64,000 nucleotides of DNA from Singulisphaera sp. GP187 (GTDB lineage: Bacteria; Planctomycetota; Phycisphaerae; Phycisphaerales; SM1A02). Both the position numbers and the translations under genes were made by a program. The stretch covers positions 1 through 64,000 of the forward strand of contig CAMBXO010000012.1 in NCBI GenBank assembly GCA_945871915.1, in the 5' to 3' direction. The notes below the pieces were generated by a model, which was given only the letters and a program-made list of their open reading frames with translations, made no database searches and was not told the origin of the DNA. Below, in pieces: positions 1 through 64,000 of this stretch. How positions within the stretch are numbered: position 1 is the first letter of the stretch; every line of letters begins with the position of its first letter.

Positions 1-282
1 GCTTCGCGAGGCGACTCCGCGACACGCGGGTTCGTGTTCAACCGTGCCGCGGACAAGAGGTACGCTGCGATGTGCATCAGCCTCCTGACCCGGTTCTCTT
101 CAAACCAGCTCCATTCACACCCGCCGTCAGAACTGAAGCCGCCGCAGCGAGCGCAGTCTGCAGCTCGACTGGTAGAGCTGGCCAAGCTCGGATGCGACAC
201 TCCAAGGCAGGATGTCGCTCGGGTGACGAGGTGCTGGGGGCACTGCTGGGGATATTCGAAAACACCACGTTTTCTCCTGTGT
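1..282. other. Left edge, no gene recognised
   Basis: No reading frame here looks like a gene; the open frames on both strands are short and resemble nothing I know. Around 160-179 there is a D-arm-like string (GCTCGACTGGTAGAGC), but no matching anticodon or acceptor stem follows. The stretch lies just beyond the 3' end of the integrase remnant, so it may be decayed element or flanking DNA. Confidence 0.4.
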
Positions 283-681
283 TTATGGGGTGAACATCCA
301 TGTGCCCCAGCTGAATGTCGAGGGTTCGAATCCCTTCGCCCGCTTTGCGTCATTCGACGTCTCGACGCCACTACTCGCGTCGAAGCCGAGACTTGCAAGC
401 ACGTCGAGCGCGCCGCTTTCAGATTCGAGAATGTCCGATAGCGCCGGAAAATGACTTGGCTTACCGTTCGCATAGGTAAGCAACGCGGTAAGCGAAGTCG
501 CCACGTCATCGGTCCCAGTCGCTCGCGCTCGCTCCCGCTCAGGCCGAAGCGGCAGCTGCGGAAGGCGATCAACAGCACCGCCCAAGTCGAGGAGTCGCGG
601 ATCGGTGTAAGCGTTCATCGTGAGCTCCAGCGTCGAGTGCCTCATCGCCTCCTGAACCGTGCGAGCACTTTTGATTCTGAC
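283..681 (-). pseudogene. Tyrosine recombinase (integrase) C-terminal remnant
   Basis: The frame reads VQEAMRHSTLELTMNAYTD followed by PRLLDLGGAVDRLPQLPL. This matches the C-terminal catalytic end of planctomycete phage-type integrases: HxxR-like box, then the YTD nucleophile-tyrosine region. An in-frame TAG lies 12 codons upstream of the MRHS methionine, and no N-terminal or core-binding domain is present, so most of the gene is gone. The tail runs antisense through the T-arm of a tRNA fragment, giving GFEPSTFSWG, which is the typical translation when an integrase ends inside its tRNA attachment site. The protein would be non-functional. It is probably what is left of an integrated element whose cargo is the accessory region to the right. 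Family assignment is from recognisable motifs; the exact subfamily is unknown. Confidence 0.75.
310..344 (+). other. tRNA 3'-end fragment, likely attachment site
   Basis: A T-arm (GAGGG-TTCGAAT-CCCTT, 320-336) is followed by the acceptor 3' strand CGCCCGC and a U discriminator at 344. The discriminator U and GCGGGCG-type acceptor fit tRNA-Gly, which is inference. No 5' acceptor strand, D-arm or anticodon stem sits at the right distance upstream, so this is a fragment and not a working tRNA. Its position inside the 3' end of the integrase remnant is what is expected of an att core left by tRNA-targeted integration. A complete copy of this tRNA would be expected at the other end of the element. 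Confidence 0.6.
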
Positions 682-1138
682 CTAATACCTAATACTGATC
701 CTAATACCCCATCCCGCGAGCATGACTAACAGGGTGATTGGTGTAAATGAGTTGATGAAATTGATCCACTCACGTACACCGGAAAGGCACCCAATGCCAC
801 TAGCCCACAAGACCTTGACAAGGGCTTGACAAGAGATTGACAAGAGATTGACAAGAGATTGACAAGGGGTTTGACAAGGGCGTTGACAAGGGTTGCCTCA
901 AGGACAGCCGATCAACTAGCGAAAGCGAGTGGGGTGGAACGGTCCAAACTTAAACGCAAACCACAAGAACAACACCACCCCCACAAACGCGGCCAACAAA
1001 TTCCACGGCGGCTTTTTCACCTTTTTTTGATGACACGTGAGAATGCATCAAGATCCTCATCTTTATCTTCATCTTCATCTTGTGTCGGCATGGTAAAATG
1101 AGGCTACATCAACCGCTACGAGTCCAAGGTGAAATGTT
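682..1138. other. Non-coding stretch with short repeats
   Basis: No credible gene. It contains three CCTAATAC-like copies near 680-710, the TTGACAAG array listed separately, and a CTTCAT-type microsatellite near 1053-1085. The 11-mer GTACACCGGAA occurs near 774 and again near 1147 at the 3' end of the next gene. The composition and repeats suggest decayed or element-border DNA. Confidence 0.4.
815..893 (+). repeat. Seven-copy TTGACAAG tandem array
   Basis: TTGACAAG occurs at 815, 826, 837, 848, 859, 871 and 883, so the spacing is 11, 11, 11, 11, 12 and 12 bp, close to one helical turn. The three central units are identical (TTGACAAGAGA); the outer ones vary after the core. Each unit carries the -35 consensus TTGACA, but there are no -10 hexamers at regular distance. 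It could be a protein-binding iteron-like array or a minisatellite; function is unknown. Confidence 0.85.
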
Positions 1139-2107
1139 CTACTCAAGTACACCGGAAGCATCCGAGATTGAATGCACCAATGCGTCGGCACGCAGCCTGC
1201 CGGAGTAGCGATACGAGCGCTCATTGTCCTGCGTGACCGTGGGCCGCGGCATGTCCGTTGATGACAGCGTGACTTGGTCACCGAACACGCCTCGCACGCG
1301 CACCCAACAGCCCCTTGGAAGTTCCACATACGACGCGCCGTTATCTGTTTCTAGGTCGAACAAGTCGCGATCCTTCGTTCGCGACTTTGGCACATCAAGC
1401 ACCAGACTTCGCCGGATCTCGATTCGGCTGCTGCTGATGTTCATGCCGTCCTCGCAAGGATGTCGCACTTCCAAACGGTCCAATCGAATCCGCGAGTTGG
1501 TCAGATCGATTCCATCATCTGCCGAATGCAAGCTGCGCACGTTGGAAATCTTCCACTCATCTGGCCCAACACCGATCAGCGAAAGGCCATCGATGTCATC
1601 TCCAATGTTGAGATTGCGGCCGGTGACTTTGCTTTGACTGGAATACGAATCGTGCCGACCCAAATGCAACAGCGTGATCGATTGCGCGCGGAACTTGGAC
1701 GGCACACGCCCTGCGACCTTTCGCAGCGAGATGCCATCCTTCGAGCCGCTTGCGTAATTACCTAAAAACCAAACGCCGCCATTGTCCGCATGCTTGACAG
1801 GCGTGTGCGAACCGTTGCACGCCTTGATCGTGAACCGCCGAGCCTTGAGTTGCGATCCAGGATCAAAGATGATCGCCGCGCGCCGAATCCGGCTCTTCCT
1901 TACAACTCCGTTGGCGATCAGCAGCGTTGCACCATCCGCGATGGTGAGTGCCACACCAGTCCGTACCCGCACCTCGCCGCCAATCACCCATGTGCATCCC
2001 TTGCCCAACGTTCGGCTGCGGCAGATATCAGATGAGATCACTTCGATTTTCTTGGGACGTGCTGCTCGCTTTCTTGCGGTGCTGCGGTTTTTTTTCTTCG
2101 CTGGCAT
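1139..2107 (-). CDS. Beta-helix-like protein with basic N-terminus
   Basis: 322 residues. Residues 2-22 are very basic (KKKNRSTARKRAARPKK), with no hydrophobic signal core. The rest is built from short strand-turn units (for example LTIADGATLLIANG near residue 55, NIGDDIDGLSLIG near 180, SADDGIDLTNSRIRLDRLEV near 200), the pattern of right-handed parallel beta-helix proteins with pectate-lyase-like Asp-rich turns. Known beta-helix enzymes are usually secreted, so the basic, signal-free start is odd and might mean nucleic-acid or cell-wall polymer contact. No clear Shine-Dalgarno sequence precedes the ATG. It is the last gene of a four-gene minus-strand set with the CadD-like and DUF4239 genes. 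I do not recognise a specific family and assign no reaction. Confidence 0.6.
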   Translation of the reverse strand: MPAKKKNRSTARKRAARPKKIEVISSDICRSRTLGKGCTWVIGGEVRVRTGVALTIADGATLLIANGVVRKSRIRRAAIIFDPGSQLKARRFTIKACNGSHTPVKHADNGGVWFLGNYASGSKDGISLRKVAGRVPSKFRAQSITLLHLGRHDSYSSQSKVTGRNLNIGDDIDGLSLIGVGPDEWKISNVRSLHSADDGIDLTNSRIRLDRLEVRHPCEDGMNISSSRIEIRRSLVLDVPKSRTKDRDLFDLETDNGASYVELPRGCWVRVRGVFGDQVTLSSTDMPRPTVTQDNERSYRYSGRLRADALVHSISDASGVLE

Positions 2108-2152
2108 GAGTGTTCTCTGTATGGGTTCGAGAATCCATCCGTGGAATACAAA

Positions 2153-2827
2153 TCAATCCGTGGACGCGGCTGCCGATGCCGGAGTGACCGAGACAGCGGA
2201 TTTCGTTTCATCACTGGTCCATACCAGCCCGACCGCGCCGGAGAGAATCCAGAATCCAAGGGCAATCAGCACATAGGGCAGCAGCGACTTGGCCAACCGC
2301 TGCATGGTGGACGCGACAAGTCGGTGGCTGACCAACAGGTAACCGGCCACGCACCACACAATCGTCATGACGACGAACACCATGAGATACGCGGGGATCG
2401 CCGAGAGATTTTTCGCAAACACCGGCACATACACACCAAGATTGTCGCCGCCATTCGCCGCCGTCACCCCCGCCACCGAGAACACCTGCGCCGACATGGC
2501 CGCTGGAGTTGACCCAATGCCATCGCCGTCATCGCTCGAATCCCCCGCCGCTCCTCGCCGCCAGTTGCTCCAAAGCTGATGAACGCCAAGCCCCAGTGGA
2601 ACAAGCCCCAAGAGCGCGATCCACTCACTCGGAACAATCAGCGCACATGCAGCCGCAAGGATGCTCACCACAACAAGTCCGCCGATGCCGACAAACTTGC
2701 CCACCACCACCGCTCGCCGATTCAATCGTGGATCGGCGAAGAACGCCATCGTTAAAAAGATGTCGTCAATATTGGTCGACGCGTACAAGCCAACGCCAAT
2801 CGCAAGATTTTCGATCATGCTTGTCAC
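2153..2827 (-). CDS. CadD-family cadmium/cation transporter
   Basis: About 224 residues, mostly hydrophobic with five or six predicted membrane segments. The N-terminal motif STNIDDIFLTMAFF, the central GLVPLGLGVHQLW and the AANGGDNLGVYVPVF motif (about residue 120) are diagnostic of the CadD family (Pfam Cad). Known members are inner-membrane proteins linked to cadmium resistance in Gram-positive bacteria; substrate specificity is not visible in the sequence. The window starts with a GTG (MTSMIE); the ATG three codons later (2818) is equally possible, and neither has a strong ribosome site. It follows the DUF4239 gene by 9 bp and is probably co-transcribed. No metal-sensing regulator such as cadC lies nearby, so a role in metal resistance is not certain. 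Confidence 0.8.
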   Translation of the reverse strand: MTSMIENLAIGVGLYASTNIDDIFLTMAFFADPRLNRRAVVVGKFVGIGGLVVVSILAAACALIVPSEWIALLGLVPLGLGVHQLWSNWRRGAAGDSSDDGDGIGSTPAAMSAQVFSVAGVTAANGGDNLGVYVPVFAKNLSAIPAYLMVFVVMTIVWCVAGYLLVSHRLVASTMQRLAKSLLPYVLIALGFWILSGAVGLVWTSDETKSAVSVTPASAAASTD

Positions 2828-2836
2828 GTCGCAGGA

Positions 2837-3619
2837 TTACTTGGTGAGCAACTGCTCTGCCAACCTCAGCGACTCGGTTGGCACACGGAGAAACCCGCTC
2901 ATCGGATTCTCAAGTTCCAAAATAAGGAAGACCGCACTGGCAACAATCAAGCTGCCGACTGCAATGGTGGTCAGCACGGTGGCATTGCGAGTACTGAAGA
3001 TGCCGAAGCAGAAGAATTCCAGCACCAGCCAGCCGAACACCACCACAAGAAAGACTTGCGGAATGGACGCTGGCTTCACGGTAAAGAACCAGCGTTGCTG
3101 TGCCAAGTTGCCATCACCGTAACTCACACGGCCCCCCAATATTTCTAGCGCACGCGAACGCAAATCTCGCTGCAACTCGTTGGTTGGGGCCAAACTGTGA
3201 ATCGTGTTGTAGAGACGCTCCATCATGCTGATGCCTTTGACCGCGGTTTGGTCAGCAATGAAGTACGCGTCGCCAGCTTCGATTGTTTCGATTCGATAAT
3301 GGAGCGAGTCCCGCAATTGCTGGCGGGCACTGGCCGACTCAGCACCATAATTGTCCAAGATTTGATCCAGCGTCAGAATGTCGACTGCCATCGAGGTGAT
3401 GACGGCGTTGCCTGCGTCGTAGGTTTCTTTCGCAGAAGCGGTCACCATGCCAAGCAAAATGCTTGTCAGCGTGGCCATCATGCCAATTGTGAGTCGCACG
3501 GATGACTTGGTCGCATCGTTTTGATGGCTTTCAGGCAGTCTGCGCTGAACCCAAAATCCAACGAGCGCGGCCACACATGTGCCGACGAACACAATCAAAC
3601 TGACCAAGACATCCGACAT
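2837..3619 (-). CDS. DUF4239 (bestrophin-like) membrane protein
   Basis: 260 residues from the ATG at 3619, chosen because AGGAGG lies 6-7 bases upstream; a longer frame from 3652 lacks such a site. Layout: membrane helix at about 6-26, a second at about 45-65 (LTIGMMATLTSILLGMVTAS), a long soluble helical middle (about 70-180), then two C-terminal membrane helices ending in NPMSGFLRVP. This layout and the KETYD and LDQILDNYG motifs match DUF4239, a family distantly compared with bestrophin channels; its biochemical role is not established. It sits between a small membrane-protein gene and the CadD-like gene on the same strand, which suggests a shared envelope or ion-related role (inference). 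Confidence 0.75.
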   Translation of the reverse strand: MSDVLVSLIVFVGTCVAALVGFWVQRRLPESHQNDATKSSVRLTIGMMATLTSILLGMVTASAKETYDAGNAVITSMAVDILTLDQILDNYGAESASARQQLRDSLHYRIETIEAGDAYFIADQTAVKGISMMERLYNTIHSLAPTNELQRDLRSRALEILGGRVSYGDGNLAQQRWFFTVKPASIPQVFLVVVFGWLVLEFFCFGIFSTRNATVLTTIAVGSLIVASAVFLILELENPMSGFLRVPTESLRLAEQLLTK

Positions 3620-3728
3620 TCGTGCCTCCTGAAAACGATCGAACTGTACCACCGATCATTGCAGAACTTGGCGCAGAACTTGGCGGCGCGGCCTGCAGTT
3701 TGTTCAGCCAATGGCTGGCCCATGCGGT

Positions 3729-4421
3729 CTACGCCCCGATGGCTCTGTCGGCAAACTTCTGATTCGCGATCTGTTGCTGAATGACCGTGGCAAGTTTGTG
3801 AATCACCGTTTGATAGTCGTCGTAACTGACCTGCCCCTGCTTGCCTCGCAACACCTTGATCTCGTTTGCGGCGGCGAACAGCGATTCGGTCATCTGAATG
3901 GTGCTTGCCTGATAGTTGATTCGCAATCGCGGCCACAGTCGCTGCAGCGTGTCGCTTTGCGCCCAATTGAGAAAATTGCCAAGCCAGATATTCACGCCGG
4001 TCTTGTCGCGCGTGTAGATCGTTTTGTAATCCTCAAAAATTTGGAACACCGAAATGGCGAACGCAACTTGGTGCATGTCCTTGGACGATGCGATCGAAAG
4101 ATCGGGATACATCTCAGCCGGCAGCGAACCCAACTTGTCGTAATCATGCGCCAGCCGAAAATTGGGGGTAATCCACAGGTCATTGATGATCTTGATGGTG
4201 GACAATTCCAAAGCTTCCTCGCTCGCCATCTCTTGGCTGCGAGCCTGGTGATACAAGGTCAACGCCACAAACAATCCAGCTCCGCCCGTGAGCAACATCA
4301 TCAATTTGTAAATAGTGGATTGCTCAATGGGTTGATCCAGATCCGGGTCCTGACAGAGCAAATACACAAATAAAGCGCTGATGGCGATCATGGCCAGAAG
4401 CAAATACTTTGAGAAAGTCAT
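3729..4421 (-). CDS. Membrane protein of unknown function, two N-terminal helices
   Basis: 230 residues, start supported by AGGAGGA six bases upstream of the ATG. Two hydrophobic segments (about 5-22 and 40-58) are followed by a soluble, helix-rich domain of about 170 residues with conserved-looking NDLWITPNFR, FQIFEDYKTIY and NFLNWAQSDTLQRLW. The arrangement resembles DUF4760/DUF6082-type proteins, but I cannot assign a family with confidence. It is first in a same-strand set with the DUF4239, CadD-like and beta-helix-like genes; the 109-base gap to the DUF4239 gene leaves room for a separate promoter. Confidence 0.65.
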   Translation of the reverse strand: MTFSKYLLLAMIAISALFVYLLCQDPDLDQPIEQSTIYKLMMLLTGGAGLFVALTLYHQARSQEMASEEALELSTIKIINDLWITPNFRLAHDYDKLGSLPAEMYPDLSIASSKDMHQVAFAISVFQIFEDYKTIYTRDKTGVNIWLGNFLNWAQSDTLQRLWPRLRINYQASTIQMTESLFAAANEIKVLRGKQGQVSYDDYQTVIHKLATVIQQQIANQKFADRAIGA

Positions 4422-4553
4422 GTGCGTCCTCCTGCTTGAGTGAGCGATGGATCCAAGTTGGACATTGACCTCAGTGACGCGCCCAGTCTATGCAAGGCGG
4501 CGGGCCATCTTGCCCGCGTTGGCGATCTGTTGGAATCCGCGGTGACGACTTCA

Positions 4554-5492
4554 TCAAGATCGTGGTGATGGTGGCGTTCCCCATGGACCGCCAGGCAACC
4601 AATGCGATTTGGATGGCTCGCCGGTCAAGGCACACGCCAACGGCAAGGCGACGAACACCCGTACGTGGTCAATGACAGCCTTGAGTTCATCCGGCGCATC
4701 GTTGAGTTGGAGTCGCTTTCGAAATGCTCTCCACTGTTGCTGCTTCTGACGATCATCACCAAACGCGTCGGTCAATCCAAACGGCATCTCGGCCGGAATC
4801 GGCGTCTCGCGTCGGTCGAATGTCGCCCGAATCGCTTTGGTCAGCGTCACGCCGTCGAACCTGAATTGGCGAGCGATGATCCAAAGGTCAAAGAAGTCCT
4901 TCATTCGACTGTTGGCAATGCCAAGGACCGTGAGTGCTTGGAGTTTCTCCGCGACCACGGTTTCGGGTGGATACATCTTGAGCTGTGGCGCGTCATGGTC
5001 GAGCAGAGTCGGGAACAGTCGTTTCGCTGCATCTGGCACGACGACATCTCCAAATCCGACATCCAATTGAATTGGAATGCGCGCCGTGCCCAGAGCTGCC
5101 TCAAGCCGCACTCGAATGCCGCCATACTTCTGACCCTCGCGAATTTCGGTAGCCGTGACAGACTCTGCATTGAACTCGATGCCATCATTGGCAACTTCAA
5201 TGGAGATAATTCGCCGCATCAATTCGGCGGTCGCCAGTGGAGAAGGATCGCCAACGCCGAGGAAGTCCACATCAAGTGTTGGGCGGTGAAGATCTGCGAC
5301 CCACACACGAAACAACATCGCGCCCTTCAGGACCAATTGGTCGCCATGTGGTGATTGTGATAGCCGAAACAGGAATCGTTCAATCCCATACTGCAACAGG
5401 ATCGCGTTGTAATCCTCATGCCGCGACTTCGCAAGATTGAGCAGACGCTGCCGCACAGATGCTGCGGTGTTCGTAACGGGCTTCTTGCTCAC
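4554..5492 (-). CDS. abiEii: AbiEii-type nucleotidyltransferase toxin (system 1)
   Basis: 312 residues from a GTG at 5492 that overlaps the antitoxin stop (GTGA), so the pair is translationally coupled; a longer frame from 5588 would run deep into the antitoxin gene and is rejected. The nucleotidyltransferase core is visible: KGAMLFRVW (about 56-64) followed by PTLDVDF, with DVD at 74-76 as the metal-binding pair. Downstream YPPETVVAEKLQAL and RMKDFFDLWII are the usual AbiEii helices, and the C-terminal HWLPGGPW is also typical. Known AbiEii toxins are cytoplasmic NTP-using enzymes that stop growth and, in lactococci, abort phage infection; the target of this one is unknown. Length is normal for the family and no key residue appears lost. 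Confidence 0.88.
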   Translation of the reverse strand: MSKKPVTNTAASVRQRLLNLAKSRHEDYNAILLQYGIERFLFRLSQSPHGDQLVLKGAMLFRVWVADLHRPTLDVDFLGVGDPSPLATAELMRRIISIEVANDGIEFNAESVTATEIREGQKYGGIRVRLEAALGTARIPIQLDVGFGDVVVPDAAKRLFPTLLDHDAPQLKMYPPETVVAEKLQALTVLGIANSRMKDFFDLWIIARQFRFDGVTLTKAIRATFDRRETPIPAEMPFGLTDAFGDDRQKQQQWRAFRKRLQLNDAPDELKAVIDHVRVFVALPLACALTGEPSKSHWLPGGPWGTPPSPRS

Positions 5493-6094
5493 ACGAGCGA
5501 TTCCATGTAGGGCCTCATCACATTGGCCACACGATCCATCTTGGCGAAGCGATGAAGGTCGTTCATGGACGCTTTGCGGCGGCGCCAACTGACACGAAGT
5601 GCTTCAATTGCAACATCGATGCCAATCTTGTTGCGGTGGCGAAAGCAGTCGGCGACCGTTTTGGCCGGGTTCGTAACCCGGACCTTCACGCCGTGAATCG
5701 TGTGATGCTCGATGCCGAACCGAATCGCTGGCCCCGACGCACGGATTAGGCGGATCGGCGGATAGTCGATTACCGGTTTGCGAGATGTACGATCGATCAT
5801 CACCCAAATCTCGAATGGGTTCTGCGTAGTCACCTCGTGAAAACGAAGCGCGGAGAGCAGGCAGATCACCGCTCTGGGCAGCCGTTTGGCAATGTCGGCA
5901 AGGTTGGCAGCCGTAGATGGCTCAAGGTCTGCGCGTGCATAGATGCCGCGACCGCGACGGATGATGTCGCCACGATCAACGAGCCTTTTCAGAACCATGC
6001 GGGGTATGCCACAACGATCGAGATCGCGAGGCCGGATGATCTCTTGTCGTCGGGCGAGGTCCAGAAGTCGGGTTGTCTGGGTCTTGGTCGGCAT
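5489..6094 (-). CDS. abiEi: AbiEi-type antitoxin / autorepressor (system 1)
   Basis: 201 residues. The N-terminal 60 residues form the winged-helix DNA-binding domain of AbiEi (IIRPRDLDRCGIPRMVLKRL, then GDIIRRGRGIYA); the rest is the antitoxin domain with RAVICLLSALRFHEVT, NPFEIWVMIDR and NPAKTVADCFRHRNKIG, the latter highly characteristic. In studied AbiE systems this protein neutralises AbiEii without direct protein contact (type IV) and represses its own promoter by binding inverted repeats. A large palindrome begins two bases upstream of this ATG (6096-6143), which fits autoregulation. It overlaps abiEii by four bases. The start is the first ATG after the palindrome, with no Shine-Dalgarno, so the message may be leaderless or nearly so. 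Confidence 0.9.
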   Translation of the reverse strand: MPTKTQTTRLLDLARRQEIIRPRDLDRCGIPRMVLKRLVDRGDIIRRGRGIYARADLEPSTAANLADIAKRLPRAVICLLSALRFHEVTTQNPFEIWVMIDRTSRKPVIDYPPIRLIRASGPAIRFGIEHHTIHGVKVRVTNPAKTVADCFRHRNKIGIDVAIEALRVSWRRRKASMNDLHRFAKMDRVANVMRPYMESLV

Positions 6095-6095
6095 G

Positions 6096-6143
6096 TGTTA
6101 CGGAATGTCAACTCTTATCGACAAGAGTTGACATTTCGTAACA
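6096..6143. promoter_or_regulatory. 48-bp palindrome, probable AbiEi operator
   Basis: Left arm 6096-6116 (TGTTACG...GTCAACTCTT) and right arm 6123-6143 (AAGAGTTGAC...CGTAACA) are inverted copies of 21 bases with one mismatch; the six-base centre itself contains TCGA. It lies one base upstream of the abiEi start codon on the minus strand. Characterised AbiEi antitoxins bind inverted repeats of about 23 bp in their promoters, so autoregulatory binding is the natural reading (inference). A weak minus-strand promoter TTGTTA-17 bp-TCGATA can be drawn across it, so bound protein would cover it. Confidence 0.75.
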
Positions 6144-6423
6144 ACCTATTCGGCCACGTCCACCGATGCAAGCCACAGCCGGCCGTCGCCCGTCAGCAAC
6201 ATCATCGATTGGTAGATCGTGGCAGAGAAGCAACTGTTGTACCCCGATATCATCCTTGCATGCACGAATCGAGTGGACCACATCCGGTGGATGATCGATG
6301 CGATCCGGCGCTCATCGCTGTGCTGCGTTCACAGTCGGAAGGCACGCGGCTTGGCGCACAATCGGACAGTCGAACCTGATGGAGCCCACAGAACTGCTGC
6401 GCCTTGTCGGGGAGCGGCTTCAC
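6144..6423. other. Intergenic, no gene seen
   Basis: Between the AbiE operator and the 3' end of the P-loop kinase gene. Open frames on the plus strand here are shadows or short. A frame beginning ATGGAGCCCACAG near 6379 (MEPTELLRLVGERL) could be the start of a lost gene, but it runs into antisense of the kinase gene. No terminator or tRNA seen. Confidence 0.35.
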
Positions 6424-7041
6424 TCACCCACCGTTCGCTTTCACCGCTTTCACCGCATCCACCGCAGCCTGCAATTGTTCCAATCGCTGCGGCCGCGGGC
6501 CCCACAGTTCCACAAGGTGCGGCCGATTCTTTACCGGCATCGCTTGGTATCGCCCTTCGCGATACATCTGCTTAAAGATCGCATCCACATCGTCCCTATA
6601 CGCCACGTCCACTGGCCGAATTCCGTCCGACTCCATTTCCACGGGCCACTCTGCAGACTTTGGCACAAACGCAAGAATGTCCACATGATCCAGCGATTCT
6701 CTCACTGCAGGAATCATGCTCTTTACAAATGCGTCGTTGATATCCGTGGTGCCCTGATTGGCGGTGTATTGCGAATACGCCAGATAGTCCATCGGCGCGC
6801 GATCAAAAATCACATCATCACTCGACGTGGCATAGCGATGAATCCGGCTGATGTTGTAATACAACTGAATTCCGTTGTGCAGTTTGGTTGATGCATGACG
6901 AAAAAGAATTTCGTACGGCCCGTGCAGGCCCAGGGCTCGATAGGGTTCTTCTTCGCGAATGAAATGGGGGTGACTGGCCATCCAGTCATTGACAACAGTG
7001 GACTTTCCTAATGAATGGCTGCCAGATATTGCGATGCGCAT
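6424..7041 (-). CDS. NadR-like P-loop ATPase/kinase (AAA_28 type)
   Basis: 205 residues. The Walker A motif GSHSLGKST is at residues 7-15, directly after an N-terminal strand (MRIAI). FDRAPMDYLAYSQY (about 80-93) is the DR-type LID/Walker-B-like segment seen in NadR, deoxynucleoside-kinase-like and AAA_28 proteins, and VDILAFVPKS supplies another core strand. Such proteins phosphorylate nucleosides or small molecules in the cytoplasm; the substrate here cannot be read. It is transcribed towards the AbiE system 1 genes and away from system 2, with no Shine-Dalgarno before the ATG. Its place between two toxin-antitoxin modules suggests accessory cargo. It is not clearly part of either module. 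Confidence 0.75.
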   Translation of the reverse strand: MRIAISGSHSLGKSTVVNDWMASHPHFIREEEPYRALGLHGPYEILFRHASTKLHNGIQLYYNISRIHRYATSSDDVIFDRAPMDYLAYSQYTANQGTTDINDAFVKSMIPAVRESLDHVDILAFVPKSAEWPVEMESDGIRPVDVAYRDDVDAIFKQMYREGRYQAMPVKNRPHLVELWGPRPQRLEQLQAAVDAVKAVKANGG

Positions 7042-7153
7042 TGCGAGTGCGAGTGTATGAATGAATAGAACGGGATTCGTTTTCCTCGCGAACGGTGGAG
7101 CCGAGGTTCAGGTTTCACCCTCGCAGGTTGTGAAGCCGTGGGTCAGGATTTGC

Positions 7154-7307
7154 GCCAGTGACGGAGCCGGAATTCAGGTTTCCCGCCTGCGGGAAACACG
7201 GAATTCCGGCTCCAATGAGAAACACGGAATTCCAGTTCTGCGCACGTGGAAAGCACGGAACAAGGGTTTCCCGCAGAGCGGGGAACCCGAATTCCGTGCT
7301 TTATCGC
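7154..7307. repeat. 154-bp palindromic repeat, left copy
   Basis: Contains two nested hairpins. Hairpin 1 (7163-7213): 13-bp outer stem GGAGCCGGAATTC/GAATTCCGGCTCC around a 9-bp inner stem GTTTCCCGC/GCGGGAAAC. Hairpin 2 (7250-7302): 11-bp outer stem AAAGCACGGAA/TTCCGTGCTTT around an 11-bp inner stem at 7264-7274/7278-7288 with an AGA loop and one G-U pair. A partial extra copy of the CCGAATTCCGTGCTTTATCG end follows at 7311-7330. It matches the right copy at 9582-9735 except at four positions. REP/BIME-like elements have this look, but I do not recognise the family. Confidence 0.9.
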
Positions 7308-7381
7308 AACCCGAATTCCGTGCTTTATCGCTGCTTGGAACAAAACTTCCGTGCTTTCTATCTACCTCAACCGATCTCAAA

Positions 7382-7443
7382 AGTGAAAATGTTCATTTTC
7401 CACTAACCGATTTGTTTCCGCTTCCGGAAAACAACGATATACT
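7382..7443 (+). promoter_or_regulatory. Probable promoter and operator of AbiE system 2
   Basis: An imperfect inverted repeat AGTGAAAATG / CATTTTCCACT spans 7382-7402. A good -10 hexamer TATACT lies at 7438-7443, only eight bases before the ATG at 7452, so a transcript would be leaderless or nearly so. No convincing -35 is present (TTTCCG at 17 bp). The inverted repeat would suit binding by the antitoxin, by analogy with other AbiE systems; this is inference. Confidence 0.45.
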
Positions 7444-7451
7444 GGACACAC

Positions 7452-8558
7452 ATGCCCCAGCGCCCCGAGACCAATTTCCAGAAGAACATGCTGCGCAAGC
7501 TCAAGGCTGCTGGTTCGCCATGGCCATCGCAGGTCGAACTGGCCATCGAACCGTGGATCCGGCGCGGAGCCTCGTCGCATTCCACCAATGGTGCCAACAA
7601 CGGTCAGCCGGACTTTCGCGTGCGCCTTGGCTGGAAGCGTGGTCGCTTTGAATTTGTCGCCGAGGCTAGGAATCGCAGCACCCCCAGCGTTCTGGCAACC
7701 GCCGTGCAACAGGCCAAGCAGTACGCGGAGCAAGTCGGCCTGCCGCCGATGGTCATCGTGCCCTTCCTTGATGATGCCCGAATGGATCGACTTGCCGAAG
7801 CGGAAGTCTCCGGTCTTGATCTCTCTGGCAATGGAATCGTCATGGTGCCAGGGCGTCTCCTTCTGCGTCGCTCCGGCAACAGCAATCGGTTTCCGGAATC
7901 ACAACCGATGCGGTTCGCGTATCGCGGCGCCACATCGATTGTCCCTCGCGTCTTTCTCTGTAGGCCGCGATTTGAATCGGTCAGTGACATCAAGAACGAA
8001 ATCGAAGCCCGAGGCGGCGACGTGGCACTCTCCACGGTGTCCAAGGCGCTCGCTCGCATGATGGATGATGTGCTGATCGATCGAGGCGGAAGACAGATCA
8101 CCCTGCTGCAGCCTGATGCCTTGCTCGACAAACTTGCTGAGAACTTTCGCCCATCGAGGCGCCTTCAATCAATCTCACTCAAGTGTTCCCTCTCGCTTGC
8201 GGAGATTTTCACAAAGGTCGCCCGCAATCGTGCAAGGCCACGCATGGTGCTTTCAGGGGCATCATCTCAAAACCGCTACGCCGCCGGTCTTCGCTCCGAT
8301 GAACCGCTGGTGTACTGCGATGACCTCGCCGCGGTCTGTACCTCGCTTGGCAAAGCGTGCAAGGAGAGTGCACGATTCGCTGATCTCACCGTCGTTGCCA
8401 CTGATGATCGCACGCCGTTCTTCGATGCTCGCCCGGACGCATCGGGCAGTCTCCTCGCTTCGCCCGTGCAGGCGTATCTTGAAACGGCCGTTGGTGACAA
8501 ACGCGACCGCGAGATTGCGCAAGCCATCCGCAAGCGAATTCTGCGCGACTTGAAGTAG
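7452..8558 (+). CDS. AbiEi-like antitoxin with N-terminal nuclease-like domain (system 2)
   Basis: 368 residues. Residues 1-135 form an alpha/beta domain resembling restriction-endonuclease folds (QPDFRVRLGWKRGRFEFVAEARN, then an FVAEARN-type acidic strand), as seen in the longer AbiEi family antitoxins. PGRLLLRRSG near 138 leads to a winged helix at about 180-235 (SDIKNEIEARGGDVALSTVSKALARM, then VLIDRGGRQITLLQPDALLDKLA). The C-terminal part has VLSGASSQNRYAAG and SPVQAYLETAVGDKRDREIAQAIR, the family signature for substrate-like sensing regions. By family it should repress transcription and counter the nucleotidyltransferase encoded 13 bp downstream. It is unrelated in length and domain layout to the system 1 antitoxin. 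Start chosen as the ATG eight bases after the TATACT box. Confidence 0.75.
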   Translation: MPQRPETNFQKNMLRKLKAAGSPWPSQVELAIEPWIRRGASSHSTNGANNGQPDFRVRLGWKRGRFEFVAEARNRSTPSVLATAVQQAKQYAEQVGLPPMVIVPFLDDARMDRLAEAEVSGLDLSGNGIVMVPGRLLLRRSGNSNRFPESQPMRFAYRGATSIVPRVFLCRPRFESVSDIKNEIEARGGDVALSTVSKALARMMDDVLIDRGGRQITLLQPDALLDKLAENFRPSRRLQSISLKCSLSLAEIFTKVARNRARPRMVLSGASSQNRYAAGLRSDEPLVYCDDLAAVCTSLGKACKESARFADLTVVATDDRTPFFDARPDASGSLLASPVQAYLETAVGDKRDREIAQAIRKRILRDLK

Positions 8559-8571
8559 CGTTCACACTGCA

Positions 8572-9426
8572 ATGCTGACCGACCCGCTTACAACAACCGT
8601 GCTGGACTTGGACTCCGCTCTTGGCGGGCATGCGGACATTCTGATTGCGGGAGGGTTTGGTCTCTATCTCAAGCAATGGCATCTTGAAGCGTCGCGTGCT
8701 CGCACGCTTCTGCCGTTTGATCGCTGGCCTCGGGCACGCACCACGCAGGACATCGACCTATTTCTCCGCGCCGAGATCGTGGCGAATGCGGAAATGATGT
8801 CGAAGTACCGCTGCGCCTTGGATCGCCTTGGGTTCACGGTGGAACCGAACGCCAAGTGGCTCAAGTTCAAGCGATTGGTCAACAGTCACGATGTGATCGT
8901 TGATGTGATGGTTGGTCCGATGGGTGACATGGCCGATGCAACCGAACGGACCGCGTTTCGTGTGAAGCCCAAGGGCTCTTCGGGCCTGCATGCCAGGGCA
9001 ACCGATGATGCTCTAGGCGTCGAGCATGAGCCGGTGCGTATACCAGTCACCGGAACTCGATCGAATGGTGTCTCGCACTCCTGCAACATTCTTGTAGCGC
9101 AAACATTCCCGTTTGCACTCATGAAACTTGGCGCCATGCAGGATCGGATCCACGACACCAACAAGGACGAAGGGCGGCACCACGCTCTTGATCTCTATCG
9201 CATTGTGGCCATGCAGACCGAATCTGAAGATGCGATCGCTGGCAAGCTGGCTGCTCTTCACGCTGGCGACCGCAGAGTGGCAAACGCGATGAAGGTCATT
9301 GATCAATATCTGAAGCCGACTGATGGACTTGGACGGATCCGGCTACGCGAACATCCGCTTTGCCCACCGGACGCGGATCTTGATTGGCTATCGCGCGAAC
9401 TCAGTCGCCTGTTGCAGCCTCGCTGA
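8572..9426 (+). CDS. AbiEii-like nucleotidyltransferase toxin (system 2)
   Basis: 284 residues. The nucleotidyltransferase signature is complete: LIAGGFGLYL (GG at 27-28) followed by RTTQDIDLFL with the DID metal-binding pair at 60-62, and a third acidic strand candidate HDVIVDVMVG near 105. FPFALMKLGAMQDR near 182 corresponds to the K-containing helix of AbiEii proteins, followed by HALDLYRIVAMQ. It probably transfers nucleotides to an RNA or protein target in the cytoplasm and causes growth arrest when free of the antitoxin; the target is unknown. It follows the antitoxin by 13 bases in the same direction, so they form one operon. Sequence similarity to the system 1 toxin is limited to the catalytic motifs as far as I can see. 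Confidence 0.78.
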   Translation: MLTDPLTTTVLDLDSALGGHADILIAGGFGLYLKQWHLEASRARTLLPFDRWPRARTTQDIDLFLRAEIVANAEMMSKYRCALDRLGFTVEPNAKWLKFKRLVNSHDVIVDVMVGPMGDMADATERTAFRVKPKGSSGLHARATDDALGVEHEPVRIPVTGTRSNGVSHSCNILVAQTFPFALMKLGAMQDRIHDTNKDEGRHHALDLYRIVAMQTESEDAIAGKLAALHAGDRRVANAMKVIDQYLKPTDGLGRIRLREHPLCPPDADLDWLSRELSRLLQPR

Positions 9427-9494
9427 GTCGCACCTTGCAATCCATCCCGCACACGCAGCCGCCGATGTTTTTGTTGAGAGCGGTTTCTCTAGGC

Positions 9495-9584
9495 GGTGGA
9501 GCCGAGGTTCTGGTGTTTCGCCGGTGACGGAGCCGGGGTGCTGGTGTTTCGCCAGTGACGGAGCCGGGGTGCTGGTGTTTCGCC
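9495..9584 (+). repeat. Three 28-31-bp tandem units beside right repeat
   Basis: Units at 9495-9522 (divergent, 28 bp), 9523-9553 and 9554-9584 (31 bp each, nearly identical) contain GGAGCCGGGGTGCTGG and GTGTTTCGCC. A fourth unit starts at 9585 and merges into the right 154-bp repeat. A degenerate single unit precedes the left repeat near 7095-7120. The tandem expansion exists only on the right side. Confidence 0.85.
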
Positions 9585-9735
9585 AGTGACGGAGCCGGAA
9601 TTCAGGTTTCCCGCCTGCGGGAAACACGGAATTCCGGCTCCAATGAGAAACACGGAATTCCAGTTCCGCGCAAGTAAAAAGCACGGAACAAGGGTTTCCC
9701 GCAGAGCGGGGAACCCGAATTCCGTGCTTTATCGC
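9582..9735. repeat. 154-bp palindromic repeat, right copy
   Basis: Same orientation and length as the left copy at 7154-7307, with both nested hairpins preserved. The four differences fall together in the short spacer between the two hairpins (about 9666-9678), not in the stems, which suggests that the hairpin structures are under constraint or are the mobile unit. Confidence 0.9.
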
Positions 9736-9767
9736 TGGAAGAAAACAAAAATTCCTTGCTTGAGGCC

Positions 9768-9904
9768 CTAAGCCGGACGAAGACTTTGATCACCACCCCG
9801 ATACATGTCAGTACGCCAAGGGCGACTTTGACGCAAGCGGCACGATTGACAACGGCGATCTCGCCATCATGCTCTTGTTCTTTGGCGATGTCACGTGGCC
9901 GTAA
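9768..9904 (+). pseudogene. Dockerin-like C-terminal remnant of a secreted protein
   Basis: Starting after an in-frame TGA, the frame reads PKPDEDFDHHPDTCQY then AKGDFDASGTIDNGDLAIML and LFFGDVTWP to a TAA at 9902-9904. GDFDASGTIDNGDLAIML is a calcium-binding loop-helix of the dockerin type I-like tails common on planctomycete secreted proteins. Only about 45 codons remain and no start is available, so this is the broken 3' end of a larger gene. It lies 32 bases after the right palindromic repeat, so the repeat or cassette may have removed the rest. Confidence 0.65.
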
Positions 9905-9937
9905 AGATGTGTGCCACATCATGCCGATTGACTCCGC

Positions 9938-10306
9938 ATGCCATCCCCGCGATTTCCATCGATTGAGAAGTACCTTGCGTCGCTGGACCCCATCAAGGCC
10001 GCCACCATTCGCTCGGTTCTGGATTTGATCCTGTCCAAATTTCCAGAACTCCAATCCAAGATCTCGTGGAATGTGCCCACCATTCACCGCAATGGAAAAT
10101 ATGTGGCCGGCATTGCCGCTTATTCCAAACACCTCACCTTTGCACCGTGGAGCCCCACCATCATTGCGGATTTTCGGGTGCGACTGAAAAAGTATGTTGT
10201 CTTTCAGAACTGCTTTCAAATACCGGTCGATTGGAAACCTGATCGCAAACTGCTCACCGACCTCGTCAAGGCCAGACTGGCTGAATTAGATAGCCAGAGT
10301 GCGTAG
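9938..10306 (+). CDS. DUF1801 (YdhG-like) protein
   Basis: 122 residues. FPSIEKYLASLDPIKAATIRS and SKISWNVPTIHRNGKYVAGI, then AAYSKHLTFAPWS, follow the DUF1801 / YdhG-YjbR-like pattern: an N-terminal helical segment, then a small beta-sheet with a conserved W..P.....G. The family is small and cytoplasmic, sometimes compared with frataxin-like iron chaperones, but function is not settled. The ATG lies 33 bases after the dockerin-like remnant, which places this gene at the left boundary of the chromosomal-looking part of the window. It ends seven bases before the lipoprotein start used below, so the two may be co-transcribed. Confidence 0.7.
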   Translation: MPSPRFPSIEKYLASLDPIKAATIRSVLDLILSKFPELQSKISWNVPTIHRNGKYVAGIAAYSKHLTFAPWSPTIIADFRVRLKKYVVFQNCFQIPVDWKPDRKLLTDLVKARLAELDSQSA

Positions 10307-10316
10307 TCTTACCGCC

Positions 10317-10898
10317 ATGAAAGCTCTATCCGCCTCTCTGCTTGCGGCCCTGCTTCTGCTTCCGGCCCCGCTTCTGGTGTCATGCAATTCATCCGGCACC
10401 GCTGGCAATCAAGCCACCAACATCACGGGGCGAACCGGGGTGCTTCCGGGCCGCCGCTTGATTGCTCGCCTACGAAATGATTCAGCCAAGCCCCCCACCA
10501 CCACTCCGCAGGGAGCGCCGGTGGATCTGGTCATGCTGGATACCAGCACCACCACCACCGCACACGTGGGCGATGCACTGCATGTGGAATTGCACGCCAA
10601 CACCGGCACGGGATTTCAATGGATGTTTGTGGGTTGCGATGACCGCCCCACGGATGCTTCACTTTCTACCGCCAACGGGCCAGTGGTGCTCACACCGCTC
10701 TTTGACTTGAAAAAGGGCGAGGGCACGGTGCGACCCACCGATGCTGGCAAGCCTGGCGCACCCGCCCATTGGGTGTTTGAGTTCACCGCCGCACATGCGG
10801 GCACATCCACCATGCAATTTGTGCTGGTGCGTCCCTGGGAAAAGGGAACCAAGCCCGCCGATTCACGCACGCTTCAAGTTACGGTTTCGGGCAACTGA
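10317..10898 (+). CDS. Lipoprotein with chagasin-type (I42) inhibitor domain
   Basis: 193 residues from ATG 10317; a frame from 10299 overlaps the previous gene and is less likely. The signal is MKALSASLLAALLLLPAP followed by lipobox LVSC, so a lipid-anchored protein is predicted. The C-terminal 110 residues show the protease-inhibitor I42 pattern: GDALHVELHANTGTGFQW (the NPTTGY-like first loop as NTGTGF), a GxxG middle loop in PTDAGKPGAPAHWVFEFTA, and FVLVRPWEKG matching the R-P-W-E loop of chagasin. Known members inhibit papain-type cysteine proteases outside the cytoplasm. Residues 25-75 are a Thr/Pro-rich linker. No cysteine protease is seen in the window. Confidence 0.7.
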   Translation: MKALSASLLAALLLLPAPLLVSCNSSGTAGNQATNITGRTGVLPGRRLIARLRNDSAKPPTTTPQGAPVDLVMLDTSTTTTAHVGDALHVELHANTGTGFQWMFVGCDDRPTDASLSTANGPVVLTPLFDLKKGEGTVRPTDAGKPGAPAHWVFEFTAAHAGTSTMQFVLVRPWEKGTKPADSRTLQVTVSGN

Positions 10899-11005
10899 TT
10901 TCACGCGAGGGCGGCGAGCCGAGTGATGGCATGGTGTCAGCGTGCCATGATGCGAGGGTGCCATGATGGCGCGGTGTCATGGTGCAAGCGGCTAGCATTC
11001 TTCGC

Positions 11006-11599
11006 ATGCACGATCAAACTTCTATCCACATCCTTCATTTGCGCCGCAGTGTTCGGTGCCTTCAGGTCGCAGTCACCCTTCTTGGTGTGTTGCTAGTGCT
11101 GAGTTGGTTTCCGGGTAATGCATCACCGTCATTTGATGTGATCACCTGTCAGGGCTTGCGTGTGCTAGATGCTCACGGAACGATGCGTTTGGCCACCGCC
11201 ATCACACCCGGCGAGAGCACCTTTAGCCTGAACTGGTTTGACACCACCGGGCAAGTTCGAATCAGCGGAGCCACCACCGCCGATGGCAGCGCCTCGCTGT
11301 CACTCTTAGATACGCAGGGATTGAGTCGCATTTCAACCGAGACCGCACTCAATGGCAGCGCGCTGACGGTGTGGCGAAACGATGCCAACATTCCCAGATT
11401 GAGTGCGGGCACGCTGCAAGATGGGACGGCCTTACTGAAATGGCAGGACCCCGAGGGCATTCTTCGCATGGATGCGTCGGTAGACCCCGAGGGCTGGGCC
11501 GGGCTTCAGATTTTTGATCCAGAGGGCCACCCACGCATTACGGCTACCTGTGCGCCGGGCGATCGAGTAACGCTGCCAACGGTTGACCTTGGTAAGTAA
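11006..11599 (+). CDS. Membrane-anchored protein with six ~23-residue repeats
   Basis: 197 residues from ATG 11006 (MHDQTS), with an upstream alternative at 10979. One hydrophobic segment (VAVTLLGVLLVLSWFPG, about 22-38) is a signal anchor. The rest is about six units of 23-25 residues with consensus L..D..G..RI.......DGSA.L, for example WFDTTGQVRISGATTADGSA and LLDTQGLSRISTE. The regular G and DG turns suggest a beta-solenoid or beta-hairpin stack outside the cell. I know similar D-G-R repeat proteins from planctomycetes but no function. It is separated from the lipoprotein upstream by about 100 bases containing TGCCATGATG duplicates, and is convergent with the next gene. Confidence 0.6.
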   Translation: MHDQTSIHILHLRRSVRCLQVAVTLLGVLLVLSWFPGNASPSFDVITCQGLRVLDAHGTMRLATAITPGESTFSLNWFDTTGQVRISGATTADGSASLSLLDTQGLSRISTETALNGSALTVWRNDANIPRLSAGTLQDGTALLKWQDPEGILRMDASVDPEGWAGLQIFDPEGHPRITATCAPGDRVTLPTVDLGK

Positions 11600-11617
11600 A
11601 GAAGTGCGTCACTTCTT
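11599..11617. terminator. Possible bidirectional terminator hairpin
   Basis: AAGAAGTG-CGT-CACTTCTT forms an 8-bp stem with a three-base loop between convergent gene ends. It is followed by TCTTTG on the plus strand and preceded by TTACTTACC on the complementary side, so the T-tracts are weak. It includes the last codons of the minus-strand gene. Confidence 0.4.
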
Positions 11618-11992
11618 CTTTGAGCGATCGTCGTCGTCGTGATCGTTGTCATCGTCGTTGCGATCACCCTTGGGTCGGCCGTTCTTCTTACGGCTATCGA
11701 CTGAGCGATCCACTTCGGCAAATCGTTTACGCATCATCACGGCTCCCTGCATGGGGCCACCGTCATGGCCCATCATGGGGCCGCCATGCTGCGGCATGTC
11801 GTGCTTGTCGCCCGATTTGCCAATCATGACTCCAACAAAGAACACCGGCAGCACCACCACAATAGCGATCAGGCATTGGCGCGAGCAGCAGACTTTCTTT
11901 TCAAGGGATGCAAGGCGATCGCTGCAGCAGCAGGTGCCACACTTGTTTGAGGCTCCTGAGGTGCAACATGAAGCAGCGTTGGATTCGGTCAT
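11609..11992 (-). CDS. Small single-pass membrane protein, Cys-rich N-terminus
   Basis: 127 residues from the ATG at 11992, with AAGGAG seven bases upstream; the longer frame from 12055 is rejected. Residues 1-40 hold nine cysteines (CCTSGASNKCGTCCCSDR and VCCSRQC), residues 41-58 are one membrane helix (LIAIVVVLPVFFVGVMIG), then a His/Met-rich stretch (HDMPQHGGPMMGHDGGPM) and a strongly charged RKK/DDDD tail. Cys-rich plus His/Met-rich segments on opposite sides of one helix suggest metal binding, but no family is recognised. It is divergent from the methyltransferase gene, with 47 bases between them. Confidence 0.65.
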   Translation of the reverse strand: MTESNAASCCTSGASNKCGTCCCSDRLASLEKKVCCSRQCLIAIVVVLPVFFVGVMIGKSGDKHDMPQHGGPMMGHDGGPMQGAVMMRKRFAEVDRSVDSRKKNGRPKGDRNDDDNDHDDDDRSKKK

Positions 11993-12039
11993 GAGTGACT
12001 CCTTAGAAATGAGGCGAAGACGGCTCATGGTACGCCCGC

Positions 12040-12846
12040 ATGTGTCACGAAGCAATGCAAGACACGCCGTTCACCTACGCTTGTTCCGTGGACGCCAAAT
12101 CCAGTCAATCGCCCAATGCCTCACTCTTTACTTTGGAAAGCATGCAGTTCTTCGGTCGCGTTGCCAGCGACTATGAAGCCATGTTTGCCATTCGTCTTGC
12201 CGAGCTTTCGGGCAAGCATGTGCTGGACTGTCCGTCGGGGCCAAGTTCATTTGTAAGTGAAGCGAACGCCGTGGGTGTTCATGCGATCGGCGTCGACCCG
12301 CTGTATGACCAGCCTCTTGAAGTTCTTCTTCAGCGTGGCGCTGCCGATGTGGACTACACCATGGCACGCATGGGGGACAACTCCAGTGAATTTGGGGATG
12401 TCAATCTTCAGGCCTACGCGTCAAGCAAACTTCAGGCCATGATTCGCTTTGCACGCGGCTTTGAGCAAGGCAAAGCGAACGGTGTGTATCGCGCGGCGCA
12501 GTTGCCCAATCTTCCATTTGCGGATGGTGCATTTGATCTGGTGCTGTCGGGGCATTTGCTGTTGACGTACAGTTCACCGGAATCCGGCGGCATTCTGCCC
12601 AACTCAGACTTTTCGCTGGCGTGGCACGTGGAAGCCGTTATGGAATTGGTGCGAGTCTGTCGCGGCGAAGTGCGGCTGTACCCCACCACCACTCGATGGA
12701 AAACGCCTTGCCGTCATCCGTATGCTGAGGCCATTGCAGAGCATTGCACCAGCCGTGGCATGCGGGTTCGCTATGAACCAAGTTCTTTTGCTCGCGGCCA
12801 CCATGTCCATGACGCACTCAATGCCTGCATGGTGATCTCACGATGA
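12040..12846 (+). CDS. Class I SAM-dependent methyltransferase-like protein
   Basis: 268 residues (an ATG five codons in, at 12055, is also possible). KHVLDCPSGPSSFVSEA at about 58-74 is motif I of class I methyltransferases (D-x-P-x-G-P replacing DxGxGxG), IGVDPLYDQPLEVLLQRG holds the acidic motif II, and LPFADGAFDLVLSGHLLLTYS at about 158-178 is motif IV/V. The enzyme would use S-adenosylmethionine; the substrate is unknown. The C-terminal RYEPSSFARGHHVHDA resembles other planctomycete proteins annotated only as SAM methyltransferases. The stop overlaps the start of the SGNH hydrolase by four bases. Confidence 0.7.
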   Translation: MCHEAMQDTPFTYACSVDAKSSQSPNASLFTLESMQFFGRVASDYEAMFAIRLAELSGKHVLDCPSGPSSFVSEANAVGVHAIGVDPLYDQPLEVLLQRGAADVDYTMARMGDNSSEFGDVNLQAYASSKLQAMIRFARGFEQGKANGVYRAAQLPNLPFADGAFDLVLSGHLLLTYSSPESGGILPNSDFSLAWHVEAVMELVRVCRGEVRLYPTTTRWKTPCRHPYAEAIAEHCTSRGMRVRYEPSSFARGHHVHDALNACMVISR

Positions 12847-13697
12847 AGCATGTGCACCAATCTTGGTTGGCATGTGTTTTGTGTGGCGTGGTGTTGGCTC
12901 TGTGTCTTGGTGTTGCGCCACCTGATTCTGCTCCTGCACCTGCACCTGACTCTGTTGAAGCATCACTGCCGGAACTTCCCGCGGCCATGACTCCGGCAGC
13001 TCGCGAACAGGGTTGGGGCTCGCAGCGACAGGATGAAATGCTTGCTCGCGTTCGGCAGGGCAAGCCGCCTGTATCAATTGTTTTTATTGGCGACAGCATT
13101 ACGCAAGGCTGGGAAGACGCTGGTGCAGAAATTTGGAAGCGTGACTTTGCGCCACTGGGCGCGTTGCAACTGGGTGCGAGTGGCGATCGAACCGAACATG
13201 TTTTGTGGCGGCTGCGTGAAGCGCCGCTGACACCGCTTGAGCCGCGAGTCATTGTTCTGATGATCGGAACCAATAACACCGCCACCGGTCGAGACAGCGG
13301 CGAAGTGATTGTGCGAGCCATTCGTTTGATCGTGGAAACATTGAAACAGCAGTGCCCAGCCGCACACATTCTGGTGTTGGACATCCCTCCGCGAGGGTTG
13401 CAGATGAATCCTGTTCGAGGTGTGGTGGTGCAAATCAATCAGGCTCTTTCACAGTGCAACTGGCCGGCGAATGTGAAATTTTTGCAGGTGGGCGATCGGT
13501 TTGTTCGAGGCGACGGAAGTATTGATCCGGCCAACATGCCCGACGCTTTGCACTTTTCCACCAAGGGCTATGGCATGTGGAGTGATTCGATTCGCCCGGC
13601 GGTGGCGGCCATTCTTGCGCCACCGATCGTTGCACCTCCATTGCCTGCGCCCGCGTTGCCCGCACCTCCATTGCCTGCACCGACCTCCAGTCCGTAA
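12843..13697 (+). CDS. Secreted SGNH/GDSL hydrolase
   Basis: 284 residues. Signal peptide 1-25 (LACVLCGVVLALCLGVA). SGNH blocks are complete: FIGDSITQG with Ser85, LQLGASGD with Gly111, IGTNN with Asn144, and DALHF with Asp234/His237. This is the platelet-activating-factor acetylhydrolase-like arrangement; such enzymes remove acetyl or acyl groups from sugars or lipids outside the cytoplasm. The C-terminus (about 255-284) is a Pro/Ala-rich tail with a duplicated APPLPAP unit, probably a surface linker. The gene overlaps the methyltransferase (ATGA), and a serine-hydrolase-like gene follows after nine bases, so the three form one operon. Confidence 0.82.
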   Translation: MKHVHQSWLACVLCGVVLALCLGVAPPDSAPAPAPDSVEASLPELPAAMTPAAREQGWGSQRQDEMLARVRQGKPPVSIVFIGDSITQGWEDAGAEIWKRDFAPLGALQLGASGDRTEHVLWRLREAPLTPLEPRVIVLMIGTNNTATGRDSGEVIVRAIRLIVETLKQQCPAAHILVLDIPPRGLQMNPVRGVVVQINQALSQCNWPANVKFLQVGDRFVRGDGSIDPANMPDALHFSTKGYGMWSDSIRPAVAAILAPPIVAPPLPAPALPAPPLPAPTSSP

Positions 13698-13706
13698 GAT
13701 GCCAGC

Positions 13707-15083
13707 ATGTCTCGCCCCATTGGATGGATCGCCATTGTTTTTGCCATTGCGTTAGTCGCCCTCTTGGGGTGGCCGGGTTCGGCTCCAGCCCCAGCCTCGG
13801 CTGCTCGATCGATTCCATTAGGGATGAAACCCTCGCTACCCACAAAACCATCGCCCACTTCGCCAGCTTCGCCCACGACCACCGCTTCGCCCGCAACGCC
13901 CACTTCGCCCACGGCCACCACTTCGCCTACGACTCCCACTTCGCCGCAAATCGCGCCGGCCATTGCAAGCAATGTGAAGGCCGATGAAGAAATTGCTCTC
14001 CTGCTGCAGCGAGCCATCCAGACTTCTGGCGCTCCTGCCATGGCCGCTGCCGTGGTGAAAGATGGCCGAGTGATCGGCAGCGCGGCTGTTGGCGTTCGCA
14101 AGAACAAAGATGCCACGCCGGTCACACTGAATGATCCATTTCCAATTGCCAATTGCACCAAGGCTTTTACCGCCACGCTGATCGGACGTTTGGTGGATCA
14201 AGGCAAACTCAAATGGGAAACCACCATCGCGGAAACGCTTGGACGCGAAATCCCTGGCGTGCATCCCGACTTTGCGGGTGTGACGGTGGATCAACTGCTG
14301 CACCATCGAGGTGGACTTGTCGCTCGCGGGCCGTCTGAAGTATGGACGGAGGCACAGCGAGCCAAAGGCACGCCACAAGAACAGCGAGCGGTCTATGTGG
14401 AAGCGATCATCACCAAGACTCCAGCGAAGTCGCCAGGACAATATCTGTACAGCAACGCCGGGTACGCCACGCTCGGCATGATGGCTGAAGTGGTGATGGG
14501 AATTCCTTTTGAACAACTGATGAAGGAGCAAGTGTTTGAACCGCTTGGCCTCACCACCGCTGGGTTTGGTCTTGCGAGTGATTCCAAACTTGTGACGGCG
14601 CCGTGGCCACACACCAATGGCTCCGCCATCTACACGGAGAATCCGGCATGCATCGCGCCGGGTTCTCGCATGTTCATCAGCATTGGAGATTGGGCTACGT
14701 TTGCCAATTTTCAACTGGGGCATCAACCCACACCGCCGCTGCTCAAACCAGAAACTTTGGCCCACCTGCACGCGTTGCAAGGCGAAACGGCGGATCATGA
14801 AATGGGTTACGCCTGCGGCTGGTTTCGCCCCCTGCGAGATTGGACCAGTGGCCGATCACTTCACCACATTGGCACCAATTCGCTGTGCTTCTCGGAAATC
14901 TGGCTGGTGCCACCACGTGATTTTGGTGTGATGGTGGTGACCAACGAAGGCAATCAGGAAACAACCGAGGTGGTCGAGCACACCGTTTCGGCACTCGTTG
15001 AACGATTTTTAGGTGTGAAGACCGGTCCACTGGAATCTGCGAAGGGGTCCTCACAGAACAAAGCACCGGTGATCCCCAAGTAG
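13707..15083 (+). CDS. Class C beta-lactamase/PBP-like protein lacking catalytic serine
   Basis: 458 residues: signal anchor at 5-22, a Ser/Pro/Thr repeat linker (46-80), then a beta-lactamase-fold serine-hydrolase domain (90-440). The second motif YSN is intact at 248-250 and the HxG third motif is HIG at 387-389. The first motif should be SxxK, but the sequence is PIANCTKAFTA, with Asn149 in place of Ser and Lys152 kept. Codon 149 is AAT (14151-14153), one base from AGT, so an inactivating change or sequencing error is possible; a pseudo-enzyme is the other reading. Active relatives are esterases, D,D-peptidases or beta-lactamases of the envelope. It is the third gene of an operon with a methyltransferase and SGNH hydrolase. 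Confidence 0.8.
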   Translation: MSRPIGWIAIVFAIALVALLGWPGSAPAPASAARSIPLGMKPSLPTKPSPTSPASPTTTASPATPTSPTATTSPTTPTSPQIAPAIASNVKADEEIALLLQRAIQTSGAPAMAAAVVKDGRVIGSAAVGVRKNKDATPVTLNDPFPIANCTKAFTATLIGRLVDQGKLKWETTIAETLGREIPGVHPDFAGVTVDQLLHHRGGLVARGPSEVWTEAQRAKGTPQEQRAVYVEAIITKTPAKSPGQYLYSNAGYATLGMMAEVVMGIPFEQLMKEQVFEPLGLTTAGFGLASDSKLVTAPWPHTNGSAIYTENPACIAPGSRMFISIGDWATFANFQLGHQPTPPLLKPETLAHLHALQGETADHEMGYACGWFRPLRDWTSGRSLHHIGTNSLCFSEIWLVPPRDFGVMVVTNEGNQETTEVVEHTVSALVERFLGVKTGPLESAKGSSQNKAPVIPK

Positions 15084-15163
15084 GCCGGATCAGCGATGGC
15101 TGTTTCGGGTGGGATGCCTGGATCGGTGTGCTGGGAAATTTTCGATACGAAATTCTTCACCAC

Positions 15164-15919
15164 ATGAAAGTCCTTGTCGAAACTCACAACCTGCACAAAC
15201 GCTTCGGCGGCATTCACGCGGTGCGCGGCATCAATCTTTCGGTGCGTCAGGGTGAGGTGCTTGGGTTTCTGGGGCCAAACGGCGCCGGCAAGACCACCAC
15301 CATGCGCATGATCACCGGATTTCTGGCGCCGACCGACGGAACGATTCGGGTGGACGGCGTGCATGTGGGGCTTGACCCATTTCAGGCCAAGTCGCGAATC
15401 GGGTATCTGCCGGAGGGCGCTCCCTGCTACCCCGACATGCGAGTGGAGGAGTTTCTGGCGTTCATTGGTCGCGCCCGCGGCTTTCGCGGATCGGATTTGC
15501 AGTCCCGCGTTGAGCGATCCATCGAAGCCGTTCACTTGCAACAGGTTCGTAAGCAGACTTTCGAGACGCTGAGCAAGGGGTATCGCCGCCGCACCGGCAT
15601 TGCACAGTCGTTGCTGCACGACCCACCGATTCTGATTCTGGATGAGCCCACGGATGGCCTTGACCCAAATCAAAAATTTGAGGTTCGCTCGCTCATTCGC
15701 AGCCTTGGCAGGGAGCGTGCCATCATTCTGTCCACGCATCTGTTGGAAGAGGTGGAAGCCGTCTGCAGTCGCGCGGTGTTGATCAACCGCGGCCACATTG
15801 TCTTTGACGGAACACCACAGGCCATGGATGCGTTAGCGCCGGCATCCGTCAAGGCCAACCGGTTAGATCATGTGTTTCGAAATCTGACCACCACTGAACC
15901 AGCGGGTACCACCAAGTGA
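15164..15919 (+). CDS. ABC transporter ATP-binding protein, GldA-like
   Basis: 251 residues from ATG 15164 (MKVLVETHNL); a GTG at 15128 would add 12 unsupported residues. Walker A GPNGAGKTT is at 37-45, the signature LSKGYRRRTGIAQSLL near 128, Walker B ILILDEPTDGLDP near 150 and the H-loop STHLLEE near 185. The signature is LSKGY instead of LSGGQ, usual for GldA/ABC-2 exporters. It energises a membrane exporter with the overlapping permease gene downstream. The four genes ATPase, permease, GldG-like and DUF4340 form a cluster known in Bacteroidetes gliding and in many non-gliding bacteria; the cargo is unknown. Confidence 0.88.
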   Translation: MKVLVETHNLHKRFGGIHAVRGINLSVRQGEVLGFLGPNGAGKTTTMRMITGFLAPTDGTIRVDGVHVGLDPFQAKSRIGYLPEGAPCYPDMRVEEFLAFIGRARGFRGSDLQSRVERSIEAVHLQQVRKQTFETLSKGYRRRTGIAQSLLHDPPILILDEPTDGLDPNQKFEVRSLIRSLGRERAIILSTHLLEEVEAVCSRAVLINRGHIVFDGTPQAMDALAPASVKANRLDHVFRNLTTTEPAGTTK

Positions 15920-16653
15920 TTCACCGAACACTGGTCATTACCCGACGCGAATTTGCCGCATACTTTTCCACGCCGCTCGCCGCCGTGTTTTTGGTGATCT
16001 TTCTCTTTCTCGGCGGCCTCTTTACTTTCAACATCGGCAGTTTTTACGATCGCGGCATTGCCGACTTGCGACCCTTCTTTCAGTTTCATCCGTGGCTCTT
16101 TCTCTTTCTGGTGCCCGCGGTCAGCATGCGTTTATGGGCCGAGGAGCGCCGCACGGGAACCATTGAGTTGCTCACCACGCTGCCCTTTCGACTTGGTGAA
16201 CTTGTGGTTGGAAAATTTCTTGCGGCGTGGGGATTTGTGCTGGTGGCCTTGGCTCTCACGCTGCCAACATGGATCACCGTGTCGTGGCTGGGCCAACCAG
16301 ACCATGGCGTGATCTTGAGCGGCTACATCGGCAGCGCCTTGATGGGCGGAAGTTTTTTGGCGGTCGGCGCCTGCCTGAGTGCATGCACCAAGAGCCAAGT
16401 GATTGCCTTTGTGGTGTGCGTGGCCGCATGTTTTCTGCTGCTGCTCACCGGTTTCCCAGCGGTTCAGGATTATTTCAATGGGTGGGCACCTCGAGCGGTG
16501 GTGGAAGCCATCAGCAGCATGAGCGCGCTCACACACTTTGACGCCATGGTGCGAGGCGTGGTGGATGCTCGCGACCTTCTTTACTTTGTCAGCGTGATCG
16601 CGGCCTTCTTGTTTATGAACGCACTCGTGATCGATTGGAAGAAGGCTCTCTAA
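15916..16653 (+). CDS. ABC-2 type permease, GldF-like
   Basis: 245 residues from a GTG at 15916 that overlaps the ATPase stop (GTGA). Six membrane segments are visible (about 18-38, 55-72, 95-120, 130-155, 165-185, 218-238), with the ABC-2 motif RLWAEERRTGTIELLTTLP between segments 2 and 3, highly typical of NosY/GldF permeases. It forms the transmembrane part of the exporter driven by the preceding ATPase. Its TAA overlaps the next ATG by one base, so translation of the three genes is coupled. Confidence 0.88.
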   Translation: MIHRTLVITRREFAAYFSTPLAAVFLVIFLFLGGLFTFNIGSFYDRGIADLRPFFQFHPWLFLFLVPAVSMRLWAEERRTGTIELLTTLPFRLGELVVGKFLAAWGFVLVALALTLPTWITVSWLGQPDHGVILSGYIGSALMGGSFLAVGACLSACTKSQVIAFVVCVAACFLLLLTGFPAVQDYFNGWAPRAVVEAISSMSALTHFDAMVRGVVDARDLLYFVSVIAAFLFMNALVIDWKKAL

Positions 16654-18506
16654 TGCGAGTCGACGCAAAACACACCGCGCTGTGGGGTATCACGCTCACG
16701 CTGGTGAGCCTGTTTGCACTGAATGCCGCCGCTACTTTTCTGTTGCGAGGCGTGCGATTGGATCTTTCGGCGGAGAAAATGTATTCGCTGAGCGATGGCG
16801 TGCGGTTGTTCATGGATCGCCTTGAGGAACCCGTGCGACTGGAATTGTTCTGGAGTCAGCAAGGTGGTGAAGGTGCCCCCACCATTCGCGCGCATGCACA
16901 GCGATGTCGTGAATTCCTTGAAGCCATGGTGGCACAGAGCAACGGGCTTGTGGAGTTGGAGTGCATTGATCCCATTCCCTTTAGCGAAGCGGAGGACGCC
17001 GCTCGCGCCGCGGGCGTTTCGCAATTGCAAGTGGATGGTGTTGGCACGGCGCTCACGCTTGGACTGGTGATTCGCGGGCCAACGGACAAGTTTGAAACCA
17101 TGGCGTATCTCGATCCTTCGCAGGAACCATTCCTGGAGTATGAAGTGGCCAGCGCCATTGCTTCGGTGGGCCGCAGCAGTAAACCGTCCGTCGGATTGCT
17201 GAGCACCCTGCCATTTACGCCGCAGGACAATCCCATCAATCCATCGGCGGCACGCGTGCCGGCCACCATTCAGCGGCTTGAGACGCTGTTTGATGTTCAA
17301 CGCATTGATCCGACGGGCGACACGCTGCCACCGAATCTGGACGCGCTGTTGATTGTGCAACCTCGCAACTTCAGCGAAGCGCTTCTGCACGCGGTGGATG
17401 GATGGGTGGCGGATGGCAACCCAACCATGGTGCTGTTTGACCCTTGGTGCGAAACCGATCCCAGTGCGCGCGACCAAGGGCTTGGCGGCATGAAGCCGGG
17501 AACCGTGGCCAATCTTGGGCCCTTGCTTCAAGCGTGGGGTTTGCACATGCCCATGGATCTGGTGGTCGGCGATCGGCAAGCGGCCACGCGCATCACCACA
17601 CGAACGCTCGGCGGGCAGACTGTTGAATTGGACTATCTGCCGTGGCTCAGTCTGACTCGCGCGGCCATGTCGCCAGATGATCCGATTACTGGAAGCCTTT
17701 CGGGTGTGAACCTGATGAGTGCGGGTGAATTGCAAACACTTCCCGGCGCCACCACGCTTGTTCAACCGCTTATGCGATCAAGCGAGGACAGCCAGTTGAT
17801 TCAAAGTTTGAAGCTTGGATACTTTGGCGAAACGGATCGCTTGATCAAAGACTTTAAGCCCGATGGCCGCCGAAAGACTTTGGCTGCGCGCGTGACGGGT
17901 CCGTTTACTCGAGCCTTTGGAAATACTCCGGGCAACGCCAACCTTTTGGTGATTGCCGATGCCGATCTTGTTGGCGACGACACGTGGCTGCAGCCGCAAC
18001 CACAGGGCGGAATGCGTGCCATCGCTGACAATGGCCCGCTGGTCTTCAACGCCATTGAAACGCTGGTGGGCGATCGCGCGTTGGCCTTCTTACGGAGTCG
18101 CGGCCAGAGTCGTCGGCCGTTTACTCGTGTGGAAGAAATTCAACGACAGGCGGAAACGCGTTATGTTTCGCGTGAACAGGAATTGAAGACCAAGGTGAAA
18201 GATGCTGAACTTCGCATTTCGCAACTGCAGCGAGAAGGCGTGAGTGAAAGCAATGCCGCAGGGCTTCTGACACCGGAGCAAACCAAGGCGATTGAAGAAG
18301 TGAACAAGGAAGTGATGCAGGCTCGAAGCGATTTGAGATTGGTGCAATTGGAATTGCGACGCGACGTGGAGCGAACCGGCCGCAATCTCATGATGCTCAA
18401 TGTGGTGGTGTGGCCTTTGATCGTTGCGTGTCTTGCGGCCACATGGAGCATCCTTCGCGCAACGCGTTCGCAACGCCGCACGGAACCATTGGGAGCCGCT
18501 GCGTGA
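16653..18506 (+). CDS. GldG-family ABC auxiliary protein
   Basis: 617 residues from the ATG that shares a base with the permease stop (TAATG). An N-terminal membrane helix (about 10-32) is followed by LDLSAEKMYSLSDGVRLFMDRL, the conserved entry of the GldG/ABC-type uncharacterised transport family, and then an extracytoplasmic domain with PTMVLFDPW near 260 and an IADADLVGD motif near 435. A coiled coil (about 490-575, RQAETRYVSREQELKTKVK and onward) precedes a C-terminal helix (LMMLNVVVWPLIVACLAATW) and a basic tail. Two-helix topology and DUF4350-like content fit GldG. It presumably couples the exporter to envelope structures, and is followed directly by DUF4340. Confidence 0.82.
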   Translation: MRVDAKHTALWGITLTLVSLFALNAAATFLLRGVRLDLSAEKMYSLSDGVRLFMDRLEEPVRLELFWSQQGGEGAPTIRAHAQRCREFLEAMVAQSNGLVELECIDPIPFSEAEDAARAAGVSQLQVDGVGTALTLGLVIRGPTDKFETMAYLDPSQEPFLEYEVASAIASVGRSSKPSVGLLSTLPFTPQDNPINPSAARVPATIQRLETLFDVQRIDPTGDTLPPNLDALLIVQPRNFSEALLHAVDGWVADGNPTMVLFDPWCETDPSARDQGLGGMKPGTVANLGPLLQAWGLHMPMDLVVGDRQAATRITTRTLGGQTVELDYLPWLSLTRAAMSPDDPITGSLSGVNLMSAGELQTLPGATTLVQPLMRSSEDSQLIQSLKLGYFGETDRLIKDFKPDGRRKTLAARVTGPFTRAFGNTPGNANLLVIADADLVGDDTWLQPQPQGGMRAIADNGPLVFNAIETLVGDRALAFLRSRGQSRRPFTRVEEIQRQAETRYVSREQELKTKVKDAELRISQLQREGVSESNAAGLLTPEQTKAIEEVNKEVMQARSDLRLVQLELRRDVERTGRNLMMLNVVVWPLIVACLAATWSILRATRSQRRTEPLGAAA

Positions 18507-19624
18507 ATCGAATGCTTCCCATTCTGGCTGTGGTGGCTGGGCTGACCACACTGCTTGCTGTGTGGGCCATTGGTTCCCGTGTGGCCAACAGTTCTCGCGG
18601 ACTGCAAAGCAGCATGTTTCCGGAATTGTCCACCATGGCCAATGCTGTGCAGGCCATCGAATTGCTGCACGACGAGCAACGCATTCGACTTGAGCGTGGC
18701 AGCGACGGCGTGTGGGTGCTTGCATCGCGTGACAACTATCCGGCAGCCGTTGACCGAGTGCGTGACTTGCTTGGTGGCTTGACCAACTTGCAACAAGATC
18801 AGGCGCTGACCACAAAACCAGAGCGACATCAGGAACTCAATCTTGCGTGGCCCGACCCTGAGCATCGAGCCAGGATCGTTCGCCTGTTCACCAGCGCCGA
18901 GGGCGCGCCGCTGGAAGTGATCATTGGCCAAGAACGCATGACACCTCGAAGCACCTATGTTCGCCGCTTACCAGAGGCCCAAGTCTGGCGATGTCGCGGT
19001 GGCGTGAACTTTGACATTGAAGCCGGACAGTGGATGCGAAGGGATCTGCTCTCGTTGCCATCAACTGAATTTCTTGGAGCCACCTGGCTCGGCATGTCGG
19101 TGACCCCTCGCCCGATGTCGCAAGAACCACCCACGCAGCGAAGCCCGGAGATGTTTCAGACAACAAGTGATGGATCCACCCCGTGGAGTGCCGCACAGAT
19201 GGCGGCTTCGCGGAGCGTGCTTGGCGAGTGGCCCGCTCGACTTGAATTTTCTGATGTGCGTGCTGCCCACAAGGACTTTGTTCCGTCTGCAGATCGCACG
19301 ATTTCCTTTCACGTGAAGGGTGCGCTTCTTGTGATGGAGGGGCAACACGAAGGCGACACCACATGGTTTCGTCTTCGCGTGGAACCCAAAACAGGTGGAA
19401 GCCCTCCCACCAAGGAACATGAGATCGGTGACCCATGGATTCCGGACTGGAACCAATTTGCCAAGTCGGTTGCTGGCTGGGAGTTTCAATTGCCCGCCTG
19501 GCGAGAAGCGCAACTCACGCGGTTGCGAACTGACAAACCGGAACCCGAGGCGCCACCTCGCCCCGACATGAAGGGGCGAACTCCTCAGCCGCTGTCGTCG
19601 ACGGTGCAACCCGCGCCCAACTGA
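18503..19624 (+). CDS. DUF4340 protein of the Gld-like exporter cluster
   Basis: 373 residues from GTG 18503, which overlaps the GldG-like stop; ATG 18512 is an alternative. An N-terminal signal anchor (MLPILAVVAGLTTLLAVWAI) is followed by repeated DUF4340 units: IRLERGSDGVWVLASRDNYPA and AVDRVRDLLGGLTNLQQDQAL (the W.L.....PA....V..LL..L pattern), then EVIIGQERMTPRSTYVRR. DUF4340 proteins nearly always follow GldG-like genes; they are extracytoplasmic and of unknown biochemical role. It is the last gene of the operon; the next gene starts 57 bases downstream. Confidence 0.82.
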   Translation: MNRMLPILAVVAGLTTLLAVWAIGSRVANSSRGLQSSMFPELSTMANAVQAIELLHDEQRIRLERGSDGVWVLASRDNYPAAVDRVRDLLGGLTNLQQDQALTTKPERHQELNLAWPDPEHRARIVRLFTSAEGAPLEVIIGQERMTPRSTYVRRLPEAQVWRCRGGVNFDIEAGQWMRRDLLSLPSTEFLGATWLGMSVTPRPMSQEPPTQRSPEMFQTTSDGSTPWSAAQMAASRSVLGEWPARLEFSDVRAAHKDFVPSADRTISFHVKGALLVMEGQHEGDTTWFRLRVEPKTGGSPPTKEHEIGDPWIPDWNQFAKSVAGWEFQLPAWREAQLTRLRTDKPEPEAPPRPDMKGRTPQPLSSTVQPAPN

Positions 19625-19680
19625 TCGTGTTGTGATCCGTGAGCGATTCCGTCACGCGATGAATGTGCTAGTTTCCCGCA

Positions 19681-20232
19681 ATGATCACAGGCACCGCACC
19701 ACTGCACCGAATTTCATGGAGCATGATGACGATCGAGGGCGTGCTGCTGTTGCTGGCCGGAATTTTTCTGGTGGTCTTTCCATTTGCCAGTTCGCTGGTG
19801 GTCACCGCTGCGATCGGCATGTTTCTGGTTGCCATCGGTGCGGTGGGTTTGTTTGCCGCGGCCAAGGGTCTGACCCATGGCCACGGAAGCGTGCTGGCAT
19901 TCGTTGGTCCGCCGCTGGCCATGTTGGTCGGCGGCATTTTCTGGACCGCTCCCGAAGCTGGTCTTGCCGCCGTCATGGAAATCGCCGGGGCCATCACACT
20001 GGTGGCAGGCCTGATGCAAATTGCGATCGCCATGGGAATGTCTGGTCGCATGCACTGGGGGCTGCTGCTGATCAACGGCTTGCTGACCGTTGCCGCTGGC
20101 CTGTGCATGGTGGCGGCGCCGGACCTTGCGGTCTTTGTCTTTGCCATCTTCTTTGGTGTGCAACTTGCATTCCATGGCGGCCACTTGATTCGCGTTGGCC
20201 TTCGCATGAAGCGATGGACGCCGGCGAGGTAA
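19681..20232 (+). CDS. HdeD-like DUF308 membrane protein
   Basis: 183 residues in six membrane helices arranged as three hairpins: TIEGVLLLLAGIFLVVFPFA, VVTAAIGMFLVAIGAVGLFA, GPPLAMLVGGIFW, AAVMEIAGAITLVAGLMQIA, GLLLINGLLTVAAGLCMVAA and LAVFVFAIFFGVQLAFHGG. The repeated G.........A.......P.A pattern is that of DUF308/HdeD. HdeD is tied to acid resistance in E. coli, but the family at large has no proven function. The deoxyhypusine-synthase-like gene starts four bases after this stop, so the two are one transcript. Confidence 0.78.
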   Translation: MITGTAPLHRISWSMMTIEGVLLLLAGIFLVVFPFASSLVVTAAIGMFLVAIGAVGLFAAAKGLTHGHGSVLAFVGPPLAMLVGGIFWTAPEAGLAAVMEIAGAITLVAGLMQIAIAMGMSGRMHWGLLLINGLLTVAAGLCMVAAPDLAVFVFAIFFGVQLAFHGGHLIRVGLRMKRWTPAR

Positions 20233-20236
20233 CCCA

Positions 20237-21205
20237 ATGAAAATGCGAGATTTCATGAAGCGTCACTATCGCCACTTCAACGCCGCAACGGTGGTGGATG
20301 CAAGCGAGGCCTATGTGAAACACCTCGACAAGGGTGGCCGCATGCTGGTCACACTTGCTGGCGCCATGAGCAGTGCCGAACTGGGCATCTCGCTTGCCGA
20401 AATGATCCGCAAGGACAAGGTGCACATGATTTGCTGCACCGGCGCCAATTTAGAAGAGGACATTTTCAACCTTGTCGCGCACACGCATTACGCTCGCGTG
20501 CCTAATTGGCGTGAACTCACTCCGGCGGATGAGATGAAGCTGTACAAACGCCACATGAATCGAGTCACCGACACGTGCATTCCGGAAGACGAGGCGATTC
20601 GCAGGCTTGAAAAAGTGGTGCTTGACGAATGGATTGCGGCGGATCGCAAGGGCGAGCGGCGATTTCCCCATGAGTTTTTCTATCGAGTGCTTCTCAGCGG
20701 CAAATTGAAAAAGCATTACGACACCGACCCGAAGAACAGTTGGCTGTTGGCGGCTGCGAAGAAAAACCTTCCGATCATTGTGCCAGGATGGGAAGACAGC
20801 ACGCTTGGCAACATCTTTGCAAGCCATGTGATCGGTGGCCGAGTGAAGAATGTGCACACCGTGCGAAGCGGCATTGAATACATGCAGATGCTGGCCGAGT
20901 TGTATACCCGCGTGGCACCCAAGAGCCCGATTGGTTTCTTTCAAATTGGCGGCGGCATTGCCGGGGACTTTCCCATCTGCGTGGTGCCCATGCTGCATCA
21001 AGATTTGAAGCGGAGCAATGTGCCATTGTGGGGATATTTCTGCCAAATCAGTGACAGCACCACGAGTTACGGCAGTTACTCCGGTGCGACCCCCAATGAG
21101 AAGATCACCTGGGGCAAGTTGGGGCCAAAAACCCCTCGTTTCATCATTGAAAGCGATGCCACCATCGTGGCTCCGCTCATGTTTGCCTACATCTTGAATC
21201 AGTAG
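20237..21205 (+). CDS. Deoxyhypusine-synthase-like protein (polyamine family)
   Basis: 322 residues. The NAD-binding fold motifs are clear: LVTLAGAMSSAELGISLAEMI (about 37-57), ICCTGANLEEDIFNL (73-87), IPVxG-like IIVPGWEDSTLGNIFA, and a final SDATIVAPLMFAY. True deoxyhypusine synthases carry a catalytic lysine in GGGxxK; here residues 238-244 are GGGIAGD, so that lysine is absent, as in the bacterial deoxyhypusine-synthase-like group. Bacteria have no eIF5A, and family members have been linked to homospermidine or related polyamine transfer chemistry; the exact reaction here is open. Arginine decarboxylase, encoded 2 kb away, supports a polyamine role. It is cytoplasmic and probably tetrameric, and follows the HdeD-like gene by four bases. 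Confidence 0.82.
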   Translation: MKMRDFMKRHYRHFNAATVVDASEAYVKHLDKGGRMLVTLAGAMSSAELGISLAEMIRKDKVHMICCTGANLEEDIFNLVAHTHYARVPNWRELTPADEMKLYKRHMNRVTDTCIPEDEAIRRLEKVVLDEWIAADRKGERRFPHEFFYRVLLSGKLKKHYDTDPKNSWLLAAAKKNLPIIVPGWEDSTLGNIFASHVIGGRVKNVHTVRSGIEYMQMLAELYTRVAPKSPIGFFQIGGGIAGDFPICVVPMLHQDLKRSNVPLWGYFCQISDSTTSYGSYSGATPNEKITWGKLGPKTPRFIIESDATIVAPLMFAYILNQ

Positions 21206-21442
21206 CCGTCGCAGGCCAGCGAAACCTTCGCACCATCGATCGAAATGGGGGTTGGTGGTGAGCCGCGGTGGAAGCAACATGTTGATTTTCTATTTGTCAA
21301 GGAATTTCAGATTTATTCTTGCCTTGGTTTGATTGGATTCGACCGTGAATTCAAGCCACCGTTTCTGATTGTCCGACGGTGCAAGCCAGCGGTTTGGATG
21401 ACCAACCTATTTCAAAGAAAGGCACCTCGAAGGAGGGTTCCC

Positions 21443-23344
21443 ATGACGCGCACCACTTCGCCCACATTTGCCGGCGTGCCACCTCGCACTTCCTGCATTG
21501 CCAAACTCACCGGACTGGCTCCAGATCACCTCCTGCAGGGCCAGCAGCGTGTGCTTGAATTGGTGGCAAGTGGTGCGCCGTTGCGGGAAACCCTGACGGC
21601 GATTGCGAAATTCAGCGAAGACACCATTCCACACATGATGGCGTATGTGCTGATTCTTGATCCAGAGACGCAATCGCTTCGCAAGGGTGGCTATGGCCGG
21701 CTGCCCGAGAGTTGTGCAGACTTCGTCGATGGCCTCAAGCCTGGACCCGATGTGGGCAGTTGCGGAACGGCTGCCTATCGAAACGAACGGGTGATTTCAC
21801 TCGATGTGCGAACCGATCCGAAGTGGGTGCACTTCCGGGAATTCGCAGCCACCTACGGAATTATCTCCGCGTGGAGCACGCCACTCAATGACTCAAAGGG
21901 CAATCTCCTAGGCGTGTTTGGCATGTATTACGGTGAGATCCGTGAACCTTCAGCCGACGACTTGGATCTGGTGGATCACTTTTCGCATTTAGCGGCCATT
22001 GCGATCGACCGTTACCGATACGACGCCGAGCGTGAACATCGAATCACCCACGATGTTCTCACCGGGCTCGGCAATCGGCAATTGCTGGTGACCACGGCCG
22101 AAACCCTCATCGCAGATTCGGCGCAGGATGGCAAGGTGTATTCGCTTGCGATCCTCGATGTGGATCATTTCAAATTGCACAACAACGCCCTTGGGCAGAG
22201 TGTCGCCGACCGATTGCTGGGTGCGATCGCATCTCGCCTGCAAGATGGACTTTCGGACATTCCTCTGCTTGCGAGGTTTGGTGGGGATCAATTTATTGCA
22301 CTCCTCCCAATGGGGACCAGTGATGCCCGTGATGTGATTCAGCCAGTGTTGAATGCCTTTCACGCCCCCATGGAACTTTCCAACGCCTCGGTGGTGGTCT
22401 CGCTGTCCGCCGGAATCGTGCAGTGGCAACCCCGGATGGACTCCCTTGACGAGGCGCTGTCGCAAGCAATTGAGGCGCTTAAAGCGGCCAAAGAACTTGG
22501 TCGCGATCGTTGCGTGGTGTTTGGAGAAGCGGAACGAGCCATGATTACGGGCAAGCGGCGCGTGGTGAAATTGCTTTCCGAGGCCTTGGCCGACCATCGG
22601 GTGGAACCATTTCTGCAGCCGATCGTCTGCCTGCAAGATGCTCAACCCATTGGCTACGAAGTGCTCGCACGACTCCGGGGCCCGGAGGCCAGTGACCTTT
22701 CACCCGGTGTTTTTATTCCGATTGCCGAAGAGAACAATCTCATCGAACGACTTGGGATGCAAGTGCTGCGATTTGCGTTTCGCACCCTAGCGGAAAATGC
22801 GGATGTGTTGCGAGGCATGACGATGCATGTGAATGTCTCCACACGCCAATTGATGCGCGACGAACTGACACGCCAGGCACTCGCCGCCGCTCGTGACTTT
22901 GGACTCTCTTCTGATCGCATTGTGCTCGAGGTCACCGAGAGTCACTGGCTTGACATTGACAGCCCCGCGAAGACTTCCCTGCTGCACCTGCACGAGAGCG
23001 GATTCCGATTGGCTCTTGATGATTTTGGTACCGGCTATGCCTCACTGAGCCAGTTACAAAACATTCCTTTTGACTTTGTGAAGATCGACCGGTCGTTTAC
23101 CACGCAACTCACCAGCGGTGCGCGCGGACGTGCGCTCTGCGACGCGGCCTTGACCATGGCCACCGCATGCAACATGAAAGTGACCGCGGAAGGCGTGGAA
23201 ATGGAAGAACAGGCTCAGATCCTGAAGGAACTTGGCTTTCACTTCGGGCAAGGTTATTTATGGGCCAAACCGATGCCGGTGGATACGGCGCTCGCGTGGC
23301 ACACGCCCCGTCAATTACCGATGTTGCTCTCGGGCTCCAAGTAG
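21443..23344 (+). CDS. GAF-GGDEF-EAL cyclic-di-GMP protein
   Basis: 633 residues from ATG 21443, fixed by AGGAGG six bases upstream. A GAF domain spans about 25-195 (PDVGSCGTAAYRNERVISLDV is typical), GGDEF about 205-370 and EAL about 385-625. The GGDEF signature is GGDQF (residues 280-284), with Glu changed to Gln, so cyclase activity is doubtful although the domain may still bind GTP. The EAL signature is EVL at 406-408, but ETES-like EVTES, DDFGTGY (from 526), KIDRSF and AEGVE are all present, so phosphodiesterase activity is plausible. It would lower cyclic-di-GMP in response to a small ligand sensed by GAF. No membrane helix. Its 3' end overlaps speA, transcribed from the other strand, by 34 bp. 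Confidence 0.9.
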   Translation: MTRTTSPTFAGVPPRTSCIAKLTGLAPDHLLQGQQRVLELVASGAPLRETLTAIAKFSEDTIPHMMAYVLILDPETQSLRKGGYGRLPESCADFVDGLKPGPDVGSCGTAAYRNERVISLDVRTDPKWVHFREFAATYGIISAWSTPLNDSKGNLLGVFGMYYGEIREPSADDLDLVDHFSHLAAIAIDRYRYDAEREHRITHDVLTGLGNRQLLVTTAETLIADSAQDGKVYSLAILDVDHFKLHNNALGQSVADRLLGAIASRLQDGLSDIPLLARFGGDQFIALLPMGTSDARDVIQPVLNAFHAPMELSNASVVVSLSAGIVQWQPRMDSLDEALSQAIEALKAAKELGRDRCVVFGEAERAMITGKRRVVKLLSEALADHRVEPFLQPIVCLQDAQPIGYEVLARLRGPEASDLSPGVFIPIAEENNLIERLGMQVLRFAFRTLAENADVLRGMTMHVNVSTRQLMRDELTRQALAAARDFGLSSDRIVLEVTESHWLDIDSPAKTSLLHLHESGFRLALDDFGTGYASLSQLQNIPFDFVKIDRSFTTQLTSGARGRALCDAALTMATACNMKVTAEGVEMEEQAQILKELGFHFGQGYLWAKPMPVDTALAWHTPRQLPMLLSGSK

Positions 23345-25335
23345 GTGTAGCCGTTGATGCCACTCTCGTAGAGGCGCACCAACGACTGGCTCTCGCTTGC
23401 GGTCATCTGCTTCAGGCGAACCGCTTTTTCGCACTCGCGGCGAATCTGCGCCTGCAATGCATTCAGGTCGTAGTGCACATAGTTCAGCACATCGCGCACA
23501 GCATCGCCTTCAATAATCTCGTCAATCCACCACTGCCCGGTGCCATCGTGCTTCACGTGCGCCACATGCGTGTCGCCGAACAAGTTGTGCAGGTCGCCCA
23601 GCGTCTCCTGATAGGCACCCACCAAGAAGGCGCCCACGTAGTAACGATCGCCTTCGGCAAAGTCGTGAAGTTCGACAAACTTTTTCACATCGCGATCATC
23701 CACAAAGCGATCAATGCGTCCATCGGAGTCACACGTAATGTCGGCAATGGTTGCCTTGCGAGTGGGTTTTTCACCGAGGCGATGAATCGGAACAATCGGG
23801 AACAGTTGATGAATGGCCCAGATGTCTGGAAGGCTCTGGAAGATGCTCAGGTTGCAGAAATAGGTGTCGCTGAGCAGGCTTTCGAGGTCTTCTAATTCTT
23901 CGGGCACTTCTTCCACTTCACGGCACTTGTCGCGAATCCTTGCACAGGTGGCCCAGAAAATGCTGTCGCACAAAGCTCGGTGTTCCAGACTGAGATAGCC
24001 CAAACTGAAGAGCCGCCCCGCCTCATCTCTGGCTTCGCACGCATCGTGATACTGCTCGATCAAGCGGCGCTCGGTCACGCTTTTATACGTGTCAAACAAT
24101 TCCACCAGCGGACGAGGCAATTCTTCTTCGTTGGCCTTGAGTGCAGGCAACTGCGCTGGCACCGCACCTCGATCGGGGCGATTGGCACCGATGGCATCAA
24201 AGATCAGAATGCTTTGCTGGGCCACCATGGCTCGACCGCTCTCGGTAACGATGGTCGGGTGCGGAACCCCCTCTTCGTCGCACACACTCATGGCTCGGTA
24301 CACCACGGTGGCCGCATATTCGGCAAGCGTGTAATTGGTACTGAACTCGAAACTGGTCTGGCTGCCGTCGTAGTCGATGCCCAAACCGCCGCCCACATCC
24401 AGGTACTTCATGCCCGCGCCCAGTTTGACCAGCTGCACATAAATGCGGGCCAGCTCGTTGACACCCTGATTCACCTGTCGAATGTCATGAATCTGACTTC
24501 CCATGTGGCAGTGGAGCAATTGCAGGCAGTCTTCCATGCCGCGGGCTCGCAGATACTCAAGCACTTCAAGCACTTCGGCGTAACTCAGACCGAACTTGGC
24601 CTTGGCACCGCTGCTGTGACGCCATCGACCAGCGCCGGGAGTGCTGAGATTGACCCGCACACCAATGCGAGGACGAATCTGAAACTTTTCGCCCATCTCC
24701 ACAATCAATTTGAGTTCCGTCAGATTTTCGATCACCGGAATAATGGTGCGACCCAATTTGGCTGCAAGCGTTGTGAACTCTATGTATCGAGCCTCTTTGA
24801 AGCCGTTACAGATAATCAGTCGCTCGGCCGAATCGCTGGTCATGCCAAGCACAGCCAACAGTTCCGGCTTGCTGCCAACCTCTAGGCCGAATCCAAGCGG
24901 GGAGCCGTACTGGCGGATTTCTTCCACCACACGCCGCTGCTGATTCACCTTCACCGGGAAGACGCCGACATAATCACCCTTGTAATTGTTTTCCTTGATC
25001 GCCGTGTTGAACGCGTCATGCATGTCCAGCAGGCGTCGCTGCAGCAAGTCACTGAAGTGCACCAGCACCGGCGTGCTAAGGCCTCGCTCGCGTAAACCCT
25101 CGACCACTTCCAGAAGATCGATCTCGGTTCCCGGAATTTTTTCAGGGCGAACCACCACATGGCCCTTGCTGTTGGCATCAAAGAAGCCCTTGCCCCACAG
25201 ACGAATGTTGTACAGGTCGACCGAGTCTTCAACCGTCCAGCCAGGCTCAAGACCCGTCACACCCGTGCGACTTCGCAGCGGTGCTGGCGGAATGGTTGGC
25301 GATGGGGTGACTGGCGGAATCGTATGTTGTGTCAA
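23311..25335 (-). CDS. speA: Biosynthetic arginine decarboxylase
   Basis: 674 residues. Fold-III PLP enzyme: FPVKVNQQ carries the PLP lysine (about residue 124), LHCHMGSQIHDIRQV, YLDVGGGLGIDYDGS and IVTESGRAMVA are standard SpeA blocks, and the C-terminal ITCDSDGRIDRF and VGAYQETLGDLHNLFGDTHVAHV match E. coli SpeA throughout. It converts arginine to agmatine in the cytoplasm, the first step to putrescine and higher polyamines. The start is a TTG at 25335 with AGGAG about ten bases upstream; no in-frame ATG near it gives a better fit. Length is usual for SpeA. The 3' end overlaps the GGDEF-EAL gene tail-to-tail. No agmatinase or agmatine deiminase gene is in the window. Confidence 0.93.
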   Translation of the reverse strand: MTQHTIPPVTPSPTIPPAPLRSRTGVTGLEPGWTVEDSVDLYNIRLWGKGFFDANSKGHVVVRPEKIPGTEIDLLEVVEGLRERGLSTPVLVHFSDLLQRRLLDMHDAFNTAIKENNYKGDYVGVFPVKVNQQRRVVEEIRQYGSPLGFGLEVGSKPELLAVLGMTSDSAERLIICNGFKEARYIEFTTLAAKLGRTIIPVIENLTELKLIVEMGEKFQIRPRIGVRVNLSTPGAGRWRHSSGAKAKFGLSYAEVLEVLEYLRARGMEDCLQLLHCHMGSQIHDIRQVNQGVNELARIYVQLVKLGAGMKYLDVGGGLGIDYDGSQTSFEFSTNYTLAEYAATVVYRAMSVCDEEGVPHPTIVTESGRAMVAQQSILIFDAIGANRPDRGAVPAQLPALKANEEELPRPLVELFDTYKSVTERRLIEQYHDACEARDEAGRLFSLGYLSLEHRALCDSIFWATCARIRDKCREVEEVPEELEDLESLLSDTYFCNLSIFQSLPDIWAIHQLFPIVPIHRLGEKPTRKATIADITCDSDGRIDRFVDDRDVKKFVELHDFAEGDRYYVGAFLVGAYQETLGDLHNLFGDTHVAHVKHDGTGQWWIDEIIEGDAVRDVLNYVHYDLNALQAQIRRECEKAVRLKQMTASESQSLVRLYESGINGYTYLEPESNIGN

Positions 25336-25455
25336 CGAGGCTTTACTCCTGGCTGCCCGGAACGGGCGTCAGCCACTGGTGAAGCGTGAAATATACGCCG
25401 ACTTCGCCAGAATGCGAGTGAAATTTTCAAACTCACGAAGGATTCTTCGCGCGGC

Positions 25456-27309
25456 TTAGGTCGACTTGGACTCAGGTTGCAGCCCTTGCAGACTGCGAGT
25501 CATGCTTGTTTCGTGCAGTTGCACGCTCAGGCGATCCAGTGCTTCTTTGGCGTTGTGAAGCATGGCGGCATCGGCCGCTGAAGGGTCGCGTTCAGCCGCT
25601 TCGCACAGTCCTGTGAGGTGATTCATGGCACTTCCTAACTCTTTTTGATAGGCCGCCGAGAGGACCGAACGCGTGCGTTCCAGGGCATCGGCAATCCATT
25701 TCAGATCCAGCCTTGCGTTGACGGCAAGGTCGACCACACGGTGCAGGTGCATGTCGGAACGGGCATGGGCCAAGGACTCCTGTTCAATGCGTTCAACCTC
25801 CGCGGTGGTCAGACCATTGGACGGAACCACCTGCAAACTGGCTCGTTTGCCGCTTCGACGCTCGGCAGCGCTGACCGTGAGCACGCCGTTGGCATCCACA
25901 GCAAACTCAACATGCAGTTGCGGAATGCCGGCGGGCATCGGCGGAAGCCCCTTGAGTTCAAAGCGACCGATGCTGCGGCAATCGGCCACCATTTCTCGTT
26001 CACCTTGCAGAACATGAATCACGATGCCGCTCTGATTGTCAACGGCCGTGGTAAACGTTTCGGTGGCGCGGGTTGGAATCGCCGCGTTCTTCATGATGAG
26101 TTTGGCCATCGCTCCGCCACGGGTTTCCATGCCAAGGCTCAGTGGAATCACATCGAGCAGCAGATCGCGGCGACCGCCCATCAGAATGTGCCCCTGCACA
26201 GCGGCTCCAAGAGCAACAACGGCCTCGGGGTCAAGGGCGGTATAGGGAACCAACCCCGTCAGTTTTTCCACCGCGGCTCGTACGGCGGGCATTCGCGTTG
26301 AACCACCCACCATCACCACTCGGTCGAGCGTGGGATGACCCGCATCAGCCAATGCCAATCGAAACTTGTCAAGGGTGCGTTCGATCAGCGGTCCGATGAG
26401 GGCGTCCAAATCACCTCGGGTGAAATCACATCGCACCACGCGGCCTTCATCAAGGGAAAGTTCAATGGACGTTGTGTCGCGGTCACTGAGAGAAATCTTG
26501 GCTCGTTCGGCAAACACCCGCAGCACCTGCATGACGCGAGGCGTGGGGGTAAGCGAACCAAATGTTTCCGTGGCCCGTGCCAGCACCCATTGCATGATGA
26601 GGCGGTCCATGTCATCGCCGCCAAGGCGAGTGTCGCCCTGAGTTGCAAGCACCTGAAACACATCGCTTCCGGTATGCACTTCGTCAGGCTCGATGCGAAG
26701 AATGGAGAGATCAAAGGTGCCGCCTCCAAAGTCATACACGGCAATCGTTTCAGCCTTTCGCGAGCGATTCAAACCATACGCAAGAGCCGCGGCCGTGGGC
26801 TCGTTCACAATGCGTTCAACAAGCCATCCGGAAAGACGCGCCGCATCCCGCGTGGCCTGTCGCTGCGAGTCATCAAAGTAGGCGGGCACCGTAATCACGG
26901 CTCGACGAACTGGCTGAGCGAGTGCCGATTGGGCAATTTCTTTCAGTTGTGCAAGCACCACGCCAGCGACTTCCTGAGGAGTAACCGCACGACCTGCTAC
27001 AGAGAAAGCCGCCATGCCGCGGGGCCCTTGCACAAGGCGACTTCCAAAGTCATGGGCAAGGTGCTCACTTTCCGCGTGGCTTCGACCCATGAATCGCTTG
27101 CTGCTGGTGATGGTGTCCAGTGGAAACTCGACAGCGTGGTCGCGCGCCGCGTGACCCACCACAGGTTTGGCGCCCTGCAAAAACCGAACAGCGCTTGGAA
27201 GAAGTTGGCGACCCTGCGAATCGGACAGAATCCGCGGGCCAGCCGAATCACACACCGCCACCAGCGAATGCGTGGTCCCAAGATCGATGCCCACAATCGG
27301 ATCGGTCAT
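25456..27309 (-). CDS. hscA: Hsp70 chaperone, HscA-like
   Basis: 617 residues from ATG 27309 ([15 protein letters not shown]); an upstream in-frame start adds only a shadow segment. ATPase motifs are intact: [41 protein letters not shown] and [12 protein letters not shown]. The substrate-binding half reads [19 protein letters not shown], then [26 protein letters not shown], which follows HscA (iron-sulfur chaperone) more closely than DnaK, and the C-terminal lid is short as in HscA. HscA normally works with HscB on IscU. None of those partners is encoded in the window, so the gene stands alone and a DnaK-paralog role cannot be excluded. Two lipoprotein genes lie upstream on the same strand. 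Confidence 0.8.
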
Positions 27310-27358
27310 AACGGCGATCGTAGCGGCAGCGAGCGAAAGGCCTGCGACCACTCACACA

Positions 27359-27940
27359 CTACGGCGTGGATTGAGCCTTGGGCTTGGGTGGTTCCGATCC
27401 CTCTGGCAATTTATTGAGCAGTCGTTCATGGCGATTCACAAAGAGTGGCCGAATCAACTGAACAAATTCGTCCACCAATGGTTGCTCGCCACGCAACGTG
27501 AATACGCGCTCAATACCAGAGGGCAATCGCACGGTGACCGTGGTCACTGGCTCTGCTTTGTCAGGTCCGCAGTCCGACGGCTTGCCCTGCACCCACGGAC
27601 AACGCCCCATGAATTCGCGAAACTGAATCGCTACCGTCTCAGGTAATTCCTGCTGAAACGTGACCTCTCCGTTGACGGCGGCCATGCCACCGGAATAGCC
27701 CGCATTGCCCTGACGGCTCACCTGAAACAATTCGTGCTGCATCGTGGACGCCCGACTGATGATCACACGAAGCGAGAATCCGCCGGTGTCCGCCACCACC
27801 CGATGCCGTTCCAATTCGGTCGCATCCACGGTGCAGCCGTTCCATGCACACCCGACCGCAAGAATCAGAACCCGCGCGGCGCATTGCACCACTGGCAATT
27901 TCCATCCGGTGCTCCTCAGATAAATGGATTGACTTTTCAC
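27359..27940 (-). CDS. Putative lipoprotein
   Basis: 193 residues from a GTG at 27940 that overlaps the preceding gene's stop (GTGA); an ATG at 27961 is also in frame. N-terminal VLILAVGCAWNGC supplies a hydrophobic stretch and a lipobox-like W-N-G-C. The mature part (RHRVVADTGGFSLRVIISR, then VTVRLPSGIERVFTLRGEQPL) has a pattern also seen in the neighbouring lipoprotein: a short protein reporting on percentages of change with FxLR and VFTLR strands. A Pro/Lys-rich tail ends it. No family recognised. It probably sits at the membrane and is co-expressed with the adjacent lipoprotein. Confidence 0.6.
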   Translation of the reverse strand: MKSQSIYLRSTGWKLPVVQCAARVLILAVGCAWNGCTVDATELERHRVVADTGGFSLRVIISRASTMQHELFQVSRQGNAGYSGGMAAVNGEVTFQQELPETVAIQFREFMGRCPWVQGKPSDCGPDKAEPVTTVTVRLPSGIERVFTLRGEQPLVDEFVQLIRPLFVNRHERLLNKLPEGSEPPKPKAQSTP

Positions 27941-28515
27941 GCCCCAGGTTTTTTGAACCATGCGTACGGGTCCGGACCAAAGTCATATCGCGTCGGAAGA
28001 ATTCGATCCTCAGGAAGTTCACGCAGAAAGGCTGCTTCGGCCATGGCTCGAACCCATTGACCGGTGGCTTCGTCAGGCCCCTGCTGCACCGGGCAACGAC
28101 TCACAAACACCCATCGCTGAGAACCCGATGAAAATGTCAGCACATACAACAGCTCGCCATCGGCGGCTTCCAGCAGATCGGGATTGCCTTCAAAATTTGC
28201 AAGGTCCGGCGAAGCAAACCCAAGGGTGCGGGCCAATTCCCACATTTGCAGAACCTGCTGTTGATACAGCACACGCGACTTGCCCGGCCGAGTCCGAGCA
28301 TGCATGGTGGGGCCCAAATCCGCAAGAACCGTGCCATCACTAAAGAGAATCATCTTGCCCTGCCGCATCCAAGGCTCACGGCGCGTGTCGGCATTCTTGC
28401 CTGCAAGCACGGTGACATCTGCGGTGAAATCCGTCGGCGTATGAAGTGGATCGTGCGGCTTGGTGACGCACCCCGCGAGGGCAATCAGCAGCAGAAGGGG
28501 CGCCATCCGAACCAT
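27937..28515 (-). CDS. Putative lipoprotein
   Basis: 192 residues. MAPLLLLIALAGC (from the second methionine, 28506) is a short type II signal with lipobox LAGC. The mature domain holds GKMILFSDGTVLADLGPTMH, VLYQQQVLQMWELARTLGF and YVLTFSSGSQRWVFVSRCP, consistent with a small beta-rich domain, but I recognise no family. The next gene overlaps its stop. It is divergent from pheT, with only 49 bases between the start codons, so both promoters must share this gap. Confidence 0.6.
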   Translation of the reverse strand: MVRMAPLLLLIALAGCVTKPHDPLHTPTDFTADVTVLAGKNADTRREPWMRQGKMILFSDGTVLADLGPTMHARTRPGKSRVLYQQQVLQMWELARTLGFASPDLANFEGNPDLLEAADGELLYVLTFSSGSQRWVFVSRCPVQQGPDEATGQWVRAMAEAAFLRELPEDRILPTRYDFGPDPYAWFKKPGA

Positions 28516-28564
28516 GCATGCAGCCTACCACGCGCCGCGTTCACGCCGCTACGCTGCAGCAGTC

Positions 28565-30592
28565 ATGAAGACCAGCGTTCGATGGATCAACGACTACCTT
28601 GACCGAGCAGCCGATGCTGCAACGCAAGCCGCTGCGCTGACCGCAGCGGGCTTCAACTTTGACGGGCACGAAGTGTTGCCCGACGGCGCCGTGCAGCAGG
28701 AAATCGAAACCACCAGCAATCGCGGAGATTGCATGTGCCACCTTGCACTGGCTCGCGAATTGGCGGCTGCAACGGGTCGCACGCTTAAGGAGCCATCCGA
28801 CCAACCGATTGCAAAGGGCCCGGCCACAACCACTTTGGTTTCAGTGCAAAATCAGGACACGACCGGTTGCCCTCGCTACACCGCTCGGGTGATTCAGGGT
28901 GTGAAGGTGGGTGCAAGCCCAGAGTGGATGCAGCAGCGACTGCGAGATGTGGGCATTGTGCCTCGCAACAATCTGGTGGACTGCACCAATTTTGTGCTGC
29001 ATGAAATGGGACAGCCCACGCATGTCTTTGACCTTCGAAAACTGCAGGGCGCACAGATTTGTGTGCGCCGCGCAACCGCCGGCGAGCCATTTCACCCCAT
29101 TGGTGAACAGGCTGTGGCCATCAAGTTGTCCCCCGCCGATCTGGTGATTGCGGATGCACATCGCGCGGTGGCTCTTGCAGGCGTGAAAGGCGGCATCGAA
29201 ACCGCGGTTGACGCATCAACCGTGGATGTTCTGTTGGAAGCGGCAACCTTTCTCCCAACGCAGGTGCGGCAGATGAGTCGAGCCCATCAGATTTCAAGCG
29301 ACAGCAGCAAACGATTTGAGCGAGGCGTGCATCCGGCGGCCATCGATGCGGCGGCCAATCGATTGGCATTTTTGATTCTGCAAACAGCAGGTGGAACACT
29401 ATGCAATGGCGTCACCGAAGCGGGTGCACCGCTTCCATCGCAGCGTGTGGTTTCTATGCGGCCTTCGCGGTGCGGGTCGCTGCTGGGTCTTTCGCTTTCC
29501 GTTGCGGACATGATGGCGCCGCTGGCGGCACTCGGTTTGTCACCCGTTCACAAGGGCGATGCGATTCATTGCACCATTCCGCCCCAACGCATGGACCTTG
29601 TGCGAGAAGTGGACCTGATCGAAGAAGTGATCCGATTGTTGGGTACGGATCGCCTGCCTGTGGGTGAATTCATTCGTATTCGAACTGCAACAGGTGATCA
29701 CCGCATGACGGCCATCGAGCGAGCCAAGGATGTGCTGGCGGGAATTGGATTTGTGGAGTGCGTGACCCATGCATTGGTGGCCGAAAAAGTTGCGGATGCG
29801 TTACTCACCAAGGGACACACCGCACTGCGGGTTGAGGATGCCCGCGCTGGCGGCGCTCCCTGCTTGCGGCCCGCGGCACTCACGGGACCACTGGCTTCCA
29901 GAGCCTTGAATGCAGATCGAGGCGCCACCAGCGGACTGAAGTTATTTGAAATCGCCAATGCCTTTGACCTGAGTCCGCTTGGAACGCACAACGAGTGGAC
30001 CGCACTTGGAATGATTGCGGATGCACCGGATGCTTCCGAAGGATTCCGCATGTTGCGAGGAGTCCTTGATCGATTGGCGCATGAACTTGCGGGTGAACAA
30101 CTCACCGTTCAACCTGCTGCGGACAGCGCGGGAATGGGCCCCTGCGCCACCGTGTTTCTGAAAGGCGTTTCCATTGGACAGATCGGATTGCTTACGACGG
30201 CGGCTGCGAATCAAGTGGGCCTCGACCTACCGCTGGCTGTTGCAGAAATCAAACTCGAGCCGCTCATCAATCTCTTTCCGCCTGAACGACCCGCGATACC
30301 GTTGCCAGAATTTCCAGCGGTGGATCGAGACATCAGTATTAGTGTGGACGAATCACTCGCCTGGCACATGGTCGAAAAAACTGTGATGGCGGCGCGGTTA
30401 CCCCATTTGGAATCCATCGCCTTTGTGGGTGCCTATCGAGGCAAACAAGTTGGTGCGGGGCGTAAGAGCGTGACCATGCGGCTTGTGTTCCGTAAGGCTG
30501 ACGGAACGCTTCGGCGCGAGGATGTGGACGCGGCCATAGCATCGCTGGCCACCACCATGCAAGGCTCTCTGCACGCGGAGATGCGAAGTTAG
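28565..30592 (+). CDS. pheT: Phenylalanine-tRNA ligase beta subunit, short form
   Basis: 675 residues from ATG 28565 (MKTSVRWINDYLDR). PheT domains in order: B1 core (1-75), B3/B4 (KRFERGVHPAAID near 250 is typical), B5 (about 290-360), the catalytic-like B6-B7 domain, and the FDX-ACB anticodon-binding B8 domain at the end (FPAVDRDISISVDESLAW onward). The EMAPII-like tRNA-binding OB domain, usually about 110 residues inserted after the first 40, is missing: AAGFNFDGHEVLPDG runs almost straight into TTSNRGDCMCHLALARELAA. That explains a length about 120 residues below the common form. It charges tRNA-Phe with PheS, whose gene is not in the window. The stop overlaps the GTG of the next gene. 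Confidence 0.92.
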   Translation: MKTSVRWINDYLDRAADAATQAAALTAAGFNFDGHEVLPDGAVQQEIETTSNRGDCMCHLALARELAAATGRTLKEPSDQPIAKGPATTTLVSVQNQDTTGCPRYTARVIQGVKVGASPEWMQQRLRDVGIVPRNNLVDCTNFVLHEMGQPTHVFDLRKLQGAQICVRRATAGEPFHPIGEQAVAIKLSPADLVIADAHRAVALAGVKGGIETAVDASTVDVLLEAATFLPTQVRQMSRAHQISSDSSKRFERGVHPAAIDAAANRLAFLILQTAGGTLCNGVTEAGAPLPSQRVVSMRPSRCGSLLGLSLSVADMMAPLAALGLSPVHKGDAIHCTIPPQRMDLVREVDLIEEVIRLLGTDRLPVGEFIRIRTATGDHRMTAIERAKDVLAGIGFVECVTHALVAEKVADALLTKGHTALRVEDARAGGAPCLRPAALTGPLASRALNADRGATSGLKLFEIANAFDLSPLGTHNEWTALGMIADAPDASEGFRMLRGVLDRLAHELAGEQLTVQPAADSAGMGPCATVFLKGVSIGQIGLLTTAAANQVGLDLPLAVAEIKLEPLINLFPPERPAIPLPEFPAVDRDISISVDESLAWHMVEKTVMAARLPHLESIAFVGAYRGKQVGAGRKSVTMRLVFRKADGTLRREDVDAAIASLATTMQGSLHAEMRS

Positions 30593-31224
30593 TGGAACAC
30601 TTCGCTGATATTTCGCTGGCAGACTTTGCCAAACGCCTTTCAGAAAAAGTGCCGGCACCCGGTGGCGGCGCGGTGGCGGCTGTCACGTTGGCGCACTCCG
30701 CGGCGCTGGGCGCCATGGTGCTGCGATACACCGTCGGTCGGACTGACTTTGCCAAACATGAAGCCGACAATCTTGCCACGCTGCATGCCCTTGATGGCAC
30801 ACGGGTCACCGCCCTGCTGCTGGCGGATCGAGACGCTGCGGCGTATGCCAAACTCTCATCGTTGTGGAAACTTCCGGCAAGTGATCCAGTGCGGAAGCGA
30901 GATTTCGACGCAGCCTTGCACGAAGCCATTGCCGCACCCAGTGACCTTGTCAAACTGGCACTTCGAACGGCGCAGTCGCTTTCGTCCCTTCCGCTTCGCA
31001 CCAACCCACGCCTTGGAAGCGACCTTGTGATTGCTGCAAGCCTTGCCGCTGTTGCGGCGGACGCGGCGGCATGGAATGTTCGAGTGAATATTTCTTCTCT
31101 CACGGATGCCGCACAATCGCAATCCATTCGCATGCACACCGATGCCGATGTTCACAAAGCTCGCACCTTCGCCGAACAGGTTGCTGCCGCCGTTCAACAC
31201 GCAGGCTCGAACGCCTCGTCATGA
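30592..31224 (+). CDS. Formiminotransferase-cyclodeaminase-like protein
   Basis: 210 residues from a GTG overlapping the pheT stop (TAGTG). Residues 5-200 follow the cyclodeaminase-like fold: LADFAKRLSEKVPAPGGGAVAA (the PAPGGGA motif is diagnostic), LADRDAAAYAKLSSLWKLP and helical repeats to NVRVNISSL. Known members convert formimino-tetrahydrofolate to methenyl-tetrahydrofolate and ammonia; stand-alone bacterial copies may have other folate-linked roles. It is cytoplasmic and helical, and overlaps the next gene by ATGA, so pheT, this gene and the hydrolase form one transcript. Confidence 0.8.
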   Translation: MEHFADISLADFAKRLSEKVPAPGGGAVAAVTLAHSAALGAMVLRYTVGRTDFAKHEADNLATLHALDGTRVTALLLADRDAAAYAKLSSLWKLPASDPVRKRDFDAALHEAIAAPSDLVKLALRTAQSLSSLPLRTNPRLGSDLVIAASLAAVAADAAAWNVRVNISSLTDAAQSQSIRMHTDADVHKARTFAEQVAAAVQHAGSNASS

Positions 31225-32153
31225 CGCCCTTCGTAGGGATTCCAATTCTGCTTGGTCTGGCGTTGATCGGTTTCATTCTGTGGTCTTCGTTTTCTATTGC
31301 ATGGGATGCAGCGCATCCGCCTCGCAAGGGTTTTGCATGGGCATTGGCTACAGGGCGACCGCGAAGTCCTGAATCCTTGGAGATGATCGCTTCGGAACAG
31401 ACACTTCCGGGCCTTGATGGCGTGAATTGTCCGGCGTGGCATATTGAAGGAACGGGCCCACTCCATGCTCCGACTCTGCTGATGCTGCATGGATGGGGTC
31501 GCTCTCGATGGGACTCACTATCGCGATTGGAACCATTGTTGCCGTGCGTGCGTGAAGCGTGGCTTCCGGATCTTCCGGCCCACGGAGAACATGCGGCTGG
31601 CAATTGTTGGGTTGGTGTTCGAGAACCCATCGCCGTGGCGGACATGCTGGCGCAGATTGCGGCGCAGCGTCCCGGCGCGCCGATTGTGATCATGGGCCAT
31701 TCACTCGGCGCGGGCGTGGCCATTCGAGGTGCGATCGTGGCATTGGAACGAAACATTCCGGTGGTGGGCGTGATCGCTCTGTCGCCCTATCGCGATCTTC
31801 GCTCCCCCATTCCGGGTCGGCTTGCGCTTCGAGATCTGCCCTCGTGGCCGTTCACACCTCTGGCCCTTCGCATGCTTGCATGGGTGGGTCGAATGGATGA
31901 GCCACTGGAACACGATGCGGCACGCCTGCACTGTCCCGCATTGCTGGTGGCATGTGAAGATGATTCCATTTCGCCTGCAGATGATGCGACATTGATTGCA
32001 CAGGCCATGCCACACGCCACGCTCATGGTGCTACCCGGCGATCGCCATGATGAACCAGGTGCAACAGACCGCACCCGATTTGAGGCCAGTCTGCAAGCAT
32101 TTGTTCGGGGCGTCACTCCGACGCGGCAGGTTTCAGAAACCGGACTCGCGTAA
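31221..32153 (+). CDS. Membrane-anchored alpha/beta hydrolase
   Basis: 310 residues from the overlapping ATG (ATGA). A membrane helix at about 5-28 is followed by an alpha/beta-hydrolase domain: LLMLHGWGRSRWDS (oxyanion strand HGWG), VIMGHSLGAGVAI (nucleophile Ser in GHSLG), LLVACEDDSISPADDA (acid Asp) and PGDRHDEPG (His). The catalytic triad is complete. Substrate unknown; relatives are esterases or lipases at the inner membrane. Its 3' end overlaps the convergent DUF3352-like gene by 41 bp. Confidence 0.85.
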   Translation: MTPFVGIPILLGLALIGFILWSSFSIAWDAAHPPRKGFAWALATGRPRSPESLEMIASEQTLPGLDGVNCPAWHIEGTGPLHAPTLLMLHGWGRSRWDSLSRLEPLLPCVREAWLPDLPAHGEHAAGNCWVGVREPIAVADMLAQIAAQRPGAPIVIMGHSLGAGVAIRGAIVALERNIPVVGVIALSPYRDLRSPIPGRLALRDLPSWPFTPLALRMLAWVGRMDEPLEHDAARLHCPALLVACEDDSISPADDATLIAQAMPHATLMVLPGDRHDEPGATDRTRFEASLQAFVRGVTPTRQVSETGLA

Positions 32154-33918
32154 GCAGACCGTTGGGCAACGGTCGCACATCCCACTGCATTGGACCGAAG
32201 GCTTCTGAAAGACTTGTGGCGTCGATCTCCTTCAGTTCCTCCACCACATTCAATGGAATACCGATGCCCACCTGATCGGCGATTTCTCGCTGATCTTTGG
32301 GGACCGCGCCTCGTTCCACACGCGTCGCCCATGCAACCAATTCCTCTCGACTGTTTTCAAGGGAGGCAACCAAATCGGAATAGCCCCACGCAATCACGGG
32401 ATCGCTTCCCACCGCTTCAAGCGATTGGCGACACGCCGGCACGTCACCCAGTTTGCCATCACCGCCACGCAGACACTGCTCCACCACTTCGGTCGAACCG
32501 ATGAAAAACATTTCGCCGCCGAAACCGAAACTCTGCTCATCGCTTTCGCTGGTAAACACGGTGTGGCCGTTGAAATCGCGAGGCTCAAAACCCGCTTCAG
32601 GCAGAAAGAGATTCATCAAACCGGTCACCGCATTTTCGTCGTTGCAACGAATGACATACGCACCTTGCGATGGAGCCGCCTCGGAACCGGGCTGCTTATC
32701 CGCAAGGCTAAAGAAATGCATGTCCGAACCCATGGCATCGAAGGCTTTGCGTAAGTCGGGACCATATTGCTGAAGCGTTGAATCAAGATTGGCTGCCATG
32801 GCTTCGGGCAAATTGCTGACAATCGTTTCAAGCAGTTTCATCACATCTCGAAATTGAATCTGAAAAACTCCGTACTCCATCGCATCAGCCGAAACAAATT
32901 TTGGTGGCGGCTTGGCAGGCACGGCGGGATTGGGCAACGCCAACACGCCCGCTCGATCGCCCTTCACACAAATTCCACTGTGGACTTCTAATTGGGATTG
33001 CGGTTGATCGCAACTCACCGCAAAGCCGAATGCTTTCAATTCACCAAAGACGGCGGTGAGCATCGGCTGAAGGAATCCAAACTGCGTGCCCGAAACACCA
33101 GCCACTCGTTGCATGGGTGCCATCAGCATGACCGCCCATCCGTCACCGCGACCAACCTGATCCAGTGAGGCTTGAAAGTCGGGATCATCCTGCACGGATG
33201 CATGGGGCAATCCTTCAAAGGCCGCCAGGGTTTCGTCAAGATCCTTCTCGACGCTGCCAAGAAGAAATCGAGAACCATCTCGGACATACCAGATGGTTTC
33301 CACATGTTGAAACATGCTGCCTTCGTCAAAGAACCCGCCGCGCCGCGGCCGTGGTCGGCGAGGACGACCATCCTTGCCGATTTCTGGTTTGGGTTCCTCG
33401 GGCTTCACGGTGATGGCCGAAGCGCGCCGGCCTCGGATGTCGACACTCTTCACGCGACCCGGCTTCGTTTTTTCAAAGTCCACCAGCACTGCATCAAAGA
33501 TCGCCGCCACACCATCCGCGGTGTCGCCCCAATCTCCGTACAGAATAAAGTGGGCCTGATCACTATCCAATTCGTCATCATGCTTGGCGTACAACGCGCC
33601 GCCGACTCGTGTGGGTGCACTCCACGCATCTTCGGAAACACCAAGTTCTCGAAGTCGCTCGGCGGATTCTTTCTGAGATTTCTCAAGGACTTCCTTCACC
33701 AGTTTTTGAATGGGCTCGGTCTGCCACCATGTCGCCACCGGAGTTCGGTTCCATCGTTCACGCGAGGCGGCAACATCGTCGATGCCGATCACCAGCCAAC
33801 TGTCCTTGGGGGCCAGCCGATCCATGGTGAATGTTTCCACCGGGTCCGCCGCATGCAATGCACTGGCCGCGCAGAGTCCAAGTATGGCGGCCAGAACCAT
33901 GCGTCGCGTATGAATCAC
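32113..33918 (-). CDS. Secreted protein, DUF3352-like
   Basis: About 601 residues from a GTG at 33918 (AAGGGA seven bases upstream); ATG 33900 is an alternative. Signal peptide MVLAAILGLCAASALHAAD. The mature protein starts LAPKDSWLVIGIDDVAASRERW, the entry typical of DUF3352-type proteins (substrate-limiting potential proteins with a V-I-G-D-D start), and contains repeated stretches DSVEKDLDETLAAFEG and FSLADKQPG. A Pro/Arg patch RRPRPRRGGFFDEG lies near 190. Function is unknown; planctomycetes carry many such large exported proteins. It follows the Deg-type protease gene by 16 bases, suggesting coordinated envelope quality control (inference). Confidence 0.65.
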   Translation of the reverse strand: MIHTRRMVLAAILGLCAASALHAADPVETFTMDRLAPKDSWLVIGIDDVAASRERWNRTPVATWWQTEPIQKLVKEVLEKSQKESAERLRELGVSEDAWSAPTRVGGALYAKHDDELDSDQAHFILYGDWGDTADGVAAIFDAVLVDFEKTKPGRVKSVDIRGRRASAITVKPEEPKPEIGKDGRPRRPRPRRGGFFDEGSMFQHVETIWYVRDGSRFLLGSVEKDLDETLAAFEGLPHASVQDDPDFQASLDQVGRGDGWAVMLMAPMQRVAGVSGTQFGFLQPMLTAVFGELKAFGFAVSCDQPQSQLEVHSGICVKGDRAGVLALPNPAVPAKPPPKFVSADAMEYGVFQIQFRDVMKLLETIVSNLPEAMAANLDSTLQQYGPDLRKAFDAMGSDMHFFSLADKQPGSEAAPSQGAYVIRCNDENAVTGLMNLFLPEAGFEPRDFNGHTVFTSESDEQSFGFGGEMFFIGSTEVVEQCLRGGDGKLGDVPACRQSLEAVGSDPVIAWGYSDLVASLENSREELVAWATRVERGAVPKDQREIADQVGIGIPLNVVEELKEIDATSLSEAFGPMQWDVRPLPNGLLTRVRFLKPAASE

Positions 33919-33934
33919 TCGGCTTTTCCCTTGG

Positions 33935-34900
33935 TTACTTGGCCGCGCTGCCGTCAAGCAGTTCGCCCGGCACTGTAAAAGTGGAGCGTGTCGGACCATC
34001 GTGATAGTTGTGACCGGCGTTTGGATTCGTTCGGTCATAACTAAAGGCTTCGCGATTGCGAATGAAATCCTTTACATACCTGCTTGGAATGGCAAACCCT
34101 AACGCCTCGCCCCCGCGAATGCCCATGTTGGTAATGCCGATGACTTCTCCCTTGGTATTGAACAGTGGCCCACCTGAATTGCCAGGGTTGATGGGTGTGT
34201 CGGTCTGAATGTAGGTCAGGCCGTCAAAACTTCGCTGCGTGGTGCTAATCACGCCTTGCGTCAAGGTGCGCTCAAGACCAAGCGGATTGCCAATCGCAAA
34301 AACCGGCTGTCCAATATCCAGTCTCTCCTCATTCTGAACTGGTGCAAAGGAAAACTCCTTGCCATCAGGGTGGCGAATCTGCACCAACGCAAGATCCAAG
34401 TGGTTGTTGACCGCGATCAGTTCAACTTTGTCAATCTCGACTCGCTTGAGCGTGCCATCCGATTGCGGAAACCAAACCGTCGCCTTGAGTTTCTGTTCGC
34501 CCTGCACCACATGCGCATTCGTGATGGCGTGGCCCTGTTTGTCAATGATCACACCGCTGCCAAGACCGCTGGGCGTGCTGATCTTGACCACAGATGGCCC
34601 CAGAATTCGAGCGTGTTCCTTTGGACTCAGCGTTGGCAGGTCCGACGAGGTGTGAAATAAATCCACTTGTTCCGTTCGAACGGCGGTCGGAAGTACTGCG
34701 CTTTCAATTCCCTCAACATCTTCAACATTGAAACTCAGCACCTCTGGGCCAATGTCCACCCAGATTCGCTGATCGGTTCGTTTCAGAATAATCCCATCGA
34801 CTCGACTGCCACTCTTGAGTTTCACCAGATCAGCACTGGCAAGGCTCGAGAGGCACACAAGCGAAACGGTCATGCAAGCGGAGTGGAAGGTGCGGTTCAC
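33935..34900 (-). CDS. Secreted Deg/HtrA-type trypsin-like protease without PDZ
   Basis: 321 residues from GTG 34900; ATG 34873 is an alternative. Signal peptide to about residue 23, then an N-terminal beta domain (LVKLKSGSRVDGIILK..., 25-65) of SH3/Sm-like look, then the protease: TNAHVV with His130, NNHLDLAL with Asp169, and NPGNSGGPL with Ser242, a full triad. TPINPGNSGGPLF and GEALGFAIPSRYVKDFI are typical of DegP/HtrA, but no PDZ domain follows; a short tail replaces it. It acts in the periplasm or outside. TATAGT lies six bases before the GTG and could be a -10 of a near-leaderless promoter. The gene is divergent from the VCBS gene. Confidence 0.85.
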   Translation of the reverse strand: MNRTFHSACMTVSLVCLSSLASADLVKLKSGSRVDGIILKRTDQRIWVDIGPEVLSFNVEDVEGIESAVLPTAVRTEQVDLFHTSSDLPTLSPKEHARILGPSVVKISTPSGLGSGVIIDKQGHAITNAHVVQGEQKLKATVWFPQSDGTLKRVEIDKVELIAVNNHLDLALVQIRHPDGKEFSFAPVQNEERLDIGQPVFAIGNPLGLERTLTQGVISTTQRSFDGLTYIQTDTPINPGNSGGPLFNTKGEVIGITNMGIRGGEALGFAIPSRYVKDFIRNREAFSYDRTNPNAGHNYHDGPTRSTFTVPGELLDGSAAK

Positions 34901-34955
34901 CCCGCTACTATAGCCTTCACGCACATTCAACCGCGCACCGCGAACTGGAGAACCC

Positions 34956-37331
34956 ATGGCTCTGGCCTTCCTTGTCTCATCTCTTGTCTTGCTTGCTCCG
35001 CAGTCTGGTGACCTCTCCGGAAACTTTGGTTTCCAGCCTCTTGAGGTGCAGAAAATCGATCCCAAGGCGGGCCCATTAGAGAGCGCCGATCTGAACGGCG
35101 ATGGTTTGAAGGACCTGATTGCGGTGAACAATCACAAGAGCCGAATCGAGGTCTATTACCAGAAGCCCGATGCCAAGCCGGGTGAGGAAAAGGCACCGGC
35201 CGTTGGCTCGAACGAATTGCCTGAACTGTGGCGATTTCGCCGAGAAACCATTTCGGTTCCCAATGAAGTACAGGCCGTCGTTCCCTACGATTTTGACGGT
35301 GACGGGCTCATGGATCTGATGTATGCAGGGCAGCCAGGGACCATTGCCTTTGTGCGACAGACCAAACCGGGTGTGTTTGAAGTGATTCGAAAATTGCCGA
35401 TCAAGAATCTTGCAGGTAATCGCGACAACTTGCATGTGGCCGACCTTGTTGGAGATTCCAAGCCGGAAGTGATCGGCAATGTTGCAGGCAAGATCATGGT
35501 GTGGCCGTTTGACAAGGATCAACTCGGAACGCCCATCGAGCTGGATGTTGGAAGCGGCAATGTGGTTGCAAGTTTGATTGAGGACTTTGACGGAAACGGC
35601 ACTCCGGATATTGCCGGCATCGTTCCGGAGGACTCCAGTCCGATTCGAATCTGGCTCTCCGCTCGCGAGGGTTCTTCGCTAGTGCTTGGCCCGCAACTTC
35701 GATTTGAGTTGCCCCCGCTTCGCGAGGCAGAAACCGTTCGATTGCCCGGTGAGAAGCAGGCGCTTCTTGGTGTGATTGAAAAAACAAGCAAGCGATTGGT
35801 GTTTCTGCGTCTTGAGAAAGCCTCCATCAGCGGTGCAGGCGATCGTGAAGCAAGCATGCAGACCTGGACCTTTAAGGATCCGGAAAATCGAAAGCGAAGT
35901 TACGCCGTCGTGGACCTTGACGGCGATGGCTTGCAGGATTTGCTGGCCACCAACACTGCTGAGAACGCGGTGATGCTGTATCGGCAACGACGCGGGAAGG
36001 GCTTTGAAGGTGCCGAGCGATTCCCGGCTCTTGCCGATCTGGATTCTGTCGCCGCGCTTCCGGCTGCAACGGATCGGCCCGCGCAGGTTTTTCTTCTCAG
36101 TGAAAAAGAAGGCGTCCTCGGTCGCTGTGATGCCGGAACCGATGGCATTGGATTTCCAAAGCCTGTTCCGCTTCCTGCGGGCGCCACACCGGTGACCATG
36201 AATTTGGTTCAGTTCAATGGCGTGCCCACGCTCGCGGTGGTCACCAAGGATGGACGCAACTACACGCTCACATTGGTTCCGGCCACTGGCGAAGTGGCCA
36301 TGGATTCCAAGAACCATCGCAGTGTTTCGCTGGGCAGCCTGAGTCGCAATCCTGAATCCATTCTTGGTGTGGATGTGGACCACGAAGGCAACACCGATCT
36401 GTTGGTCTTTACACCTGACAAACCCATGATCATGGTTCGAGAAATCAAGAGCGAGAGTGGCGCACAGGAACTGAAGATGATGGAGAGCAAAGACATGGGT
36501 CAGTTTGGACTCGTGCAAGCCGCCAACGGCCGCAACACCACGGTGTTTGATGTGCTGGGTGATGGAAAAAGCGAATTGCTGGTGGCGGATCGCAACTTTG
36601 TTCGCGCGTTGCGATATGACGCCGCGCCGGCTGCGGGAACCAGTCCCGGTTGGCAAGTGGTGAAACAGTTCAATGCCGATGCCAGTGACGCCAAACTCAC
36701 ATGCGTGTCCGTGATGGGCGACAAGATTGTGGCGGGTGATCGCGAAAATGGCCGGCTTGTGGTGTTCGGTCGCAATGACAAGGCCGTATGGCAGCAGTTG
36801 GAAGCGATCGAGGTGCCCGGATTCAAGTTCAATCAGATTTACGCTGGCACGTTTGGCGGCGATGATCATCTTTCCATTCTTGCCATTGGCGATGACAGCT
36901 TTGGATTGGTTCGCCTCACCGGCGATCGTTGGAAATTGGCCGAGGTGGCCAGTTGGCGAAGCGACGAACCGCGTCGCGTTGAGCATGAACTGGTGCTTGG
37001 TGATGTGAACGGCGACGGCTTTGTGGATGTGACTGCTCTGGATGCCGGCGAGCAGATGGCCGAGATTCTTTCCTTTAGTCAGTCAGGCAAATTGCTGTAT
37101 GGAACGGCTTTCAAGGTCTTTGAAACGAGACTCTTTAGTGGAGGCGAGCCAAAGGAATTCGAGCCGAGCATGGGTCTGGTGGTCGACATGACCGGCGATG
37201 GCAAGGATGATCTGGTGCTGCTTTGCCACGATCGCGTGCTGCTGTATCCGCAACAAGCGGTCGCGCTGGCCGCCCCCACTTCACCCGCAAGTCCCGCGAG
37301 TGCGAAGGCATCGCCACCAGCTCAAAACTAA
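34956..37331 (+). CDS. FG-GAP/VCBS repeat secreted protein
   Basis: 791 residues, start supported by GGAG seven bases upstream. Signal peptide ALAFLVSSLVLLAPQSGD. At least six calcium-binding-like repeats are visible: DLNGDGLKDLIAV, DFDGDGLMDLMYA, DFDGNGTPDIAGI, DLDGDGLQDLLAT, DVNGDGFVDVTAL and DMTGDGKDDLVLL, the FG-GAP/VCBS pattern of beta-propeller blades. A Pro/Ala tail ends it. Such planctomycete proteins are exported and thought to bind surface polymers or mediate adhesion; the ligand is unknown. Divergent from the protease gene and convergent with the CcsBA gene, nine bases apart. Confidence 0.82.
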   Translation: MALAFLVSSLVLLAPQSGDLSGNFGFQPLEVQKIDPKAGPLESADLNGDGLKDLIAVNNHKSRIEVYYQKPDAKPGEEKAPAVGSNELPELWRFRRETISVPNEVQAVVPYDFDGDGLMDLMYAGQPGTIAFVRQTKPGVFEVIRKLPIKNLAGNRDNLHVADLVGDSKPEVIGNVAGKIMVWPFDKDQLGTPIELDVGSGNVVASLIEDFDGNGTPDIAGIVPEDSSPIRIWLSAREGSSLVLGPQLRFELPPLREAETVRLPGEKQALLGVIEKTSKRLVFLRLEKASISGAGDREASMQTWTFKDPENRKRSYAVVDLDGDGLQDLLATNTAENAVMLYRQRRGKGFEGAERFPALADLDSVAALPAATDRPAQVFLLSEKEGVLGRCDAGTDGIGFPKPVPLPAGATPVTMNLVQFNGVPTLAVVTKDGRNYTLTLVPATGEVAMDSKNHRSVSLGSLSRNPESILGVDVDHEGNTDLLVFTPDKPMIMVREIKSESGAQELKMMESKDMGQFGLVQAANGRNTTVFDVLGDGKSELLVADRNFVRALRYDAAPAAGTSPGWQVVKQFNADASDAKLTCVSVMGDKIVAGDRENGRLVVFGRNDKAVWQQLEAIEVPGFKFNQIYAGTFGGDDHLSILAIGDDSFGLVRLTGDRWKLAEVASWRSDEPRRVEHELVLGDVNGDGFVDVTALDAGEQMAEILSFSQSGKLLYGTAFKVFETRLFSGGEPKEFEPSMGLVVDMTGDGKDDLVLLCHDRVLLYPQQAVALAAPTSPASPASAKASPPAQN

Positions 37332-37340
37332 TTCAGTCAC

Positions 37341-40300
37341 TCACGCGTAACTGTGCAGCCCCGTGATCACAAAGTTGATCACGATCCAATTGAACAGCAT
37401 CACGCCGGCACCCAGAACGGCAAGCACCGCCGTCCACAGCCCCTTGTCCTTGCTGCGCCATCGCACGTGAATCAACAGGGCGAACACCACAAAGGTGTTG
37501 AGCGCAAACACTTCTTTGGGATCCCATCCCCATGGACGCCCCCATGAATGATCGGCCCAAATCGCGCCCATGACGATGCCCGACCACAGCAAAACGAAAC
37601 TGAGTTCCATAAGCGTCATGGTGACTCCGTCCAGAATTTCTCCCACCCGACCCTTGCCAACAATTTCTTCGCCTGACGCAAGGGCAATCATTTCACCGGC
37701 ACCACCCACACGCGCATAGGTCGCCTGCCCACCCTGCCACCGCCACACCAGATACATGGTCGCGGTAATGGCCGCCATAAAGATGAGTGCATAACTAAAG
37801 ATCACCACATTGGTGTGAATGTAAAGCCACACATCATGCAGCACCGGCATCATGTTGCCGATGGCGGGATTGAGTTGCGCCGGCAACATGGCGCACGCCA
37901 TCAACGCCACCATGCACCCAACACTGGCGCAGAGTGCAAAGAGACCTCGAACGGGCAATGATCGCAATGCGCACTCGGCGCACACCGCTAAGGCCGCGCC
38001 CATCCATGACGCGGTGGTGACGGCTTCAAACATGTTGGAGTTTGGCCAGCGATCGCTGATAAACCATCGCAGACCAACCGCACTGGTTTGTAACACGAAC
38101 GCCGCAGCAAAGACCATCAAGCCCAGCGTTGTCGCCGTGGGCCATTTCCATGAGAATCCAAGCACAAGAAATGTGACGGCCATGAAATACACACACCACA
38201 CCCAGGTCATCTGCCCGGTGCGGAAATACCAACTCTCCCACGCCAGTCGCTGATCGCTTGGATAACTCGCCGTTTCCACACTGTGAAGTGCCGTGCTCAA
38301 TTGGTGAATAGCTTGTTGGGCAGCGGCAACATCCCCTGCACGCCACGCAGCCTGCAGTGCTTGCCACGGTTTCGAAATGTTTTCAGCCGCGTGGTCCAGC
38401 GTGCCCCACTGTTGGTCGATTCGATCGGATGGCACCAATTTGAGATGGGCTCGAATTTCGGCAGGCCGCATCAAGAACACCGCACCACGAATGAAATCGA
38501 TCTGCTTTGCAGTGCGAATCAAGTCCCCCTGCATCTGCTGCATCAGAGGAGCAATGTCCGGTCGCCATGCACCACCCGATTCATTCCACACCAAACTGGG
38601 TGCAATCATGCCGTGAGACTCAAAGCCGCGAAGTCTTTCGGTGAGCGAGGGATCCATCGATCGAAGCGCCTCGGCCATTCGCAGCCTCACTTCTCGATTT
38701 TTCACGCGGATCACATCGGCATCTTCATAGGCCTCCGGTCGAATGGCCATGTCGAGCAACGTAAAAGTTGGTGATTGCCCTTCGACCGCCCGACCACCTG
38801 AAATGTTGTGCAGATAGCCAAAGGCCAAACTGCCCAGACTCTTGATGCGGCCATCGCTCATCACCGCCGCTTGCTCAAGGGGTTCCAAATCAATGGCAGA
38901 TTGAAACTCCGTTTCTTGTGTTTCACGATCCATTGCAGAAGCCGCGAGCGGATTCACTAAAGGCATCACCAACACCAACCATGCGGCCACGGTTCCCATC
39001 ACCTTTGGAATGGCGGCCGCGATCTGCCGCTTCAGCGCTCGCCGCTTGATGACTGGCTTCACATAAAACGCATACACCATTCCCATCACGGCAAGGATGC
39101 ACCCGGCGAGTTGCACTTCGACTCCCTTTCTGGAACCCACACCAAGCACTGTGTAATTCAGTCCAAGACTTCGAGCCGATTCCTGATCGCCCTCATTGGG
39201 CGGATCCCACTGCGCTTGAAAGAACCACAGCCCACCATGTTCCACCGGCTGATTCACGCTTACGCGAGCCGGGTCACTCCAGGCACCGCTGCGGTCTTGA
39301 AATCGAATCAGGCTGACATAGTCACGAATCGTTGTGGACTCACCGGTAAACCCGCCTTCATGCGTGGCAAGATCAAAGGTCTCTAACGCAATCGGATCAG
39401 GCATGACCAATCGCTGCCGGGAGAAAATCATTTCCAGCACCGTTCCATCGGCCAGTCGCATGGTGGTTGGATTCAAATCGCGGCGATACAAAACATCTTC
39501 CGCCCGTTCAAATGGATAGTCGTGATACGCAAGCCATGCGGCCTCGCCACTGGGTGCCTGCACCAGTGCCATGGCGAATTGCTCGCGTGCATCTTTGACA
39601 CGCTGCTGCTCTGGCACAATAAATGGTCGCCGCTCAATGATGGCGCGGGCAAGGTACTCATCCACTCGAAGTGACACCCCCTGCGAAAGCTGCAGGGCTT
39701 CACCAACCACCGCTGTGCGAGAACGAATTTCCCCCTCGATGGTGTCGATCAAGGTGAGATGAGCCGGATCAGGCCCCGCCACCAGCGTCACCGGCGTCTG
39801 CGGAAGACCTGAAATCAATTGCGTGGTAATGCCGGGAAGCAAATTCTGCGGTGGTGATTTCGGATCGGGACTCTCCCCAGGCTTCATGTCCCGGTTCAAA
39901 GCGGGATCATCAAACACCCAGCGGCGAATGGTGCCGTGCGGTGATTCAATATCCAGAATGGCCACATCCACGCGTCGATCCGAAATTTTTAGCCGCTCCT
40001 GCATCGCCACCACTCGCAATCGCACACCTGAACTTTGTGGTCCAACGGCGCGAGGCTCATCATCTGGACCAGCCCATTGGTCAATGGGAAGATCCACTTC
40101 GTGGCCATCGATGTGAATCCGAAGACTGGTGGGTTTGGCAAGCGCGTGCAAGGCTTCTTCCGACGCGGCCCATCGCAAGGAAATCACGTCATCGGGGTCT
40201 GGTGGAAGTGTCTCGTCAAAGGCGGCCAACTGCACGGATCTGGACACCGTTTCACCCTGCACCATCACCACACGCGCCACGGGATTGAGTGGCGCATCCA

Positions 40301-41417
40301 CTGGCCCGCGTGCAAGACGAGATCGCTCAAAGGCATATCGAAGGTAGCCGGTTGCCTTCAGCGTGACGGATGGAAATGGATCCTCCGCATTGAAAGGCGG
40401 AATCGAAAGATCCAGAGACGCGTCGGTGCGTGAAACGCCATCGCTGGTGAAGGCCAATCCCGCTTCTGGAACATAATCGTTGTAGAGAGGCAATCCGGCA
40501 ATCGGCCGCATGACCCACCTGGTCTGGCCCGGTTTCCGCAGATACAGAGCCCAACTCTTGGAGAGGTCATTCTTCAAGTAGAAATAGTTTTGTGATGCGT
40601 ATTCGGTGGACGCAACGAAGCCTGGCTCCACGATCGCTTGGCCTTTCACCTTCACCGCCCGTTGGAGCGGCTGCTTCGGATCGTCCGACACGATCAAGTC
40701 CTCGCTCAACTCTGGCCTGCCCGCAATGATCTGCCGCATGAACCGTCCGTTTGGATTTTGCACCATCAACATGATGCTGTACGCACGCTCGCCGTCCGAA
40801 GTGCCGGTTCGAAGTTGCCATGCAGGATCAATGTCAGCCACTTGAACGGACCACACTTCGCGACCCACCATGATGTCCGTCGTAGCGCCTGGCATGGCGA
40901 TCAATGAACCAGTTCCCTGCGCACCATCGGATGCGGTGACCTGCAGTTGAACGGATCGCCTTGCAACGGGCGCGTCACCTTCCACTTTGGTGGTGAAGTA
41001 CCAAACACTGCCGGCGATGAGCGTGATGATTCCCGTGTGAATCATCCAGACACCAAGATTCACGACGCGAAATGGAATTCGTCGGATCGTGGTCCACGCC
41101 ATGGTGGTTGCGATCAAGGCCAGCAGAACATCAAAGGGCCACCAGTGAAACCATTCGAACTCCGTCATTTCAAAGGGTCGCCACTGCCGCACCTGTGCAT
41201 GCACCCATGCGTCAGGGTGCAGCAGATTGGGATGCACCGGAAAAACAATCCCCGCGCTGCCAATGGCCATGTACACAAACAACAGCACCAGCAGCACAAT
41301 GCCGAACTTCACATTGCAGAAGAGATTGGAAATGCCGAGGAACGCCTTGCCCACCATGCAAGCAATCGTAGGAAGACGACCCCAAATCATCCATCGGCTT
41401 CGGTTACCATTCCCCAC
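37341..41417 (-). CDS. Cytochrome c biogenesis protein, ResB-CcsA fusion
   Basis: 1358 residues, near the upper range for this fusion. The N-terminal half is ResB/CcsB-like: membrane helices at about 35-55, 90-108 and 118-138 (GIITLIAGSVWYFTTKVEGDAPV), a long extracytoplasmic part (about 140-790) and a helix near 805-830. A linker with DGRIKSLGSLAFGYLHNISG (typical of planctomycete/Bacteroidetes CcsA) precedes the C-terminal CcsA part of about eight helices, ending in the haem-handling WWD region WADHSWGRPWGWDPKEVFA near 1300. The two together export haem and attach it to apocytochromes c (system II). A GTG start is used at 41417; later ATGs (41390, 41357) are possible. Confidence 0.88.
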   Translation of the reverse strand: MGNGNRSRWMIWGRLPTIACMVGKAFLGISNLFCNVKFGIVLLVLLFVYMAIGSAGIVFPVHPNLLHPDAWVHAQVRQWRPFEMTEFEWFHWWPFDVLLALIATTMAWTTIRRIPFRVVNLGVWMIHTGIITLIAGSVWYFTTKVEGDAPVARRSVQLQVTASDGAQGTGSLIAMPGATTDIMVGREVWSVQVADIDPAWQLRTGTSDGERAYSIMLMVQNPNGRFMRQIIAGRPELSEDLIVSDDPKQPLQRAVKVKGQAIVEPGFVASTEYASQNYFYLKNDLSKSWALYLRKPGQTRWVMRPIAGLPLYNDYVPEAGLAFTSDGVSRTDASLDLSIPPFNAEDPFPSVTLKATGYLRYAFERSRLARGPVDAPLNPVARVVMVQGETVSRSVQLAAFDETLPPDPDDVISLRWAASEEALHALAKPTSLRIHIDGHEVDLPIDQWAGPDDEPRAVGPQSSGVRLRVVAMQERLKISDRRVDVAILDIESPHGTIRRWVFDDPALNRDMKPGESPDPKSPPQNLLPGITTQLISGLPQTPVTLVAGPDPAHLTLIDTIEGEIRSRTAVVGEALQLSQGVSLRVDEYLARAIIERRPFIVPEQQRVKDAREQFAMALVQAPSGEAAWLAYHDYPFERAEDVLYRRDLNPTTMRLADGTVLEMIFSRQRLVMPDPIALETFDLATHEGGFTGESTTIRDYVSLIRFQDRSGAWSDPARVSVNQPVEHGGLWFFQAQWDPPNEGDQESARSLGLNYTVLGVGSRKGVEVQLAGCILAVMGMVYAFYVKPVIKRRALKRQIAAAIPKVMGTVAAWLVLVMPLVNPLAASAMDRETQETEFQSAIDLEPLEQAAVMSDGRIKSLGSLAFGYLHNISGGRAVEGQSPTFTLLDMAIRPEAYEDADVIRVKNREVRLRMAEALRSMDPSLTERLRGFESHGMIAPSLVWNESGGAWRPDIAPLMQQMQGDLIRTAKQIDFIRGAVFLMRPAEIRAHLKLVPSDRIDQQWGTLDHAAENISKPWQALQAAWRAGDVAAAQQAIHQLSTALHSVETASYPSDQRLAWESWYFRTGQMTWVWCVYFMAVTFLVLGFSWKWPTATTLGLMVFAAAFVLQTSAVGLRWFISDRWPNSNMFEAVTTASWMGAALAVCAECALRSLPVRGLFALCASVGCMVALMACAMLPAQLNPAIGNMMPVLHDVWLYIHTNVVIFSYALIFMAAITATMYLVWRWQGGQATYARVGGAGEMIALASGEEIVGKGRVGEILDGVTMTLMELSFVLLWSGIVMGAIWADHSWGRPWGWDPKEVFALNTFVVFALLIHVRWRSKDKGLWTAVLAVLGAGVMLFNWIVINFVITGLHSYA

Positions 41418-41433
41418 TTCCTAGGAGATCATC

Positions 41434-42237
41434 ATGATTCAAAAACTTGTGCAATCCACGATCGTTTTCACTCTGGCGTTTGCCGCCTCATGTGCCAGCA
41501 CGCCTGCCGCCTCCACCGCGCCCGCTGACAAACCAGCGACCGAAGTGGCCGCGTCCACGCCGGCACCCAAGGCTGCTGAGTCGGCCAAGCCAGTCGAAAC
41601 GCCAAAGCCTGTTGTGGCCGAGGCGACCTCAGCCGCACCCGCGGCTCCCGCCTGCAAGGGGTATGTCAAGATGGTGACCAGCAAGGGCGACATCGTGATT
41701 GAACTTGACGGCGAGAAAGCACCGATCTCAACCGCCAATTTTCTTGCCTATGTGAACAAGGGGCAATACGACAAGACCATCTTCCATCGCGTGATTAAGG
41801 ATTTCATGGTTCAAGGTGGTGGCTTCGATCTCACCCTGACCGAAAAATCAACTGGCGCGCCGATCGTAAACGAGGGCACCAACGGACTCTGCAATGCCAG
41901 AGGCACCATTGCCATGGCTCGCACGAATGATCCCAACAGTGCCACGTCGCAGTTTTATATCAATGTTGTGAACAACACGATGCTGGATTCGCGACCCGGA
42001 CGACCCGGTTACGCCGTCTTTGGCAAAGTGATTGACGGCATGCAGGTGGTCGATGCCATTCGCGCCGTGCCGACTGGACGCAAGATGGCCACGACTCGCG
42101 GCGGGCAAAGCAAGATGGGTGATGTTCCCACTGACACGGTTGAAATCACTTCAATCGTTCAGATTGCCGCACCAAGCGGTGGAGCAGCGGCGCCAACTTC
42201 GGCTGCCGTGCCTGCGGCCACCAAGCCCGGCATGTGA
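41434..42237 (+). CDS. Lipoprotein cyclophilin-type peptidyl-prolyl isomerase
   Basis: 267 residues, AGGAGA about eight bases upstream of the ATG. Type II signal with lipobox AASC (Cys20), an Ala/Pro/Thr-rich linker (21-72), then a cyclophilin domain: FLAYVNKGQYDKTIFHRVI with the catalytic FHR, FMVQGGGF, TIAMARTNDPNSATSQFYI and YAVFGKVIDGMQVVDAI. The domain is about 165 residues, typical of bacterial PpiA/PpiB. It speeds prolyl isomerisation in the periplasm while anchored to a membrane. An Ala-rich tail follows. The gene is divergent from the CcsBA fusion by 16 bases and ends at a strong hairpin. Confidence 0.88.
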   Translation: MIQKLVQSTIVFTLAFAASCASTPAASTAPADKPATEVAASTPAPKAAESAKPVETPKPVVAEATSAAPAAPACKGYVKMVTSKGDIVIELDGEKAPISTANFLAYVNKGQYDKTIFHRVIKDFMVQGGGFDLTLTEKSTGAPIVNEGTNGLCNARGTIAMARTNDPNSATSQFYINVVNNTMLDSRPGRPGYAVFGKVIDGMQVVDAIRAVPTGRKMATTRGGQSKMGDVPTDTVEITSIVQIAAPSGGAAAPTSAAVPAATKPGM

Positions 42238-42244
42238 AGTGGCT

Positions 42245-42300
42245 GCCATCATGACCCAAGGTGCTCCGTGCTTGCATGGAGCACCTTGGGTCGTGATGGC
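42245..42300. terminator. 23-bp-stem hairpin between convergent genes
   Basis: Arms 42245-42267 and 42278-42300 pair over 23 bases, with one G-U wobble in RNA and a ten-base loop. The cyclophilin gene ends eight bases before and the ligA stop lies ten bases after. No U-run follows on either strand, so it may act as a bidirectional terminator, an mRNA-protecting structure or a Rho-linked stop. Confidence 0.7.
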
Positions 42301-42309
42301 AACTTTCGA

Positions 42310-44642
<2,333 letters not shown>

Positions 44643-44647
44643 AACGA

Positions 44648-45469
44648 TTACAGCATAGGTTCAAGGAAGGCCCGGGCGGATGCAACTTCTTCCACTCGTC
44701 GGTCACCGCCCTCTCGCTCAATCACTACGGAAACGCCCGTGGAAAGTGAACGAACGACGGACATGAACTCGGTCCATGGCACTTCTCCCTCACCGAGCGG
44801 GGTCTCTTTTCCCCATGCACCGGATTGCGCACTCGCATGTGCATCTTTGGCATGCACTTGACGCACCCACGGATGAAGAATGGCCAAAGCCTGCATGGGA
44901 TTTCCCGCGCCGTAGAGCAACATATTGGCTGGATCAAAATTGACACCCGCCGTGGGGCGATTGATTTCATGGAGCGCCTCAAGCAGGTGTTCCGCACGCT
45001 CCTGCCCTGTCTCGAATGCCACTCGCACTCCGGACGCTTGAAAGAGATCAATCAAGATTTGAAGGCGCTGCCTCATGATCGCACGCTGCGGATCGGATTG
45101 GTCATGCGGAAGGCAACCGCCATGAAAGGACACCAGCGAAACTCCGGCGCGTGAAGCAAGTTCCGCTACGCGTGCAGCCAACTGTTGATTCTGCACCCAC
45201 GTTGCGTCCGGCCGCACGCCACCCGTGGCTCGAATACTTGCAATGGTTGAGTAATCCTCGCCGCGCGGTCTCATCATGCCGCTTGCAATCACCATGCCGG
45301 CATCGGTCAATCGCTGCGTCGCATCCTTCCAGATTTCGGGCGCATCCACCAACGGTGTGAAGTCCAATTGAACGGCCTTCATTCCCGATTGCTTCATGCG
45401 CTCGACTAATTGAGCGGGGTCAGATGGTCGAAGGCTCCAGCTACATACCGCAAGGCATCGACTTGACAT
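44648..45469 (-). CDS. Sugar phosphate isomerase/epimerase-like protein
   Basis: 273 residues from ATG 45469 (MSSRCLAVCSW); a longer frame from 45508 is possible. It is a xylose-isomerase-like TIM barrel: MKAVQLDFTP, VSLVSFHGGCLP, VRVAFETGQERAEHLLEAL with the metal-ligand Glu, TAGVNFDPANMLLYGAGNP with the Asp/Asn pair, VRQVHAKDAH and VVIEREGGDRR at the end. These are the metal-ligand strands of the AP_endonuc_2 family; members isomerise or epimerise ketoses. The substrate cannot be read from sequence. It is cytoplasmic. It lies just upstream of the FmdB-like gene on the same strand and diverges from the DUF4442 gene. Confidence 0.82.
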   Translation of the reverse strand: MSSRCLAVCSWSLRPSDPAQLVERMKQSGMKAVQLDFTPLVDAPEIWKDATQRLTDAGMVIASGMMRPRGEDYSTIASIRATGGVRPDATWVQNQQLAARVAELASRAGVSLVSFHGGCLPHDQSDPQRAIMRQRLQILIDLFQASGVRVAFETGQERAEHLLEALHEINRPTAGVNFDPANMLLYGAGNPMQALAILHPWVRQVHAKDAHASAQSGAWGKETPLGEGEVPWTEFMSVVRSLSTGVSVVIEREGGDRRVEEVASARAFLEPML

Positions 45470-45528
45470 GGCATGAAGGTAGCGAAACCCACTGGAAATG
45501 AGATGCATTCTGCCCCTACCATGGTCCA

Positions 45529-46119
45529 ATGCCCGCGACCGATGCCCCAACCGAAGTGCAGCCCGAGGTCGCGCAGCGTCGAACATTCAGCGAAACATGC
45601 GAGGCATTTATTAGCCGACTGAGTACGCGCAACTGGTTCTGGCAAAAAGTGTGCAGTCTGATCTGGCTTCCCTATGCCTTTCGAAGCGGGATCACCTTGC
45701 GACGGGCCGGTGAAAATCGTTTCACCGCCGTCTTGCCATTCAATCGTGGCAATCGCAATTGGTACAACGCCATGGCGGGCGCGGCGTTGTTAGGAAATAG
45801 TGAGGTGGCCGCCGGTCTCTTTTTGTTTGGCCGCGTTGGCAGCGATTACATCGTGGTGTGCAAACGCATGGAGTATCGGTTCCTTCGGCCATGCGTGGGG
45901 CCTGCGGTGTACGACATTGTTCCCAAGGCCGATCTGGATGAACTCGTTCGAAATGGCCGTGAATTCAACATTGATCTGGAAATGGATATTCGCCAGCAGA
46001 TGAAGGATCACGGCAAAAAGCGGCGCGTGGGCAAGTGCCTGATCACCTTTCATTGCACTCCAAAGAGCATGATGAAGGCTCGGTCGCTTCGCAAACTCCT
46101 TTCGCTTCGGGGTGATTGA
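45529..46119 (+). CDS. DUF4442 hotdog-fold (thioesterase-like) protein
   Basis: 196 residues. The core FNRGNRNWYNAMAGAALLGNSEVAAG and LFLFGRVGSDYIVVCKRMEYRFLRPC fits DUF4442 (hotdog fold, PaaI/YiiD-like), where N-x-x-G-T/M-AGA-type residues bind acyl-CoA. The C-terminal tail is basic (GKKRRVGKCLITFHC, then RSLRKLLSLRG). A function in acyl-CoA hydrolysis is the family expectation, not proven. No signal or membrane segment. The downstream membrane-protein frame overlaps its stop by eight bases. Confidence 0.75.
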   Translation: MPATDAPTEVQPEVAQRRTFSETCEAFISRLSTRNWFWQKVCSLIWLPYAFRSGITLRRAGENRFTAVLPFNRGNRNWYNAMAGAALLGNSEVAAGLFLFGRVGSDYIVVCKRMEYRFLRPCVGPAVYDIVPKADLDELVRNGREFNIDLEMDIRQQMKDHGKKRRVGKCLITFHCTPKSMMKARSLRKLLSLRGD

Positions 46120-47383
46120 CCCGTTTCGGGCATTGGACAGACCGATGGCGACTGGGCATGCTTCCCGCATGCGTCGCGCCCTTGAGACAACAGGATGGGG
46201 TCTCTATCTGGCCAGCAGCTGGACATGGTGCATCGGAATGTTTCTGCCCATCCTGCTGCTCCGCTGGTGGGGTTGGCCTGGATTCTTTGCGTTTGCAATT
46301 CCAAATGTGTTGGGATGCATGCTCTTTGGATATGTGCTGACACCCCAAACAAGTCGAATGTGGTGTGAACGCTTTGCCAAACCCATGAGATGGTTTGCGT
46401 GGGCCACGATTGCGTTTCAAGCATGGTTCTTAGTGTGGGCCACCACCGGAATTCCAACGGCCTCTGGTCTTGCAAGTGTGGTGCCAATCATCGCGTTCGT
46501 GTTTCTCTTTTTCCCCGGCGGAAAAAGATTCTGGATCGGAGCAGGATCGTTGGCCTTTCTGGCAAGCATGGTGCTGTTCGCAGTCAATGGAATGGGATCG
46601 CTCGCGGTTGAAGCGCCCGCGGGATCACTTTCAATGGCAAGTCTTGCCTTCGCGGCTCCATGTATCAGCTTTGGATTTCTCCTGTGCCCCTATCTGGATC
46701 CCACCTTTCATCGAGCGCTGCAGCAAAGTCCAAGTCGTCACAGCTTTGCGGTGTTTGGCATTGCATTTCTGCTGCAACTTCTCTTTGCTGCCAGCACCTT
46801 TGACAATCGAATTGGCGGGCCCCATGTCACCTCCGCGATCTGGATGCAATGGATGATGCAGACCGGCTTCACCATGTGCGCGCTCGTTGCGGTCACCGGA
46901 CCGATTGCTCGAAGTGTCTGGGCCTCTGCACCGGTGGATCCGATGGATCTGTTGATGAAAGCCTCCATGACGCGCCGAATGGTGTGGCTTGTAGGGGTTC
47001 CCGCAATGGCTGCGGTTCTCGGCCCCATTCTGCTGCAAGTGATGACCATTGCCACAAAGGCCAACCCAATCCTGATGCCAGCAGCAGACTTACTGCACAA
47101 CGGTGATGTCACGGACTGGTCGGCCGGTGAGGCAACCTATTTGCGGTGGCTCGGTTTGTTTGGCGTGGTGTTCCCCGGGTGGCTGGCCTTGCGGCTTCGA
47201 GGACGCTCGACGGCGACCACATGGGGAACGCTCCTATTTGCCGCGGCCCTTGCCGATCAGGGCATGGTGGGTGCGAGAACCTACTTGTTGTTGATCTCCT
47301 GCGGGGTCATTTTGATCGTGGCGTTCCTTCCGAGCCAGCCGAGGAATGAAACCAATGAAATAGTCCCTGCGGATTCCCGTTAG
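46112..47383 (+). CDS. Multi-pass membrane protein of unknown function
   Basis: 423 residues from a GTG at 46112, or 412 from ATG 46145, which gives a more usual N-terminus. About ten hydrophobic helices with little loop sequence, for example SWTWCIGMFLPILLLRWWG, GFFAFAIPNVLGCMLFGYVL, VVPIIAFVFLFF and LLISCGVILIVAFLP. The motif RMWCERFAKPMRW lies in the first cytoplasmic loop. Some hydrophobic-helix order recalls sodium-symporter-like or acyltransferase-like proteins, but no signature residues decide it; family unknown. It is co-directional with DUF4442 and followed by DUF1800 after 17 bases. Confidence 0.6.
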   Translation: MIDPFRALDRPMATGHASRMRRALETTGWGLYLASSWTWCIGMFLPILLLRWWGWPGFFAFAIPNVLGCMLFGYVLTPQTSRMWCERFAKPMRWFAWATIAFQAWFLVWATTGIPTASGLASVVPIIAFVFLFFPGGKRFWIGAGSLAFLASMVLFAVNGMGSLAVEAPAGSLSMASLAFAAPCISFGFLLCPYLDPTFHRALQQSPSRHSFAVFGIAFLLQLLFAASTFDNRIGGPHVTSAIWMQWMMQTGFTMCALVAVTGPIARSVWASAPVDPMDLLMKASMTRRMVWLVGVPAMAAVLGPILLQVMTIATKANPILMPAADLLHNGDVTDWSAGEATYLRWLGLFGVVFPGWLALRLRGRSTATTWGTLLFAAALADQGMVGARTYLLLISCGVILIVAFLPSQPRNETNEIVPADSR

Positions 47384-47400
47384 CCACCCGGCATTTCACC

Positions 47401-48900
47401 ATGAAACTCTCCAAAGAACTCAAACCTCTGGACGCAACGGACTTCAATTCCGATTGCGCTCGCCACCTGCTCAATCGAGCTGGGTTTGGTGGCACGCCCG
47501 AGCAGGTGCAGGCCCTGACCGATCTTGGATTGGTCAAAGCCGTCAATCTGCTGGTGGAATTTGAAGGCCGTACCTATGCGGACAAGGGGGCGGAGGAATT
47601 TGATAAGGACATCATGCGGCCGCCCACGGATCAGGAACGGCAAGCCCGAATTGCTGCGCGTCGATCCAACGATCAGGCTGCACTCGATAAGTTCGAACGC
47701 GAGCGCAATCGGCAACAGGGTGAAGATCGTGAACAGATTCGCGACATGCAGAAGTGGTGGCTGCAACGCATGATCGAGACGCCCCGCCCGCTTGAGGAAA
47801 AAATGACACTCTTTTGGCACGGGCACTTTGCCAATGGCTATCGAACGGTGGAAGAAAGCTGGAACATGTTTCAGCAGAACCAACTCTTTCGACAGTTTGC
47901 CACCGGGAACTTTGCCCACTTGGTACGCAAAGTCATCCGCGATCCTGCCATGATCAAGTATTTGGACAACGATGAAAATAGAAAGGGTCGAGCCAACGAA
48001 AACCTTGCACGCGAACTGATGGAGTTGTTCACGCTTGGCGAGGGCCGCGGGTACACCGAGAACGACATCAAGGAGGGCGCTCGCGCACTCACGGGCCTTT
48101 CGCTGCGAGATAACGATTCCTACTTTGATGCGTCCACCCACGACGACGGAAGCAAGACCATCTTTGGCTACACCGGCGCATTCGATGGTGACGGATTCGT
48201 GAATCTGATTCTGGCACGCAAAGAGTGCCCAGAGTTCATCTGCACCAAGCTCTATCGCTTCTTCGTCAACGACTCGCCCGGAGAATTTTCCAAAACGCAA
48301 AAGGCATTCGTTGCAGAACTTTCTTCGCTCTTTGTCGCCAAGAAAGGTGAACTGAAGCCTGTTCTCAAGGCTCTCTTTAGCAGCGAACACTTTCACCACC
48401 CGGCCAATCGAGCCGCCATCATCAAGAGTCCCATTCAACTGATCGTGCAATCGGTTCGACAGTTCCACTCGCCCATTCGTTCCCTGAGCGTGCTCAACAG
48501 TGCCTCAGACTTGATGGGGCAACAACTCTTCCAACCACCCAATGTCAAAGGCTGGGATGGCGGCCGCGGATGGATCAACACCAGCACCCTGTTCACTCGG
48601 CAAAACCTGATGGTGTATCTGCTCACAGGCCGCAGTCCCAAGTCCCAAGAATGGGAAGTGAACAAGGACGGCTTTGATGCCACACATCTTGTGGCCGCTG
48701 CGAAAAAACCTGATGGCAGCGTGTCCATGGAAGATGGCATCGCATGGCTGTTGCGGTGTTCGCTTGCCACGCCACCTCAGACCGAACGCGTGGCCGATGT
48801 TCTGACAAGTCTTCGCAGCCGCAATGTTCCGCTGGACAATCATGGTGTCATTGAGGCACTCTGTCTCATTACCGCAATTCCCGAGTATCAGCTTTGCTAA
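47401..48900 (+). CDS. DUF1800 protein
   Basis: 499 residues. Family hallmarks: DCARHLLNRAGFGGTPEQVQAL at the start (HLLNRAGFG is diagnostic), LTLFWHGHFANG-like MTLFWHGHFANGYRTVEES, RRKFCxN-like NENLARELMELFTLGEGRGYTENDI, and AKIWFVNDSP-like YRFFVNDSP, ending in VKGWDGGRGWINTSTLFTR. It is almost always paired with DUF1501, as here (next gene 11 bases on). Planctomycetes carry many such pairs, thought to act at the cell surface or in polymer use; the reaction is unknown. No signal peptide is evident; export may depend on the DUF1501 partner. Confidence 0.85.
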   Translation: MKLSKELKPLDATDFNSDCARHLLNRAGFGGTPEQVQALTDLGLVKAVNLLVEFEGRTYADKGAEEFDKDIMRPPTDQERQARIAARRSNDQAALDKFERERNRQQGEDREQIRDMQKWWLQRMIETPRPLEEKMTLFWHGHFANGYRTVEESWNMFQQNQLFRQFATGNFAHLVRKVIRDPAMIKYLDNDENRKGRANENLARELMELFTLGEGRGYTENDIKEGARALTGLSLRDNDSYFDASTHDDGSKTIFGYTGAFDGDGFVNLILARKECPEFICTKLYRFFVNDSPGEFSKTQKAFVAELSSLFVAKKGELKPVLKALFSSEHFHHPANRAAIIKSPIQLIVQSVRQFHSPIRSLSVLNSASDLMGQQLFQPPNVKGWDGGRGWINTSTLFTRQNLMVYLLTGRSPKSQEWEVNKDGFDATHLVAAAKKPDGSVSMEDGIAWLLRCSLATPPQTERVADVLTSLRSRNVPLDNHGVIEALCLITAIPEYQLC

Positions 48901-48910
48901 AGGAGTCCTC

Positions 48911-50209
48911 ATGTTCGAACTGAACACCCCCTACTCACGCCGCCTGTTCATCCGCCACGGCGTGGCGCTGGCAAGTCTTGCCACCACCGTGCCGGCGTTC
49001 ATTCAAAACTCTGCCTTTGGTTTGGTGGCACAAGCGGCCAAGACGCCTGGCCTTGCCGGCATTCCGTCTGAACGCGTGCTGGTGATCGTTCAATTGGGTG
49101 GTGGCAACGACGGCCTGAACACGGTCGTTCCCTACGGAGCTGCAGAATATTTCAAGGCGCGACCCACCATTGGTATTCAGGCGCCAACTGGACAAGGACG
49201 CGGGCAGGCCGGTGCCGCACTTGAACTGGATTCAAAACTTGGAATTGGCTTGCATCCGTCACTTCGAGGTTTCAAAGAACTCATGGATGATGGGCAACTT
49301 GCGGTGCTTCAGGGAGTGGGTTACCCAAACCCCAATCGAAGCCACTTCACCAGCATGGACATTTGGCAGACCGCCAAGAGTGGTGGCAAAGGTGATGGAT
49401 GGATTGGTCGATACTTTGACAACACCTGCCAAGGCACACCATTTCCGGAAGGCGCCATCAGCATTGGTCGAACAGCGCCGCTGGCGATGGCTGGTTCCAT
49501 TCAGAAACCGATCAACTTTGAAAGTGCCGATCTGTTTCGGTGGATGGGAAATGATGTCGACAAGGGTATGGAGGCCAGTTACGAAAGCATGAATCGTGCG
49601 GGCGTTCTGCCGGAGACGCCTGAAAAGAGTCAAGCGGCTTTTCTGATGCGGACGGCGCTTGACGCGCAACTGAGCAGCGATCGAATCCGCGCGGCGGTGA
49701 ATCGGGAGCCGCTTACGCAGTGGCCCAACTCTGATCTGGCTCGTCAACTCAAAATGGTCGCCGCCATGATTCGAGATGGCATGCAAACGCGTGTGTACTA
49801 CACCAGCATCAGTGGCTTTGACACGCACGCCGGACAGTTGGGTGGCCATGCCCGCAATCTTCAACAGGTGGGTGATGCCCTGCTGGCATTTCAGAATGAA
49901 TTGAAATCGCAGCGAAATCAGGATCGCGTGCTCACGCTTGTCTTCAGCGAATTCGGCCGCCGTGTTTCGCAAAATGCAAGCGGTGGCACCGATCACGGAA
50001 CCGCGGCACCGTCCTTTTTGATTGGAACCAATGTGAAGCCCGGCGTGCATGGCAAGCACCCCAGTTTGACTGACCTCGACAACGGCGACTTGAAATTTAC
50101 GCAGGACTTCCGAAGTGTGTACGCAGCCGTTCTTGAAGATTGGCTCAAGACGCCGTCCGCCAAAATTCTGGGTGCCACGTACGCAAAAGCCAAAGTGCTC
50201 AAGGCGTAA
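48911..50209 (+). CDS. DUF1501 protein with Tat-type signal
   Basis: 432 residues from ATG 48911, with AAAGGAG seven bases upstream. The N-terminus has a Tat-type SRRLFIRHGVALASLATTVPAF. The body begins RVLVIVQLGGGNDGLNTVVPY (the LxxGGNDGLNT motif is diagnostic), followed by HFTSMDIWQTAKS and FSEFGRRVSQNASGGTDHGTAAP, which match the sulfatase/alkaline-phosphatase-like core of DUF1501; the GTDHG motif is a probable metal site. It is likely an exported hydrolase working with DUF1800. The end of the gene overlaps a short hairpin and converges with the DinG-like gene. Confidence 0.88.
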   Translation: MFELNTPYSRRLFIRHGVALASLATTVPAFIQNSAFGLVAQAAKTPGLAGIPSERVLVIVQLGGGNDGLNTVVPYGAAEYFKARPTIGIQAPTGQGRGQAGAALELDSKLGIGLHPSLRGFKELMDDGQLAVLQGVGYPNPNRSHFTSMDIWQTAKSGGKGDGWIGRYFDNTCQGTPFPEGAISIGRTAPLAMAGSIQKPINFESADLFRWMGNDVDKGMEASYESMNRAGVLPETPEKSQAAFLMRTALDAQLSSDRIRAAVNREPLTQWPNSDLARQLKMVAAMIRDGMQTRVYYTSISGFDTHAGQLGGHARNLQQVGDALLAFQNELKSQRNQDRVLTLVFSEFGRRVSQNASGGTDHGTAAPSFLIGTNVKPGVHGKHPSLTDLDNGDLKFTQDFRSVYAAVLEDWLKTPSAKILGATYAKAKVLKA

Positions 50210-50220
50210 TCCCCGCCTTG
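50200..50220. terminator. Possible bidirectional terminator hairpin
   Basis: CAAGGCG-TAATCCC-CGCCTTG forms a 7-bp stem around a seven-base loop at the end of the DUF1501 gene, five bases before the end of the convergent helicase gene. No T-run follows, so termination strength is uncertain. Confidence 0.4.
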
Positions 50221-50224
50221 GACA

Positions 50225-52243
50225 TCACGACTCTTGATACGGTGGATCGGATTCCTCATCGATCCATTCCGGCACAACGCCTTCGGGAAGCGCCTCAAGA
50301 AATGCACGGCCGTACGACTTGGTGGCAATGCGTGCGTCGAGCACCACCACATTGCCACGATCGGTGCTGCTTCGAATCAGACGACCGAAGCCTTGGCGAA
50401 ATCGCAGAATGGCTCGCGGTAACGTGTCCTGACGAAACGGATCGCCGCCGCTGGCGACCACCCGTTCGCTGCGAGCCTTGACCAGTGGCTTGTCAGGAGG
50501 GTCAAACGGCAATCGCGTGATAATGACATTGCGAAGACCCTCGCCGCGCACATCCACGCCTTGCCAAAAACTATTCACGCCAAACAGCACGCTTCGGGGA
50601 TCTTCGACAAATTGCTGCAGCATCATCGACCGCGGAAGTTGACGGTTTTGCACCAGCACGGCATGACCCGCTGCTCGCAACGACGGCTCCAGACGCTTGG
50701 CCAGATTCTCCATCGTGGTGGCGTTGGTAAACAACACAAACGCGCCACCGTCGGTTCGGTGAATCTGCGCCCGGATGCGATCTGCCAAGGCCTGCTCGTA
50801 TGCAGCATGGTTGGGTTCCGGCATGGTTCGATCGATCAGCAAGCGAACTTGATGCGCAAAATCAAAGGGGCTTCCAAGTTGTGCGCAGACGGCTCCGTCG
50901 AACCCAAGGCGCTGGCCCAAAAGCGAAAAGTCTCCTCGCGTGGTGGCCAGCGTGGCACTGGTCAGCGTGACAGAAATTGGTTTCGAAAAGAGTTGCTCGC
51001 TGAGAATCGGCGCAACATCCACCACCGCCGCCGCAAGCGTCATCATTGGGCGGCTACGGCTTCGGTGGTGCTTGCGACTTTCAATCCAATACACACAGCC
51101 GCCGAGGGATTGCGTGATCAATTGATCCGCACTGCGAGCGGCCATGTCTGCCCGCTCTGCATAAGCGTTCAGTTCAAATGCATCGGCCTCGTCCTCTGCT
51201 TGTTCCTTCAGCAATCGAAGCGACGCAGCAAGTTCCCACATGGGCTCACTCAAGCCATTGGGAATCGCATCGGGTGTGGTCACACGGCGCTCGCCAGCCC
51301 CATCGCCAGTTTTTCTGGACTGCATCAGCAAATCAATCGCCATGCCTTCCATGGCGTGTTCACACCGTTCCACCAGACGCATGGCCGCTTCCACCTGCAC
51401 CTCCGCGCCAGTCTTCAGACGCAATTGAGGTAAAAATCCTTTGCCACCATGTGCGAGCAACGCTCGAAGAAAGTGCTGTACAGCAGCTTCGGAAAGTTTG
51501 ATGCCAAAGTGCTCGCTGGCCACATCCTCCAGTTCGTGGGCTTCGTCCAGAATCACATGTTGGTAATCCGGCAACAAACCATGGCCACGCATTCGCAATG
51601 CGAGATCGCTGAAGAACAGCGCGTGATTGCAAATCAGCAGGTCGGCATTCTCCATTCGCCTGCGAGCGGATTGATAGAAACACTGGTCATAGGTTGGGCA
51701 CTTGCGACCCATGCAATTGTGTGAATCGCTCTGCGATTGCTCCCAGACTGCTTCACCGGGATGCACCGGAAGCGACCCAAGCGAACCATCCTGTGTGGTG
51801 GTTGACCACTCCTCCAGTTGATGGAGTGCGTGCCGCTCCGACTCATTGAAGAACAGGCGATCGTGACGCTTGCCCGCAAGTCGAAGCCGCCGCAAACTGA
51901 CATAGTTGTTCCGGCCCTTCACCAGGACCGCGCTAAATTCATCGGTGGCCACTGCACGCAACAGCGGAATGTCTCGGTCGATCAGTTGCTCCTGCAGACT
52001 GATGGTGTGCGTGGCCACCACCACGCGTTCACGCTTCTCCACAATGTGCCGGATCGCGGGAATGAGATAGGCGAAACTTTTCCCAACGCCCGTCCCCGCT
52101 TCGACCATCAAACGCCCCTTGCGCTGCAAAGTGTCCTCGACCAATCTTGCCATCTCCACTTGTTGAGGTCGGAACTCAAACCCCTGCAGGCGGCGAGCCA
52201 GTGGGCCGGTCTCGCTCAGGATGGAATGGGCTTCAAGTGACAC
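50225..52243 (-). CDS. DinG/XPD-type ATP-dependent helicase
   Basis: 672 residues. Motif I MVEAGTGVGKS (48-56), DEAH box VILDEAHELEDV near 235, motif V-VI FGVNSFWQGVDVRGEG and RLIRSSTDRGN. Fe-S ligand candidates C177, C182 and C188 have DinG spacing, but the first ligand position (KGRxNYxC) reads KGRNNYVS, so Ser replaces Cys there. One cysteine at 205 may substitute. The family unwinds DNA or RNA-DNA duplexes 5' to 3' in recombination and repair. It is downstream of rsmG on the minus strand, probably co-transcribed. Confidence 0.85.
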   Translation of the reverse strand: MSLEAHSILSETGPLARRLQGFEFRPQQVEMARLVEDTLQRKGRLMVEAGTGVGKSFAYLIPAIRHIVEKRERVVVATHTISLQEQLIDRDIPLLRAVATDEFSAVLVKGRNNYVSLRRLRLAGKRHDRLFFNESERHALHQLEEWSTTTQDGSLGSLPVHPGEAVWEQSQSDSHNCMGRKCPTYDQCFYQSARRRMENADLLICNHALFFSDLALRMRGHGLLPDYQHVILDEAHELEDVASEHFGIKLSEAAVQHFLRALLAHGGKGFLPQLRLKTGAEVQVEAAMRLVERCEHAMEGMAIDLLMQSRKTGDGAGERRVTTPDAIPNGLSEPMWELAASLRLLKEQAEDEADAFELNAYAERADMAARSADQLITQSLGGCVYWIESRKHHRSRSRPMMTLAAAVVDVAPILSEQLFSKPISVTLTSATLATTRGDFSLLGQRLGFDGAVCAQLGSPFDFAHQVRLLIDRTMPEPNHAAYEQALADRIRAQIHRTDGGAFVLFTNATTMENLAKRLEPSLRAAGHAVLVQNRQLPRSMMLQQFVEDPRSVLFGVNSFWQGVDVRGEGLRNVIITRLPFDPPDKPLVKARSERVVASGGDPFRQDTLPRAILRFRQGFGRLIRSSTDRGNVVVLDARIATKSYGRAFLEALPEGVVPEWIDEESDPPYQES

Positions 52244-52288
52244 AGGTTGCAGCGTAGTCGCACATGACTGGGCATTCGTCTGCCTGAC

Positions 52289-53026
52289 TCAGTCGCTTGA
52301 AAGATCCGTTGCCCCGAGTGGTTTGCGAGCCGGAAGCCCCTGATCGCGTGGGTAAATGCGTACGGTCTTGGCCATCTTTCGAATGGCCACAATGGTTCCC
52401 GTTGGAGTTCGAAGTGTGGTCTCCACCTCGCCCGAAAGTTCCTTCAGCGCACGAACCGCTTGTTTGAGTTCTTCAGGAGTCTTTTCGCCTTTCATCGCAA
52501 GCAGCAGACCGTTCACCTTCACCAGCGGCAAGGCCAGCTCAATCAAGGTTGCCAAGCCACCAACTGCTCGACAGACGGCGACATCAAAACTCTCTCGTAA
52601 GCCAAGCCGAAAGTCCGCCAACTCTTCGGCGCGCGCCAATCGAACGGTGACATTGGAAAGGTGAAGCAGGGCCACCACTTCTTCCAGAAATCTCGCCTTC
52701 TTTCCTACGCTCTCAACCAATGTGACCTGCACAGCGGGAAGTGCAATCGCTAACGGAATGCCGGGGAAACCACCGCCCGAACCCAAATCCACGACGGTGG
52801 CCGCGGATGCCGAAACAAGAAACGGCACCAGCGAAAGGCTGTCAGCGGCATGTCGTACCCACGCCTGCGCGGGATCTCGAATGCCGGTGAGATTGAACCG
52901 TTCATTGGCTTCAAGCAGCGCGTCCAAGTGAAGGGCGAGCTGCTCTTGATCACCCGGCTCAAGCTCAATGTGCTGCGCCGCGAGCGCGTCGTGAAATTCC
53001 TGTGGAGGTACACCAACGCGAGTCAT
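52289..53026 (-). CDS. rsmG: 16S rRNA (guanine-527-N7) methyltransferase
   Basis: 245 residues from ATG 53026, overlapping the rodA stop (ATGA); longer frames are rejected. SAM-binding motif VVDLGSGGGFPGIPLAI at about 76-92, FNLTGIRDPAQAWVRHAADSL before it, VESVGKKARFLEEVV after it, and CRAVGGLATLIELALPLVK: the RsmG pattern throughout. It methylates G527 of 16S rRNA using S-adenosylmethionine. Here it is coupled to cell-elongation genes (mrdA, rodA). In many bacteria rsmG lies with chromosome-partition genes, so this placement differs. Confidence 0.92.
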   Translation of the reverse strand: MTRVGVPPQEFHDALAAQHIELEPGDQEQLALHLDALLEANERFNLTGIRDPAQAWVRHAADSLSLVPFLVSASAATVVDLGSGGGFPGIPLAIALPAVQVTLVESVGKKARFLEEVVALLHLSNVTVRLARAEELADFRLGLRESFDVAVCRAVGGLATLIELALPLVKVNGLLLAMKGEKTPEELKQAVRALKELSGEVETTLRTPTGTIVAIRKMAKTVRIYPRDQGLPARKPLGATDLSSD

Positions 53027-54213
53027 GCGACCGCTCCCAACGCCTCGATGCCTCGTGGTCGGCGCATCGCAAGATTCATCAGCAATCCGGTAGCAATCCA
53101 CAACGCCACCAAACTGCTTCCGCCGTAACTCACAAAGGGCAGCGTGACGCCGGTAATCGGAAGCACGCCAAGCGTCATGCCAGTGTTAATCACCATTTGA
53201 CCCGCAAAGGTAGCGGCGATTCCGATGCACACCAGCCTTGAGAAACTGTCGCGGGCATACAGTGCTATCAACAAGGCCCCCAGCGCGTACACCAGCCCGC
53301 AACCCCATGTGATCAGGCCGCCCACAAAACCCCACCGACAGCAAATCACCGCAAAGATCATGTCGTTGTGTTCTTCGGGTAGCCGATTGTGGCGAACCAA
53401 CGCGCGGGCTTGATCAGCGCCCATACCCATCAATCCGCCGCTGCCCACCAGCGTCATGGCCCGATCCGCCTGAAAGCCAATGTCTCTGGCGTAGCGATCA
53501 TCTCCATTCAATTGTGCCCACAACGCATCGACCCGCTCGCGTTGATGAGACTTGAGAAACGGATAACTCACGGGAGCCAGCATCGCCACGCCAAGAATCA
53601 GATAGGCAACATGTCGCTTGCGAGCACCCGACGCAAGCACCATGGCCACCACGGCCGGAGCCAACATGAGTGCGGTGCCAAGGTCTGGTTCCACCAGAAT
53701 CAGCAACATGGGCGGCGCCGCCATGGCGAATGGCACAATGAATCCCTTGAACTTTCGAATCTGTTCTGCCGAGCGAATCCACTGCGCTAACGCAAACACC
53801 ACCGCAATTTTGGCAATTTCACTTGGCTGAAAATCAAAAACCTGCAAACTGATCCACCGGCGAGCACCGTTCTTGGGTCGCACGAGCCACTCCGGAATTC
53901 CTGGAATCAAAACAAACAGCAGCAGCGCAAGGCTTAGAAAGTAAAGCGGCCACGCCGCCTTGGCCAGTTGCCGTGCATTGGGTAGACACACCGCCGCCGC
54001 AGCGAGAATGCCAACAAGAGCGAACACCGCCTGCCGCTTGGCAAGTCCAGGTTCTGTGGTGCCAATGGCCAACACACCAATCACGCTCAACATGGCCGCG
54101 CCGATCACGGACACCCAGCCAACATGAAGCCACATCACGCCACCTCGACCGTGACGAGAAATCTGCACGCTGTCTCCTCGCGGAGAAAGAGTTCCAGCAA
54201 TCAGGCCGCTCAT
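53023..54213 (-). CDS. rodA: Rod-shape SEDS glycosyltransferase
   Basis: 396 residues, about ten membrane helices. SEDS motifs: NGARRWISLQVFDFQPSEIAKIA, LLILVEPDLGTALMLAP, QLNGDDRYARDIGFQADRAM followed by GSGGLMGMGADQ, LPEEHNDMIFAVI, and VLPITGVTLPFVSYGGSSLVALW. These place it in RodA/FtsW; partnership with PBP2 on the same transcript supports RodA. It polymerises lipid II into glycan strands for elongation. Translation is coupled to mrdA upstream (ATGA) and rsmG downstream. Residues 1-25 form a cytoplasmic lead longer than in E. coli RodA. Confidence 0.9.
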   Translation of the reverse strand: MSGLIAGTLSPRGDSVQISRHGRGGVMWLHVGWVSVIGAAMLSVIGVLAIGTTEPGLAKRQAVFALVGILAAAAVCLPNARQLAKAAWPLYFLSLALLLFVLIPGIPEWLVRPKNGARRWISLQVFDFQPSEIAKIAVVFALAQWIRSAEQIRKFKGFIVPFAMAAPPMLLILVEPDLGTALMLAPAVVAMVLASGARKRHVAYLILGVAMLAPVSYPFLKSHQRERVDALWAQLNGDDRYARDIGFQADRAMTLVGSGGLMGMGADQARALVRHNRLPEEHNDMIFAVICCRWGFVGGLITWGCGLVYALGALLIALYARDSFSRLVCIGIAATFAGQMVINTGMTLGVLPITGVTLPFVSYGGSSLVALWIATGLLMNLAMRRPRGIEALGAVA

Positions 54214-56606
54214 CCTTCTGGATCCTCAGCTTCGGGTGGCCCCACATCCATGTCATTGGCGTTGTAGAGAGCGCGTGATTTTTTTGAGGGCGTGCGCGGC
54301 TTTCCGCCTGACTTCTCACCATCAAGGTAGCCCTCATCCAGTAAAGCTCGAACCACCTGCTCTGCAATTGGCCCCGCCGTCTTTCCACCACTACCTCCAT
54401 ATTCCACCAGCACAGCGATGGCAAACATGGGTTCTTTCTCAGCCCGATCACCCACCAAGCCAACAAACCACGAGTGATCCAGCCCCTTGAGAATGCGACG
54501 AGGCGAGCCATCTCCGTCACCGTCCACCACCAACGGAGAGGCTTGAGCCGTGCCGGTCTTGCCTTGCACGCGCACACCCGGCACATCAAAGATCACTTCG
54601 GTCGAACCGTCTCCGTATTTCACATGATGACCGGTTCCATGATTGGCCTCCACGGCTTGCCGCAGTCCCTCGATCGCTCGCTTGCGAGCTTCATCAGGAA
54701 TGTTGAGCGAACCGGTTCGACGATCCGGCGGCAGCGCGGCATCGTCGCTCACAATGCGAGCATCACGCAGCACGCCGCCCCGTGCGAGTGTTGCAAAGGC
54801 GTTGGCCGCTTGCAGCGGAGTCCATGCAATCGGCCCCTGTCCGATGCCCAGAATGATCGGCGTGAACGCATCGCGTCGCGCCTCAAGTCGCGTCATGTCT
54901 TCATCACTTGGAAGAATGCCGGTGCCTTCACCTGCATCACCTCGCTTGGCAGCAATCTTGGATCCTTGCAGACCCGTCCCAAGCGTTTGTCCAACGCCCA
55001 AGTCGCGGTACCACTGCACCATGCCGCGTAATCCAAATTTTTGCGCCACGGTATAAAAATAAATATTGCAACTTCGGCTGATCGCTTCTTCAATGGAGAG
55101 TGGGCCTCCCGAAAGACCCGAGTGCGTGCTCATGCCATGTTCGGGCCGCCAAATCCAGCACCGCGCCTTGTCTTTCAACTCTGGAAAGAAGTGCCCCTGA
55201 CACACAACCGCTCCCTTGGTTGGAAAGCGATTCTTCGCAACCGCCCCCGCATACACCAGCGGCTTCACAATACTGCCGGGTGGATAGACCGCCTCGGCCG
55301 CGCGATCAAGACCCGGCACCAAACGCCGACGATCACTTGCAGACAAGTCATCGCTATCCGCAAGCGTGGGCCATGAACCCAAAGCCAGAATGTCGCCGGT
55401 TTCAATTTCAAGAACAACCGCTGCACTGGCAAGTGCGGTCCCATCCGGAAGTGGCGGCGGCTTGCCACCATGTTGCCACGGCTGAACTTTTGTTAATCCC
55501 AATCTCGGATTCAGAATGGCTTGCACCCGTGCCTGAAGCCCTGCATCAATGGTGAGTTTCAGATCTCGACCCGGCTTGGGATCCTCACGCTCGGTCTGAT
55601 TGGTGTCCAACTTTGTTCGCAACTGTCCACGCTCACCTCGCAACCAATCTTCGTAGGCCGCTTCCAATCCGCGAGAACCAATGGAATCCGGCGTGGGGCC
55701 GTAGCCACCTGCATCCACACTTCCATCGGGACGGGTAAACGGCCTGCGAGCAAGGTCTTCCGCCCACACATCGCCTCGCACAGAACCCAGCACATGATCA
55801 AGAACGCCCGCCACGCGAACGGTTTTCAGTCCGCCTCGCCGAAGCGGCGCGGGCAATGTGCTGGCATCCATTTGCACATCGGCACTGCTCCACAATTGCA
55901 CTCGCCGCGTTCCATCGAGCACCTCCACCGTGCCCGGATACGCGTCGCCTAATTTGCGCAATGCAAACGCAACCGCATCCGGAACATGTTGCACCAACAC
56001 ATGGCTCATGCGTTGCTCTCGAATGGGGGTGGGTTTCACACCCACATCCGCTTGCTCCCCCTGGCGTGCGCTGGCCTCACGCTGACGCAACCACAGACCT
56101 TCGGCCCGCCGCTCCACGCGACTGAACACCTCACGCATGGTTCCATCCAGTTGGGATCTCGGCACTTCGCACAGCGTGGACACTTGATTCAACACACCGT
56201 CCAAGACTCCCTGCCACGGCGGAATTCTTGATTCAATCGCCGCGTCACGGGCTGACTTTGGCAACTTACTCCACAACGATCGACCAAACGAGTGACGCGC
56301 GTCCCGTTCGGCATGCTCGCGTACCCACGATCCATTCACCACCGCGTAGTCAATCGCCACATCCCATGCGGGAACATCCATGGCGAGCACTCGGCCCTTG
56401 CGGTCAATGATCGACCCTCGAATGGTGGGAAGCCAAATGGATCGATCGAGGCGAGACTCCGCCTCCTCTCGCAATTCCTCGCCGTGCCAAACAGTCAGGG
56501 CCCACAGACGAAACACCAGCAAGCCCACCAGCCCGATCGCACACATGCCCAGAAAGCCAATGCGTCGTCTGGCTCGAAGCGAAGCGGCATTCGCGGTGGC
56601 GACCAT
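54210..56606 (-). CDS. mrdA: Penicillin-binding protein 2 (transpeptidase)
   Basis: 798 residues. N-terminal membrane helix ([19 protein letters not shown]), pedestal/dimerisation domain (about 50-370), transpeptidase domain with Sxx[14 protein letters not shown] (about 443), Sx[10 protein letters not shown] (about 511) and [14 protein letters not shown] (about 683). All catalytic residues present. It cross-links peptidoglycan during elongation with RodA. A basic/acidic C-terminal tail ([18 protein letters not shown], then [11 protein letters not shown]) is longer than usual. It is the first gene of the transcript; the divergent ychF start lies 81 bases away. Confidence 0.9.
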
Positions 56607-56687
56607 GCACCGATCCTATCGCGTGAAGATTGCGTTCCGCCGCTACCATCCTTCCCCGCAACAACGCGGCTGGAGCAAGCACCCCCT

Positions 56688-57776
56688 ATGGAATGCGGAA
56701 TCGTCGGACTTCCTAATGTCGGCAAGAGCACGCTCTTTAACGCGCTCACCTCGGCTGGCATCGCCGCGGCAAATTATCCATTTTGCACCATCGAACCCAA
56801 TGTTGGCGTGGTCAGCGTTCCCGATGACCGGCTTGCCAAACTTGCAAGCTTTATCAAGAGCGAAAAAATCCTCCCTGCGGCCGTTCGTGTGGTGGACATC
56901 GCCGGACTGGTGCGCGGCGCCAGCGAAGGCGAGGGCCTTGGCAACAAATTTCTAAGTCACATTCGCGAAGTCGATGCCATTCTGCATGTGGTCCGCTGCT
57001 TTGAAGACTCCGATGTCATGCATGTGGATGGCCATCCGGATCCGATTCGAGATATCGAGACCATTGACATTGAGCTGGCGCTAGCCGATCTGCAAAGCGT
57101 GGAAGTGAATCTGGACAAGCAGCAGCGACTCAAACGAAGTGGCGACAAAGAGGCAAGTGCCAAAGTTTCCTATTTGGAGCGGGCCTTTGAACTGCTGAAG
57201 GATGGCAAGCCGTTGCGGCTTGGCGCGTGGAGCCACGAGGACACCACGTTAGGCCGAGGTCTTGGTTTGATTACAGCGAAACCCGTTTTGTATGTGGCCA
57301 ATGTCAACGACAGCGATCTTCAGGGGACTGGCCCCATGGTGCAACTGGTGCGGGCACGGGCAATGGCCGAGAGCGGCGGCGTGGTGGTGGTGTGCGCCAA
57401 AATCGAAAGTGAACTTGCCGAACTTTCAGAATCCGATCGCGGAGAAATGCTGACCAGTCTTGGCATGACGCAGCCGGCGCTTGCGACGGTGGCGCGCGCT
57501 GCCTACGACTTGCTTGGCTTGCAGAGTTATTTCACCGCCGGCCCGAAGGAAATTCGCGCGTGGACCATTCATCGCGGCGACACCGCGCCACAGGCTGCTG
57601 GGGTGATTCACACGGACTTTGAAAAGGGATTTATTCGCGCCGAGTGCTACGGAATCAAAGACCTGGTACAGCATGGAAGCGAAAAAGCGATTCGCGAAGC
57701 GGGCAAACTACGGAGCGAAGGCCGCGGGTATGTGATGCAGGACGGCGATGTGGTGCACTTTCTGTTTAATGTGTGA
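56688..57776 (+). CDS. ychF: Obg-like ATPase YchF
   Basis: 362 residues from ATG 56688 ([15 protein letters not shown]). P-loop GLPNVGKST at 7-15, [39 protein letters not shown] (DxxG plus switch), NVNDSDL at the NKxD position and the C-terminal TGS domain ending [17 protein letters not shown]. YchF has an ATPase preference via the N-x-x-D-type G4 motif and binds ribosomes. Universal and of normal length (363 is common). It interrupts the minus-strand peptidoglycan gene block. Confidence 0.95.
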
Positions 57777-57803
57777 CGCCAATGGCGTGTGGCCCGTTTG
57801 GTG

Positions 57804-59006
57804 CTAACGCAATTTCAGGAACACCAGCGCCACCATGGAGAGCAGCACGCCCAGAAGCCAGAATCGCACCACCGTTTGCGTCTCTTTCCATCCGCCCAAT
57901 TGAAAATGATGGTGAATCGGCGCGCAGCGAAAAACGCGGCGACCGGTCCCTGACATCTTTCGAGTGATCTTGAATGTGCCAATTTGAATGAGCGAACTGG
58001 CCGCCTCCAGAAAAAATACTCCACCGACGACGATGAGCAGAAATTCCTGCCGAACGGCAATAAACATGACTGCCAACAATCCACCCAATGCCAGACTGCC
58101 GGTGTCGCCCATAAACACACTGGCCGGTTGACAGTTGAACCAGAGAAATCCCATACACGCGCCGCTCATTGCGCCGGCAATCACCATGAGTTCTCCCGCG
58201 TGCTGCACATGCGGCACCATCAGAAAGTAACTCGCGCGAGGACTCGCGGCGATGCCCACCACCACCATGGCCATAAAGCTTGCAATCAGAATAAGACCTG
58301 TGGCAAGTCCATCCATGCCGTCAGTCAAGTTGACTGCATTGCTGGTGGCCATCACCACGATGGCAGCCAGTGCCGTGAACCAAAAAATGCCCAGCACGAT
58401 CACTCCAGAAGCCACCGCTGGTGGCTGAACCAAGCTGGCAGAAATGCTGGTGGGCGGATAGGTGCGTTGAAACGGAAGATTGAGCACTTGTGCATCCACC
58501 GAACCCGCACTCCGCCACAAGAACCAACCTGCAATGGCGCCGATGCCGAATTGAAAGAGAAGTTTTTCCCACGGGAACAATCCATCGCGGCTTCCGGGTT
58601 GGCGGCGTGCGGCATTGAGTTTGAGCCAGTCATCCATACTTCCAAGCAAGGCCAGCATCACCATGACCACCAGCGCAATCTTGGACGGCATACTGTGCCA
58701 CACATCCGCAAGCAACAGCGAAGTGATCAGAATGGAACCGATCAGCAGCATGCCGCCCATGGTGGGTGTGGCGCTCTTGTCTTTCATGAGTTCATTCAGC
58801 GTTCCGTGATTGAACTCAGGCGTGTCCCCCACTTTGCGGTGACGCAACCACGCAATGGTTGCCGGCCCACAGAGACGCACCGTGGCAAACGCCAGAAGAA
58901 CGGCCAGAAATGCCCGGAATTCCAACTGATACATCACCTGAACGACCGCGGAAAGTCCGCGCTCATCAAGCCAATTCTGAGCCCATTCAACAAGGTTAAA
59001 AAGCAT
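57804..59006 (-). CDS. mraY: Phospho-N-acetylmuramoyl-pentapeptide transferase
   Basis: 400 residues, about ten membrane helices. Motifs: DKSATPTMGGMLLI, MDDWLKLNAARRQ, NAVNLTDGMDGLATG (catalytic Asp pair region), VFMGDTGSLALGG and RCAPIHHHFQLGGWKE, the HHHF motif of MraY. It makes lipid I from UDP-MurNAc-pentapeptide and undecaprenyl phosphate at the membrane. AGGAA is seven bases upstream of the ATG. It is the last gene of the fmt-queA-murE-murF-mraY run, 18 bases after murF, and is convergent with ychF. Confidence 0.95.
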   Translation of the reverse strand: MLFNLVEWAQNWLDERGLSAVVQVMYQLEFRAFLAVLLAFATVRLCGPATIAWLRHRKVGDTPEFNHGTLNELMKDKSATPTMGGMLLIGSILITSLLLADVWHSMPSKIALVVMVMLALLGSMDDWLKLNAARRQPGSRDGLFPWEKLLFQFGIGAIAGWFLWRSAGSVDAQVLNLPFQRTYPPTSISASLVQPPAVASGVIVLGIFWFTALAAIVVMATSNAVNLTDGMDGLATGLILIASFMAMVVVGIAASPRASYFLMVPHVQHAGELMVIAGAMSGACMGFLWFNCQPASVFMGDTGSLALGGLLAVMFIAVRQEFLLIVVGGVFFLEAASSLIQIGTFKITRKMSGTGRRVFRCAPIHHHFQLGGWKETQTVVRFWLLGVLLSMVALVFLKLR

Positions 59007-59024
59007 GAAATTCCTGTGGGGCGT

Positions 59025-60458
59025 TCATCGACCGATCAGGCTCCCCTTCTTCTGTTCGTGCAACAAAGAAATTGCCGTCACCAAACGCTCCATGCCGCTG
59101 CCTCGCGACCCCTTGACCAGCACGGCATCGCCCGGGCGAAGGCGGGCCGCCAGTCGAGCGGAATCCTGCTGTAAATCCGCTGATATTTCAAAGGCGGCGT
59201 GCGGAGCAACCTCCACAAGCCCACGGACAAAGTGCGTGCCGTTCTTCCCGCACGCTAGGAACACATCCGGCGGACCCGCAGCGAAGGCTCGGCCAAGGTG
59301 CCGCCCCACCATGGCGTGGAGTTCATCCGATTGCTCACCGAGTTCAAGCATGTCCCCCAAGGCCACCACCCGTCGCTGCATGGTGCCTGTGAGTTCGGCA
59401 AAGGTTGCGATGGCGGCCAGCATGGCATCCGGATTGGCGTTGTAGGCATCATTGAAAATGGAAATGCCCCCCATGTCCGAACGAGCCATCCGCATGTCGG
59501 CCGGTGCCACGGTCGCCATGGCCGCAACCACGCGGTCGGCAGAAAGTCCCAGCCCCATGAGGGCGGCCAAAGCGCCGAGGGCATTCATGGCGTTGTGCGC
59601 ACCTGACAATTGAAGATCCATGTGGATCACTCCACTTGGAGTGAACGCTGTGATGGTTTGCGCTCCATCCGCCCGTTGCTCTCGATGCACCATGCGGAAC
59701 GCGTTCAACCCCCGTACGCCAAAGCCGTACACCTTTCCACCTGCAGGCAAAGGTTCCCGTAACGCAGCGGCGAGCAAATGATCGTGATCGCCTTGCACCA
59801 CCAGAAGTCCCGCAGGCTGTAAGCCGCGAGCAAGCGTTGCCTTTTCCCTGGCAATGGCTTCGCGAGATCCAAGTCCTTCAAGGTGCGCAGTGCCAGCGTT
59901 CATCACCATGGCAACACGCGGCGCGGCCATGCGAGCCAGCGGCTCAATTTCTCCAGGGTGATTCATGCCAATCTCTAAGACCAGAAACTGAGTCTCCGGT
60001 GGCGCCGAGAGCAACGTGAGCGGAACACCAAGGTGATTGTTGAAACTCTTGGGGCTGGCATGTGTGGGTCCAAACGCAGCACAGGCAGCCTCGACCAATC
60101 GTCGTGTGGTGGTCTTACCGGCACTTCCAGTGATCGCAATGCACAAGGCCTTGGGCAATCGCTGTCGCCACACCGTCGCCAACGCTTGCAACGCAATCAG
60201 CGAATCGTTGACCAGCAACCGCGGAATTGGAGCCACAACATTCGGGCGATCCACCATGCATCCAACAGCGCCCTGTGTGGCTGCTTCGCCAAGAAATTCG
60301 TGCGCATCGAATCGCTCACCTCGCAAGGCAACAAACATTCGCCCGTTGAGTTGATCGCGTGTATCTGTTCCGATTCCCGTTATGTCCGCGGGCGGCGCAT
60401 CAAGCCATCGACCACCTGTGATGGATGCCATCTCGCTAGGCGAGAGGAAGTGGGTCAC
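59025..60458 (-). CDS. murF: UDP-MurNAc-tripeptide:D-Ala-D-Ala ligase
   Basis: 477 residues from a GTG overlapping the murE stop (GTGA). N-terminal domain: GTDTRDQLNGRMFVALRGERFDAHEF; central ATPase: ITGSAGKTTTRRLVEA (P-loop near 112), SPKSFNNHLGVPLTLL and EIGMNHPGEIEPLARM; C-terminal: ISIFNDAYNANPDAMLAAI and VALGDMLELGEQSDELH. All are MurF signatures. It adds D-Ala-D-Ala to UDP-MurNAc-tripeptide in the cytoplasm. Confidence 0.95.
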   Translation of the reverse strand: MTHFLSPSEMASITGGRWLDAPPADITGIGTDTRDQLNGRMFVALRGERFDAHEFLGEAATQGAVGCMVDRPNVVAPIPRLLVNDSLIALQALATVWRQRLPKALCIAITGSAGKTTTRRLVEAACAAFGPTHASPKSFNNHLGVPLTLLSAPPETQFLVLEIGMNHPGEIEPLARMAAPRVAMVMNAGTAHLEGLGSREAIAREKATLARGLQPAGLLVVQGDHDHLLAAALREPLPAGGKVYGFGVRGLNAFRMVHREQRADGAQTITAFTPSGVIHMDLQLSGAHNAMNALGALAALMGLGLSADRVVAAMATVAPADMRMARSDMGGISIFNDAYNANPDAMLAAIATFAELTGTMQRRVVALGDMLELGEQSDELHAMVGRHLGRAFAAGPPDVFLACGKNGTHFVRGLVEVAPHAAFEISADLQQDSARLAARLRPGDAVLVKGSRGSGMERLVTAISLLHEQKKGSLIGR

Positions 60459-61939
60459 GCTTCGCTTCCCACAGCCTGTAAAGCCTCGCGTGCAACGAGT
60501 CGATCATCAAAGGGCCGCTTCACTTTGCCGATGATTTGGTAATTCTCGTGCCCCTTTCCTGCAATCACCACCGCATCACCGGGTCGCGCCATCTGCACCG
60601 CATGATGAATGGCCTCGCGGCGATCAATCACACTGGTCACACGATCGGCCCGGTGAGGCGGCACGCCGCCCTCAATTTCGCGCACGATGGCCGCGGGGTC
60701 CTCGGTGCGCGGATTGTCGCTGGTGATCACAATGCAATCTGCAAACTCGCAGGCAACGCGTGCCATGCGAGGTCGCTTGGTGCGATCTCGATCTCCACCG
60801 CAACCAAACACCACGATCAATCGACCACCTTCAGGCAGCGCGGGCCGCACCGCTCGCACAACATTCAGTAACGCATCATCGGTGTGCGCGTAGTCCACCA
60901 GCACCGCAAAGGGCGCCTCAGGATCCGTGACGGGTTCCAAGCGACCGGGCGGCGCCGACGCCTTGGCCATGGCCTGTTCCAATGCCGCGGTGGGCGCGCC
61001 GAGGACCCAAGCTCCCGCAACGGCCTGGAGTGCATTCATGCAATTGTGGCGACCCATCATCGGAAGACGCGCCGCCAGATCACCCCACGGCCCCTGCATT
61101 CGAACATGCATCGACCCAAGCCGAGCATCAAGAACCGAAACCTGCGCCTCAAGATTCTTTCCGCCTGAAAATCCACAACGAAGAACGCGAGCATGGCAAT
61201 CTCGCACCATGCGTTCATACGCCGGATCGTCGGCATTCACGATGGCGGTGGCGCTGCGACCTAATCCCTCGAACAATCGTGCCTTGGCCGACGCGTACTG
61301 CTCCATGGTGCCGTGATAATCCAAGTGATCGCCACTGAGATTGGTAAAGATGGCCACCGAGAAATCCAATCCGGCCACCCGTCCTTGATCGAGCGCGTGG
61401 CTGCTGGTTTCCATGCACACGCCGGTGCAACCGTTCGATTTCATTCTGGCAAGCAGCGTGGCCAGTTCGATTGCACCAGGCGTCGTCAATTCGCTCACGG
61501 ATTGTTTTTGCCCATCGTCCACACACACCGTTCCAATCAATCCATACCGTTCTCCCGCCACCGCCATGCACTGCTGCAACAGAAACGCGATTGTTGTTTT
61601 TCCATTGGTGCCGGTCACGCCAGCCACACGCATGTTTCGAGCAGGAAACCCGAGAAACGCGTGCGAAAGTTCCGCCACCGCCGCAGCAGGATGTGCGGTT
61701 CGCGCAATTGGAATGCCCGCAGGAACGGCAACTCCGTCCGCTGCAACAACGGCCACCGCGCCGTGGGCGAGTGCACTGGCCACAAACGAACCTCCGTCCG
61801 AGTGTGCACCGGGTCGAGCAACAAACAGCGACCCTCGTGAAACCAATCTGCTGTCATCGGCAATCGAAACAATCTCCGCGTCGTGAATCCCCTCACGCCT
61901 TAACGACGGAAGACTTCGAACCAAATCGGAGAATTGCAT
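60455..61939 (-). CDS. murE: UDP-MurNAc-dipeptide ligase (meso-DAP type)
   Basis: 494 residues from ATG 61939; a longer frame from 62065 overlaps queA and is rejected. DSRLVSRGSLFVARPG, P-loop VTGTNGKTT near 116, METSSHALDQGR, TNLSGDHLDYHG, and SDNPRTEDPAAIV: the DNPR-type motif is that of enzymes adding meso-diaminopimelate rather than lysine. GKGHENYQIIGK is near the end. It acts in the cytoplasm between MurD and MurF. It overlaps murF and follows queA by 13 bases. Confidence 0.95.
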   Translation of the reverse strand: MQFSDLVRSLPSLRREGIHDAEIVSIADDSRLVSRGSLFVARPGAHSDGGSFVASALAHGAVAVVAADGVAVPAGIPIARTAHPAAAVAELSHAFLGFPARNMRVAGVTGTNGKTTIAFLLQQCMAVAGERYGLIGTVCVDDGQKQSVSELTTPGAIELATLLARMKSNGCTGVCMETSSHALDQGRVAGLDFSVAIFTNLSGDHLDYHGTMEQYASAKARLFEGLGRSATAIVNADDPAYERMVRDCHARVLRCGFSGGKNLEAQVSVLDARLGSMHVRMQGPWGDLAARLPMMGRHNCMNALQAVAGAWVLGAPTAALEQAMAKASAPPGRLEPVTDPEAPFAVLVDYAHTDDALLNVVRAVRPALPEGGRLIVVFGCGGDRDRTKRPRMARVACEFADCIVITSDNPRTEDPAAIVREIEGGVPPHRADRVTSVIDRREAIHHAVQMARPGDAVVIAGKGHENYQIIGKVKRPFDDRLVAREALQAVGSEA

Positions 61940-61952
61940 AGCGTCAGAGTAC

Positions 61953-63029
61953 CTACACCACCAACATGCAGTCTCCGTATGAATAAAACCGATAGCCCTG
62001 TTGCTGCGCGATCGCATACAACTGCTTGAGACGGTCCAAGCCAACGAAGGCTGCCACCAAGGCAATCAGCGTGCTACGCGGAAGATGAAAATTTGTCAGC
62101 AATGCCGAGACATGTCGGAACGAGTGTCCGGGTTGTATGAGCATCGTTGCAACGCCTGCATACGCATCCAACGGCAGTGGCTCCGGCAGACTCTCCACCG
62201 CGCGTACGGTCGTTGTTCCCACCACAACAATCCGGCCGGTGCCAGTGGATCGAAATAATCGCAGTGCGTCCAAGGCCTCTGCTTCAATCTCATATCGCTC
62301 CGAATGCATCGCATGGTGCGCAAGCCACTCGCATTCAATCGGCTGAAAGGTGCCCAGTCCAACTTCGAGCGTAATGTTCTGGCGACGCACACCCATTTGG
62401 TGAATGCGTTCAAGCAAACCCTGCGTCAAGTGCAAACCAGCCGTCGGTGCGGCCACGGAGTGCATGTGGTGATCGTCCGCATACACCGTCTGGTAACGCA
62501 CGCGATCAAACTGATCGGGATGAGTATGCGTGTGCCGAGCTTTCACAATGTAGGGAGGCAACGGCGTGCGCCCCGCGTGGTCCAAAGCTGCCTGCACCAA
62601 AACGCCTTCGTCAAATTTCACCAGCCACCCCTCAGCGGTCTTGCACTTGCACAGCAACCACGCGCCACCACGTCCTTTTTCGTCGATCAATTGCAGGCGA
62701 TCACCCTGCCGAAGTCGCCTCGCCCCCTTCACCAGCAACAACCACACTCCATCGCCGGTGTTGGTCGCAAGCAACCCCTCAAAGGACCGGCCATCGGCCT
62801 CGCGACGCATGAGCAGCCGCGCTGGCGAAACTTTGGTTCGATTGACCAGCAGTGTGTCATCACGACGAAGCCACTGCGGCAATTCGGCAACCCTTGTGTG
62901 GTGCACGCGATCCGTTGCACGGTCGTACACCATCATTTTCGCGGCATCCCTCGGTTCGACCGGCTCGGTCGCTATGCATGCGGGATCAAATGGATACTCC
63001 AAGTCGTCCGTGCGAAGTCCAGAATTCAC
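61953..63029 (-). CDS. queA: tRNA preQ1(34) S-adenosylmethionine ribosyltransferase-isomerase
   Basis: 358 residues from a GTG overlapping fmt (GTGA). QueA pattern: RTDDLEYPFDPACIATEPVEPRDAAKMMVYDR at the start (split by family-typical variation), LPPYIVK-like TPLPPYIVKARH, RVRYQTVYADDHHMHSVAAPTAGLHLTQGLLERI (VAAPTAGLHFT block) and the VGTTTVRAVES block, ending SRFYSYGDCMLV-like RFYSYGDCMLVV. It transfers the ribosyl part of SAM to preQ1 in tRNA during queuosine synthesis. Its coupling to murE and fmt is notable. Confidence 0.94.
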   Translation of the reverse strand: MNSGLRTDDLEYPFDPACIATEPVEPRDAAKMMVYDRATDRVHHTRVAELPQWLRRDDTLLVNRTKVSPARLLMRREADGRSFEGLLATNTGDGVWLLLVKGARRLRQGDRLQLIDEKGRGGAWLLCKCKTAEGWLVKFDEGVLVQAALDHAGRTPLPPYIVKARHTHTHPDQFDRVRYQTVYADDHHMHSVAAPTAGLHLTQGLLERIHQMGVRRQNITLEVGLGTFQPIECEWLAHHAMHSERYEIEAEALDALRLFRSTGTGRIVVVGTTTVRAVESLPEPLPLDAYAGVATMLIQPGHSFRHVSALLTNFHLPRSTLIALVAAFVGLDRLKQLYAIAQQQGYRFYSYGDCMLVV

Positions 63030-63961
63030 GGAGGTGTGTCCGCTGGAAAGTCCGACTCAACGTGCGCACCCTGCAAACCGCGTTGTCCGTGCCGCCACGC
63101 ATCCCATTCAATTGCGCGACCACCGGGTGATTGCACCAGCATGGGAAGGATGGATTTTTGCGAACAGCCAATGCTTCCATCAGCCAGCACTGAACCGACG
63201 GAACCTGACAACACGCCTGACTTCACACGCAACAGTCGAACCTGCTGACCCTGCACCCGCACCACACATCCCGGCCACGGTTGCAATCCGTTGATCCGCA
63301 AACGCACGCGATCGGCCGGATGGGCGAATGAAACACTCGCTTCAGACCGATCCAATTTCGCTGCATACGTGGCCTGCTCTCCGTTTTGTGCCACGCCTTG
63401 CATCGTTCCAACCAACAATTGCTCAACCACTCGAACCATCATTGGAACTGACTCCACGGCGACTCGATCGAGCACTTCGGATGCTGTCTCCCACTCGCCA
63501 ATCTCCACATGAAAGCGATCCAAGACATCCCCCGCATCCATGCGATCCGCCACGCGCATGGCACAAACACCCACGCGTGATTCCCCCGCCATCATCGCCC
63601 GTTGAATCGGCGCGGCGCCTCGCCACCTTGGCAAGTCCGACGGATGCAGATTGACCGTGGATCGATCCATCAGCAATTGCGGCATGAGTTTCTGCCCGAA
63701 GGCAATCACCACCAACGGTCCATCAATGTTCTGCGCCGCATAAAGAGCTTCGCCTTCATTTGTGTTCTTGGTTCGAACAAGGGCGACACCATGATCCACG
63801 GCCCATGTGGACACGGGTGTTGGTGTCTCCTTCAATCCACGACCCGCCGGTCGATCGGGCTGGCTGATCACCACACGCACCACGCCACGTGCATGCAGCG
63901 CGGAAAGCGTGGGCACCCCAAGGGATCCGCTACCAAAGAAAACAACGCCGGCCTCCGGCAT
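63026..63961 (-). CDS. fmt: Methionyl-tRNA formyltransferase
   Basis: 311 residues. Formyltransferase core: VVFFGSGSLGVPTLSALH, VISQPDRPAGRGL, LVVIAFGQKLMPQLLMD, NLHPSDLPRWRGAAPIQRAMMAGE (N-x-HPS catalytic block) and MRVADRMDAGDVLD, followed by the smaller C-terminal domain. It formylates initiator Met-tRNA. The start lies two bases after the stop of a gene that enters from the right edge, so translation is coupled. It overlaps queA downstream by four bases. Confidence 0.93.
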   Translation of the reverse strand: MPEAGVVFFGSGSLGVPTLSALHARGVVRVVISQPDRPAGRGLKETPTPVSTWAVDHGVALVRTKNTNEGEALYAAQNIDGPLVVIAFGQKLMPQLLMDRSTVNLHPSDLPRWRGAAPIQRAMMAGESRVGVCAMRVADRMDAGDVLDRFHVEIGEWETASEVLDRVAVESVPMMVRVVEQLLVGTMQGVAQNGEQATYAAKLDRSEASVSFAHPADRVRLRINGLQPWPGCVVRVQGQQVRLLRVKSGVLSGSVGSVLADGSIGCSQKSILPMLVQSPGGRAIEWDAWRHGQRGLQGAHVESDFPADTPP

Positions 63962-63962
63962 G

Positions 63963-64000
63963 TCAGCCCTTCGCCTCGGCTTCGAGTGCCTTCACCATAC
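63963..64000 (-). CDS. C-terminal fragment of the gene upstream of fmt (partial)
   Basis: The last codons read MVKALEAEAKG then TGA at 63963-63965, one base before the fmt ATG. Peptide deformylase (def) commonly sits directly upstream of fmt, and an Ala/Lys-rich tail would suit it, but 11 residues are not enough to name it. The gene continues beyond the right edge. Confidence 0.4.
   Translation of the reverse strand, partial: MVKALEAEAKG

Follow-up and report, generated by a model that had tools for sequence, protein, structure and literature searches.

The window, as the whole 64,000-nucleotide stretch of DNA analyzed here is called, contains a two-gene operon that is bracketed by two direct copies (R1 and R2) of a palindromic repeat array, with almost identical cores and diverged edges. 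The reading we consider most likely, with chances about evenly balanced, is that these arrays represent a local, passive palindromic minisatellite which evolves in concert and through which recombination could remove the operon. What has been observed so far is an arrangement, made up of the following features:

about 7094 to 7358, plus strand: array R1, with two degenerate 31/32-bp units, hairpin 1, 26-bp units and hairpin 2
7155 to 7307, plus strand: R1 core repeat, identical to the R2 core at 149 of 153 positions
7163 to 7213, no strand assigned: R1 hairpin 1, 51 nt, identical in all three copies found
7250 to 7302, no strand assigned: R1 hairpin 2, 53 nt, identical in both copies reaching that far
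7412 to 7458, plus strand: conserved upstream region and operon start, 47 columns, 83% identical to a distant relative (L055)
7452 to 8558, plus strand: first operon gene, 368 aa, weak HTH_Crp_2 and AbiEi_2 matches, antitoxin-like
8572 to 9426, plus strand: second operon gene (284 aa), probably encoding a nucleotidyltransferase with distant similarity to AbiEii/DUF1814, toxin-like
about 9495 to 9762, plus strand: array R2, with 31-bp units, hairpin 1, 26-bp units, hairpin 2 and a degenerate unit
9583 to 9735, plus strand: R2 core repeat, the counterpart of the R1 core with the same 149 of 153 identities
9591 to 9641, no strand assigned: R2 hairpin 1
9678 to 9730, no strand assigned: R2 hairpin 2

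R1 and R2 are direct repeats in the same orientation. Their cores differ at positions 7239, 7245, 7248 and 7249 (R1 numbering), all within an 11-base span inside the spacer between the two hairpins, a clustering with P = 0.0008 under random placement. This agrees with the initial annotation, which had described near-identical direct repeats with four differences in the inter-hairpin spacer and had stated, again in accordance with our data, that they enclose just one two-gene operon (7452–9426). The homology extends beyond the 154 bp given there and takes in the diverged edges of both arrays. Each core, in R1 and R2 alike, consists of two imperfect hairpins in succession. Folded as DNA, R1 (7150–7299) and R2 (9583–9732) reached z-scores of -8.2 and -11.2, respectively, and in both cases none of 200 shuffles was as good; single hairpins gave -7.3 (R1, hairpin 1) and -8.7 (R2, hairpin 2). 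For R2, both hairpins are contained in the minimum-energy fold as well as in the centroid fold. For R1, the fragment of which ends three bases before the end of hairpin 2, both are found in the centroid fold only; the fold of minimum energy instead joins the outer arm of hairpin 2 to the 26-bp unit. An Rfam scan of window positions 1–20000 at gathering thresholds yielded no match. Since the longest exact match between R1 and R2 (86 bases) is shorter than the 149-base overlaps that connect five contig-end pairs of the assembly (130 common 20-mers each), it is unlikely that the bracket is the result of an assembly collapse.

The units of 31, 26 and 24 bp which make up the arrays are related to one another; some of them are arranged head to tail and others are inverted, with the inverted pairs making two foldback modules. 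Such a composition would be that of a non-coding compound minisatellite. The left-side 31-bp units resemble the first arm of hairpin 1 and number about three at R2, whereas R1 has two degenerate ones. Right-side 24-bp units, which end in AATTCCGTGCTTTATCGC, are present twice at R1 (the end unit belonging to hairpin 2 itself and another one, followed by one degenerate unit) and once at R2 (the end unit included in hairpin 2, followed by the degenerate unit). The number of units therefore varies between the copies, with additional 31-bp units at R2 and an additional 24-bp unit at R1, as slippage or unequal recombination yields. While the cores are identical at 149 of 153 positions, identity drops to 42 of 57 aligned bases at the left edges and to 22 of 35 at the right edges (Fisher's test, P ~1e-6 and 6e-8, respectively); an alternative register of the left edge gives 37 of 57 and P ~1e-9. 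The edge alignments beat each of 1000 shuffles, and judged by these alignments arrays R1 and R2 are homologous over about 265 bp. Identical cores together with drifted edges imply that the cores were either homogenised or constrained. A recent single duplication is unlikely, since it would have left core and edges equally alike.

Three array copies were found in the source genome (2.24 Mb, 20 contigs, 98.4% complete). Besides R1 and R2, a copy is located at the extreme end of contig C18 (14230–14321, 96% identity over 92 bases), where it is cut by the contig end, with its right half lying beyond; a set of three does not suffice to fix termini or rates. The search for more copies suggested by the initial annotation was successful within this genome, and also provided a locus with one repeat and without the operon. 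The dozens of unrelated copies which, according to that annotation, would have made the bracketing coincidental did not appear. The C18 copy adjoins a gene which, going by its sequence, we take to be methyltransferase-like and which shares 40% identity with one from a sister species. That counterpart lies near the tRNA-Gly of the sister species; with an identity of only 40%, we claim neither that C18 neighbors the start of the contig carrying the window (C12) nor that all three copies lie in one tRNA-Gly hotspot. Two of the three copies are 2.4 kb apart, and the chance that two of three randomly placed sites fall within 2.5 kb is about 0.007. Two tolerant pattern scans of the genome detected no array beyond the known three. 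The first gave six perfect sites within the arrays and 12 others at three mismatches (11 in the reversed control). In the second, 13 of 48 sites belonged to arrays, and the 35 scattered others (two to three mismatches) outnumbered the 19 of the reversed control, so that they may include single relics of the unit.

The repeat had no match at E 0.01 in any of 150 relatives, with up to five candidates scored per listed genome and the C18 copy among those listed. In a sample of the phylum, one other of 391 genomes contained a 32-bp match without a tandem array, in a region that by eye appears protein-coding; as a sign of absence this search is weak, because two candidates were scored per listed genome and the C18 copy was not among the matches listed. 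An exact 20-mer of the repeat occurs in two Rhizobium contigs (L050 and L051) of the genome_contigs collection (84,980 species). These were taken as chance matches, and no array surrounds the one that was examined (L050). Viral contigs contained no match to the 20-mer, and no report in the published literature searched was recognised as describing the R1/R2 repeat.

The window harbors a clear AbiE operon at 4554–6094, and the initial annotation had labeled the bracketed operon as a second one. Judged by sequence comparison, the bracketed operon is AbiE-like only distantly, and its role as a toxin-antitoxin system is putative. Points of resemblance are the gene order, with a regulator-like gene ahead of a nucleotidyltransferase-like one, and two motif-like stretches, RTTQDIDLFL and KLGAMQDR, which resemble motifs II and III of DUF1814 as given in PMC3985639. 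Points of difference are a GG-to-DhD spacing of 31 instead of 15 and the residue M in place of the aromatic residue of motif III, which is Y or F in some homologues. Matches in Pfam and PADLOC are weak or absent: the 284-aa protein matched no Pfam family and reached a best E of 0.0012 against PADLOC AbiEii. Among the seven members of its family, including the window protein, three matched Pfam AbiEii (best E 0.00038) and two NTP_transf_8 (best E 7.7e-05), the window protein being in neither group, and three matched PADLOC AbiEii (best E 9.9e-06). The 368-aa partner matched HTH_Crp_2 (E 0.00075) and, weakly, Pfam AbiEi_2 (E 0.092; two of seven members), both under the curated cut-offs, and PADLOC gave no AbiEi match. 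Single-sequence structure models of the two proteins had a mean pLDDT of 33 and 36, and sequence searches of the PDB gave a best E of 0.096.

Homologues of the nucleotidyltransferase occur in seven of 150 relatives, including a partial match of 48 residues in G125; the 15 congeneric genomes, some of which are only 73–83% complete, contain none. In the other six relatives, a partner gene precedes the nucleotidyltransferase gene; one of these partners (in L060) is shorter and lies near a contig end. No viral relatives of the second operon protein were found. This distribution makes horizontal acquisition likely, probably with a distant relative as the source; the operon may instead have been lost in all congeners. 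Comparison of the two 1.5-kb operon flanks in five relatives gave no common exact direct repeat of at least 14 bp; L060 was left out because its contig ends beside the operon. In L055, two other hairpins are present 5′ of the operon.

The region around the operon also differs from that of related genomes. In three sister species the gene order is DUF1801, AAA_28 and a gene of 230 aa, which correspond to 10022–10234, 6448–7041 and 3746–4468 in the window. Here (3729–10306) the order is reversed, with the strand of each gene kept, and reads 230-aa gene, AbiE, AAA_28, R1, operon, R2 and DUF1801. A tRNA-Gly(CCC) precedes DUF1801 in one sister species (G004); the remaining two species show at this place, by eye, no more than a sequence resembling the 3′ half of that tRNA, and ARAGORN predicted no tRNA there. 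In the window, positions 305–347 (43 bases) match the 3′ half of the sister-species tRNA-Gly(CCC) at 93%, and the best intact match in the source genome, tRNA-Gly(GCC) on contig C11, is of another isoacceptor type. These comparisons suggest a variable, island-prone region, and the change in gene order is not credited to the repeats. The tRNA-like stretch at 305–347 overlaps the end of a minus-strand frame (283–645) and is perhaps the remnant of an island end. This frame resembles an integrase C-terminus; PF00589 had no match on contig C12. Directly to the right of R2 follows an open fragment without a start (9767–9905), ending in ...GDFDASGTIDNGDLAIMLLFFGDVTWP, which resembles the tail of a dockerin-type gene.

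The initial annotation had interpreted the repeats as a possible unnamed MITE/REP-like family. This assignment is not supported, given the copy number of three, array ends that consist of degenerate units without fixed terminal inverted repeats as in MITEs, the absence of GTAG from R1 and R2 on either strand and the lack of a detected transposase; nor did any of the 150 relatives carry the repeat. The RAYT-type transposase that the initial annotation proposed to look for was not found either: a search for Y1/RAYT transposases (PF01797) in the source genome (98% complete) had no match at E 0.01, with a control search being positive in six of 14 genomes. CGTC is present in the arrays on the minus strand only, at the start of hairpin 1 and of the 31-bp units, and at the foot of hairpin 1 it overlaps the stem. 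According to PMC3733652, CGTC REPs are said to have no dedicated transposase, and both GTAG and CGTC kinds have been reported in Planctomycetes. The repeats resemble REPs and REPINs in being short intergenic palindromes with paired inverted units, and tandem, higher-order REP arrays are described for Pseudomonas fluorescens SBW25 (PMC3116915). In contrast to REPs, they are not present at high copy, and their hairpins of about 50 nt each exceed the usual 20–40 bp. With prokaryotic minisatellites they share the intergenic position, the head-to-tail units of 31 and 24 bp and the varying unit number, but differ from them in that units are also inverted, giving strong foldbacks, and in that the array exists at three places. 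Transposition of non-coding satellites is rare according to a survey (PMC6749651). A separate REPIN-like family of other sequence, AACTAGGGACGGGGGTNGTTA, was observed in the same genome on contigs C1–C5, C7–C10, C13 and C17. It comprises 28 sites with at most two mismatches (none in the reversed control), 16 of which form eight inverted pairs with starts 39–46 bp apart, and five contig ends lie inside it; one of 60 relatives contained it (two sites, at most one mismatch).

That the operon travels with the repeats, these being the ends of an unnamed family of the MITE/REP or integron type which is moved in trans, is rather improbable. Such a mobile cassette would agree with the direct bracket with little slack (gaps of about 53 bp between R1 and the conserved upstream region, 7358–7412, and of about 68 bp between the operon end and R2, 9426–9495), with the probable acquisition of the operon and with the C18 copy that stands without it. 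Mobile insertion cassettes consist of passenger genes between transposon ends without a transposase, and each end is an inverted repeat belonging to a known insertion sequence. The operon is similar in that it places passenger genes between repeated ends with no transposase gene, but its ends are direct and array-like. Integron attC sites have the core motifs RYYYAAC and GTTRRRY, neither of which occurs in R1 or R2 on either strand. Against a cassette speak also the missing REP-type transposase and GTAG tag, the five testable relatives without repeats at the operon and the absence of a flanking duplication or clean common termini by eye, both ends being available in two copies only. Diverged edges flanking a core that is almost unchanged also speak against a single recent cassette insertion. 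Of the cassette proposed in the initial annotation, the repeat-bracketed, probably acquired two-gene unit stands. A doubtful, though possible, route of entry is homologous recombination of a circular DNA, carrying operon and array, into a resident array, which would leave two chimeric arrays with cores converted later. It would account for arrays that are both complete rather than halves, for edges differing on both sides and for the sporadic operon among relatives, but no donor with operon plus array was found and the later homogenisation has to be assumed in addition.

The identity of the cores could instead stem from selection on the hairpins. That they are functional transcription or RNA-stability elements, with their sequence kept by selection, is in our view unlikely. 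In its favor, hairpin 1 is identical in three of three and hairpin 2 in two of two copies, with core changes between R1 and R2 confined to the spacer, and of the three terminator-like sites in 6400–10400 two fall on the minus strand of R2. However, shuffled sequences contain such sites at least as often (a mean of 4.5 versus three), the roles of the hairpins would have to differ because R1 precedes the operon and R2 follows it, and the five testable homologous operons do without such direct repeats, the two upstream hairpins of L055 being different ones. Even less probable, and in our eyes a long shot, is a use of the arrays as a lineage-specific docking platform on which defence-like operons of a variable region are swapped by repeat-guided recombination without a dedicated recombinase. 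According to the minisatellite reading, the arrays would be passive recombination substrates that require no dedicated enzyme; the two tyrosine recombinases found with PF00589 in the genome are encoded on contigs C4 and C15 and not on C12. The operon would have arrived with an array or beside one, and the cores would stay alike through recombination and gene conversion among the copies or through constraint on the hairpins. If R1 and R2 underwent RecA-type recombination, 2,428 bp would be lost, made up of the operon and one repeat. The locus thus offers a local example of a palindromic minisatellite with a uniform core and decaying edges, placed such that recombination would delete a probably acquired operon. 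If natural deletion or exchange takes place, this would constitute a transposase-free route to gain and lose defence-like genes.

Some further structures were observed in the window. Directly 5′ of the clear AbiE operon (4554–6094) lies a near-perfect palindrome with 22-bp arms (6096–6143), the position of which corresponds to that of the inverted repeats bound by AbiEi in its promoter (PMC3985639). A strong hairpin with 27-bp arms and a 4-base loop is located at 42244–42301, and about seven tandem copies of the 11-bp unit TTGACAAGGGA occupy positions 815–892.
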